The notes under the pieces: model-generated
Seen by the model: the letters and a program-made list of their open reading frames with translations, nothing else
Told to the model about the DNA's origin: nothing
Databases searched by the model: none
Assembly: GCF_037975245.1 (NCBI RefSeq)
Contig: NC_092568.1
Coordinates: 30,437,001 to 30,501,000, forward strand
From: Apostichopus japonicus
Taxonomy: Eukaryota; Echinodermata; Holothuroidea; Aspidochirotida; Stichopodidae
DNA length: 64,000 nucleotides
Direction of reading: 5' to 3'
In this document: positions 1 through 64,000 of the stretch, piece by piece
How the letters are laid out: each line of letters opens with the position of its first letter
Position numbering within the stretch: position 1 is the first letter of the stretch
Position numbers and translations under genes: made by a program

Positions 1-581
1 CTCGGTATCAATCATCTACTGTGACACCCAACAAATTAAAGTTAACCGTATATTTGTCTAGCCGGCAATGTCAATCTCTAATCCCAATCAGTAGCTTTAT
101 TGAAAAGTTTTTAGGGGAATCCCACAGTGGCCCATATCCCTCACCTCCAACACCTAAAAATTGTCTATGCTTCAGTTTTTGCTTTTACTGAAATCAACGA
201 TTTATGTTTTCAAAATTTTAGATTAACTCGTTAGGTGTAACACTTGATATACAAAACAAAACTTACAAACTGTTTGTGTGAAATTGTAAATTGCAAACAG
301 AATCTTTGATTAATCACTGATTAATTTTTAATCAGTGAAGTTTTGCAAAGAATTTCTCAGATTTACCAATGTTAATCTAGTGTTTAGCACCACCCAATTG
401 ATTTGGGAAAGTTGTTTATATGAAATTGACAAGACCAGTGCAGAAACCTGCTAGCTACCAGTTTAACTTTTTCTTTTGAAATTAGAGCATATATCAAAGT
501 TCAATCACGAAAGTTCTCAAATTCTCAAATAATGAAATGAAATGAAATTTACTTTAAGTGCAGCAATGACATGTTATCTAC

Positions 582-3500
582 CTTTGATGGTCTGGTTTCC
601 TGACTTTGTAAGTGCTGATGTTGCTAATCTGGACACATTCACTCCATCCACTAATCCTGAGGTGTCCACACCATTTCCAAAGTAGGCACCATAGCTCAAC
701 GTCTTCACGCCATCAATGATGTGGTCACCTGTCAGGGTATGCATGTATCATGTTTTACAGTATTGAGATATGCCATATTTAATAAAAAACAAGTTTTGAC
801 GAATTTAAATTTGATAATAAATCTTATGACAGATACGTACAAGAAACATTAATATACAAGTAAGTGATATAAAAGAGACTAAACTAAAAGACTAAAAACT
901 AAACCCCAGCCTATAAGTCCTACAACAGAAGACACTAGCCTAGCACGAGTCATGATGAGCCAAAGTGATACCCAGACAAGCAATTATAATTCTCAATTCG
1001 ATATTTCTCCAGAATATATTTCAAACTTCCTTCCAAAGTTTTTGTACCTGGCTTGGTAATGCAAATCTTTTCAACTCCGGCAGTGGTTTGTTTTAAATTT
1101 ATATTCTTCGTTTCAAGTGTTTTTCAATAATGTTGTCACTTTCTTTGTCAAGTTTATGTTACTTTCTGATATTCTCTACATGTGGCAACGTTCTAATACA
1201 GTTTTACCGTTATGCAGATATGCCACATGTAGTGCCATATGTTTTTGCACTTAACAGTCTGCCAAGGAATATTATATTTGATATGGAATTTCACTGATTT
1301 TTGCTTTTACCTGTTAGAGTGACTGCTTCCACCGATAAGTCAACTCCATCTACTGTTTGTGAGACGTCTACCACACTAGCTGACAGTCCACCTGTAAAGT
1401 TCTTCAACCCAGTCACAGATTGGAAACCTTAACATAGATGAGGAATGCAGTAGACAGGATGTTTTCCTAGCTACCTTTTTTCCTTGTATTTGCTACATTA
1501 TGTTGGTACCATACATACGTATATAGATACATACATAAACGCACACATACGCATACACATATGTATGTACACGCATACAAACACCCATATAGACACGCAT
1601 ACATGAGTACACTATCAGATACTTTAATTCATCAAAATCACACCGCGAATGGTTATATGAGGCTTGGACTTCAAAGGCTTGCAAATTATGGAAATATTAT
1701 ATAGTACTTAAATTCATGTTTTCCTAATATGTTTGCACCTGAGGAGCTCACGGAATGGTCTGTTAGACTTAGTAGTCCAGCTGCTTTGACTAATGGTGTT
1801 CTTATGTCTCAATGACTAACAGTGTTTAGATATATAACCAGCAATGAGTAGTTGCCTTTCAAATATAAAATTTTTTACTTGTGTCCAGATTCATTCACGA
1901 ATGCTATAAATTCGCAACCAACCTTTGGAAGTGATGATTTCGGTCAGATTGACACCGTCTAAAAGACCAAGAACCTCACATTTCCCATCAACATAGAAAT
2001 CAGAACCAAATGTCTTCTCTCCTGATATCTGTTGAATTAATGTAAAAATTGGGGAAATATTAAAAATAATTTTCAACAAAATTACATATATCTGTGAGTT
2101 TAATCTCTGCCATCTAACTACTTGTTAATCTACTTCCCAACTGATGAATATGGATTATCAAACCTGCTTTTTTTCCCTACATCACCATCTCAAAATTAAA
2201 CAAAAGAGCAAGTTTAATGTTTAACTTACATACAGTCATTGTATAAAAGTAATGATTTGACTGCTACAGATATCTTATCTTTATTAGTTTAAAACATTTA
2301 CAAGAGAGGTAATGAGGTGAGAAGAACGTTTAGGTGGTTAAAGTAACTGCTGCACTGGTTAATGCTTATTGGTTAGAGTATAAAACACAATATCCACACG
2401 TAGGAACCATACATAAACTATTGTCAACGACTGAAAACGAACATCAACGGTAAAACCATGTTAAATACTGAATGGAAAACACATAATAAGTATAGGAAGG
2501 AATACATCTGGGATAAGGTTTGCATATGGGGTGATACAATACATTAGATTTGTGGGACACAAAATTTCTGCATTGGTTTAAATGATCCATAACTCTCTAA
2601 TTTGGACGATTTTAAGCCATCAGGACTGAGGAGTATCTAAAGTATGAGTGAGTATTGCTTGGTTTGATCAAACTGATGCAACCAACTCAAAAATACAGCT
2701 TTAAGGTAAACCTATGCAGCTAATTGCTGTCTAATACTAAAATCCTACATCTACTGTATTTCATTATATTTTCTTTCTCAATTCTGCTTATGTTTGTTAA
2801 TTAGAACAGAAGAAACAGCTGTTATGAACAAAAAAATCCTAACCATAAGAAGAAAAAAATAATTTTCACCCTGAACATTTTACCAGGAAAAATTTTCTAT
2901 CAATATTGCAAAATTATGACAAAAGCTATAAAAGGCAGATCCATTTATGGCAATGATGTTAACCATGATAACCATTAAAAATATGAAGAAAAAAACCAGT
3001 CATAAAAGTGATAACCCAGATTTCTGCTGCCTATTAGTGTGCCATTAATAACCAAGTTGCAATCAATACAAGGAATAATTAATGAATATTTGAGCAATAT
3101 AGCCTACAAGTTCAAAAAGATATTTTGTCCAAAGAAATGCAAAATAAGCTGGTAGTTAACCTCAACTTACTGATAGTGACCATAATGTTACCCACGGTAA
3201 CAAACAACAGCTTTGTGTCATAGGGGTAGTTTATATTAAAAGTTACTGGATGAGTAAACCTACCATTCATCTGTTTACTTTAATGAAATTAATAAAAATT
3301 AAAATTAAAAAAATAGACATGGTGCTGTGGTGTGTCCAAATATTAAAATGACTGTGACACTTTCATAGACACTGAAAACCTTACGGTTTCATTTTGGTTG
3401 GTTCTGATTGATTTCTGGCTTAAATCTGACAAATCGACGCCATTTACTGATCCTTGGAGGTCAATATCATCACCAAATGATGGTGATGTCATAAACACCA

Positions 3501-6500
3501 GAGGTCCTGAGAAGCAAGGTGATTAAAAACTATCGGAAAATTAGTTATTGGAACACGATGTTTTGACTGTTTTATGAAAGAATCCTCTGGGCTGATAAAA
3601 ATAAACTTCTTGTATTAATTCAAATGACATCTGATCATTCCATTACTTGAATGGAAGAGAGGATCTTTTTGTTATCTGTCCAGCAAAGACTAATATTCCA
3701 CGAGGGTTTTGCCTCCACTTAATTTGAGATCATAAATGTTGGTGGTCCCTGAAATTGAGAGGTGTATAATATTGGCCACTATCAATGGGTGGGGGAGGGG
3801 GTAAATAAAACTGTGTACTGGTGGTTCAAGTGACTGTACTTTGTATAAATGTAAATATAATCATAAATATAACAAACTGGTCAATTTTTGCATAACTTTG
3901 TAAACTCAGCAAAGCTTTCTTACCATTCAGACTTTGATTCCCAACAATGGTGAGAACATTTTCTGCTAAAGTTGAAACCAGAATGCCATCGACAGTCTCT
4001 GAAGTAATGACGTTACCCAAAACATGGACTCCATCTGTAAAGTTGACTGGAACTGAGGGTAAAGAATGACAAACCTCAAAACATATTTTACAAGATTAAT
4101 TATCATTTGGGAACTAAAAAAAAAAGGATAAAATGCTACTAAATTAAGTGCTTTCTTTTATAACTATTATATATTTGAGAAACCTGCTTAGAAAGTTTGG
4201 GATATAACTGGTGAATATGTGTAAATTCATTCTTAGCATGATGTAACTGTTAACCAATGAAGATAAAACAAAAATGTCTGCCCCTTTGTGTTAACTCCAA
4301 AAATCTATAGCCTGGTCAAACTAAGTTGCCTGAAAGTATCTAATAATATCAAACTTCCTCGAAATTTTAAGTTGATGAGACTTATAACAAAAAAAAATAT
4401 ATATTTCTCTTTGTGAAATTTGGATACCGGCACATTTAAACCTTTCGAATCACACCTGTGAATGATTCACTAACCTTTCTGATTTGAATAATTCCAAATT
4501 TGAAATTATCCAAATAGCTGATGAAAATGACAACTCACCATTCACTGTGTGGTTTCTATCTAAGGTAACAACTTCTTCAGATATGTCCAGATGGTTAAGT
4601 TGAATATTTGCATCAAAATTCAAATTCTGTGTCACTTCGGTATCTTGAGTGAATCGTTTATTACCTTAGATCAAAACAAGAAGCAATAAATCAGCATTGA
4701 TCAGGTGTTTTTAAAATTGTGAATCTAGAATGGAATATTGTGAATCATTTCAACATCATTTTGACCAAAGCATAAATACCAAACAGAATTTTGCATTCAT
4801 TTGGGTGCCTTTCTGATACTTTTTGCATGTGCTTCATAATACTAACATGAAAAAATGTTCAGAATTGCACATAATCATGAATTCCTAGCTACTTAATATT
4901 CAGGTCCCTAGTAAATCTATTGGGATACCCTCTCTTGATTACTTGAAATCACATTGAGTATTAATACATGGTATGTTTTGGCAAAAGTTCTGGAAACCAC
5001 AACCAATTGGGAAATTAAATTGATTCAAGATAAAAAGCACTTTTGTGAATCGTGTGGTCTATAGAACGAATATTATTCTAATCTGCTCTTAATCTGCTTT
5101 CCCTTGGACTTACCTACACTTGCTGAAGCTGTCGCCAAAACTGAGGTTGGGTTTAATTTGTTTGAGCCAGCCACATTGATTCTTAAAATGTTCATGTTGT
5201 TGGGACAGCATTTTGATACATTCTAGGTTACAGCTTTCTATGTGAGGAGCAGCTCCATACAGATAGAATTCAAGGTAAAATTAACTGAGAAAACTAGTCT
5301 ATGCTTATGAAAATCTTCAGAGCCAAAATAGCCAAGCCTAGCTTAATGAGCACAAATTATTCATATTAAATAAGGGAGATTACCGGCTGATTGCACCAAT
5401 TCCTTGGGAATTCATTGTAGATTTGCTTGGAATGTGAACTGGTAAGCTAAGTTGCATACTCTTTTACAAGTAGAAAAGAAGACCACAGTTTTGAAAGTTT
5501 GGAAATCAAGAGCTACCAGCTGCTTTAAAGTAGGAGGCTGGGTGTAATGCTATTTTCAGGAATGACATTGAAGAGCATTTACGCAATGTTAGCAGAAACA
5601 AAACCCAGAATCCAGTACCTGCAATAGTTTGCTCCTTGTCAGTGGTTACAACATCCTCAGATAGATCCACACCGTTGACATAACTGTCTTCGGCTAAAAT
5701 CACGTCTCCATCCACTTGGAGGGATTCCGTAAAGCTCAGTGACCCTTGGATGACCTGGTCTGGTCTGTTGACCCTTTAGAACAAAGAAATAAGAAAAGAA
5801 ATAACCAAATGAATATTGTTAAAACATTGTTAAAAAAAGTTAAAGAAAAGAAATTCATGTAAAAGTCTACTATGGTGGCCTGCAGGTCAAATCCATCTCC
5901 CAAAGGATTTCCATTTGGTTAAAAAAAGAAAGAAAGAAAAAATACAGTTCCCCTAACTTGCACTTACCAGGTATGTAGGCCCCCTATCTATCCTACCCTG
6001 ACAATTGCTCAATCTAAGTACAGTGAGATTATGGTTTTCTCTGACTCTTTGCTCTAACCACTGGTACCTCTAAACCTCAGCAAATTAACTTAGAACCCCC
6101 TAGGGCAGGGGTGGGTTCCTTTTTGAATGAATGGGCCAGATATAAGGGATGAAAAATTGACTGGGCCGCACCTAACAAACGACCTGCTGTTGATTTCAAC
6201 CTGTGATTCCAAGGACTTTCAAGCAATAGGTGTGTGTACTCAATCTGTATTCACAAAAACATAACTTCAATACAGTACAGTTGATATTTAATGGGGATAA
6301 TAGGCCTACCTGACAGCATCATTAGTGCCGATAAATTCTAAGCAGCTGGCTCGTTTTTTGTGATGATGTAAAATAGATTGATTTTTTTCTTTTTCTTGAG
6401 ACATCTCACAGGGCTGCAAAAAAATCACTGGCAGGCCGCATGTGTCCCGCAGGCCGTAGGTTGCCCATCCCTGCCCTAGGGTATATAGCATATGTAATAG

Positions 6501-9500
6501 TAGTGTCTCACCAGACAGAGCTGTTAACGACAGACTCTATCCAAACGTCGTTGACGACATCACTCTCGAGGTTAGTCGTAGAGAGATAGTGCAGAAATGA
6601 GACATTCAGAAAGGTCTTCAGTCCAAAAACATCTTGGTAAAAATCCAATGAAACAGAATCTATGAAATTCAACAAAAGATACAAATCTGACATTAACAGA
6701 TGTTTCAAAGCCCATGTACTTTTTTCTTTTCTTGACATCATGCTCAAGGGCAGAACTTGCCAGCTACGTTTCTTCTTGCTCTTGCAAAAGGCATATTGGA
6801 GCAACTTGTTCATGGATTGTAACATTTTTTTAAGGTTTATACTTCATCCACTAATAGTGACCATGTAAAGAGCATGCTGTTTTAGAATCGGAAGGTCTCA
6901 TAACTGGATTAAGTGGATAAATGCGTTGGCATTTGAAGCAATTATGTTCCGGGTTCGATATAGTTCGTCATAGTTAGGTACGTTTTTCAAGAGCAATCGA
7001 CTGTTTCCCATAAGCCCATGCAGGTTTCTCCCACATTTGTTGTCTCTTAAGCGTCGTAAAAATAACAGCAAGTTATTTATAATTATTATAACCATTATTA
7101 GTTCCCAGCCATATGATGCAAGGAATAATTCAGTGTTCAAAACTTCACGTATCAGTTCCGAAGGCCCCTCAACATTGTCCCATATGAAATACTATGGCTC
7201 TAGTGTGCAAACACTGCTAAACGGTTTTGCACTCTTATAGCAGTATGCCCATCATACATAGCAATCTGCGAGGCGATACCCGATAAATTAATCTCTGTCA
7301 TGTGATTCAACTAACTATTTTCTGATTTTTCTCAATACTTGGGAGGGGACAAAAAAGTCAAAAAGTGGGGCTGGATCCAACAGAAATAGAAGGATTTCTC
7401 ATCAACCTTTCTGTCGGTGATGTGGAAATAAAGGAAATTCACTAGAAATGGCAAAAAAAGAAGAAGATTACCATTTAGAGTAGCATTGATGATGGGTATT
7501 TCACTTTCGTGTTGTGTTAAATTAGTTGCTAGGTAACCAAGACTGTCCTTTCCATCTGGACCATTGCCGTATAGATAAGAATCTAGAAGAGAAATATTTA
7601 GAGGGGAAAAACCCAAAACGGGGAAAAATATTCTTGACAAAAACAACAGCATGTAATATATGACCAAGTATGATATATTCTGTTGATCTGATATCAAAAG
7701 TTTTGTATCATGAGACATGATGCTAATGATTGTGGAATAATGGGGGTCCTATTGTGTGGTGGAGGAAGCTGATTGGTGGAGGAAGCTGATTGGTGGAGGA
7801 AGCTGATTGGTGGAGGAAGCAGATTGGTGGAGGAAGCTGATTGGTGGAGGAAGCTGATTGGTGGAGGAAGCCCAATGTGTGTACATGTTAGCGACATGTC
7901 TGAACATGGACATCTTACTGTCATCAAATATAAATTACAGGAAGTGAGGTCAACGTATCTCTGACCTCATCCGCCACCACCTCGATGTCTCTGACATGTA
8001 TATAACACTCAAAGCAACAAAACAGCTGCAGTACACCTATACCGTCAGTGTCTCCATTGAAAAAAAAAAAGTAGTAACTTTCACAAGATATGATAACAGA
8101 CATATACTTACGATTGACCTTGATGGTATCGACATCCAACGAGCCATTCACGATCAGCTTAGGGAAGAATTTCGTTCCGTAAATAATACGATCACCAGAG
8201 AGTCTGATGGAATCTTCTAGGAGTTGTTGTGCCTGAACCACGTCACTGTCTAGTGCATTTAATGAATCCTAGGAGATACGACAAATATCCAGTTTAAACC
8301 CAAACAGGCTTTAAGTTTTGTTTGTGTTGTTTTAAATAATCATAGGTACGGCCTAGAGTTGACTGACATTGAAAGAAACAGTATTAGCCAAAAATATATG
8401 TCTATTATGGTACTACCAAAACCTACTAATAATTAAAAAGCATGTTGTCATGGATACAAAATGAATCCAAGCTATTACCGCTTCGCTTCTTTATCTCTCA
8501 AAATTTGTGGTTCTAGGATGTCCTTGTTGTTTAAATTAAAGCTTGTTAAAAAAAGGAATTTTCTTGCCTGTAAACATTTTGTAAAAATAGAATGTTAAAG
8601 AAAGTTTTTTTTTTATTTGTAACTTGATTTATTTAAATTAGTGATCTGATTATTCAATATATTTAAACTTCTCAGCAAAAATATTCACTTTGATGTTAAT
8701 AGCAAAGGAGAAAAGAAACATGATATTTTATAGAAAACTGATGTCCACAAACAGATCTAATACAAAAACCGGTCCTACCCAAATCCTGCAAAAATATTGA
8801 AAAAAAAGTTGGAAAATGGTCATACCACGATATCATAATGTCTTCTCCTCTGCTGACGACCTTGGATGGCGATGGGATCGGGAACTTTCTTTGTGGTGTA
8901 ATAGATTTCAAACATTTTGACATAATTGGTGAAATAAGGACCACTGACTCCTGCAAATAGCCTGTTATCCGAGGCTCTGAATGCATAGGACGTACCATTG
9001 ACAAAGTGACCTACAGAGAGAGAGATTACAACACCCAATATTAAGTCACAGAATTGCTTCAGAATCCCAGAAATTTATTTTGGGTTCAAATGATACCACT
9101 GTCCCAGGCAGAAAACAAGATAAAAACAAAACAAATTGATAAAATATTTTGGTAACAGAAAAAAAAAGCCAAATGATTTTCACTCAGATATAAACATTTT
9201 ACCATGAATATTTTATGACTATTTGCCCAAATCAACTCCTAGTATATTAAGGAATGAGTCATATTAGATGCAATATTAAAACCATGTAGTTCCTTGTAAT
9301 TTCAGACACACCAAAAAGATGTTAATGCCCGCTATTTTTTTGTGTGTTGTTGTTGTTGTTGAACTGCTGAAAAAGAGGGAACTAAAATGGTCATCACTAT
9401 TAAACAGCTGTACATTAACCTAGGCTGGAATCAAAGAGTGTACATGAACCTAGGCTGGACTCAAAGAGGGCAAAATATTTACTAATGAAGTAGGGCCTTT

Positions 9501-12500
9501 AGATCTTTTTATATCCTTCTATCTTCATATGAGACCCAAAGGGGGGAGGTGGGGATCTCATGCTATTAGTAAGGTCTTTGTTTATAATACACTTGTTTAT
9601 TTCAACTAAGAACAGAAGATTCATCTTGAAATAAGTTACTTAAGATAAGGATAACCAGATTTGCTATAAGGAAAAAGAAATGAAAAAAAAAAACTTTCCA
9701 CCAACCTGTGTGGTTGAGGGCTTCAAAGAGATCTTCTCCGTAATTATACTCGTAAAGTAAAAAAGTATTGAGCGGTGCCCCGTAGGACAACGTTAGCAGC
9801 ACTCCATCTTGACAATTTGGGGAATCTATCGGACGCCAGGATTGGATGTTTTCTACTTCAATGACTTGGAAAGTCTCAAAGCGATAGCCTGTTAAGAGAA
9901 AGCAGACCCCAGATTATAATCAATTCCTTGATTTGTCAAACTGTGATGGCAGAGTGGATGCATGGACACACATGGACATTGTATTTTATGGTAACCGCCC
10001 CGATACTGTTCGTCTCAGCAATGAACGACTTTGGATGCAGCGCCCTGGCACCGTTCAACGGCTGCGTATCAACATTCAAGAGGGAAGTGACTAAGATACT
10101 CCCTCCCCTCTCCCATCCCACCCTTCCCCCATCTACTCCATCCTCTCGTCCTTCCACATTCACAGTATTTCTACTAAATCCCCCATCTTTGCTTGTCACT
10201 TCCATTACTTATAAAATCCATTGTTACAACCCTCAGAGTGAATCTCCACAGTTACCTAACCCTTTCAGTACAATACCCTTCAAATTTTCGCATCTCCCTA
10301 GTTTGCTAGTGTCTAATTTTGCTCCATCATTGTCCAATTTAGTTGTCTGTCCAACTGTCTCTCTCTCTGCTTGTGTCATTAATGTATTTTTTCATTTCAG
10401 CTAGCCTCCGAACATCCTGCTAGGATCAAAATTTCAGGCCATTAACTTTTATAGATTTACCTACACAGGCTTTCTACAGTAGATAAGCAGTTTGTTAAAA
10501 CAGGTTTTTTCCTCTTTAAAACAGATGGTGTGATACCTAATCTAATTCTTAAAAGCATAATATACTCCTGAGAAAGAAAGTAAAAAAGTAACAACAGGAT
10601 ATGAAAAATCCCTTAACACAAATCTTAAAAAGGAAGACCCTAGAGTTTCCGCCTATATAATAACAAGTCATTAAAAATTTCTTCTAATCCAGACAATTTG
10701 TTGTCAAAGGAAACACTTACAGTAGTTTTAACAGATTATGTTTAATAGAGGAAGTGTTTGCTTAATTACCATTCCATTTGAAAATGTGAGAATGATTGTG
10801 TTGAGCATTGGTTAAGATGATGTAGCTATTGAATCCCAAAGTAAACTCTTCAACAGCCACACAGCCAGCAGGAAACAGTCTGAGAGAAAGAGAAATTATG
10901 AGGACACATTAATAAAAAAGACAAACAATCATTATGACAATCATAGGCGTAAGAGGCGGACAAAATTTTTGTGAAAATTCTGGGAATATGCTGAGAATTT
11001 TTCGGGCACCTACTGAAAGAAAAATCATTTGGAATGTTGTGTTTTTCAATGGTTAAACTGATATTATTATTATCATTATTATTGTAATGACTTCCCCAAT
11101 AATTATAACCAATATGGAAGGGTAATAACACGGAAAATGATTGTATGTTATTTGCATGTGATGTAATAACCGATGCATGCCTATATGATATGCACATTAA
11201 TATGTTGAACGCGCGCGAAGCGAGCAAAAATTTTGGTTATATTTTTCGGGCAAGTCGTTACAGCCCCCCCCCCCCCCCAAATCAAATTGGGCTCCTACGC
11301 CTATGATGACAATTCTATTTCAGGGATTAATTTATCAGGTATCGCATCACAAATGATATGCAAAGAGAAACAGGCTCAAATTACTTTATGAGACGAATAG
11401 CAGTTCTCGTTAGAGAGGAATCTTAGTAATTCGTAACAGACAAATCCATAGTATTCAAAACAGCTACACAAAATTTGAACTCTTACATTATTCGCTGTAT
11501 TTTGTGTTGGATATTAACCATCGCACCATTATGACCAACCTATGTGATGTTCACACCAAGACTCAAACAAATTCAGGATTGAACAATATTTTCTTTAGGG
11601 CAAGTTAGAAGTTGCCTTGGATTTTCATTGAAAACTGCAGTGCACCTGGTCGTTTCACCAGCTTTCAAAAGGGCATCAAGGCAATTCTACAAAATTTGAA
11701 AGGCAGAATACAGGAGCTTTTCCCCATTTTTCTTCCACTTATATGATTAAGTTTATTTGGGGAACAGAGAGACATGTCAGATAGATAACAAGAGCATCAA
11801 TGACGCAGTATCTCAATACTGGAAGTTTTAATTTTGATTCCTAATTTCAAATCTTTGCTCTGTCTCTACAATTATCAATATCAATAATGGTACAACAAAT
11901 ATATAACTTGCATTTTTGCTATTTGGCACGAATAGTCTCTGCAGGTTACACTTTATCCTGCTAGTCTTGCCTTTAGCGCTCATTGTCTGTTAGTCGAAAG
12001 AACGACGTTGCAAGGTTTAGTAATGTCATAGAATATTTTAAGAACTTGTTTTTTATGTGGTATCTTTCATCTTAGGTCAGTCTCTGTTGGACTTTTTGGT
12101 CATATAGTTTGACGTCAATGACAACAGCCAAATTAGAAGAGGCGAACAACTCGACCATATTCTCGATGCCTGCCTTGAGAGCTAGGCCTATTGACCTACT
12201 GTATGTTACTGTAGACTGTAGTGGTGACTACCATCAAAACTGTGTCCACTTCTAGATATCAAAACAACCCACGTTTTTCCATCTCAATTTTTCGGACATG
12301 AAGATTTCATGGATTTATGACTTGGAAAAAATAATGTAAAAGAAGATTACAAGTTTTTATATGCAAGTGATGGGTGGCCTCCTCTTCCCCTAATAGCCAC
12401 CTCAGTTCCTCTCCATTTTGTTATTTTATTTTAATTCTTTTTACATTTGATGTCAAACATTACAGGTTCAAAAGAAAGCTAAACATACTTCTTATAACCT

Positions 12501-15500
12501 TATACATCTTATATCCTTATAAATAAAACATAACCTTATACAATTTTTATAGTCTTATCAAAGTTGTGATGCTATGGCCGGCTCCTCTTTTATACGTACC
12601 CATCAAACAAACTTACCCTGGTCCTTCCTAGGAAAAGCTGTCTGAACACCAGTACAATGCTAATGTGGCTATCACTGAAAGCCTAATAGGCCTAGGGGCC
12701 TAGGCCTATATATATATTTTTAAATGCACTAAGCCTACATTAAGTAGCCTTCAGAAATACAAGAATGTGTATACGTAATTATACAAAATACATGAAGGGC
12801 AATCAAACAAACTTATCATGGCCCTTGCTCTGAAAAGCTACCTGAACACCAGTACTGTCCTTAAATGGATGTTACAAAAACGAAGGCCTAATATAAATTA
12901 AATGCACTACGTAGAATTCAGCAGTACAGAATGTAATTAGCATGCAATACACTAACACCTCGCGTACCTAACTACAGAACAGAAAATTGTTCGCGAGGGT
13001 AGCCATTTTCGTATATCTAACATGTAGCTGTTATGAGTCATAGCCAATCTGCTACAAAACAGACTTGGGGGCGGGGCTTAATCATCAAAAACGGACCTTT
13101 TTACTAAAAGTAGGGGCGGCAGCTCAGTGTTGTTTTAAGAAAGAAAAATCATTTAAACATCAAATAAAGCAAATAAAAGCCATTAAATGTCATATACATG
13201 TAGTAAAATTCTTATTAATACCTACCTGTAAACAACAAATGAAAGTTTAAAATTTTAATAAAATATATAATACATAGGACCCTATCTTAGACGATACCAC
13301 TGTTGAAAGACAGTTCTATTCTATTCTCTTTCATAAAACATAAGTTTTGGAGCGTGTGCAAAACAGGTCTGCCAAAGTGTGTTTTCAGTCCAAATTGGCC
13401 CGATTTGGACATAAATCGGTGAAAAAGTCACAGAATGAGATACAATTCTGGAATAAAAAATAGTAACTTTTGTTGGTCTATATGATATATTCTTGCTCTG
13501 GAAATTCCAGAGAAAAAGAACTTTGTTTGAAGACGCTGAAAAATTTTTAAGAGAAGAGAAAGTCCCACTTACTGTTACAATATCTCTATACATGTAATGT
13601 ATTGAGATAAAAACAGAACAATCACACAGGCTCAACCATGTTCTACATTTCCAGCTACTGCATGCTTAGCAGTTTCCTGGTGCAAACACATTACAGATCC
13701 AGGAGTTTGACTGTTATGATTTTAATTTTGATAATTAAGTTTAATGGTAAAAGGTCATTATTTGGATACAGACTGCAACTTGATTAAAATAGGTACGGTA
13801 GTTGCATGCCATATAACATGTGCATGTTTAAATGCAGTACCGAGAGTGGTACAGACAACAATGGCAAATTCATATTACCTTGGTAAAATTGAGCCCAGGT
13901 TCACACAATATCCGATACCTGCTGTTCTAACTGATAACGAGGAATATCTGGCTAACAATATTCTTGCACTGTTTATGAACTATAATCTCTACCTTCGGCT
14001 GTTACAAAATGTGCTACACACTGTACTACACACATCGTAAAATTTTGAAAAACTGAACCACTGTGTTTGTAGGTCAACAGCATTAATTATGGAGACCAAA
14101 ATAATCCCAGAGCTGTGTGTCAACTGAAACATGAGTACAAAACCAACTTATACAATACTGCATTTTGCAAGATGCCTGTCACTGAAAATTAGAATACCTC
14201 CTTGTCTCACAATGTGGTTTTAAGTTGTGTACTCTTTCCATGCATCTTGAATTTTTTTTTTGACTATTTCTCTACATCCGTGAGAGAATTCTAATAACCA
14301 CAGGTAACCAAACAGTGACAGTTGGTACTCATGCAATCCACAGGTTAAAGTTAAGTTTCACATGCCAGAACTAGTATATTATTTTTAAACTCTGACCATG
14401 TGCCCACTTATAAAGACATGCTATAGATCTCAATACACTTTATGTCATTTTAAATCTTTTCTTCCAGGACTAATAGGTAGCCACCATTCATTTTTTGGTA
14501 CCGGAGCATTTTCGTTCCCAAGTCTTAAGACCCTCATTTTGCCTCGTGCAGTACTGTATATGCTGGTAGCTACATAGATTGTTTTGGACAGCTAGTGGTT
14601 GATGGAATTATGTATTGTATTTTTTAGATCCTCCTGCAAGCAGGAACTTGCGAAGAGGCCATCATTGGCTTATCAAAGCCGCAAGTTGACCGAAATGAGT
14701 CTCTTAGACTCATATTTAACGTCCATCATTATGAATTGTCAACAACTCTGTAACTGGAGGACATACATTAATCTGGAGTGACTTGAACTATCTGGAGTGA
14801 CTTGAATTATCTGGAGTGACTTGAATTATCTGGACTTTGAATTATCTGGACCATCAAATTATCTGGACCATATGAAGCCAGCTGAGCTGTGTGTTGACTG
14901 AAACAACAACACACCTCAACTCATGTTTAATAATAATGAGCATTAGTTGGTTTCAAGTTCAGAACAACCCACATATATTTTCAGTTCAAATAAAAAGATA
15001 TAATGAACATGCTGGGAAAAATATCATCACTACTCACATACTAGAAAGTCAAAGCAACTTCAAAATCTGCAAATATATGGTAACACAATACAATTTTTAC
15101 TTGCAACGAACACATACTACCTCAAGCTACAGACAACAGAGCTATTTTATTCATAGACTTGTTTAAAATAAACTTCAGTAGTATTTATATAAGAGGTGTG
15201 CAGACTTACCTTCACCACACTTATATCATGAAAGTATCTCAAACATAAAAGTCAATATCACATACAAAAATAACATATGGATACATCGCGTCAAGTTTCC
15301 TCCTTTTGCTTTTTTCAGCGAGAATGCGTAAGCCGTACAAAAATCAGGACAGTTGTAAATCCACTCACTCGTGATGTTTCTTGAACTGCAATTGCCTTCT
15401 GTCGTACTTCCAGATGGTGGTCATGTTCAGCTTCTCTGCAAACACCAAGTAATATTTATTCTCCATCTCCAAGGGAACGACCGACTGAGGGAAGTGGGTC

Positions 15501-18500
15501 CTGATAGACTGATGAATCTCAAACTGAGAACCTGCATTTGAAAACAAATGTCTCGTATGCGAGTAAAGATTTCATTATCCGGATATATAATGATGATACT
15601 GCACGTGACGGGGGGTTGATCTCTGGTTTATACGAAGAACGCAATCGACCAGTATCAACGCAACAGGCTCACAACAAGTCGAACCACCCGTTTCCTTCTA
15701 ACAACATTTATTTTTAAGATAGAAAGCCAACGTTTTTTGAAATGTCTTCCCTACTCATATCTGGGTGATATCAAAATAATTTTGCTGTGAGCCCTGGTTT
15801 CACACTTATACAGTATACTTATGCAAGTTACAATGTTTCTAACTGGAACCCTCTAGCACAAAAAAAAAACCTGGCTATGAAGTATGGGTATCGATACCAA
15901 CTTTAAGGCTGGATCGTTCAGTTGCTAGATCGCTAGATGGCAGGGCTTTTCACCCTCTGAGGTCACTGCTTTGAAACTGTTTTAGACACGTATTGATTCG
16001 CTCTATCCCAGTCAGTTTCGAGATATATATGTCATCCCCCCTCACCCAAAGATGAAGAGAGGCTTACGTTTTACGTTCCATTTGTAGAGGACAGACCTGA
16101 CCCAGCCAAGGTAGGTGTCGTTGGCACATCTTGCCAGAATGAAGTACAGATCAGTATCAAGAACGAAGGCACTTGTGTCTGTCACATCCATAAGACTGAT
16201 TGTCTGGTTCAACTGGCAAAAATAAATTGACACAATTTGTGTATCAGTTTTCAAAACAAAATTGAACAAAAAAAAACCAGATGTAAATTCTAAGAGATAA
16301 ACAGCTAGAGCTATGTAAGGCAATAAAAATTTGTTTCTTCACAACATTTAAAATGAAACTTGTGACATTTTAGTCTCTTGACACAACATAACTAACGACA
16401 TTCATTTCCATGGTGTCATGCTGATTTAGGGGGGCTGTAACGGCAAGTCGTTACAGCCCCCCTAAATCAAATTGGGCCCCTACGCCTATGTTCATCACAG
16501 AAAAGGTAGGTGCAGTTACACACATTACTGGCATTACCTGTGTACCCTCAAGTTCTCCCTCACCTCCAAAGACATGATCTTCATTTACCATCATTAGAAA
16601 CTGTTTCTAATCAGTTGTGGATGTTCATAGTTGGCTTTTATGAAAATTTAGATTTGGAAAAAGGACCTTAGATGAAAGCTATCTATTTCTTTGTATATGC
16701 ATTAAAGCAATAGACATAGTGTGTATTGAGATTATGTCATCTATCTACTGTACCTTAATTACTTGTAAACCCTCTGTTCGGCTACGTACGTTCTACAGGT
16801 TATGGTACAAAACGAGAGTGTACAAGTGTCTACGACAATGTTTAACTCTTCCATGATGGACTAGTTGATGTATTTGAAGTTTTTTACTCATTTCAGTTAA
16901 AGAAAACAAAGTTTACTTATATGTCTTCTGCTTATATGGATATTTGAGTGGATGACGACATTGTTACTTATTATGGAATGAAATATTTCCACACTATTAG
17001 TTAAAAACCTCATTCTCAATATCATGTCCCTAACTCAAGATATGGTTGATTAGAATGCATGAAAGTGATTTCACTGTCTAAACCTTTGATTCTCCCCTGG
17101 GACTGATCACAGTTGGTGGTCTCCAAATGTTCTTTAAAAGTTTGAATTTTCTATCATAATCTCCTTGTTACTTTATTCTTGAAACCCCTGATACATTTGA
17201 ATTGCCTGCTGCCCTGTCCAGGTTCTCTATATCTAGAATTTTATCAAAATGCAACAGTTTTGTAGGAATATTATTTTCCTCTGTGAACAAGTAAGTTAAA
17301 CATTACAAAAATAGACGATCACATTTTCAGCTGAATTTGAGATGATGATGTCATTTCACACTGTTGTTGCCAGGAGCATTCACAAAAATACCCACCAAAT
17401 TTACAAAAATGCATGATCATCGCCATAGAAATTGCTAAGAGGATGTGACTTGGACCTATTTAGATGCAGAAAATGTCCAGAATGTTATAAAAGCATTCCA
17501 CTTCTGCTACTGGAATATCCTCAAGATCTCTGTAGGAGTGTTAGCTCAGTGGTTAACGCTGGTGTCTTTCAATCATAAGGTCCCAAGTTTGAGTCACTTC
17601 AAGATTAATGTATGTCGTCCAGTTACAGAGTTGTTGACAATTCGTAATCATGGATGTTAAATATGAATCTAAGAGACTGACTTTGGTCAGCTTGCGGCTT
17701 TGATAAGCCAATGATGGCTTCTTCCCGAGTTCCTGCTTGCAGGAGGATCTAAAATACATACATCTCCAACTGTACCACCAGTTCTCACCTCCAAAGAGTA
17801 ATTTCCGCTGTTCTGAATCTCTTGGAAGCAGTAGAGTTGTATTTCTGTCCTTGTGTACAGAGCAATGATCATGATATTATATCTATCGATGGGTTGAGTT
17901 CTGGAAGGCAACCCGAAAATCTTGACATGTTCTACTTCAACTGGAGTGAATAAAGATAGTGAAGGATAGTGGACTTTGAGTGAACGAAGGCAAATCGTCG
18001 AGAAAATGAACTACAGGTAATGCACGATCACGATATGAATTATTCTTCACAATGATGACGAGGGTTTAAATAATCATCTGCCTAAGTTGGAAGGGAGGAT
18101 TCATAACATGTAAATCATATGTAATCAAGAATAATCCTTCCAACTTTTTTAATAATGTATATAAGTTGGTCTGGATATTGATGTTAACTTTTGGGTTTCC
18201 TTTTAACCTCTTGGTACTTCTAAAAAAATTCAGATATATTGTTTTCTGGCCTTAGAAAGACGATTGGGTGTTTGAGTTAGTGACTGATGGATTAAAAAGA
18301 TATTTATATCTTATCAAAGTTGAATTTTACAGTTTTATCCATGGTACTACTAACTATGGGAACAATGGAAGACAATACTTTGTGGCTATGGCAAAATCAT
18401 TGTCAAATATAATTACCAAATTCAATCACCTTAAACCTAACTTTACCATAGGAGCCATCTGGCAATAAACCTGATATTTTTTCAGGAGGATAGTTACTTT

Positions 18501-21500
18501 TTCAACTTATAAACATTTAGCTATAGTGCTTGTTTCGGGGAGGGGGGGGGGAGGTGATGAACTAACAATGAATATGAAAAAATTGAATTTTGCTAGTTAA
18601 GGAAAGTGTTCAGGAAAGAAATCCCTCAGAATTGACTAATTCCTTCTTAAATTCTTTGTGAGTGAAAACAGACATGGTGGTGCAATAGTGGTTTCAAAAT
18701 ATTTGGTAAGGTGGCATTCGAAACTGACAGTTGCTGTTAATGATGTGGGTACATTACAAATGAGGTAAATCACTTCACTTTAATGCATGTTAAAACCAGG
18801 GGTGCGAACAACCTTTTAGTTATGGAGGGGCGCCTTAGATGTGAAGTCTTCGTGTCGGACAGGTATCTGGGGAGGGGGTTCTCTTTCAGTTTGAGAAATT
18901 TAGGTTCAATGAAATGGTGCTTATATGCAAATTGGTGATACATTTTGCAACTATTGAAACAATGTAGACCCTTTGTTAAGGTTGTCTAGTACTATAAATA
19001 CATATTATGTTAATTTATGTACGTTATATTTTTATTATTCTGTCCATCAGTGGTGCATGGAGGAGGGGTGGGGTTGGTTTGAACCCCCCCACCCCAAGAA
19101 ATATACATGGTTGCATCCCCGGTTAAAGTTACTGAGCAAATTGGTACCGTAAATAACAGTTAAAAGTAGCATTTAGTTTTTATAAAAAGTTCAAATGAAT
19201 ATTAAAAATTACCTGCAACACTGGCAACTGATGTCAGAAATTCTGCTTCAAATGGATCTTGGTCAATATCGAACATATACACATGAAAATAACCCGAGTC
19301 AACATTGTAGGTGACCAAAAAGTCCTCATTTTTGTATTCAAAATATTCCCAGAAGGCTAACGTGTGCCTCACCTCCCTGGATGGCATGTACTGGAAACCA
19401 AGAATCTCGACCGCTGCAACGAAAAAGAAAAGAAAACGCCACATACAGTATGCCATAATTGACAGTCATACAATCTAGTTTCTTATGATACCCCAGAATT
19501 CAGAGATATTGTCTTCATGATCATAAATTGTTTTGTAAGGTGTCAGACCTGTGCCAGACCCACCAAATAAACAGACAAAGGCAGTGGAAGAAGGTTCAAA
19601 TCGAGATGAGGGAAAAGATTTTTTTAGACAAAAATAAGGGTACCTCTTCATTACACAAATAGAAACAAGTACAGTACATTTATGAGAGAAAAAAAAGACA
19701 CTTGGAATTATAAAAAAAAGACTCCCCCCCCCCTCCCTCCTCAGCATTGGTGCTTCTGTGTAAATATGTTCTTTGCAAGTTGTAAATACTGTAGTATGAC
19801 AACAAAACATTGATTACTTTACATACTTCTGAAAACTCTATTACTTTGCATATTAAGTGAATATAGGTTTATATTCACCAGTTTCCATGGAAGAAACATT
19901 TGTTTACATTCCTGTGGTAAAGTATGCTAAAGTGGTGGAAGTGGAGAGAATGCAGTGGACTAAGGCTGTTAATGAAATATAAGGTTATCTCATGTAAAAA
20001 AAAAAATGGAAAAATGTTTGATGCACAGTAGGACAGATGTAAACCAACCAAACCGAAAAGTGAAACCTTTACAAAGAGAATTAGTTGCTTTGCCAGTGTG
20101 CAACTATGACTTCAAGTTCACTTTTGGTAGAATATCACATAACTTCAACTGTCAATATTTAAAAAACGGTACCTAGGAATTGAATGCAAATTTCACCAGA
20201 ATGCTAAGATTATGTTCCTCTTTAAAGCAGCATTTTGCGTTTTGTCGCCGTTTTCCACTTTTTTGACAAGTCCATCAAGTTCTTTACATATATGAATCAC
20301 AAAACAGCAAACTAAGATATTAGCCAAGTTTTTTCCCTGCCAAAAGCTTTAATTGGCGAGTAATTAAGGACATTTGCAGATAATGAGAAAAGTGTCCTCC
20401 AACCAAATGCAAATTTAATATTAATCACATACAGTTCCCCAACCCACTAGTTTAAATTCAACCAATCAGAGATGCAGGTTTAGTTATGAGCCGTTGCTAA
20501 AAATATATTCAAAACGTCTACCAGCGAGCTGGACTCTAACAGCTCCCTGGTACGACTGCCATAGACAATCTACACAATCAAGCATGGTGTTGTATTACGT
20601 ATTGACCAATGACGTTCATAGCCTTTAAATTATCATATTATGGGCGAGGTTTATTAGGATCCCAACGGAAAATATGAGATACGGAAAGTTGAAAGTTGAA
20701 AATTTTTCAACTGTTATATATGCAACCATTTGAAGTAAGATTTGAATAGATAAGCTAGTTATGTATGTCGTTATGGCCTCGTGGAATCAGCGAGGTTGAG
20801 AAAAACCATAGAAAAGGACACAAAATGCTGCTTTAACATATTAAAAAGAAATTTTGACCTGGACCATTCTTTTAAAGTGTCTGTTATAGAAATGGTGGTT
20901 ATCATTTGATAGGGTCGGTGTATATTGTTTCAACTGAGCTCAAGTCTGTGCTTGGGTTTGTAACATGAAAACTACAAATCAAAAGCTCCAATGTAGTGTT
21001 GGGAAAAAATTAATTTGGCTGAAATTATTATTGTTCATATACAAGAGTTGACATTTTCCAGAAATTCATCAACCAGTACCACATGTTTTCAAGAAGCTTC
21101 ACTGATGGAAATTTGTGTATTAGAAACTTGCTCTTGGTAGTTTGCAATTTGTTAAGCAAAAAATTTTCATTAGAAGAGTGACTCCAATATGGTTATGAAT
21201 GTTTCATTCTTCAACAAACTGCAATGGGTAGGGGGGTATTAGAATCAGCCACAGACAGCTTAAGTTTAGAGACCTAAGGATCAGGAAACCTTACAGTACT
21301 TATTTGAGACCCTATCCGTGTTAGATCATGGATGAACACTGGCTTATTTCAAGCCTTCTCTTTCTCAGAGGATGAGGCAGGGGTGTGAATTTGCTCCCAT
21401 TCCTGCTTCCGGGACCACCATTTAACGTCGCAATCCAATGGACCAGAGTGTTTGGCCCAGCATCTGACCACTTTCTCAAATACTAAAGTAGGCAAAGGCA

Positions 21501-22826
21501 TCCCATTCGACATCACTTAAAGGGTGGGAAGACTCGCGCACAAAGAAACGTCTCATGCCGGTAATCTGACCTAGTTTCAAATGAGGTGTAACAGAAGTGT
21601 TAGACACCACCATCGATCCCAGAAAATACACACACAGCTTGCTACCGTCGGTAATTAGACACTAGTGTATAGTCGATACATACAGCTATGGTCAATACCC
21701 ACAACACAGTGTACATAGCAGCGTGGACATCTCAGGTCTAGATGAAAGATAACAAGGTATCACGTTTCATTACTGTCTGCATTTTGTAGCGATAAGCAGA
21801 AAACTTCACATGCAGGTAACACAAAGTAAACCGTTTCAGAGCGCAGCACACGGTTTGGGGCGAGTCTTCAATGCCTTTAACATGTACAACATAGTTGGTA
21901 ATTAACACTGTGTAATAAAAGAGTGAAAGAAAGGATCAACTTTATATTTTTTTGCAACTTACATTCTCTGTTGCCTACACTTGTCTGAGGTACAAATCCA
22001 TGCCTTAAGTTAGCTGGATCTGGTATTTCATCTCTCTTTATTCTCTGGGATCTGCTTTCTTTAAGGCTATAATAAGAAAGGAAGATTGAAATAACACAAT
22101 ATATATATTATAAGTAAACTAAGATCTACCGTACTTTACACTGTATCGATTCTTTTTCAACCAAACAAACCACAAACAGTGTGATAGCCACAGAAAGAGG
22201 TATTTCTTGCGTGAGTGAATTTGTTGAGAAGTGGAATATAAATGAAAAGCAATCAACTACTACCAGCATTAACTATATACTCAAGGGCGTAGGAACCGGG
22301 GGGGCTGGGGGGGCGCCAGCCCCCCCAGTGAAAAATGTGGAGGGGCGGAAGTATCATTCCGCCCCCCCAAGTCAAAAAACCCCTTTTTCATTTCCAAATG
22401 AGAAAAAAAATCTCATTTGGAACACCAAATTGCATCTAAGGCCAGGTGAAAATACAAAATTTAGTTTACAAAATGGAGTGGGTGTTGAAGTGTGCTATAT
22501 TGCACCAAATTGCATCTGAGGCCACCTGCAAATGCAAAAAAATCCAAAGGGGAGGGGGACACCCCCTCCCCTTAGACCCCTCCCCCAGGCCGGCCATCAG
22601 TCTTCAGCCCCCCCACTCAAAAGTAACTTCCTACGCCACTGTATATACTGTATATATATACTCACTTGTGTAATTTTTCTTTCAATTCCAGTACAATAGT
22701 ATCTAAATGTACATTCAATGAATTCAACTCTCTTTGGAGTAACTGGTCATCTGCACTCAAACTTTCACCATTCAGCCCTTGAGCAAGCCCCATGAGGAGG
22801 AGAAGGCTTGCAGAAAAACAGATCAT
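582..22826 (-). CDS. Secreted EAR-repeat (EPTP) propeller protein with C-terminal VDGVDLS repeats, 3' end outside window
   Basis: Nineteen coding exons on the minus strand, in transcript order: 22826-22666, 22066-21963, 19413-19213, 17940-17789, 16212-16068, 15531-15369, 10879-10770, 9888-9706, 9010-8826, 8268-8112, 7582-7472, 6659-6512, 5773-5619, 4664-4539, 4052-3924, 3506-3385, 2028-1923, 1427-1311 and 728-582. All phases join, giving about 907 codons, and the last exon ends in phase 1 with a donor, so the gene continues past the left edge. The start MICFSASLLLLMGLAQG lies right after an acceptor, so an upstream non-coding exon is expected; it gives a typical signal peptide. RIKR at residues 62-65 is a furin-type site. 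Residues about 89-468 hold seven EAR-like repeats, and residues 469 onward hold the repeats described separately. EAR repeats form a seven-bladed beta-propeller in LGI, TSPEAR and ADGRV1, where they bind partner proteins outside the cell. Function here is unknown; the best label is TSPEAR/EAR-like. The donor at 1922 (gttggt) is weak. Introns are rich in repeats. Confidence 0.85.
6106..6473. mobile_element. Non-autonomous hAT-type element, exact 8-bp target duplication
   Basis: The termini are CAGGGGTGGG on the left and CCCATCCCTG on the right (inverted, one mismatch). The flanks carry CCCTAGGG twice (6098-6105 and 6474-6481). The subterminal sequence (GGCCGCATGTGTCCCGCAGG) is of the type common at hAT ends in animal genomes. 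No transposase is encoded. The element ends 39 bp past the donor of exon 6659-6512 of the EAR gene. Confidence 0.85.
7000..7100 (+). repeat. SINE 3'-tail fragment (CGCTTAAGCGTCGTAAA family)
   Basis: CAGGTTTCTCCCACATTTGT followed by CTTAAGCGTCGTAAAAATAA matches the tail of the full SINE at 44.76-45.06 kb and of the 55.7-kb copy. Only the tail is present here. Confidence 0.6.
7758..7872. repeat. 17-bp minisatellite, seven copies
   Basis: The unit GGTGGAGGAAGCTGATT repeats seven times with almost no variation (one T-to-A change in a unit), and the last copy is truncated. There is no spacer variation, so it is a direct tandem array and not a CRISPR. It lies in an intron of the EAR gene between exons 8112 and 7582. 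Confidence 0.9.
10942..11305. mobile_element. Non-autonomous hAT-type element, exact 8-bp target duplication
   Basis: It starts CATAGGCGTAAGAGG and ends CTCCTACGCCTATG, and both flanks carry ATGACAAT (10934-10941 and 11306-11313). The inner part holds a run of about 16 C residues beside the right end. Related sequence recurs at 16,423-16,490 (right end only) and 59,812-60,090 (left end and body), so this is a family. It lies in the intron between the EAR exons 15369 and 10879, just upstream of exon 10879-10770 in transcript order. Confidence 0.85.
12600..12960. repeat. Diverged tandem duplication, period about 200 bp
   Basis: ATCAAACAAACTTACCCTGG at about 12,602 recurs as ATCAAACAAACTTATCATGG at about 12,802. 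Each is followed by GAAAAGCT, 'CTGAACACCAGTAC' and, later, AAATGCACTA. The two units lie head to tail in an intron of the EAR gene. Confidence 0.6.
14240..14580 (+). pseudogene. Duplicated fragment of ACTR10 (exon 5 plus flanking intron)
   Basis: The 68-bp block 14276-14343 matches ACTR10 exon 5 (28372-28439) with the same length, no indels and an open frame that translates with similar residues (NQTVTVGTHAIH against [12 protein letters not shown]). Homology continues into the downstream intron (TTTAAACTCTGACCATGTGC is identical in both) to about 14,580. The upstream pre-exon AC and a degraded branch-point-like TTTGAC are also recognisable. The donor has changed from GTAAGA to GTTAAA. No other ACTR10 exon is nearby, so this is a DNA-level segmental copy and not a processed pseudogene. 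It lies antisense in a large intron of the EAR gene. Confidence 0.85.
14619..14793 (-). repeat. SINE-like repeat, tRNA head missing
   Basis: This is an inverted copy of the 17.53-17.76 kb repeat, sharing the body (AGCAGGAACTTGCGAAGAGG against AGCAGGAACTCGGGAAGAAG on the opposite strand) and ending before the tRNA-like promoter. It is followed by a short array of units like ATCTGGAGTGACTTGAATT up to about 14,875. The open frame across it is a repeat artefact. Confidence 0.65.
16422..16490. repeat. 21-bp perfect inverted repeat on a hAT-family end fragment
   Basis: Arms 16422-16442 and 16449-16469 are perfect reverse complements around a 6-nt loop (GCAAGT). The core of the arms is GGGGGGCTGTAACG / CGTTACAGCCCCCC. 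The sequence that follows, ATTGGGCCCCTACGCCTATG, matches the right end of the 10,942-11,305 element. It looks like a palindromised remnant of that family. Confidence 0.75.
17527..17760 (+). repeat. tRNA-derived SINE with A and B boxes
   Basis: TAGCTCAGTGGTTAACGC at 17,543 is an A box and GGTCCCAAGTTTGAGTC at 17,579 is a close B box, spaced as in a tRNA gene. They are followed by an unrelated body of about 160 bp. The 14.6-kb copy shares this body in opposite orientation. The SINE touches the last exon bases before 17,789 of the EAR gene, only 29 bp from that donor. Confidence 0.7.
18797..19121. mobile_element. Probable hAT-type element with imperfect target duplication
   Basis: Left end CAGGGGTGCGAACAACC and right end GGTTGCATCCCCG are inverted relatives of each other. 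The flanks GTTAAAAC (18789-18796) and GTTAAAGT (19122-19129) match at six of eight positions, which suggests an older insertion. The region is G-rich on the plus strand and has no coding capacity. Confidence 0.6.
20226..20832. mobile_element. TTAA-flanked element (piggyBac- or Kolobok-like), nested in another repeat
   Basis: The inverted termini AGCAGCATTTTG and CAAAATGCTGCT are flanked on both sides by TTAA (20222-20225 and 20833-20836). TTAA duplication is the hallmark of piggyBac and Kolobok elements, but the ends do not show the usual piggyBac CCC. The host sequence on each side (20,090-20,221 and 20,837-20,880) matches an uninterrupted copy at about 61,750-61,935. A one-ended relative lies inside the foldback element at about 51,850-51,920. 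No transposase was found in it. Confidence 0.75.
22282..22641. mobile_element. Non-autonomous hAT-type element, exact 8-bp target duplication
   Basis: The element begins CAAGGGCGTAGGAA and ends TTCCTACGCCACTG, so the termini are inverted repeats. It is flanked on both sides by TATATACT (22274-22281 and 22642-22649), an exact 8-bp target-site duplication as made by hAT transposases. The interior has G-runs and C-runs next to the ends and no transposase reading frame. It sits 24 bp beyond the donor of the signal-peptide exon (22666) of the EAR gene. Confidence 0.85.
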
Positions 22827-22829
22827 CTG

Positions 22830-24952
22830 TAGAGAAAGAAGTGTAGCTACTGTAATGCTTATCAAAACTTACATCTGCCTAAAATATCACTAGCTCACAA
22901 CTTGGGTGCTGCAAGTACAGATTATTGCAGCTTGCAACTGAAGAGTAGGTAAACCCAGGTCACAGTATGGCATCTGTGCTACTCAGTTTAATTTAAGACT
23001 TAAAAGTGATACATAACAATTAACATACATACTGTGAGGGCCAGAAAAATGAGGTTTAAAGTTAGCTCATACTGTACTTACAGAATTAAACAAAAATATC
23101 ACAAACCTCAAAAGAGGCGGGCGACCTGACACATGTACATGTAATGAGGTGATCGACTTACCACTCTGACCGTTACAGGATATTATCAAGAAAGCAGAAA
23201 TGTTAGGCCTAGCCGAAACCAAAAGCTGAACACAACGTTACACCCTTTACGGTATTTGGTTAGGTAGGCTCCTTGGAGTACCTTACTAACCTACGCTCAC
23301 TGATGTAGCCGGGGTCCAGAGGCAGGTCTAATCTTACTAGAAATCCAGCGAGCAACCTGGGTATACGCCCCGTTGATTCCGAAATATTTCGACCCATTTA
23401 ATAATGAATCAAGTGCTTGTCATCTGCTCAACGTCTTATTAGAAGTACATTCCTTTATTTCTATCAAGAGAATTCGGCGAATTCCATCTGCATGTAGCTC
23501 AGAATTCCAACTTCCCGGGCACGGCATCACAGCTGTAATTGTAAACAGTGGAATATTATGCCAAGGTACACCATTTAAATTCCGTCTGCTGCCGTGATCA
23601 AAAGCCTTTCAAAAGTGAAAAGGTAGAGCGCCATCCTAGATTAACCAGTGCCATATATGGCGCTTACAAACAGCAGCTGTTCTATCAAAGCACCCAGAGC
23701 CTACATACTTTTCAACTGCAAAAAGTTATACCCAACAATGAAAGCTAATCGTGTTTAGGTACATACAATGACCGTCGACTGCGAGCTACAAGAAAAGAAA
23801 CTTTATCATAGTACGCTCTCCGCCTTGTAATTGAATTTGTAGTAGACCATGGTAATTTTTAGCTCAGCTGAAAGCTAAGCTAAAGTGATCGTGCAAGTTT
23901 TGCCGAAATTCTGTCACTTTTGAGTGCAACCGTGTTTGAATGACTGCCTTTTCGTTATTTCATTCAGTGTGACTGAAATATCGTCAGTGGTTTGTGTGAG
24001 TTTTCATACATGCGATCATATTTCATAAATTTAAAGGTCATTTGAGGTCACGAGAAGAGTCCAAACCTGCTGAAATGTTGTGGATATAACGTTTGCCATG
24101 GTGGTGAACCCAAATTATTCTTGTCGTCATGTGAGAGGCCAAAAACAGGACTTTCTGTAGTTTTCAGTTATAATGAGATTAGGCCACAGATCATATATGC
24201 AATGATCATGAAATGAGTGGTCTGTAATCGATCTTCACGGTATGTGTTGTGAAAATAACATTTGAGATAGATTGCTTTCCATAGTTCATTATTGCTGTTG
24301 ATTTTCCGTATAACAACTGTATTGAATTAAATATGTATTAAAAAATTTCATCAGGACCTATATGTGTTCTTTACGTATTTACTTTGACTTTGTTTTATAT
24401 ATAAAGGTAAATGAATCACGTTAACGGAAAACTGACTGGGAAGGTTTTCGATAGAACGGGATTTGAACCACCTATCTCAGGATTACGAGCCCCAAGCTCT
24501 AAAAATTGCGCTATGCACTAAGTTGGTGGAGACCTCAATATAACCGTACCTTTTAGGGGTTAATTACATACCGTGTACCAGGGACTCGATCGATCGGTCA
24601 CGCCCAGTTTAATACGATACAACTCAGACAGCAGCAAGAAAGGAATTTCAAAAGAATTTTGGATTGTTATGTATAACTATATAAGTAATGAACAACGGCA
24701 AACTGACTGGGAAATAATCAACAATGATAAGTGGCAAATATTTTTTGGCTAGCAATCCGCAATTGCAGCGCACAACTTGTTGAAGTCCAAAATTTCACGA
24801 TGGAGCCCTTTTCTACACAATCGGCGTCTGATGTCAACTGTGGTTGCAGTATCGGCTAAAAGCAGAATATCGCTATACCTTACATCTGGTCGCAATAACA
24901 ACAAAAGGGCGAACTAGTTTTTCGTTAAAAAAAAGCTGTAATAGGGAAAAGA
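22830..24952. other. Intergenic region between the divergent EAR gene and ACTR10
   Basis: No coding exon is supported here. It must hold the promoters of both divergent genes and probably the non-coding first exon of the EAR gene, but I cannot place either start site. A tRNA-like pseudogene occurs at 24,450-24,525. The rest is unremarkable AT-rich sequence. Confidence 0.5.
24450..24525 (-). repeat. tRNA-Thr-like pseudogene or SINE head
   Basis: Read on the minus strand, TAGCGCAATTTTTAGAGC resembles an A box and GGTTCAAATCC is a B box. Between them a 7-base loop CTCGTAA would place anticodon CGU (Thr). The A box and the acceptor stem are too damaged for a working tRNA, so this is read as a pseudogene or a SINE promoter remnant. 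Confidence 0.5.
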
Positions 24953-27900
24953 ATGCCTCTCTTCGAAGGCTTAAGTGCGGGGTCAGAGAAGAGTGCCGTT
25001 ATTTTGGACATTGGAGCAGCTTATTCTAAGTACGTTTCTTTTTAACCGTTACAATATGCTTAGGGCTGGTGTTACTGTGCTGTAGTGTTACTGTTAGTGT
25101 TAGTCCACCTGAAGTAAGGACCTAGCCTACATATTAATATTACTTGCCTACACTGCATGTAGACCCTAGGCTCAAAATGGTGGCACTAAATCATGCTCTC
25201 CTATTCATGGAGCCAAAAGTAAGGCAATGACTTATCAAACCTATCTTAAATATTTCTGTCATATGTAAACTTGGTTGTTGCTATGTACTCAATTGTTGGG
25301 TGAATATGCATGATGCTGTTGCTTCAATATTTTACTTTATTTATTACTTTATTAGTCACACTCACAATTAACCCTTGACTTGAGCTGAGTGAGAGACTCA
25401 AGCCATTGTGTCTGTGCCTTCAGTCTAAACATTCAAATCGTGCAAAATTAAGTTATTCATACTATCTTAGCTTAGTGTGCAGTAAACACAAAGTGATCAT
25501 GGAATGATTTAATGCAGTATGTTCACCAAGATAACTCTTGTTGCTGTACACCAAAATGCAAGTTACTGTACACCAAAATGAATTAAAGAAAATCTGGTAA
25601 ATAAGCAAGAGCCCCATCCTTCCTGAACAGACATGAGGTGAACAGCTCCAATCAAGGAAAACCAGTAAAATACTTCAGTCTCTCCTTTGAAATGAAACTT
25701 TGTTTTACACTTTTATATTTCAGGGTTGGCTTTGCTGGAGAATTTGGACCATGGGCATTTGTGCCGAGTAAGGTCAGATTATCGAAGACCAAGAAGGAAG
25801 TCAGAGTTTGGGACTACAGTAGTGTAGATGAATTATATGACATCCTAGTGGAATTTTTTCATGTTCTTTATTTCAAGTAAGTGAATTGAAATGTATTCTG
25901 TAGTATACTACAAAAGTACATAAAACTAAGGCCTATTATTATGTTCTGTATGTTGGCCAACTGATGCTGTACTTGCAGTTCAGGCTATAGTATATAGATA
26001 GCCGCATTTACCTCTTCTCCCAGTTGTACAATGCTTATCAATATGTAGCTAGCATTTGAAATCCTATGATGCATACCATTATAAATACGATCCCTGACTG
26101 ATCCCACACTCTACAATCATTTTTGGTATGATTGTATAACTAAATAATTACACAATCATGATGATGTTATGTTTTCCCAAATAATTTTGGCCAATCTAAT
26201 TTTTTTGTAAATTTAATTTTGTTTGTTTACTTGTAGACACCTTCTGGTTAATCCTAAGGACAGAAGAGTTGTTTTCTGTGAATCAATCCTGTGTCCAACC
26301 CAGTTCAGAGAGATGGTTGCTAAGGTGCTTTTCAAACACTATGAGGTAAAGTAATGTTTTTTATTTTTGTAGTTTTCTTCTTGGTTATCTTTAACAATGT
26401 TGACTTCTTTGTTTAAATATTATTTATTTTTATATTTTATGATAAATGTTAATATATTTCTCATCTTTAAGTCATATTTGAATCAGAAAAATGATATATG
26501 TGGCATTGCATTGCTAAATGCTATGTAAATGTCAAATTGCTACACAAATGAAAAGATGCAGAGCAGTTTTTGTAAACTGGTAAATAAATTTCCATGGAAG
26601 TCATCGAGTGATATTAAAAGCATTAATTCATATCAGAATATAATTACTTGGTTTCAGTAAATAGGTACAAATTATCACAAAACACAGGACAATGGTAAAG
26701 CTGAAATTAGTATAAACTGTTTTAAGATCAACATGGTTACTAATAAGTTGTAGGAAATGCATATCAATAAATTAAAAAATATTCTTTTTTGTGTTTTGAC
26801 AGGTGCCTTCAATACTGTTTGCTCCATCTCATCTTGTAGCGATGTTTACTCTCGGTGTCAACACCGGTCTGGTCTTAGATGCAGGTTACTCAGAGACAAC
26901 GGTTTTACCTATATCCTTTAAATGACATGCGACATTCATGTTCTCAAGATGTGTTTTTTTATTTATAAGTATATCAACAATATTGTTCCCCATGTCTTTA
27001 GTGATATTGTTAATCCCAGTAATTCCACTAATATTCGTAACAGTGCGAGGAATAATACCCATTTTTCAGTTAGCAGACATCACTTGAAACATGGTAAATC
27101 ACTCTTGAATTACTACTGCTATAAAACCTCGAAAGTGCTTCCGAATGATATAAAAAAATGTTAAATCTGATGTAACATTTAAGCGCAAACTAAAAGCCCA
27201 CCGAATTGAAAACTACGCTGACTGAGTATTGATTATCTCATGTTTATTTTTTCTCTACTCTTAATTGTTACCTTCTTTCATTGTTATTTGTTATTTTTTG
27301 GTCGCTAGCTCGATTAACTACTATTGTTTTTCTAGTGTCCTGTTTATACTTTACCACTTTGTTCTATTGTTCTTATGTATAGACGAAATAAATGAAATGA
27401 AATGCAAATGAACATGGCATAGTATAGCTGGCATTGTATGAAAACTTCATAACATGCTCAAACAAGATGGCCAAATTGCTTCACAAATGGAAAATTTATA
27501 ACAGGCCTTGCATACTGTACCATACTATTGACAGCATTAACTAATCACTCAAGATGTTTGAACATTAAACACTGTAATGTCAAGCACTGAATAACTTAAA
27601 CCAGATAGTTGTATTTTACAGATAAAAAATAACACAATCCACATCATGTACTTGCCACCAGATTTACTCGTTTAACCAGTAATGTATCTTGTTCATATGG
27701 CAAGTAAAGTAGGACCAGTTGATGACCCACAAAAAACAAAACAAAAAAAAACACCTCCAAACACCAGAAAAATACTTTTCACAGCAAACAGAAAAACTTA
27801 CTCTTGATATCCCGTTCCTAAATCCAATTTAGTTTATGTAGTTTTCACACAAAATGTTTTAGCCAGATTTAGCCAAAATTTCTTCAAAAATTGTCTGATA

Positions 27901-30900
27901 TCACCAAGGAAAAAAACACAGCTGTCAGCCAATTATTTTATTTCCTTCGCTTAAAAGAAATCAAGTTCAATGTACCAGGATCTCTAATTCTAACATGTAA
28001 CTGGTAACATAGTAGCCCAGTATTAAGTTATGATGCACACACAAAAAACTCATCTCCACTTTGAAATTACCATTACAGCTTAAACAATGATGAATTGACA
28101 CCTGAACAGCTTCATTCATTTTTCGATCATTTCTCTTATGTTTTAGAAAATTTATCACCGGAAATAGGTGGTTCACTTCTGCCCTGCCCTTAAGCAAGGA
28201 ACCACCCTTGTTCACTACTGTATGGCTTCGCATCGAGTTTCTCGATATGTCACTTTATATTTTAGAAGATTTCAGTCAGTGATATTAGAATATCTTCTTG
28301 GCTGATTATCATTTAATTCTGTGTACAGTATATCACACTGAAATGAATCATTCTCTTTAACTGTTTCCTACATCTGTGAGGGAATTCCAATAATCAAAGG
28401 CATTCAAACAGTGACAGTTGGGGCTCATGCCATCCACAGGTAAGAAAGTTTCTCATGCCAGAAGTAGTTATATTATTTTTAAACTCTGACCATGTGCCCA
28501 CTTATAAAGACATGCTATAGATCAATACACTTTTTGTCATCTTAAATAATCTCTTCCAGGATTAAGTTATGGTTGATCAATCCCTTTATATTAGGAAGTG
28601 TTTGGAAGGGGGGCGTTAAGTATCCCATTGTGATAGTTGCAGTACTGTATGGGCTATTGACTACACAGAAGCGACATCATTCTAAGGGCAGAAACAAGAG
28701 TAAATGTGACTTGTGAGAAAGCACATCTGCATCAGCATCCTAGCAACCTGAAAAATAACATGCTTTTCCAGAGCTTTTAGGACTGCTTAAAGATTGTGTT
28801 CAAGGAATGTAATTATTTAAGGGTACTGACAACATGAATATGCAGTGACTTGCAGTTGTTTACAACTTTACAGGAGCACCGATTGCAGCTCAAGAAGCTA
28901 TGACCTGCATGGTCAGGTTAATGGAATCTGGTATAGAATGAAGACACACATTCATCTCATGGGAGCATTTACAGTTAAATGTTTGGGGTTGTTTTTAAGA
29001 TGCACAAATTTTTGAGGATACAGGTTTATGATGCCACAAATGGTTCATTGTTTCCACGAGGTTACTACAGTAGGCTTCCCAGTCAAGATTCCTAGTTGAT
29101 ATAGAAAAATAGACTTATCCATAGTTATTATGACACATTCTACCAGATTTTGGAAGGCTTTGAAGGATGGCATCAGGAAATTGGGATTGAAAATTGCCGA
29201 TTATGTTAGGCTCATTGGCTACATAATAAAGGAAGAAAATTTTGATTTCTAGTAGGACATGTACAGCTTACACAGTTAGGATGAAAAAGTCCTTCTGTCA
29301 GCAAATTACTCAAGTGATTAGGATTGTTAAAAAAAAATTGTCAGATTCATTGGTTACTTTGTTGGATCAGAAATCACTTTTTGTTTGAACTGTCTTCATT
29401 ATTTGGATCTTCAGAAATCTGGCAGCATTATTACAAGATCAAGCAACATTAACTGTAGACGGAGAACCGAAGCCGCTCACATCTGTGATGTCCTCCCTGC
29501 CAGACCATGTTATCGAAGATATCAAAGGTATGAATGTGTTAATCTCTTCTTAGCAAAGATTATCACTTAAGTTAGGATTAAGCGTAGTGAAGATACATTC
29601 AGACCACCTATAGTCTAATAAACCCAGTTAGTTTGGCGTGAATGTCTTGTTATTAAGATTAAGTCCCATTTGTAGATAAAATATGCTTCTATTAGTGTTA
29701 TTTTTGTCACTGAGCACACATGTTCAAAATATTCCATGTAGTGTTAACTTGAAAACAAATTTACCCTTCCCCATTACATTATATGCTAGGATGGTATTTA
29801 AACACATGCAAAGAGTTTCAAATTGATACATGTATCACTTTGAAATTTGCTCTTTAAAAATTTGCAAAGTCAGTATTGGGCTCCACATTACTCCAAATCC
29901 ATAAGCAATTCCTTTCTTCCCTATATCTGGGATGTATGAAGTACTGGCTGTGATCTCTGGTCATATGATAGTCTAGTTATTGTGACGTGTGATAAGCACC
30001 ATCAGCAAAGAAAGGTGTTTATTAGTGATCGCATCCAAGTTACTGAGGGCTGGATGGCGGAGAACACAAATTATAGGATTCATAAGTTTTAGGTCTGTGG
30101 TCCAAATGCTGTTCTAGCCAACAATTTGTTTGTCTTTCAGATTTTCTGCATCATTGTCCAGACCATTGTCTGTTCAAATTTTCATATTATTTGTACATAC
30201 TGTAAATTGCATAATTTCATTATATTTTGCAGTAGTTCAGGTCTGTCACAAACAGCATTTTAGGCTATCTGAGAATTGTATTATTATAAAAAATGAGAAG
30301 AAAATAAACTTCATTTCTGACTTTCTGAGTCGTATTAGTAATAAAGGTTCCTAAGTGGGACCTAAGATGTCTCAAAAACAAGAGGCTGTCAGGATATTTA
30401 TTATGCACAATCCTTTTAGTGCAGCCTTGAGAATCTCCACAAAGAAAAACAAACATGGCAAAATGTTAAAAACAGTTGTGCTAGTTTGTATATATGTTGA
30501 CTATCGTTCAATGCTAAGCAAAGCGTATCTTTCTTTCTTTTGATCTTAACAGTTCGTACTTGTTTTGTAACCAACCTGGAGAGGGCTAAGAGTATACAAC
30601 AAAGTAATCTACAAAATGATGATACAAAGGTAAATTTCATCTTTCTTGCTGTTCCCTGTAGTAACGTCTGTCAGTCAGTCTGTGTGTATGTTTCTGCTGG
30701 TTTGTTTGCTGTGGATCCCCAGATAGGTGGTACCTTGAATGAGTATAGGAGATCTAGGAGTATAAAACATTAAAAAATGTTTAAAAGTTTGTGATAAAGT
30801 CCTATTTGACCAATGACATCTCCTGCGATGCAGAACAGAATTACCTCGAGAATTACTTGCAAATGTCTGTCCATCTTGTGTAAAACTACTCAAGTATATC

Positions 30901-33148
30901 AACACAGAATTGAGATTGTGTGGGTTGGTGGGGACGGGTGGGGGGGGTACAGGGTTTAAACAAATGTTCAGTCGTGCTGGACTTGCCACCCATGTGTGTA
31001 TATCATTGCCATAAGAGTCAATAGGGGCCATGGCCACAGAGTTACAAATGTCTTGTAGTTTGCAAGTCTTCATCAGAGTTACTCCAAAATATACCACAAA
31101 AAATCATTAAGGTTTATCTATGAATGTAATGATTCTTTCCCACTAATTTTAAAAGGATATTATTTTGCAAAGCCACAAGGTGCTGAGCCAACACATTCCC
31201 TGTATTCCTACCATCAACTTTGCCTTCGTCTCTATAGTCGTGCTGAAGTTCAATTCAGCCACATCTAGCAGAGTAGAGAGCTGAACAATAGATAAGAGTC
31301 TCTGTTTGTGCATGTAGTTATTCATTGAAACACAAAAAACAAAAAACTCCCAAACAAATACCAATTTTGAAAGATGATGGAAATTATCATTATTGCTGAT
31401 AATGATAAATATATCTCAACATGTCCTCCAGTTGAAATTACTGCAGCAACCTTTCCTGGGATTTCTAGTATTTGTAGCTTCATTCAAGACAAAACGTGTC
31501 ATAAATTCTCAAACCTCACCTGGGTGTTGGTGTTTGTATGGATCAAGTTAAGTTATATCTGCTTTTTATCCTAACACATACCCTTACCTTTTCCTCCCCC
31601 CCTCCATCTCATTAGTGGCCCCCACCACCCTCATCCGTGGATTATCCTCTGGATGGAGGAAGCAAACTTCTAATCTCTGGTAAAGTAAGGGAAGTGGCTT
31701 GCGAGGTGCTATTTGAGCAAGACCGGGAAGAAAAATCTGTTTCCACAACTATCTTAGACTCTATCATTCAGGTACGTATCAGGTTAATTTTCAGTGAATT
31801 AGCTGGAGAGAGTGTTGTATCATTTACAACATCCACATGTATATGTGAAGCAAAGAATAGGTTCTGTTTTCCAGGAAAAGAGGTCTCGCAAAGACTGCTG
31901 AAAAAACATGGAAGTAAATCTAGGCATGAGTTTATATGGGATGATGGTCTTGTTTAATCATACCTTTAGAAAGTTTGCCTGGTAGCTGACATCTTGAATC
32001 AGAAAGCATACAATTAAAGAACATGTATTGATTGACGTGACAGTTCAGAGGATGTTATTGGCCGCTGAAAATTGATTGCAAAGATCAGGAAGAGCTGTTG
32101 CTGAAATTGGGTCCTAAATGTGTTCCAAAAGTCTTCTTATTAATTAATTAACCATTCCATCAAAATTTCTGACAGAATTTTGAGAAGAGCTCATCACGGT
32201 CGCCTCTTTATGAATGAGATAAATTCAAAGCAATTCCAAATATACAGTTTGTTATTTAAAAATTTGAAATAGATGCCTGAAAGTTGTTTCCTATAGTTTC
32301 CCTCTGGAACCAACTCTGAGAATTAGTAATCTCTCCCTCAGTTTAAGGATTCTGCATATCGAGCTTATTTGGAGTTTGTTTGGTAACCTTTTAAGGGTTT
32401 TTACAAATAAACATACAGAGAGTAATTAAGTGTTATTTAAGCAGTTTTGAATTTTGGTAATGTTTGAACTCATAAACTAATGGAAGTTACAGATTTGGTA
32501 ACTGGTCTATTTTCAGTGTCCAGTGGATGTGAGGAAAGCTATGGCCGAAAATCTTGTTCTGATAGGAGGTACTGTAATGCTGCCAGGGTTTGCACATCGA
32601 TTAATAGGTGAATTAAAGGAACTCCTTGAGCGACCTTACTATAAGGAACGACTGGCCATCTCATCATTTAAAATCCACAGCCCTCCATGTGAGGCTAATT
32701 ACACAGCATGGCTTGGTGGTAAGTTCAATTCATTGCTCCTCAATCAGTCTAAGTAGACTTTGCGCTCGGTGTTAAACATTAAAACAGTATCAGTCCCTTC
32801 TTTACTTTGTTAAATCAAGTGCTGTCAATCTGTCCCTTTGTCTACCTTGTTAAATCAGGTGCTCTTACTTTGTGTCTTTCCCTTCATTTAACTTGTTAAT
32901 CAGGTGCACTGTTTGGAGCCATGGAGATACTGAGTTATAGGTCACTCTCTAGAGATGCATACAAACAGTCTGGCAAAGTACCGGATTGGTGTTCTTTAGA
33001 TGAAGCCGTTCAGGAAGCAGAGGTGGTACCTAAAGAGAGGACTCCTTTCAAACAATTAGAGGCTTTAAGAAAATTATCTCTTGAGAAATCGCCTGCCAGT
33101 ACCTCAACAGCATCGTCGACATCGTCATCACCCTCTGTCAAGAAATGA
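24953..33148 (+). CDS. ACTR10: Actin-related protein 10 (Arp11), dynactin pointed-end subunit
   Basis: Ten exons: 24953-25029, 25724-25876, 26237-26345, 26803-26910, 28372-28439, 29415-29527, 30553-30629, 31616-31771, 32517-32718 and 32904-33148. They join to 1308 bp, 435 residues plus stop (human ACTR10 is 417). The start [19 protein letters not shown] is collinear with the family's N-terminus, and signatures [41 protein letters not shown]-like and PDWCSL follow in order. In dynactin this actin fold caps the pointed end of the Arp1 filament with p62, p25 and p27, linking cargo to dynein in the cytoplasm. The intron between exons 4 and 5 is AT-AC (see separate entry). The C-terminus ends in a Ser/Thr-rich tail of about 20 residues not seen in vertebrates, which explains most of the extra length. 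The exon 7/8 border (WPPPP) lies in the linker known to vary. Assignment is secure. Confidence 0.95.
26911..28371 (+). other. U12-type AT-AC intron of ACTR10
   Basis: The exon stops at ...GTTTTACCT and the intron opens with ATATCCTTTA, the minor-spliceosome 5' site. No GT donor exists near this point and the frame would hit TGA within five codons. The intron ends TTTCCTAC before ATCTGTGAGGGAATT, which restores the family sequence (TVLP then CEGIP). A branch-site-like TTCTCTTTAAC puts the adenosine at about 28,360, 11 nt before the AC end, inside the 10-15 nt window usual for U12 introns. The intron is 1461 nt and phase 0, and contains a LINE 3' fragment. Confidence 0.9.
26925..27400 (+). mobile_element. 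LINE 3'-end fragment (C-terminus of reverse-transcriptase ORF)
   Basis: The frame contains [20 protein letters not shown], then a region rich in N and [14 protein letters not shown] and, after a one-base shift, [17 protein letters not shown]. This follows the C-terminal pattern of CR1/RTE-like ORF2 proteins (K..LF.YKY.N...P..F, then W/VLP..IK and FKRKLK). It ends in AATAAATGAAATGAAATG, a tail-like simple repeat. It is 5'-truncated and dead. Confidence 0.65.
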
Positions 33149-34340
33149 GGAGAATATTTCTCACTTTCAGTAGTTGCTGATGAACACTGCTTGTTAATTC
33201 TCTGAAGGAATATAAATTGGCTAAAGGATGACGCGCAGGGCCTTTCAATGTAACCTTTAGGGATCGTAGGTGCTGCAATGGTGTAATGGTGTAGACATGC
33301 AAGCTGTGGAAGTAAATGTAGCTGTAGGGATATATTGGAGGCTGATTGGTATGTTGTATTTCTTCAGGTTTAAAATGAGAATTCTTGCAGATGTAGAATA
33401 GGAAGAAATCAATAATATCATAATAAAGTTACATGTGATAAATGTGCATTATACCTTCTTAATTAGAACATACAAGTAGAGTGTATTTGAATGTGCAGTA
33501 AGCTTCATATGTAAAACTACAAGGATCTCGTCCACATGGAGGTGGTGATTCTATGTTGCTGTCAGTGGTTGTAGGTGCTTCAATGGTACAATGGTATGGA
33601 GATATAAGCTTATTAAATGAAAGCGAAAGAACTATATAAGTATACCTGAGGCTGCTGGGAACTCTGCACTCTTTCAGGTGTAAGATGATAAATATTGCAA
33701 ATATGAGACTGTGATTAAGTACTGAATAGAGGTAGGCTAGCTGGAAGCTACTGGGCTATTTGTAATTCTTCAATGATAATAACATGATGGGAATTTAAGA
33801 AGAAATACATATCAGGGCATAATTTAACCGGTCTTGCATGGCAAAATGCTACACATAAGGGTCATACTGCTGTAGAGAGAAGCAAGGATGCAGGTTTGTA
33901 CACAAAAATCCTACTATTTTATAACAGACATAATTTAGAGGATTCAAACTTGCTGCAGAAACTTTGGAGACTTCATTTTTTCCTGCATATCGTATATGTT
34001 AGGTATAAGATAAGAATTTTTGCATATGAGAAATATGAGGAAAGAAATACTATCATATTAAAGTGCATAATTCATTCTTAATTGGAAAAAATGACTATGA
34101 TGTAACTTGAAGTAAAATTGAGTTGATTTGTAAACTACCTGCACCCTGTTCACACTCACAGGAGGGTCATATTATGAGCAAAGAGACCATTGGATATACA
34201 GTATCTTAGAAGCTGTAGGTTATTATAAAATTGATTTGGATATACAAGCTACCTGCTCCCTGTTCACACTCACATGAGGGTTATATTATGACCAATGAGA
34301 CCATTGGATATACAGATCTTAGAAGCTGTAGGTTATTGCC
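33149..34340. repeat. ACTR10 3' region with diverged tandem repeats
   Basis: An AATAAA at 33,422-33,427 is a plausible ACTR10 poly(A) signal. Beyond it, segments near 33,240, 33,550 and 33,890 share scattered blocks (GTAGGTGCTGCAATGG against GTAGGTGCTTCAATGG; TTCTTAATTAGAAC against TTCTTAATTGGAAA). Between 34,135 and 34,338 a clear head-to-tail pair has a period of about 117 bp (CCTGTTCACACTCACAGGAG / CCTGTTCACACTCACATGAG). Confidence 0.6.
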
Positions 34341-35453
34341 ACTAATCTGTAATCAGATGGTGAAGATATTTCATACTTGACATTGGAACTGATGGAGCCT
34401 AACACTAGGTATGTTGCATGTTTTTGGCATTTACAGGTCAAAATGAAGAAAGTAGGGTGTCTCATCCATTAGCATGGTACAGTACTGTTGTAATCTGGAA
34501 AAATTCCTAGCACCCCTCCCCCCTTTATCCAATGAAAGTGGTAAGCATATTAATGTTATTCCATGTATGTATTTTGCTGTTAGCAACATAATTAAACAGC
34601 TCCTTCTAGGCGACTGAGGTGAGTATTTTATTATCTCTGTGTGAGGCAAATGTGTACAGTATAAATCTAAATTGTTTACTACCATGCAGCTTGAAGAACT
34701 GGTCACATAAAATAGTTACGTATTTTAAATATCAAACGATAAACAAATCCAACAAAATGAACATAAATATAAATCAATAAATAAAGTGACATTGATATAT
34801 GATACACTAACTGTATCTTATTATGTGGTGAATTTATGTGTCTTGGAACAGAAATGAAAAATTGGATTTGATATAGTCACTCTTCAAACAAATAAGAAAT
34901 TTTGCAATTAATCATGAAACAGACTGATATTATTTAATATTGTAGGTGATCACAAAACTGCATAAAAGTGCATTTTTTTCATAAAATGCTCATTCTTGCT
35001 ATTTTTTGTTATTTGCACTTGTAGGTAAGTTGTAGCAAGCACTCTTGAACAACATGTTTCTATAGTTCACAAATGATACAGTTATTGCTTACAAACTTCT
35101 TTATCTGTTCAGTCAACCTGCAGAGGTGGCTATCGCATTAGGGTGGATGGTAAACCTTTTTACTGGTTATACCAAGGACAAATAGTGTAATACGTTAATA
35201 CAAGGCATTGGTAGTATGTATTCTACATGTAATTCTGCAAGGTTAGTTTCCAGAGTTGTGGGTAAGACCCTTGAACAGGAAATGGCTTCAGAGATATAAA
35301 AACAAAATCATTGTCTATACTATGAGATTAAAGTAGTTGAAATTTATGCTAAATATAGTATGAAATAATAAAACCTGTAGATTGTTGTGTGTCTTTCGAG
35401 TGATTGCCATATGCTGTTTGCTTCCTCGTAGTCATTATATATGTATATATATA

Positions 35454-35547
<94 letters not shown>

Positions 35548-37448
35548 CATATATATCTATCTCTATCTATCTATCAATATATGATATTAAATTTCAGATA
35601 TCTCGAATTAAATTTCAGATATCTGAAATAGAATTTAGATATATGAAATAAGAAACAATTTAAGATATCTAAAATTCCCGATTAAGTGTTAAAATGGCTT
35701 TCCATACGTACGGACAGTGGAGGAGGAGGCATGATCTAAAATACGTCACCAACTGGTTTTCGTAAGTTTCCTGCAGAAGACTTCCCTTTCCAACTCCTTA
35801 CGTAATCCCGTGAATTGTTCATTCTTATACACGAGCGTGAAATGAATTACCATACAACAAGAGGTCCTTTTCTGTAGCAGAAGCGTTCGGTGTGTCGAAG
35901 CAATTGTCATGGGTAACATAGCTCAACTCATAGTCTTGGCTAAGATCATATCAGAGGCTCTTGGTATCTATTATCTAGTGGAGACTTAATACTCGTCGGC
36001 TGAGAGAAGAAGGAGGGAAAGTCGATGTGGAACCTGACCATTTTTAAAGAGAATTGAACCGAATGAACAGGAAAACCAGTGATAGAATCACAACTGAGGA
36101 AACGTTACCATCAATGTTATGAATGATAAGCACAGATAAACGCCGCCAATGAGGAATCTAGCATCATCACCAATACGAACGTTTTAAGGTCTTCCAAATC
36201 TTCCAAACAGTAACGACAAGGTAAGTATGGAAATAAGTTGCAAACTTCGCATGTGATTGCATCATTGAGTTTAATTAACTAATTTCGGGAATAAAACTGA
36301 AAGACTATCAAATGTGAACTACAACGATGTTCCATTTCATGCAGTAAGGTTACCGAAATTTACAGGGGTGAGGGGGGGGGGGCTGAGGTGGTGGAGAGTG
36401 GATGGGCTTGTACCCAACTGAAGCGATGCCTCTTTAAGCGGAAACCATGCATGCAATAAATAATCCAGCTGTCACTCTCAAAACAATACGAATGCCAGGC
36501 AGCTAATGTTCCAAATTATCCGATACAATACTTTTATTAGATTTTGATATACTGTAATTAGTAGGCAATTTCATCGTCACTGCATTGTTTCCTCTATACC
36601 GCGGTTAAAGGTCATCAACTCATGTCCGACATTTTAGCATGCTTCTCCAATAAAGAGAAATGTCTTCAATTAAGGGTATACACATCCATGACGACTTTGA
36701 CTCTCCAATTTATAATCACAAACATTAGGGAAACTTCAATTAAAAAAAAATATCCAAGTGAAGAAAAATGCTATTATTTAAATGGCCACTGAAATCAGAG
36801 CATAGTTGAGCGTTACATTATATTCCTGTGTAGTATTCTGAGCGCAATAGTGGTGAAAATAAAAAAGAATAGAATGCAGAATGTGGAAGAACACAGAAAC
36901 ATCTGATGGACATCGGTCTTGATCATGGACAATGGAAGAAACTTTCTTAAGGGACATAAATACGGTCTACATGTCTGCCTGGACGAGATAGACCTGAAAT
37001 CAAAAAGTGTCAAATATGAAGATGCGTGTTTGGTTATGATTAAGATTCGCATATCAGTGAAGGACAAATTTAAAAACAAAATGGATGATTGAGAAGGGTA
37101 AAGTAGGGTGGGGTATAGTTGAATGCTTTATCAAACAGTAAATAACATCTCAAACCAAACAACGTCTCATAAATTCAGTGGAGGAATTCACGTTATTCTT
37201 CATTCCGGATAGGGTATAGGTTGGAGGTGAGGAGGGGTGGGTGTCAGAATGCGTCAACCAAGTGTAGAGTGGGGATAATTAATATGCATGAATAATTATG
37301 ATATAGATGTCACCTCGTACGGTGACGTAAAAAAACAATTATGCTCCTTGCTTGTACAGTAATTAGTGTTCATACCATGGCTTACGATTATTTATTTTAA
37401 TTTTATATCCTCGTTCCTCGGGAAGAAGGCACTTGCATCTCTGAAGCT
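34341..37448. other. Intergenic region with an (AT)n tract and a possible 5' non-coding exon
   Basis: It contains an (AT)n microsatellite at about 35,440-35,560. CGACAAGGTAAGTATGG at 36,214 is a very good donor and may end a non-coding first exon of the glycosyltransferase gene that starts at 37,449. No coding region is supported. Confidence 0.45.
35440..35560. repeat. (AT)n microsatellite
   Basis: An almost pure TA dinucleotide tract of about 120 bp with occasional TTTA and TACA interruptions. The IYIYIY frames across it on both strands are artefacts. Confidence 0.95.
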
Positions 37449-40400
37449 ATGGCGACCTATTTAAAGCCATTTACGGTTCTAGCTACCATTGTGTTCAGCC
37501 AGATCATGGTCACCTTTTTGCTGACCTTTACGACTAATCATATGAGTCAAAGCTCGCGTGAAAGAAGCAACTTGAAGTGTTCTTGTTTTCAGTCCAAAGA
37601 CGGTGAGTAGACACTGTGCTCTCCCTCCACTGTCGTCATCTCCCCGTTCATTTATGTAAACAGAGGCGTCGAGGGACACTTAGGTCACAGTGCCCCTCCC
37701 CCGTTTTTTTCTGGCAGCTTTCATGTTTCAATTATGTTAAGAAGACAGAATACAACATTACTTTATATTGCCGGGGCCCTGTCATACTTTCCCGGGCCCT
37801 CCCCTTCACCCCACCCCTCCCTCCTTTGAGTTTGTATGTCAACTTTACATAAATTTTGTTCAAATCTAGTAGATCCTGCTATCCACGATGACAACAACAG
37901 AGTTCTGAGATTTGTACAAGAAGATGACCACACAATGAAACCACCAAGTGAGTCTGCTAAACATCAGAAACCTCTTCATTTGATATTATAATCAGGTCAG
38001 ACAGTAAATGATACACCAAGCTTAGTCTATTCAACGGTTGTATATAAAGCGTTGTTCCCTCTTATTGCCTTCAGTTTCCTCTCTCGTTGTAAATTCTATA
38101 ATCTGACGCTTCTAATATTCGAGATTTGTTAAAAGAAAGAAAACTTTTTTGTGCACCTATGCTTTTCTAAGTAACTTGATTGTTGTGAGTGTGTTTGAGG
38201 ATTAGGGTTGGGTGCATTCCATAAAATAGAATACCCTACGCCCACGTGAAAGGAATAAATTGAGAGGTGTTTGAGACACTCCATGTAGTGTTGAATATAA
38301 TGTTGGGACTTCCACGTCACTGTGACGTCATCTGTGATCGAAAAGTCCGTTCTTAGCAATAATGCATAACCATAGTGTGGACCGGAAAGTGATGTATGAA
38401 ACCGAAGTATCGTATTAAAATCCCTCGGTTGAATTTATACACCGGTTCTTTCATTCTTCACGTCAGATATTTTACCGACTGATGAAAAAAGACCGAGAGA
38501 TGTCGCTAAGGTTGCTCAAATAACCGATGAGAAAGAAGAAGAAACAGAGGAAGAAGAAGAAAGACAAGGAGAAGAAGATGGGAAGCGTACTAATTTCACC
38601 ATCATCAGTATCGTCAACTCCGAGTCATTCCAATCACTGAATGCTTGGTTACATACTCTACTAGTTCTAGACGTACAATGTACCATTAAATTGCTAGTAG
38701 ATGACAAACAAACCGAGTTAATCCTTACAGATTATTTCTTGGAGAACTTTGCTCAATCAGACTCGCCAACTATAAACGTACTTCTGACAAAAAATGTGAA
38801 GCAGGGGGCGGACTCTTCTCATGCAGCCCATGAATGGAGTGGTCGGTTTAAGGTTGTCATTTCTGAACTTCTTCTTGATCGAGATGTCCTATTCGTTAGT
38901 CTTAATTCCATTTGGCTGAAGGATCCGATGCCCCTTATTTGGAATGAGTACGAGAAATATCATCTTTGGGTCTTGGGCGACTCCAAAAGCAAATTGGATG
39001 CTCGATTTCTTTATTTCAAAGCAAGTTTACTCAATATACGATTGCTCAATGAATGGATGGATCAGGTGATCTCGGAGACTGGGAACACTAGGAGCATTTC
39101 CGATGCTATAAACATCTGTCTCAGTAAGACTGTATCAAGGTATGAAAGGAACTGGCCTTTGAAGGTGAAAATTTTAAGAATCGACATGTTTCCATCTATA
39201 ACCGAATCAATCGATGTCGAATGGATAAAACAAAAGAAAGATAACACTTACTTGCTTTTCGGGAAAAATTTAGGTAAGAATTTCAAGCTACATTTTCTGT
39301 TGAATTTATCACATTCTTGTGGTATATTCGTTAATCATTTAAGACAAAAGAAAGTTGCGACAGTAATCGACCAAAATCATGAAAATAACATATAAATCTT
39401 TTCCAAATGACGCAATAATAGATTATCTTGAATTTATCGATTCTAAATACTGAACGTTTCCCTGATTGATGATGGCGGTGCTTGGGGGTGTGGGGGCAGT
39501 CCCCTTGGGCGCACCACTGATCTATGTGGTTACAGTCCCTTAAACCTGTTCTTATAAAATGTTAGTTGTTATCACTTTAAATACAGGAAATTTTTGCTTT
39601 CCAAACATATCATGTTCATTTACGAGTTTATGTTTTATGTTTGTTGTTGTAATTGGCAAGTCTTTGAAGTTTTCGCCTTCCCTTAAATATTCTTGATAGG
39701 CCTATCTGCATATGTAAGCAACAGTTGCTGTAGTGTATGTTTATTGTTGATGGGCCACGGTAGTTTGCAAAGAATGGAATGGTTTTTACCGTAGGGCGTG
39801 TACTGCTAAATGGAACAGATACATTATGACTTGGATCTTCATTTGAGGTTATTTCACAATGTAATACAAATTGATTTCCTGGTTTATGCATGGAAATTCC
39901 CTCGATTCAACCACTGCAGAGACTATTTTTCTCGGTGAAATGCATTTATTGACGATGGTTGTGTATATTTTCTTGTCTAATTTCAGGACAGTTTATGCCA
40001 TCGTCATTGGAGGACCACCCCTTCCGTTTCAAAAATCGATCGTCAATTTTCGGTGATATCACTAATGAACAAACTAGAATCATGAAAAACAAAAATGTTA
40101 AAGCAAACAATATTAATCGAGAAAATGTGACAATATTATCAGTTACCAATACAGGTTTCGTAGATTTTGCCCAAAACTGGCTCTATAGTCTGCACCTTTT
40201 GAACAAAACTTTTAAAGTCAAACTCTTGACCGAGGACGAAGGCGCTTTTCGGATACTCAGTAAAGTAACTGATAGTTTTACAGACACGAAGATACGTCTG
40301 CATGTTAGACGTGATAAAAATGGCACAACTCGTGCTTTATCATATTCTTCGAAGGCTTACTCAGACCTTGTGACGTCAAGATCTAAATTGATCCTTCGTG

Positions 40401-40915
40401 AACTAATGGTTGGTCAAGATGTCCTTTTTGTCGATATCGATGCTGTCTGGTTGAAAGATCCTTTACCTTTAATTTGGAGTATGTTGAACGATTTTGATGT
40501 TTTTGTAGCGATTGGACGCGACCGACAGACCCCATGTCCATGTTTCCTGTACTTGAAAAGTTCACTAGTTACTCTCAAGATGGTAAGAGATTGGGTCAAA
40601 CGTTTAGAACGGCTGAATGCCTCGCCGGTACAGTCTAAACACGAACACGACATGGCAGCTTTAGGTGTTATCCTTGACAAATATAGCACCAAATGTAAAC
40701 TCAGATTGCACAAACTCAACCACAATCAATTTCCGACGGGTGATTTATATTTTAAAACTCCGATATTTTACGATAATCATAAGAAAGAGGTATATGTCGT
40801 CCATGGCAACGGTCTTGGGCAGCACTCCAGTAAATTGTTTTTCTTTAAATTGTTCAATTTATGGTATGCAGATAATTGGGAATATAGAAATAGTCCAATG
40901 TTGAGACTTCAATGA
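37449..40915 (+). CDS. Golgi-type nucleotide-diphospho-sugar transferase with two tandem domains
   Basis: Four exons (37449-37602, 37870-37947, 38467-39273, 39987-40915) join in phase to 1968 bp, 655 residues. Residues 1-7 are cytoplasmic and 8-28 form a hydrophobic signal anchor (PFTVLATIVFSQIMVTFLL), giving a type II Golgi topology. A Glu-rich stem lies around residues 100-120. Domain 1 (about 125-347) and domain 2 (about 385-600) are homologous. Both carry the 'SRSKLILREL..GQDVLFVDIDAVW' region typical of Pfam PF03407 (GT77-like) transferases. Domain 2 keeps D496-I-D498, the metal/nucleotide-sugar DxD, followed by WLKDPLPLIW. Domain 1 has S222-L-N224 in that place. Domain 2 ends with the usual 'VHGNGLGQHSSK'. 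The donor sugar and acceptor cannot be read from the sequence. AATAAA at 40,932 is a poly(A) candidate. If the intron after 39,273 were retained, a single-domain form ending at 39,395 would result. Confidence 0.88.
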
Positions 40916-43089
40916 AAGAATTATTTTAACGAATAAAATCGATCACGTTATGGATAATAATCAATCAATATATTAATAAATCAATTATTCATTTAGTTAT
41001 AATCAATCAATAAACTATTATTGTGTATTTAGTGAACCCAATCAGGCTGATAAAAAAAGGCAAGGAGACTGCGTGAACACTTCCAGACGAGACTCACTAA
41101 CTTTTAATTTTTAATTGTACCTGGAGAAGAGAAAGCGGTGTGGGGGAGGGAGGGGGAGAATGGTGCCTCAGGGGCCTTAATCCGGCCAGGGAGTTGCTAA
41201 TCTAACCATGATCCGACAGCGGTTGAACCAACAGAGCATGGAGCTGTTTTCGAGAGTTCATGCCAGCCAGAATCTCTTCGCACAAAAGGCAAACTGTATA
41301 ACAAGCTGGTGGAACGCTTTGAATGGATAATGTGTTGAAACATTGGGACCTCTGCATGTGTAAACGATTTCATTGCTTGGTCTATCCTGTCACAACATGT
41401 CTTTTAAGGAACTTGGACAGCTAAGTAAACATTACACATATGTATCAGGTTTGAAGGATAAATCAACCAGAAGACTTCAAGTAGCCAAAGTAAAGCTCTT
41501 GATTACATAACAGATGACATTACTGCACACCCATACAGTGGTCTAACTTCCTGGAGTAGATGAAGGTGTAGCCCGTCAAAATAGGTCACATTCAGTAAAC
41601 CATAACTCGGGTTTTGGGCAGGAACTTTCCCCAACCCAAATAGGTTACATTATCCGGTAGTTGTATCTTCAATAATTGATACAAAGCTCTGAGCTTTGTG
41701 CAAATCTTTGTGCGAGAGCAATGATCTTGTTGCATTGTTGGTACAGAGATGTGTACATTCGGCCCTTTGTACCACCAATACTTTTTAGGGATTATAAACT
41801 TCCCTCGACTGATTATAGGTAGGGGCCTAACCTAAAAGGAAGGGTCAGAGAAAATAAATGATTTTTTTTTATAAAGGAGGGCGTGGCAGTGGGGTCGTTT
41901 ACGACGACTCTAATATAGGGAGAAGGGACGGTCGGGGTCTTCCCCCAACATTTTTATATTAAATTTTAACGTCAAATGGTGCATTCTTAGGGATTAGTAA
42001 ATTATATATTAGGGCTAAAATTAGCTCTAGACGCAAGGTTATATTCTAACACATAATCTGGATTTTTTGTTTGTTTGGACAAAGCGGTATACACCCTAGT
42101 AGTGGTCTTAATCTACCCGGCTGAATATAAGATATCCCCCAACTGAACCACATTTCACTTGTCCCCCAACGTTGCGACCTCCCATGCGCTAGGTTAGTCG
42201 GTCCTGCACTCAAGGAGACGTTTCGTTTGGTACATGAAACACCGATTCACTATGGTTTACGGAGCCATGAAAGGTGGAACTGAAAGTAAGAATTAAAAGT
42301 AATGCTTTCAACCCTCCCCATAGACGGCTCAACCGGTTCGACATAACATCTTCCCTACCCACATAACTAAAATTGTTGGTTCCCCTCCCCCTCCCCCACC
42401 TTCACCCCAACAGTTCTTTGTTCTGATCAGGTTCAATGGACACGTTATTGGAGTAATTTCCTCGTTATATGCGGCATGTACGTTTGGACCTTAATTGAAG
42501 GCGTACGTAATGCTTTTAGCTTCCTGCTGGATATGTTCGTAAGTTGTTACTTACACTAGCATAGCTTTTGAGTTCAGTGAATATATGTATATATTTATGT
42601 AGACTATAAGTAAACATCCTATTCACATCACGCCCGGTGTTATCCAAATGACTGTTGGTGAAGTGTTTTGTTTTTTTCAAAACGACTAAATACAAACGGT
42701 GAACAGAAGTCACTTGCGCCATCCTCTAGAGGAGTAAAGTTGTTTGCTCTTCAACTTGTTACTTTTCAATGGCGAATCCGCCGAGAGGTCTGGATGAGTC
42801 TATGTATTGGGCTTTATTGTATATTGATAAACACACACACACATATATATTCTCTTTCTACGGGTGGCATGGTTGAGATTAGTTAAGCAGAATACCAACA
42901 CAACTCAATTCCTGGTTCTACGTAAAGGTAAACTCACCTAGTTATGAGACATTTTAGGAGAACATTTCCCAGAAATGATGAAACAGGGAGTACTTCTGAT
43001 CAGTGAACAGGTAGAAGCAGGTGATCAATCCATATACCTAGAAACAAAGGGCTCTGATAGGAGGGAATCAATTAAGCATAATATTATTT

Positions 43090-43325
43090 TATTAAATGTA
43101 ATTAAATTCTACTTAAGTGAAATTTTATTCCGGTTAAGTGGAATACATCTTACTTAAGTCGAATATATATTTCGAACAATCGAGACCTCAACCACCTTCG
43201 CGAAATAGAGCTCGAAATAGTCCTCGCACGTATGACAAGCCGTTGTAACATTTACCTTTCAATTCTACTTAAGTTTTATATTTTCCACTTAAGTCGATTT
43301 CAATTCAACTTAAGTAACATAAATG
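43090..43325. repeat. Cluster of ACTTAAGT palindromes
   Basis: Phrases such as TCTACTTAAGTGAAATT, CTTACTTAAGTCGAATA, TCTACTTAAGTTTTA, TCCACTTAAGTCGAT and CAACTTAAGTAAC recur every 20-60 bp. The same kind of array occurs at 57,150-57,390. Confidence 0.7.
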
Positions 43326-44211
43326 CAACTGCATGCTGCTACACGTCCGCGAACGACATCCGTGAGTAGTATCTGCGAGCTAAAACGACTTTTTGCCTGA
43401 TACGCGCTTTAAGTATATTTAATCATCAGTTTGTTTGCTGATGAATCTTCCTAAGCAAAAAATAAGGTTGTAACCTTGGTCAGTTAATTTGGTTTCTTTA
43501 TCGGGGACACTGGGGTCGACTCCGCAAATGACATAGGAGTAGGCTTAGGGTTTATTTTTAGGTCTAGGTTAGGGGGTCATCCATCTCTCGTTCTGAGACC
43601 ATGGTGTTAATAGAGCAGTCTTAGCATAAGTATTACATGAATAAAAGTTCAATAGAATGTTTGTACGGTACGTACTTGGGTGTTGGCTGTAAGAACACTG
43701 ATTTTTTCGTAAGCAGTTTGGCAAAGAAAATGTTTTTCTAGATACTTCCGGGGGCGGGCACGGAAGGGGGGGGGTTGGGGGATCCGTTTACTCATTTATC
43801 TTCGGGAAAATTTCTTTGAGGTTTTGTTTGAACGGAATCGTCGCCTGTGTAGGTTGAGCATGGAAATGACCATTTTGTATGGCTTGGAGGGGGGGGGGAG
43901 AGGGAGGGGGAGTTTAACATTTAGCTCATGTCCCCTTGGGGGGGGGGTGACACAAGAAGGTGGCGTCCTCTCCCCTTTGAGAAAAGTGTGTTTCGCTACG
44001 CGGGCTGTGATACAGAATGACGTGGTGCTATCAGTTACGTCATTTTAACTATACAATACACTAGTGTGTACGACTTTGCGTTCGTGTATTGTAAAATGAA
44101 AGTTGCTTGGAAGAAGTTTGGAGAGGGGGGAGGGGAGCTCAAAATTTTGCTCATGTCCCTTCTGGGCTGCCTGGGTATAACGAGAGTTGCCTCCTGTCCC
44201 CTTTGAGAAAA

Positions 44212-44335
<124 letters not shown>

Positions 44336-44744
44336 ATAAATAGATAGATATATAGATAGGCTAAACACACAAACACACACGCACACGTTACCAAGTATAA
44401 ACACGCCGTCATCATGGCACACTGCCTTCGTCAAGGAATAAATGGTGATATCAGCGTGGTTTATAGTTTTGTTAACCTTACTGAAGTTGACCCTGATCGG
44501 TATCTCTGCATGCATATCACGAGAATGTTTACCAACCGTTTCGAGTGTCATACCATGGGAGTTCTCTTTACAGCTCCCCTGTTATACTGAAAACGTGTAA
44601 CTGACATTCAAGGCAGAACTGAACAGTATGAAAATGCGGAGCTAAGCTGTCGGTTTTGTGTATGCACCTGGCTTAGATGGAAAGTTGTAGCTGAATTCAC
44701 AACACATGCCAAGAAAGAAAGAGATCGCAACTAGAAAAATAGCT

Positions 44745-47700
44745 ATGGTGAGTTCATATACCATTATATAATATAATAATCAGCAGTTATTTTTACGACG
44801 CTTAAGCGACCACAAATAGCTTATGGATTACAACCTGCACGTCGGATGGCTTGCAATTTAACATTTTAACTCAAATTTGGAATCTTTTCAATTTAGAAAA
44901 TCATTTCAGATGGGAAAACCGTAGATTGCTCTTGGATGAAAAAAAACCCACCTTACTATTACCCGGCCGGGTACCGAACCCGGAACCTCCCTTTTGCTAA
45001 GCCCCCGCTGGCCTTTGCTTAAAACTCCACCGCCTTTATCCACTCGGCCACAGCGAAGCATATATATATATTTGGTTCGACTAGCCTATAGTCTTTACAT
45101 CACCTGATGCAATTCAATGAAACGAGGCAAATTACCATTTCTGCGTGATTTCTTGAATGTAACGTTTTCTGATTCTCATCATATTCCCCTTTTTGCTGGG
45201 TCAGAAAGACAGAATAAGATCAACGTACTTCGCTATTCACCGTATCAAATTGACTAATTAGACATCCTGCCAGCCTTCCAAGTTCCAAGGTATATTCATA
45301 GATTCCACTGATGATTAGCCTTCTAGTTACCCCATAATGGTTCAAATACCGATAGTACGTCATGAATGTTTGCAACGTAGGCCTACAGTAATGAAAATGG
45401 CGACCATGTTGTGTAGTTCCCAATAGATTGTCACCAGTTAGCTATTTCCACCAAATGCATGTTTTTCTTATGTAAAATGAAGTATAGGCTATGTTTGATA
45501 GTCTAATAGCTGTATTTCAGCTCTCCGTTAAATTGTCGACCAACGCTGCCGCGATATAACTCTTGTGGCATTTTGTTTCTAATCCACACACATTTAGGGA
45601 TCCTCAGCAAAGATTGGTATACTGGAACGTCTAAAGGCAGGGCCTGTAATTGGTGACGGGGGTCTAGTTAATCAACTAGAGAGGAGAGGATATGTCGACG
45701 CTGGTGTTTGGACTACCGAGGCGGTTGTGCAAAATCCGGAAGGAGGTAAAGTGTTTGCCGTAATGATTTTATTATACTTTCGAACACATAAGATAATGAC
45801 TAATTATAGTAATATCAGAAATTAATGCGGCCCTTTGCTGTGCAAAACGATCTCCCTTCCTTGCGAGTAACAAGCCGGATAACCATTTCGTGTTAAGTAC
45901 ACGAAAAAAACGCTTTAAAAAAGCTTTTAAAAACCTTTACATGGACTTGCATTTTAAAAAGGAGTTTGAGGTTTTATCTGTGTCATCTTTCATATAGTCC
46001 ATATATGCCTTTTCAAGACTGATGGGGCTATATGAGATTTCTTGTCGGAGATAACATGTATAAAATAAGGTGGCAACACGATAAACGTTCAATCAGTGAA
46101 AGTGGTATCACATGCATATACTTGTTCCCCTTGATACCTGAGGTCCTGAACCGAAATATCTCAGACGAAATTATTTTATAGGGTCTTTAAAGGTAGTCAG
46201 TACAGGCCCAAAATTAAAGCACGCTTTAATTGCTATAGTTTTCAAAAAGTAATTTCCTGGAGGTCTTTACTCTCCAAATTGTTCTCAGACATTTTTAAGG
46301 AACACACAAGATGACTGAATGTCCCAGTGAGGAAAATTTCCTCCAATGTCAAGAGAATAAACGTACTAGAAACTCATAACCTCTTGGAAAGCCCTTTTGA
46401 AAACATTTTGCATTTGTAGCATATGAAAATTTTGAGCCAATATACTAAATAAGTCTTTAAGAAGTTCCAACCGTTTAGATGTTCTGACTTTGTGCCCCCC
46501 CCCCATTCTGAAATTTGCTTACTCCCTGCTATTTACTGCCTATACCATTATTTTACATCGGTAACTTCAAAGGACAGTTGTTTTGTTTTTCAGTGAAGCA
46601 ACTACAACGTGAATATTTACGAGCTGGAGCTGACGTCATGCAAACATGCACATTCTATTCATCCGATGACAGGCTTACCCTACTTGGCATCGAAAACATC
46701 GACGTAATATATATATATTCTGCATTGTTTTTCATTTAGTTAATATTTAATTTACTTCTTATGGTAATAAGGTCGTACGAAATTCCGTATCGGTCACTGG
46801 AAAGAAAAAACAGGGGCACGAAAATTAAACAACACGGTACCTTGACAAGATATCGTTATCTATTGTTAGGCTATTTCCATGCTGTATTTAAGTTCATTTC
46901 AAGACAGGTCATAGATAATATGTGTTTTGGCTCTTCGTTAGTTTTTGTATTTTTCTTTGATGCTTTCTTTAATAAAGATAAACCTCGCATCTTCCATGTA
47001 AAATCACTTCCTAGAGATATGCTAGAAAGTCGAATAATGGTCTTTCATAAACCTCCCCCCCCCCCCTATTTAAGTCTATACCCTCCTTACAATGTAAGCT
47101 CTGTTTTCCTCACAACGGTTCGTGTCAACGGCTTACACTATAGAGCCATGCCGTGTAAAACTCTAAGCACAACTAAAGGTTCATTTGTCTATAGGCGTGT
47201 TTGCGGAGGGGTGGGGTGCAGGTGGAGGGGGGGGGGGGGTGGTGCTAGGGCGGAGACGTGGTATGGTATTAATAATGAGTCCATGGTTCAGTTTTATACT
47301 GTGTTCTTTCTTAACAAGTATTGATAGAAAACTATTATAGCAACCGTATATTCATCTAAACATGCGGGGTGTATATATCCTTAGCGTCTTAGCTGGATTA
47401 ATGTGTTATAACTGTTTGTATTCTTCTGTTTGAAACAAGCATTTAAAAAACGATTCCTTTCCATTAGTTTGTCGTGCATTAATGTCTTACTTACCATAGT
47501 GTGCAACGTTAAACAAAGCTGCCTGTGAAATTGCCAGAGATGTGGCAAATGGAGGGAATGCTTTGGTAGCAGGAAGTATTTCTACCGTCCCTGCATTTAC
47601 CGATCGGAAAGGAAAAGAAGAAATTATGAATGAATTCCAAAAACAGATCGATGTCTTCAAAGATGAAAACTTGGATTTTCTTCTTGGAGAGGTAAACATG

Positions 47701-50700
47701 TTTTTTTTTATCTGTATAGTGTTTGTAGAATGTCCCAAGCATGTTTTAAGTTGTCCATAAATTATTTTTAATCCCAGGGAAATGCTGCAAGTCCATAATT
47801 AATTTTAAATTACCGATTAATTCCCCCATCTCACTTTCTTCCACGGCTCCCCACTCCATGTAGGCTACTTCGTAAAGTATTGTATCGTTATGCCGTCATC
47901 GAAGAATCGTTCAAAATTGTGTGCCCGCAATAGCGAAATCCCAATTTTGCTAAATAGCGTCCTCTATTTTTGCTTATACATCATCGGTTTACAAAGAAGT
48001 TCGCTTTCTTTAGCCTCAAATCGTACAGATTATAATTAACTAAATTTAAATATTGAAGGTTTGGTAACGGTTATCACTTTTTATATACGTAGCGTTTAAA
48101 TTTTGGGTTGAAGGTTTCTTTCTAAAGTTCCCTTCAAATTACATAAAATGCCAGTTGTATGTAACCACATACTTTGCAATGTTGTATTAAAGTATATACA
48201 CGATTGTAATATCCAATAGAACTGACACAACATCTATCTCATACGTGATAAAGCATCACCCCACCGTTTGCCACCGCGCCCGCCTTGCACATTTATCTCA
48301 GACAAGTACATCAATACCCAGTTATATTTCTAATTTATTTATCTAGTTCTTTGGTCACGTGGAAGAGGCTGAGATGGCTATTGAGGCAATGAAGCAACTA
48401 AATATACCCATAGCCTGCACCATGAAGATAGGCCCCGCTGGAGACCTTTCCTTGCCTCACAAGTCACCACAGGAATGCGCCGTTAGAATGGCAAAGGCAG
48501 GTATGAACATAACACGATATGTATTTTCTGAAACTTTAATAATCTTCACTGATTGATCGAGGAATATTTTCTACAGCAGTGGCCCGAAACCTGAAGGGCC
48601 ACTACCCATGATGTTCCATGAGTACTGAGCCACGACCCAACACACCCAAGCACCTCAGAATTGATACATGAACGCCTGACTTGGAGTATGGGACTACCCG
48701 ATTGGCCGATATAATCCATTAAATTGCATACAGTTCCACCATACATAATTCCATTATATAACACATTGGTATGGACCAGGATTTCTCAATTAAAATTTGA
48801 TGAGGGCTACAGGGAACCAAAATCTCGCTATACCTTCATATCCATTGCAAGGTGCAGGGTAAGGTGGTAGATAGCACAAGCCTACAGCATTAAGGGCCCG
48901 CCGCATACGTTATACCTGATAACTGCAAGATCTATTTTCTTGTGTGGGATTCAATGTTTAGCTGTCCGGATCTATGGCACCCTTTGCAACCTCATAATCG
49001 ATTTTGTCTTGAAAGGAGCATAGACACTTTATGAACTTTCAGTTGACCATAGTGAATGATTAGAAGCAGCTATTTTACCTGGCATTAAACTATTTCTATT
49101 TTAGGATGGACAATGAATTGTCCCAGCTTTCTCAATAAAGTCCTCGTTTTATATACATAGGTTCTTAAACTTTTTCCACCCATGGACCCCCTATATCCAT
49201 CCCGCTGGACCCCCTTTACGGACTCCCAGACATAGGAAGTATCTCCAGTTACCTCAGTCCCACCATGGTTGTAGCTGAGTTCAGGAACTTTTCGGTTTTC
49301 CTTGTCCAAGTGGCTGAACACTCGGGCATTTTTCACAGCGGTTTTTTGGCAGTAAAATGTTGACCGTCCAGTTAAGCTTTAAACCAACCTAATTTGTTCC
49401 ATGACATTTTTTCATGGGCCCACTAGAGGTCTGTGGACCCGAGCTTGAGAAAGATGGTTTCATCGATCGATTAGTTCTCTACATGAAGCTCAAATTCCAA
49501 GTACTGCCCAACATTCCCGACACGCTTGAGAGAATATTTAAAAAAAATAGATAGGACATGCATTGATTGGCAACATCACTACCAAAACCCCCCAAAACAA
49601 CAACATAATAATAACGAATATTGTCTACCCTTTCTCTCCACGAGGGGCCGACATAATTGGGATCAATTGTAGCTTCGGCCCTTTCGTTGCCTTGGAAACC
49701 ATTGAGATGATGAAGGAGGCCTTAGATGCAGAGGGTTTGTCACCTTATCTTATGGCTCAACCTGCAGGATGGTATACGTCAGAGGTGCGCAATGACGTCA
49801 TGGGATACGTATCACTACCTGAAATGCCTTTCGGTACGTAAACATTATTCAAGTTCGAAGCATCACGATTAATATTGCTTCCTCTATAGTATATGATATA
49901 TCTCTGGATACTTTTGCAACTGGAAACGAATGTATCTAGCTGAATACGAGGTTTCGATGACACCCCAATATTTTACTGATATAACATTATATATGAGGCA
50001 ATGTGGAATTAATGCATGGCTGTAGAAAAGATTAAACTTTAAATCTACGGCAAAATAAACTTAACATATACAAATACAACAACGGGATACGGTGGCTGAA
50101 ATTTCACTCATTCCTAAATAATAATTCTGGAAATTTTCTCAGAATGTACGAATTTTTCAGATTTGTTGGTATTTTGTGAATGCATCATGCAACAGGAGAG
50201 TGGATGCTGTCATTGAAACTAATCTACTGTGATCTACTCCAGCGAAGAACGTAGGGTTTGGACATATCAACATTATGTAGAGTTAGGAACAGGATATTCA
50301 AATGGCATGCACTTTCAACTAACACCGTGGAATATTTTTCTTTTATATGTAAGTGTTACATTATATGCCACCATAGTACCCCTTTAAAGATATGCTCTAT
50401 TGGCCCCAGTTATAGCACGCTGTAGCTAGGAAAGTTTTGTGATTACGTAATCGACCTGCCACGGTCGTAAAATGACTTCGGGCTCTACAATTAGCCTGCA
50501 TAGCTTCTTAACACCACGAGGCTCTTTGTGTAAACACTGTGTGGAAATGTGTTCATTTCTACTGTCTAGTTAATCATACAGCGTTCACACAAAGACCCTC
50601 ATACAAGAAAAAATATTTGGCAGGCGTTGCAGACTAATTGGTAAAGAGAGGTAATTTTTACGACCAAGGCAGGTCGATTACGTAATCTCAAGAAACTTTT

Positions 50701-53700
50701 CCATAATAGCGTGCATGCTACGGTTGGGGTCTATACAGCATACCTTAATTTGTTTAGCTCTAGCAACTTGTTTAGTCAATGCACCATTTTGAATTGTATA
50801 TAAAGTGTATCATTTCAATATATATCTGTATGTAGCCATGGAAACAAGAACGATTTCAAGAATGGATGCTGGAAGGTTCGCAAGGGAAGCCTACAAACTC
50901 GGTGTTCGATATATCGGTGGTTGTTGCGGTTGCGAGCCATATCATATAAGAGCCATGGCGGAGGAGGTACGCATTTTACAGTTAGATGGTTGTGTAAAAT
51001 TTGATTGATGGGTATATTATCGACAGTCAAACATCACCGTCTCATATCTGTCAAATATTAAATTGAGATGTCGGAAAGTTTTATATCCACATATCGACTC
51101 CAATATAGCTGTATGTTGTGGTAGGATACATTTATGCAACCTATGCCTATCGCTCAAACCTCAATACAGACCTAGAATATGAGCATGTTCGTGTATCTCG
51201 ACATTTATCTCATACTGTTCCCTATACATTTTCGAATGATTTAAAGTATGTAAACATACTCAAATAATTTTGAATATTCTCAAAACTCAAATTATGGCAT
51301 GTTCAAAAAATTGTCAGTCTGTGTCGTCGAAGGGGTAACATATGGAACGCCAAAAGGACCACAGTGACATGTACTACTACTAATTTGACATGTACTACTA
51401 CTAATTCGAAGTGTACTACTACTAATTTGAAGTGTAATACATGTAAAATGTCGCGTACTACTACTAATTCGAAGTGTACTACATCTAAAATGTCGCGTAC
51501 TACTACTAATTCGAAGTGTACTACATCTAAAAAGTTACGTACTACTACTAAATTGGAGAGATGGCGCTATTCACAATCTTTCCGATACCATGTCATCGAG
51601 TTGCGCATCTGCATTAAAATAATGATGAAGAAAACATTCTTCAATACTCTGTTGATTCAAATGTCTATTTTACAGTTTATACCTTTAAGGTCTGTGGCAA
51701 ATATAGAAAATAGCATATAGTTAGGCACAGCTGGGGAATCAAAAGCATTCTTGACATTTCAATGACGGGGAAATTGCTGCTTGTGAATAATAGTGTGTAT
51801 AACAATTTTAAGAGTTAAAAACTGGTGTATTTGATATATATATATATATGTAAAAAACTCGATGGACATGTCAAAAACATAGAAAACGGCGCCCAAACGC
51901 AAAATGCTGCTTTACATTCAGAAAAGACCGGTGAGGTGCTACTGTTAATGAGCTAAAGTTAGGCTTCCTAGACTTTTTCTATATGCTAGGCCAGGCTGCG
52001 GCTAGGATATAGTGTCTAATTTAAATGATATTCCAAAACTGCTACTTGTTTAAATTATATACAGGTCTAGTACCGTATGCATTTTAGGTGTTCTACAAAT
52101 GGCCTGAATATAGGCCTACTAAAGTACTAGGTCATGGATTAATTCCGAGCATAACTTAAGAGCCCAAATATACGTTACCGTTTAAATTTAGATTTTGGCA
52201 CAGTAATGTGTGTATATGCAGAGCTTAGTATGCGTAGGATTAGGAGTATATATGTACGTGTCAGTCTTCCTGAATGTTCCCCTTCTCCTTGCCTACATTA
52301 CTAATACTATAAACACCATTGTCTGTGACCATTGGGAATCACAAAAATAAAATCCAGTGGTGGCAAAGTAACAAGTTTTCGAAGCCCCAGCAGGTGGAAC
52401 CATCGATCCCCAAGAGTGTGCTTAATGTAGCTTCAGTTTTTAACTCTTAAAATTGTTATACACATTATTATTCACAAGCAGCAATTTCTCCGTCATTGAA
52501 ATGTCAAGAATGCTTTTGATTCCCCAGCTGTGCCAAACTATATGCTATTTTCTATATTTGCCACAGACCTTAAAGGTATAAACTGTAAAATAGACATTTG
52601 AATCAACAGAGTATTAAAGAATATGTTTTCTTCATCATTATTTTAATGCAGATGCGCAACTCGATGACATGGTATCGGAAAGATTGTGAATAGCGCCATC
52701 TCTCCAATTTAGTAGTAGTACGTAACTTTTTAGATGTAGTACACTTCGAATTAGTAGTAGTACGCGACATTTTAGATGTAGTACACTTCGAATTAGTAGT
52801 AGTACGCGACATTTTACATGTATTACACTTCAAATTAGTAGTATAGTACACTTCGAATTAGTAGTAGTACATGTCAAATTAGTAGTAGTACATGTCACTG
52901 TGGTCCTTTTGGCGTTCCATAGCTGTGTACATTCCACACCGGCGTCAATGAAAACATCATGATATGTTTATGTATTGTATGTTGATGCTGTATATTTCAG
53001 CTGGCCGAAGAAAGAGGTCGCCCTTCAACAATAATATACGACAGAATGGGCCAGAGTCCATCAACATTGAAGGAAAGGTAACTGCGGCTTCACTATGTAT
53101 GGTGACATTTTTGTTCTGAAGTTTAGAAAATATTTGACTAGAACTGATGCAAACCCTATCTTGAACCCCCTACCTCCCACCCCTACCTCCACCTACCTCC
53201 ACCCCTCTGTCGCTTTCTGTGTTGCATCTTATGTATCTGTGGTGTGTGTGGAGGGGGGGGGGGGACAAGAATGCCACCTGTACTGACTTTTCCTTTGGTA
53301 TACGGAGTGTTAAAGGACGTGAGTCACGTGACATAATATATGTATACCAGGTTTCCTGACGTGAGTGCTCCAGCACTGTGTTTTGTATATGTAACTCATG
53401 GAAAAAATATATTTGCAGTAATTGAGTGCATACAGTATGTACGGAAAGATATTAAAGGACGTGAGTCACTTGATCTGTATACATCTGTACACCGGGTTTA
53501 TTGACGTGAGTGCTCCAGTACTGGGTTTTGTATGTATATACTCATGGATACATATATTTTCAGTAATTTAGTGTATACAGTATGTATAGAAAGATACTAT
53601 ATTTGCAGTAATTTAGTGTGGTGCATTATAGACAAAGAAGGACGGGTGGAGTGATGTCCGTCCGAAAATTGCCATTTAAAGTTTTCTTTTATCTTTCGTT

Positions 53701-53803
53701 CTCTCTCATCTCAAGGTGTACCCGTGAATACTGGGAGAACGTAATACCAGCAGCTGGCCGGACTAACGTTAAAATTCTCGCTGACTTGGACGATCGTAGA
53801 TAG
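44745..53803 (+). CDS. BHMT: Betaine-homocysteine S-methyltransferase
   Basis: Nine coding exons: 44745-44747, 45598-45745, 46594-46703, 47500-47691, 48347-48500, 49645-49833, 50836-50966, 53001-53077 and 53716-53803. All phases agree, giving 1092 bp and 363 residues. The enzyme moves a methyl group from betaine to homocysteine, giving dimethylglycine and methionine, in a zinc-dependent TIM barrel. Visible signatures are GDGG with Asp21 (human Asp26), the [14 protein letters not shown] loop with Tyr72, Glu151 before FFGHVEEAE, Cys211 in IGINCSFGP and Cys295-Cys296 in [17 protein letters not shown]. The three cysteines equal the human zinc ligands 217, 299 and 300. Coding exon 1 holds only the ATG and is followed at once by GTGAGT, which is unusual but fits the phase-0 exon 2 ([12 protein letters not shown]). 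The protein is about 40 residues shorter than human BHMT at the C-terminus, where the human enzyme has its dimer-hook extension. AATAAA occurs at 54,120. Confidence 0.95.
44760..45062 (-). repeat. Full-length tRNA-derived SINE in BHMT intron 1
   Basis: On the minus strand the head starts near 45,060 with GCTGTGGCCGAGTGG (A box of Ser/Leu type), with GGGTTCGGTACC as B box near 44,976. A body and the tail TCGCTTAAGCGTCGTAAAAA follow. Related tails occur at 7.0 and 55.7 kb. The element begins about 12 bp past the donor of coding exon 1. Confidence 0.75.
49157..49458. mobile_element. Degraded hAT-like element in BHMT intron 5
   Basis: Left end AGGTTCTTAAACTTTTTCCA with CATGGACCCC, and right end CTGTGGACCCGAGCTTGAGA, are inverted relatives of the common 'GGTTCTTAAACT' hAT termini. 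I found no clean target duplication, so it is old or trimmed. Confidence 0.45.
50385..50740. mobile_element. MITE with inverted repeats of about 85 bp in BHMT intron 6
   Basis: The left arm (TATGCTCTATTGGCCCCAG through GATTACGTAATCGACCTGCC and CGGTCGTAAAA) is mirrored by the right arm (TTTTACGACCAAGGCAGGTC through CTACGGTTGGGGTCTATACA). The central 190 bp is unique. The two TA-containing ends could mark a TA target, but the duplication is not decisive. Confidence 0.7.
51341..52921. mobile_element. Foldback element, 1.58 kb with arms of about 485 bp, in BHMT intron 7
   Basis: The left arm 51341-51824 and right arm 52434-52921 are nearly perfect reverse complements. The ends read TATGGAACGCCAAAAGGACC and its complement, and the shared outer TA may be a TA target duplication. 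Inside each arm lie 20-22-bp subrepeats of the type TACTACTACTAATTCGAAGTG. The arms differ by a few indels only. The unique centre (51,825-52,433) holds a fragment related to the TTAA element at 20.2 kb and no transposase. The YYY/TTT-rich frames across the arms are artefacts. Confidence 0.85.
53310..53625. repeat. Tandem repeat with 142-bp period in BHMT intron 8
   Basis: TTAAAGGACGTGAGTCACGT at 53,310 recurs at 53,452 as TTAAAGGACGTGAGTCACTT. Each is followed by TGACGTGAGTGCTCCAG and ATACAGTATGTA, and a third partial unit runs to about 53,625, just before the last exon. Confidence 0.75.
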
Positions 53804-55724
53804 CTCATAATTATTTAGCAAATGAAAAAAAACACTAGACTTATAATTAGGGATGTACGCACACCAAGTGATTGCTTCATTGAAATACATACTAAATTCG
53901 ACGTTTTACAAGCCCGTCCATCATAGAGAGTATATCGCATTAGAAAGGTTTTAACTTGTATGTCCTATAGACATTAAAATGATACCGATAAAGGATTGTA
54001 CTGTAAATTTTCATACCATAAATAGTAATTTTTTCAGCTAGAAGAGTACAAGGTTAAGAAAAATACTTTACGAGCTTTTACAAATACTTTCGTGCGTTAA
54101 TGTTACCATTTCACCAACGAATAAATAAGAAACGCCAGTCGAAGTTTGTATATCTTTAATTTGTATTCCTATTTGATTCTTTTTAGAAATTTATTTGTAA
54201 TTAAACTGGAAGAAACCAAAACGAAAAATTAACATACAAGTAAGCACCATATTAACATATTGGAATTGCTTACTTTTAAGAACCAAGGTCTTGATGCGAA
54301 TAGTTACGAATACAGTCCGCAACATTCATGGTTTACATAGTCTTGTTCAAGACCCTGGCATTCTGCTGTTACTTTGCTTGTCACAATCAAAATTGAGTGC
54401 GCCCTCACCTTTCTTTCCAAAATCTGTCAAAACCGTTATCTTACCTTGATGTGAAATTATATGGCTACAAAGTTGTTAAGTTTCTATCAGCTAGAAAGGC
54501 TTCTATAGGCACCCATCTAACGACAAAGTCATCATAGAAGCAGAATTACAACTTTTATATAGAATTTTGAGGGTTTTGGGGATTAAATAATGAAAACTTA
54601 AAATGGGGAGAGTAACACACAGACAACTCGGCAGATTTGGCAAATATAGGGAATTATTGTAATGGGCATGCGCACTACAATATTGGCATTACTTGCCATG
54701 TGAACGTTACTTACATGACTGGAAGTTGAAACTTAAAAGTTTCGTATAGTCTTTGTTCATTTGCAGTTTCAGAAGCTTACTGCGTAGGCAACTTATTCTC
54801 TTTTAATTCTCATGTTCTGAGCCTTTCACGGCAGAGCCGTATATAGAGACTCTATATACGGCTCTGTTTCACGGCGCTCACAAGCGCCCCCACTTTGTAG
54901 GTACCTACATGACTATACCCCGTGTTGTCCTCCCAAACAATAACACCATGAACAACCGAAAAGTTCTTCATTATACTGGAAGCACTCCACGCGTTCTACA
55001 ATACTGCGTATTTGCAGGCAAATACAGTTTATTTTATTTGTTTTGTTTTTCACAACATTAATACAACAAATGTAGCAAATACAGAGAGTTATGGAATGTG
55101 AAAGGAAGTGTATCAGGAAACCCTTGTGGGCTTATCAAGTGATACACTCCCTGGACATAGAGTACACAAATAACTTACATAAAGAATTAAGAAAAGAACT
55201 AAGAAAAAGAGAAGAAATGAAGAAAAAGAAAAGAAAGAAAAAGTTCTGGTTTAGGCCTAGACTCTGCTTAGTCTGCTCAGCGACGCGAATCAGCCTCCCT
55301 ATACAAAAATAGGAAAATGCTACGGCTGTTATAATTTCCTCCCCTTTTGTGACGTACGCTTGGCGTTATCACTGGAACGAATCGCTCATTGCGTGATGAA
55401 TAGTGAGGATCGACACAGCGCATTTGGCAAAGAAACATAGGCCGACATACCTTAACAAAGGCTAGTAAGCCTAGTATAGGCCTTATTGCAAAATTACTCA
55501 ACAGATGAAAACACGACAGGACATGGGGTGAATTTACTAATTGGCAGTACCTTGCTCAGCTGCATGCCCAATCTCCTATATGCATTAAAACTCTAACAGT
55601 TCCAGGGCTGGCCTCCACGGTCAGGAATCAATGAAATCAACAATATTTCATAAGCTAATAAACTTGAAAACCGGAACGGCGATAGAGAACCTCAAATTAC
55701 GAAAAATGATCCCGGCCTGGTCAT

Positions 55725-55885
55725 AGTAAGGTGGTTTTTCAATTAAATATTCCAAATTGAGTTAAAACTGTTGAATAGGAAGCCACCCGAGGTGTAAGTT
55801 GTAATCCATAAGCCATTGCGGGTTTCTCCCACATTTGTGGTCGCTTAAGCGTCGTAAACATAAATGCTGATTATTATTATATAAA
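55725..55885 (+). repeat. SINE body and tail copy
   Basis: The run from GTAAGGTGG through GTAATCCATAAGCCATTGCG to GTCGCTTAAGCGTCGTAAAC matches the 3' two thirds of the 44.76-kb SINE, without the tRNA head. Confidence 0.7.
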
Positions 55886-56404
55886 GTTCTCCTTACATTC
55901 ATCATTTATTCGATCAGATATGTACTGATCATTTTCTTCGCCTAAACGATGAAGATGGCGCCTTCCTTCTATTCAGAATAGAGACCCTATAATAGTAATT
56001 CAGAACACATTTATCAGTCAAGGAACAACCTGCCACTTTAACCGTTGTTGCACGGACGTTATATATAGGCTTCGACAACAACATGTACATCATGGAACTG
56101 TAATGCTACATTCATTGTTTAATTATTAAGGTAACTTTTTTAGGTCTACTAAGTGTATGGGGGTATCGCCATATACTTCCATGAAATATCACATCGAGTC
56201 ATATTCAAAATTGTTTTAAAAAGAGTCAATTTTCACGCTGAAAAAAAAATGCAATCGGCGTTTGAAATGAACACTCGCAGTAATTCATCCCAAGGGTCCA
56301 AGATTTGTATTTAACAATGAAGGAACTGCTATAATGGTATATGTTGTTTATAAGTAGGTGATTTTTTTTAAAGACGTTATTGCTACCTGTTTTGTTTCCG
56401 GTAG

Positions 56405-56594
56405 CTAGATCTGAATGGCGATGGGCAGGTGGAAGAAGGTGAGGGTTATAAATTTCATTTACGAAAACAGAAAGTGGCTTCAGGCACCGCGGTTTTGATG
56501 GTAATTTACTATGGACTTCTGTATAACTTAACTCTTACTTCATACATTCTGCCTAAAGAAACGTATACAGTTGCACGGATTGTATAATATACAC
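56405..56594 (+). other. Possible orphan exon with an EF-hand-like loop
   Basis: After a good acceptor (TGTTTTGTTTCCGGTAG) the frame reads LDLNGDGQVEEGEGYKF, a match to the D-x-N-x-D-G-x-V calcium loop. It stays open through a hydrophobic stretch (SGTAVLMVIYYGLLYNL) to a TAA near 56,587. A GTGAGG donor at 56,439 would instead make a 34-nt exon. No partner exons were found, so chance is quite possible. Confidence 0.25.
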
Positions 56595-57149
56595 ATTTGT
56601 TTCCACTCACGTGAATAATGCAAGTCATATATATATATAGTAATTGTCTCCCTGTCTTTCCTATGATTACATCAAAACTTATCATAGGACACATAGAATG
56701 AGATTGCTAAAATATGTTTGATTAATTAAATATTTTTCTTCTATTAGTTCTATGATAAAAATGATTAAAATCGATCAAAGCGGGTTATAAAGAACGATAA
56801 TTATGTACAATGAATACGCAAAATTTCATAGAAAACTGGATGCAGAGAATTCAAAGTGCAAAAAATCACGCTGGCACGCCTGGGTCTGTGTGATGCAACC
56901 ATTAGTGTGGTGCTACATAGTTCAAAAGATATGTTTATAGATTCCTCGTGATAGCTACATGGACAATGACTAAGCAATTTTCAGCTGTGCGCTAATCAAA
57001 TATTGTTCTATATTGCTCTACCGGTTTGTTAACGTGTTTTGTATAACACAGACATGTATACCTCCGTCAAATTTTAAATGTAGCATATTTCTGTGATCCA
57101 CAACATGTTAAATGTTGATTTCATTTATTGTCATGGCCTGTATTATGCT

Positions 57150-57390
57150 TAAGTCGAATCCAATTCTACTTAAGAAGAACTCAGTTTTAATTAGTAGAAT
57201 TCTATTTCACTCAAGTATAAGAGACCATATATTTTACTTAGGAAATGTAATTTCACTTAAGTAGTATTCAATAAGTTTATGTGAATGTATGTTCTACTTA
57301 AGTGGAATACAATTCTACTTAAGTGAAATTGCATTCCACTTGAGTAAAACATAACATTTGTATTCTACGTAAGTGGAATTCTATATTACT
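57150..57390. repeat. Cluster of ACTTAAGT palindromes (second locus)
   Basis: About ten variants of ATTYCACTTAAGTRGAAT occur in 240 bp, for example TCTACTTAAGTGGAATA, TCTACTTAAGTGAAATT and TTCACTTAAGTAGTATT. Most are near-perfect palindromes centred on CTTAAG. Confidence 0.75.
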
Positions 57391-58945
57391 TGGCTTCCCT
57401 CCCCCTTTGAGCAAGTTAGTTGATATTAAGGGAATTTAGACGCAAACATATATCTTATTTAGTATCTCATGTATGCGCAATTTTTTATTTTGTTGTTGTT
57501 GTGAAAATAATTGAACGATTAAAAGTGACGCGCCTCTTCTAGTCTCCTCCCTTATATTCGTCACTCCATCTGTGCTGTATAAAAAAAAAAAACGTTTTCC
57601 ATAAGGAATAGCGTGTCGGGAACATCATAAGAACATAATATCATTCTCACCAACAATGGTACGATGTTTTTAATCACATTTCATCTAAGTTACGTTATGT
57701 TGTTTAAAGTTTGTGTTTCGCTGTGGGCATGACGATTATTGAATCTGACCTATGACCCTGAATGGGCTTATCTTATTATGTTCATATGATGTCCTTTTCC
57801 TAGTGTCCTGGTTGACCATGAAGATACAACCGCTGCGTATATAGGAAGCAATAAAAATAATTAATTTAACCTTTCTATTTGAAATTATTATTTTTTACGA
57901 CAAACTTTAAACAGTAACTATTGAAAATGATGATGTATTTCATCAAAATTTTGAATCTTCACGTCAAAATTGTAATAACGCAAAAGATCCAGCTGAATGA
58001 TCAAGCACCGTCATGAAGTGCATCCGTAGTTGAAATATACCGGTAGGTAGCAGAAAATATATAGTTCTCCCAAAATTGGGAGAGGAGGGAGGGGAGGGAG
58101 GGGAGGGGGAGTGGAGGGAGGGAGTCTGGCGCTTTCGCTTTTTCATAGGTCTATGAGCTGAAATTCTTGAATCTATATCTAAATATGTTACCTCTTAAGT
58201 TTTATCTGACCGTCCTTTACTGACTTTGTTTGTTGTTATTTTCTGTAGATAATCTACCCCCTTCCTCCACCCCTATTGCATGGATGTGAGCAGTGAGAAG
58301 TTTGTCAGTGATTCAGTAATGTTATACATCATCTACATCCTTCAATTTTGTGTGTGTGTGTGGGGGGGGGGGGAGGAGGCGGCGAGATTGGCCCGCTTCC
58401 CATTTCCCTTTCACCTCGTACTAATTAGTAACTACACATATGATAGTCTGTGTTTCGCGCGGTTTAAACAAGTGTGACAGCTTCAGAGGCGTATCCAGGA
58501 TTTTCTAACCCGGGGGGCGCGAATTACTATCTAAGCGGAGCGCCACCATCGGTTGGCGCGCAGCGTACAAGAAATTTTCTGGTTTTGATACCACCCAGAT
58601 CACCGGAAATGGCACATCTCGGGCTTGAAAATGACCAACCAGATGTACACTTTTTGCCTGAGAACCAAGTTTTTCCCAATAGTTTTTTTTCCATCCATAA
58701 CCTTTTTGAAGTTTGTCACCAGTCACACATCATGTTCGACCTCATCGCATGTCCTGTGGATCATTGCTTTTGTAGGTGATTCTACGTCACGGCCCACAAT
58801 ATCCGAAAGCCCCACTTTTCAAGGTTTTAAGCCCACTATTTGTTCAGAATTTGAAAATTTACGTTTCTCGTGATTAAACTCAATTCAAAAAATACCCATA
58901 ATGTTGCACAAAATTTCATCTATGGACAACCAATATAGAAAAACC

Positions 58946-59603
58946 CAAGGGCGGCGGAAGCACTTTTAATCTGGGAGGGGGGGGGGGGCACCGACATCAA
59001 AGGGCACTTTGCAGATATTCGATTGGACTGATGCAGCTTTATATTTAGTGCCCTTTATAAATCTTATTGTATTTATCTTATTTAGGTATACACATCATCC
59101 CATCAACGCCCCCCCCCTCAAGTAAAATATGCATACTAGCACTGCAATATCCAATGTGCAAATTAGGAAACATGGAACAAGTTTTCTTTTGAGACAAAAT
59201 GAGGTGAAATCATGCTAGTTGCTAATGTAGGAATCTTCAGAATTAGAATTTATTTCTTGTTAATAGCTTACGATTTTTTTTTCCATTCGAAATAGCTTTG
59301 AGTTTGACCCACAGAAATTCATTAGAAAGTCAGCGGCGTAGCCAGGATTTGCAAAGTTGTATGCACGACTATCTGAGCGGAGCGCCACCATCAGTTGGCG
59401 CGGAGCGTGCAAGAAATTTTGGGGTTTTACAAACCCCTCAGATGGCCGGAAACGGCCCTTCCCGAGTGTTCATTCTGGTTCCCTGACCTCTTGCTAACTT
59501 GAGACACCTAAATTTTTATGTAGAAAAAGGGCACATTTTTAACCTGAGGAAAAGTGGGGGGGGGGGCACGTGCCCCCTGTGCCCCCCGGTTCCGCCGCCC
59601 TTG
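58946..59603. mobile_element. Non-autonomous hAT-type element (658 bp), exact 8-bp target duplication
   Basis: It begins CAAGGGCGGCGGAA and ends TTCCGCCGCCCTTG, and both flanks carry GAAAAACC (58938-58945 and 59604-59611). A second repeat, the 'GCGGCGTAGCCAGG' family copy at about 59,331, sits inside it, so the element has itself been a target or is composite. No transposase frame is present. Confidence 0.85.
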
Positions 59604-59811
59604 GAAAAACCTCCTTGAACCCCTAACAGACCGGTCAATATTGCACGAGTAGAGGGACGTGTGATGAAGAATGTGGGTCAGAAATTTTCAAAAATTCAGA
59701 CACAGTTAATTTCTTGGTGTACAAATATTTAAACCTCTTATAACGGCTATTATAAAACTTGGTTGAAGGAAATGAAAATATAGCAGATATTTTCGAAACC
59801 GAACAATACAC

Positions 59812-60090
59812 ACATAGGCGTAGGAGGCGAGGGGTGGGGGCTGCAGCCCCTAATTCGCCATTACTAATGTAAAAGAGAGTTTTAACATAATTGGACTTCC
59901 ATGATTTTTCTCCGTCTACATAAGATATTTCGTTGTTTACATTAGCATCCCGCTGTGCCACTTTCACGGACCGTACGGTACACGATTGCATCTGATGTAA
60001 TAACAGATGCTTGCTTATATGATATTGACATTAACATGTTGGACGCGCTCTTCGCGCGAAAATTTTTGGTTATTTTTTTCGGGCAAGTCG
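59812..60090. mobile_element. One-ended copy of the 10.94-kb hAT family
   Basis: It starts with CATAGGCGTAGGAGGCG and shares TGATGTAATAAC.GATGC, TATATGATAT and AATTTTTGGTTAT.TTTTTCGGGCAAGTCG with 10,942-11,305. The right terminus is missing and the middle differs. Confidence 0.65.
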
Positions 60091-60779
60091 GACAATTTTG
60101 AGGCTGTTCATCCTGGAACGCCATTTTCATGCTCACTGATATGATGTGATATCTGCTGTTTGCTTTACAAATTCGAACAGGCGCGTAGCGAGGAATTTGC
60201 CAAGGAAAGGGCGAAGCCTGTAGGCAAATTATCTAAGCGTATAGCACCCCCATTAGTTGGCGCGAAGCGTATAAGAAAATTTTGGCCGAAATGCCTCCCA
60301 GATCGCTGGAAATGGCACTGCCCAGGACCATTTGCTGGCGCGAAGCGTACTGCCGAAAATGCTTCCCAGATCGCTGGAAATGACACTTCCCAGGCCTTGT
60401 AAGTTGCATCTAAGCACTTTCTATTTTGAAATTACTAGCGATATCATTAAATAATATGCTGAAGGGGGGGGGGGCGGTCGCCCCCTTCCCGAAATTTGTC
60501 ATGTTCCCCGACGACACGGTCGAGTTCGAGACCAGCCACAGTTGGTTTCATAGCACCGTTCTACAATTGATTAAGGCGTATATACACACACACGCGTTAT
60601 GATAGACCATATATAGTATATATATAGATCATGAGGAAGAGAAGAAAAATGGAAACGTCAAAAATTGAGTTGTCGGTGTAAGGGGTAGGGTGAGGCACAC
60701 GCCTCTTCCGAAATCCTTGATCCGTCACTAGCTACCCTGTGTATATAATAGGGATCAGCGCTGTAATAATGTCACTGTT

Positions 60780-60935
60780 CCTCTTTCTCTTCCCGGTGTC
60801 TTGGCGTTTTTCTTTAACTCCCTCCTTTTCTCCTTTTTCTCTCTTTCTTCTTTTTCTTTTCCCTTCCTTCCTCTCCTCCTCCTCTTTCCCCCCTCTTTTT
60901 TCCTTTTTTCTTCTCTTTTTTTCTCTCCTCTTTTT
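60780..60935. repeat. Polypyrimidine tract
   Basis: About 150 bp of almost pure C/T on the plus strand (TTTCTCTCCTCTTTTTC-like). The next bases, GGGGGGCGCGCGCCCCC, can form a hairpin and end in a 'CTGGATACGCACCTG' transposon-like terminus. The open frames in both directions are compositional. Confidence 0.85.
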
Positions 60936-61749
60936 CGTACCCGGGGGGCGCGCGCCCCCAACGCCCCCCCCCTGGATACGCACCTGAGCTTATACCGAAA
61001 AGTGCTGATATTTAGTACTCCGTTACACCATTGCTCAGGCCTACATGTATCAGGAACGTCTTAGCATTCATGGGATTAAGTTGGAAGTTAATGAATTTTG
61101 TAAAATATCTTTGTTTACTTATTTACTATTGTTATCGTTGGTCCTTCTGTAAACCGTCATATATGAGCCTCCGATGTACCTCTACAGGTCACTCGTGAAA
61201 ATACGAAGCCTATATATGATAATCTTGGAGCCTATTCTTATCTATAGTAGTAACCCGTTCCTATGAGCAGATGATTTTTCGAAAGCTAATGATATGTGCC
61301 ATGGATATATGCGGTGGCCGGGGGAAGGGTGGATTTGAAAATTTACTCGGCCCCATAATAACTGGACACATTTACTAATGATTTGCATTGTACAAGCTTG
61401 AATATGCATTACAATGCACATAGGTCGCAGGTGTCGGACGAACCTACGTGGAACTGTGCGAAATAAACAAATTCTGTGGTGCATTCCCTATGCCGTCTCC
61501 TCCTCTCCTTACCCACTGGACTCGTGTGAACTATAGACGTATAGCGTACCAACGTCACTGGATATTTCCATTCACCCACACGATCTTCTTCCCATCTCCA
61601 TTATCCACCCTCTAACCCCCCTCCCCCTTCGCCCTCAAAAGCGTCCTTCGAAGTTTCTCTACATGACAATGACTTGATTTTAATTCAAAAAGTTGTTGGC
61701 CAACTCCGTCCATGATTCTTTGTGTTTTTTGTTACACCTGCTGTGTGTC

Positions 61750-61935
61750 GTGTGCAACTATGACATCACATCTGTTTGCTTCAAGTTCACTTTTGGTAGA
61801 ATATCAGATAACTTCAAATGTCAATATCTCAAAAACGGTACATAGGAATTGAATGCAAATTTTACTGGAATGCTTAGATTATGTTCCTTTGTAACATATT
61901 AAAAAGACAGTTTTACATGGACTATTCTTTTAAAT
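61750..61935 (+). repeat. Interspersed repeat, uninterrupted relative of the 20.1/20.8-kb repeat
   Basis: The stretch TTCAAGTTCACTTTTGGTAG to TTACATGGACTATTCTTTTA corresponds to 20,110-20,220 plus 20,837-20,880 without the 607-bp insert. It therefore acts as an empty-site reference for the TTAA element. The class of this older repeat is not clear. Confidence 0.7.
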
Positions 61936-62059
61936 TACACGTACATGATTCTCAATGGGTGGTCTCCTAAATACCTGACATAGGCTATGTTGTCCTCCCT
62001 GTTAATCATCGTTATATAATTCGAGATCTATAATCTTTCATCTATTTTTGTGCCCAGGT

Positions 62060-62450
62060 ATTCTACAAATTATGGTGTTAAAACATTTCATTTATACTAG
62101 TTGTATTTTGTATGGAACTCAATACCTGCCAAATTTGAGAAGTCTATTGATCTTAATATTTTTGAATCAACAATTAAATAATATTTTACGACTAACTTGA
62201 ACGGGAAGAGATCTCTATAGTTTTGTACTTTTAGATTTATGTTTTATATATGTTTGTTTGATATATTTGGATGTATTGTTACTGTAGTATTTTCATGTTT
62301 ATATGGACCACAGTGGAAATAAGTCAGACTTTTCTGTGTCATCCTGCACTTAGTTCTTGTTACCATTCTTAATGTATTTTTCTACATTGTTTTGCTTGTT
62401 TTGAATGTTGTGCGGTTAAGTAAAAATTAAAAAATAAAATAAAAACACAC
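62060..62450 (+). mobile_element. Second LINE 3'-end fragment
   Basis: The frame VWNSIPAKFEKSIDLNIFES followed by TIK, a stop and YFTTNLNG matches the C-terminal 'WNSLP..I....SL..FK..LK.Y' pattern of CR1-like ORF2. It ends in an A-rich AAATTAAAAAATAAAATAAA tail. It is 5'-truncated and carries stops. Confidence 0.6.
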
Positions 62451-62935
62451 TCAACCCAAGTACTCTTGCATCGAGACTGTGACTGTGTGATCATCGTCAA
62501 TTGTGTATCACGTGTCCGAAAAGCACAGATACATTTTATGAAAATTCACCGTGCAAAGATCCTGGGCGCGATAACCAACGACTGATCCGCTCTCAACCTA
62601 TAGCACAACAAACCCATACAGTAAAAACACAATATACAGCAGTATATATATATTATTGTGATGTTTCTTCTTCTCTGGCTCGGGACTGCCACTACACATA
62701 CAGCCTCATAGAATTTAATCATATTGTTTGCCAAATCTAGCTGGATAGGGCGACATTGTTACCTATTGTGATATCTACGACTGCTCAGTCATTGTTACCT
62801 AATCATATAAATTGCACGCATTGATTACCGGGGGAAGCAAGCGATAAGATAGTGCCGTGGTGAAACACAGCTGTACGCGCATGCCTATAGTCAACAAGAA
62901 TTCATTAGCTGGAAAAGTGCACCTTCGTTCACTCG

Positions 62936-63067
62936 TATAAAGTCAACACTTCACACTGATCAGAAGTTTATAACTCAGCTGTAAACGGCCGCAGATTGTT
63001 TTCATTTTGTTCTTTGAAGGGGAAAGTGTTCATCTCATATTCCAATTTCTATATCACAAATATGGCA
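62936..63067 (+). promoter_or_regulatory. Candidate TATA promoter and first exon of a gene running off the right edge
   Basis: TATAAAG at 62,936 is followed about 25-30 bp later by pyrimidine-rich TCACACTGATC, a possible initiator. The short leader then reaches ATGGCA at 63,062, directly followed by GTAAGTAC, a strong donor. This mirrors the BHMT first coding exon (ATG, then donor). No downstream exon could be recognised in the remaining 0.9 kb, so the call is an inference. Confidence 0.35.
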
Positions 63068-64000
63068 GTAAGTACATTATTTCCTTTCTTTCTCATAGTT
63101 TCATTGGTTCAGTGTGTGTGTATGTTAGCTTTCCAAACTAAATTCAAATAATCAAATAGATATGCTGGTTAGCTCACTCACGCTGAACCATTATGGGACC
63201 GTGATACACAAATGGACGATGTGCATCTTCCATTTGTGTATAACGGTCCAAATGGAAATAGGGACTAAAGGCGACCATGGACATGCACGGAGGGCGCACA
63301 AGGTGGGCAGGGGGGGGGGGGGGTTAGTTGTGCAACTAACCGTTTTTAATTCTCAATCGGTAGGCTGCCTAGGGAGGTTGATTCTTTGGCTAATGGATGA
63401 ATTGGATTTGCAGAGGGGCTCCATTATTTACGAGCAAGACTGTACAATGTCAAAACGAAAAAAAATATATATATATATTTATTTTTATATGGCCAGCGAC
63501 ACTTGTGACATGAGTTGGCTGTCACATTGTTTTAATAGGGAGTACTTTGGGTCACCTTCCCAGAAGAAGACTAGAAGTGGGTCAAAGTTATTTGCGTCAA
63601 TTCTTAGAGTTTTGTTTACCAACTGATCGTTCACTAGCGATTAATCAAGGACAGTTTTAAATTCTGAATATTTTCGTCGCCCAGATATATTTTCCTGTAG
63701 TAGCTATAGTCACACCCATATGCTGTAGAGGGTATTTATCACGATTTTCTCAAGGTTTCAACACATCCGTTGAATATGATACTCAAGAAGCAACTCGAAC
63801 AACAGTTTACCGCCATGCATCTAGACTTTGTGATGCTACAAGCTTTTCAAGAATCAACACTGAATAGCCTTAAAAATAGGCTGAAACGCTGTTCATTGTG
63901 ATACGTTTTTTGAATATTGTAATGCCACGGGGTACGTTAGAGGTTTAGTTGATAGTTTCGATAGGGTTGACCAGGCAGTTATCTGTTATGCTGTTATCTC
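63068..64000. other. Right edge, nothing further recognised
   Basis: Apart from a run of G and a short AT tract, no exon, repeat end or RNA gene is evident. The open frame near 63,162-63,626 shows no family signature and spans a poly-G run. Confidence 0.4.

Follow-up and report, generated by a model that had tools for sequence, protein, structure and literature searches.

The question raised by this locus in Apostichopus japonicus is what kind of protein carries an EAR (EPTP) propeller in front of a long row of repeat units, and to which fold these units belong. In the window (the whole stretch of 64,000 nucleotides that was analysed), 19 exons on the minus strand, from 22826 to 582, were joined into a single open reading frame that encodes 907 residues, the protein length that had already been given in an earlier note on this DNA. 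All 18 introns of the model are GT-AG with compatible phases; the exon ends were chosen by hand, from the DNA sequence alone. The encoded order is signal peptide, linker, EAR/EPTP propeller and ten repeat exons, with the 3' end open. A splice donor follows the last unit exon (U9), so the gene continues past the window and the C-terminus lies outside it.

Exon 1 (22666..22826, minus strand, as are all exons of the gene; residues 1-53) encodes a signal peptide, recognised by eye, and the start of the linker. The linker exon (21963..22066) contains RIKR at residues 62-65, N-terminal of the propeller, which we take to be a furin-type cleavage motif. The head consists, by eye, of seven exons and seven blade-like pieces: EAR exons a (19213..19413), b (17789..17940), c (16068..16212), d (15369..15531), e (10770..10879), f (9706..9888) and g (8826..9010), the last with a basic RQQRRR (residues 458-463) ahead of the stalk. 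In residues 1-468, Pfam identified PF03736 (EPTP) in four stretches with 47.8 bits against a cut-off of 21 (E 1.5e-12), and residues 89-456 matched the sequence of the solved LGI1 propeller (E 3e-5), which bears out the EAR assignment of the earlier note. Its count of seven EAR repeats agrees with the exons and pieces seen by eye, but Pfam recognises EPTP in three of the seven pieces when they are scanned singly, those of exons a (E 0.035), c (E 0.022) and e (E 0.0012). Exons b, d, f and g gave no Pfam match alone, and exon d lies within the LGI1 match. Among known EPTP proteins, LGI carries N-terminal leucine-rich repeats, TSPEAR an N-terminal thrombospondin-type laminin-G domain, and ADGRV1 a Calx-beta array with a seven-helix membrane part. 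In residues 1-468, nothing besides EPTP was found by Pfam at E up to 10, neither N-terminal leucine-rich repeats nor a thrombospondin-type laminin-G domain. Likewise, the 907 residues, whose C-terminus is beyond the window, contain no leucine-rich, laminin-G or Calx-beta domain and no seven-helix membrane part according to Pfam. The protein thus resembles LGI1-4, TSPEAR and ADGRV1 in the EPTP match and the sequence match to the LGI1 propeller, but differs from them in that the propeller is N-terminal and is followed by phage-neck-like units. A review of EPTP proteins names the LGI proteins, GPR98/VLGR (ADGRV1) and TSPEAR (PMC3691968).

The stalk is encoded by unit exons U0 (8112..8268), which holds the first neck-like motif, SGDRIIYGTKFF, U1 (7472..7582), U2 (6512..6659), U3 (5619..5773), U4 (4539..4664), U5 (3924..4052), U6 (3385..3506), U7 (1923..2028), U8 (1311..1427) and U9 (582..728). 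Units U3 to U9 are clear, and each of them, when left out and scored with a profile of the other six, exceeded all 5000 of its own shuffles. U0 is marginal under the seven-unit profile (E 3.8), and the degenerate U1 and U2 were not found by it. When this profile was run against all stop-to-stop segments of at least 20 residues in the window, the segments of U3-U9 were recovered with E values of at most 8.8e-14, as the construction of the profile entails, and no other segment came below E 0.64. The turn (D/N)GV(D/N)(L/V)(S/T) is present in five of the ten unit exons (U3, U6, U7, U8, U9), altered in U4 and U5 and absent from U0-U2. The earlier description of ten exons each carrying the turn was therefore too strong; seven units are clear and three degenerate. 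The recurring N-glycosylation sequons that it had pointed out were confirmed: the stalk has 15 where 6.1 would be expected (none of 5000 shuffles reached 15); the EAR part has seven against 2.5 expected (41 of 5000 shuffles). The stalk contains a single cysteine. The earlier note had also supposed that the stalk can change in length through gain or loss of phase-1 exons. The placement of introns in several units is in keeping with this, since a symmetric 1-1 phase was found in five of the ten unit exons (U1, U4, U5, U8, U9). On the other hand, the other half is not symmetric phase 1 (the U2/U3 intron is in phase 2, the U6/U7 and EARg/U0 introns in phase 0), and the units are 15-31% identical to the first aligned unit. 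The conserved unit motif ...GNQTI-x-G-x-K-x-F... spans introns. A candidate extra exon at about 1733-1798, seen by eye, was excluded, as there is no unit in it. Within the U0/U1 intron, at 7750-7870 of the window, a short tandem array with a unit of the type 'ggtggaggaagctgatt' was noticed by eye.

The fold of the units was approached with a nine-row unit profile kept in unbroken register and searched against the PDB at E up to 10. Twelve sequences were matched, and the best seven are baseplate or receptor-binding proteins of the TP901-1 type (E 4.1e-5 to 5.8e-5), one of them being a chimera with phage p2. Next come two 'Major structural protein 1' chains (7.2e-5), which we take to be from phage Tuc2009, and then orf22 of 9efk (0.0019). 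With longer flanks, the identical ten sequences headed 32 PDB matches (2.4e-5 to 4.8e-4); seven of these ten best are again the TP901-1-type baseplate or receptor-binding proteins (E 2.4e-5 to 3.7e-5), and the eleventh match is a superoxide dismutase (E 0.2). The reversed profile, run as a control, gave seven sequences, none from phage, with a best E of 0.32. A profile cut at the exon ends, which breaks the motif, matched four PDB sequences and no phage receptor-binding protein. The stalk searched as one sequence gave three PDB matches, none of them phage (the best an acyl carrier protein, E 0.54), and no NCBIfam family. The Pfam family BppL_N (PF18338) scored 17.4 bits on the stalk, below its cut-off of 25.8 (E 0.0032), with U6 and U7 as the best stretch, and it matched two of seven single unit pieces (E 0.028 and 0.03). 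In PHROGs, two weak matches were obtained with the stalk, 1.2e-4 to a family of unknown function and 7.9e-4 to a virion structural protein, and the units taken singly reached three families, each by one of the nine units. The earlier note knew no named domain for the units; that none fits them is not supported, as their profile matches the beta-prism neck of TP901-1 and, weakly and below the cut-off, BppL_N.

The aligned residues 34-60 of BppL correspond to its linker and beta-prism neck. In BppL of TP901-1, the linker is described at residues 31-39 and an interlaced trimeric beta-prism, with a regular six-residue repeating motif, at 40-63 (PMC3893620). Under the unit profile this neck scored 30.2 bits, and 27.3 to 31.6 bits with any one unit dropped; the maximum for shuffled necks was 15.4 bits (5000 made, 4629 reported). 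A comparable pattern is present in the animal units, whose hexads agree with the six-residue motif of the BppL neck. With three hexads taken from each of the seven units, position 2 of the hexad is hydrophobic in 20 of 21 cases, and in 13 of 14 when the opening hexad of every unit is set aside; neither count was reached by any of 20000 shuffles, with the register picked by eye ahead of the shuffle test. In a register-free periodicity test, period 6 was raised (equalled or exceeded by 29 of 5000 shuffles), as were periods 2 and 3 (by 75 and 64 of 5000 shuffles, respectively). The gene thus shares the sequence of linker and beta-prism neck and the six-residue motif with BppL (PF18338; PDB 3u6x, 4hem, 2f0c). 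However, BppL has a single neck with a receptor-binding head, whereas the animal gene has about ten sequon-rich units, introns and an EAR head, and its units fall below the Pfam cut-off of the BppL_N family.

Arrays of the same element were found in phages. Among 50,697 phage records, 20 were matched by tblastn with the real units at E up to 10, the best being a weak match to gp31 of Streptomyces phage Wentworth (E 6e-3), and a consensus probe gave four matches, the best at 0.1. Wentworth gp31 (1885-6216) has 1443 residues and is annotated as hypothetical. Nine BppL_N stretches were identified in it (8.7e-42), and the animal profile found eight domains above 10 bits; among 500 shuffles, 268 had a domain reported, and in no case did it reach 10 bits. 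This protein is probably a fibre. In IMG/VR, ORFs located by consensus probes hold as many as 13 domains that score above 8 bits, and repeated neck elements with a recurring VNGTGVLLSG spacer occur among these ORFs. By comparing animal and phage units profile to profile, a match of 96.5% probability was obtained (E 8.4e-10, 28 columns), in which the phage side consists of 11 of 57 printed units picked by eye; the reversed control gave 0.2%. Ten of the 11 chosen phage units are matched by BppL_N. The VDGVDLS half is less shared, since most phage matches begin after it, and in some phage arrays VNGTGVLLSG stands at roughly the position of VDGVDLS. The motif spacing is 39-46 residues in the animal stalk, with 72 for the first pair, and in the printed phage arrays the spacing goes down to 34-50 residues, with many spacings far longer. 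Wentworth gp31 and the fibre-like IMG/VR ORFs therefore have arrays of the neck element in common with the animal gene, but they are phage proteins with another turn and spacer and often with copies far apart. The earlier note had considered that the units might match a known domain found in the same arrangement elsewhere: the arrays do occur in phages, but the phage arrangement is without the propeller, and no EAR match was obtained when the phage collection was searched. With the real stalk, a pattern-based search of viral contigs gave no relative. In bacterial genomes, two of 388 pattern stretches are relatives of a consensus probe (one alphaproteobacterial, one from a Prevotellaceae MAG), both in proteins that appear fibre-like by eye, with one or two motif copies. 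The Erwinia phage Hallingskeid fibre (tblastn E 0.5) was rejected as a relative, the unit profile giving no support, and 16 Caulobacter records at E 4 to 5, eight of them labelled acyl carrier protein, were taken as chance. In viruses of eukaryotes, BppL_N modules, often with Peptidase_S74, are described in the fibres of polinton-like viruses and are said there to form trimers (PMC12220804). These modules are what the animal gene has in common with them, but theirs are viral fibres, whereas here the gene is spliced and begins with a signal peptide, its C-terminus being beyond the window.

We consider it fairly probable that the gene encodes a secreted or surface protein in which a trimeric, phage-neck-like stalk carries an EAR head. 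The N-terminal seven-bladed propeller would bind a partner, and the glycosylated stalk would be a row of phage-neck-like units, each made up of a turn of the (V)DGVDLS type, a linker and three or four strands of six residues (x-hydrophobic-x-G/D/N-x-x). In this model, three chains would interlace their strands into a rigid beta-prism, like those of phage receptor-binding proteins. It would mean that the stalk is a homotrimer that presents three propellers. By analogy with the phage proteins, we infer the homotrimeric state and the rigidity; ligand binding by the head is likewise an inference, and the C-terminus, outside the window, may either anchor the protein or leave it free. An animal may thus make a stiff fibre out of the type of part found in the necks of the fibres by which phages hold on to bacteria. 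The AlphaFold model of one unit was poor (pLDDT 65, pTM 0.31) and almost without secondary structure; a single-chain model of one unit decides nothing here, because the proposed part would need three chains. Trimerisation through a coiled coil, in the N-terminal linker or in the stretch before U0, appeared suggestive by eye and was rejected, the heptad scores lying within those of shuffles (equalled or exceeded by 3272, 5735, 9231 and 5558 of 20000 shuffles).

The units could instead be a monomeric extracellular beta repeat, e.g., a beta-solenoid, with the likeness to the phage neck due to convergence on a short turn-strand motif. The stretch in common is indeed short at 28 columns, the curated cut-off of PF18338 is missed, single-sequence searches are weak or empty, and left-handed beta-helices also show hexad patterns. 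However, the phage neck proteins head the PDB lists of the profile and the animal hexads agree with the neck of BppL. Moreover, no hexapeptide-type family was found on the stalk or on the seven unit pieces at E up to 10 (HMMER filters can drop weak matches), and the left-handed beta-helix was rejected as a candidate. We therefore regard a monomeric beta repeat as unlikely, though it retains some weight. Much less likely still is that the EAR exons and the unit exons belong to separate transcripts, i.e., two genes wrongly joined. The model was made from sequence by hand, and its introns are long, up to 4.5 kb, the longest being within the EAR part. But the EARg/U0 intron at the junction in question has 557 bases and GT-AG sites and keeps the frame, which is also open across all 19 exons. 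The gene model, EPTP, the LGI1 match and the unit profile support the arrangement given in the earlier note, with the propeller as the head and the repeat stalk after it in the same frame.

A further reading concerns processing. As RIKR and RQQRRR stand directly before and directly after the propeller, processing on its two sides may be possible, judging from the motifs. A furin-like protease would cut at both and release the propeller, which would then serve as a ligand in solution while the stalk acts separately. RQQRRR, however, matches the furin consensus in what we take to be a loose form only, and we think such cleavage rather improbable. It is compatible with the trimeric phage-neck-like stalk preferred here, and both can be true.

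As for the origin of the stalk, a phage-fibre trimer domain is already described in the animal protein MYRF (PMC3742443). The reuse of such a domain in animals would be common to both cases, but MYRF is a transcription factor bound to a membrane and carries an endosialidase chaperone, whereas neck repeats are here combined with an EAR head. We tentatively hypothesize, at clearly less than even chance, that animals took the neck repeat from a phage or polinton-like virus, divided it so that roughly every unit has its own exon, and joined it to an EAR propeller. A gripping fibre of a virus would thereby have become a glycosylated trimeric surface or matrix device with three propellers. The repeat may also have moved in the reverse direction or have had two origins. 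In the literature searched, mostly open papers judged by their titles and the beginnings of abstracts, no report combines this neck repeat with an EAR propeller, and further animal relatives may well exist. The peptides VDGVDLS, GVDLSEL, NGVDLSA and LVDGVDL are also absent from the literature searched, most subscription papers being outside it. With the match to the phage neck, an unnamed animal repeat gains a testable fold and oligomeric state, and the EAR propeller appears in an architecture unlike that of LGI, TSPEAR or ADGRV1. The stalk possibly adds to the case of MYRF a further trimer module of the phage-fibre type in animals. If this is true, it becomes askable how and when animals acquired parts of phage fibres.

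Some other open stretches were observed in the window. An open stretch on the plus strand (49551-49841) appears by eye to be part of a homocysteine methyltransferase, Pfam giving nothing for it, and one on the minus strand (27967-28254) has a weak Pfam match to APOBEC1 (E 0.005), which at 17.4 bits stays below the cut-off of 27. Two adjacent ORFs of 320 residues on the plus strand, 38433-39395 and 39953-40915, resemble nucleotide-diphospho-sugar transferases (PF03407), the former at E 0.02, under the cut-off, and the latter at E 6.2e-19.
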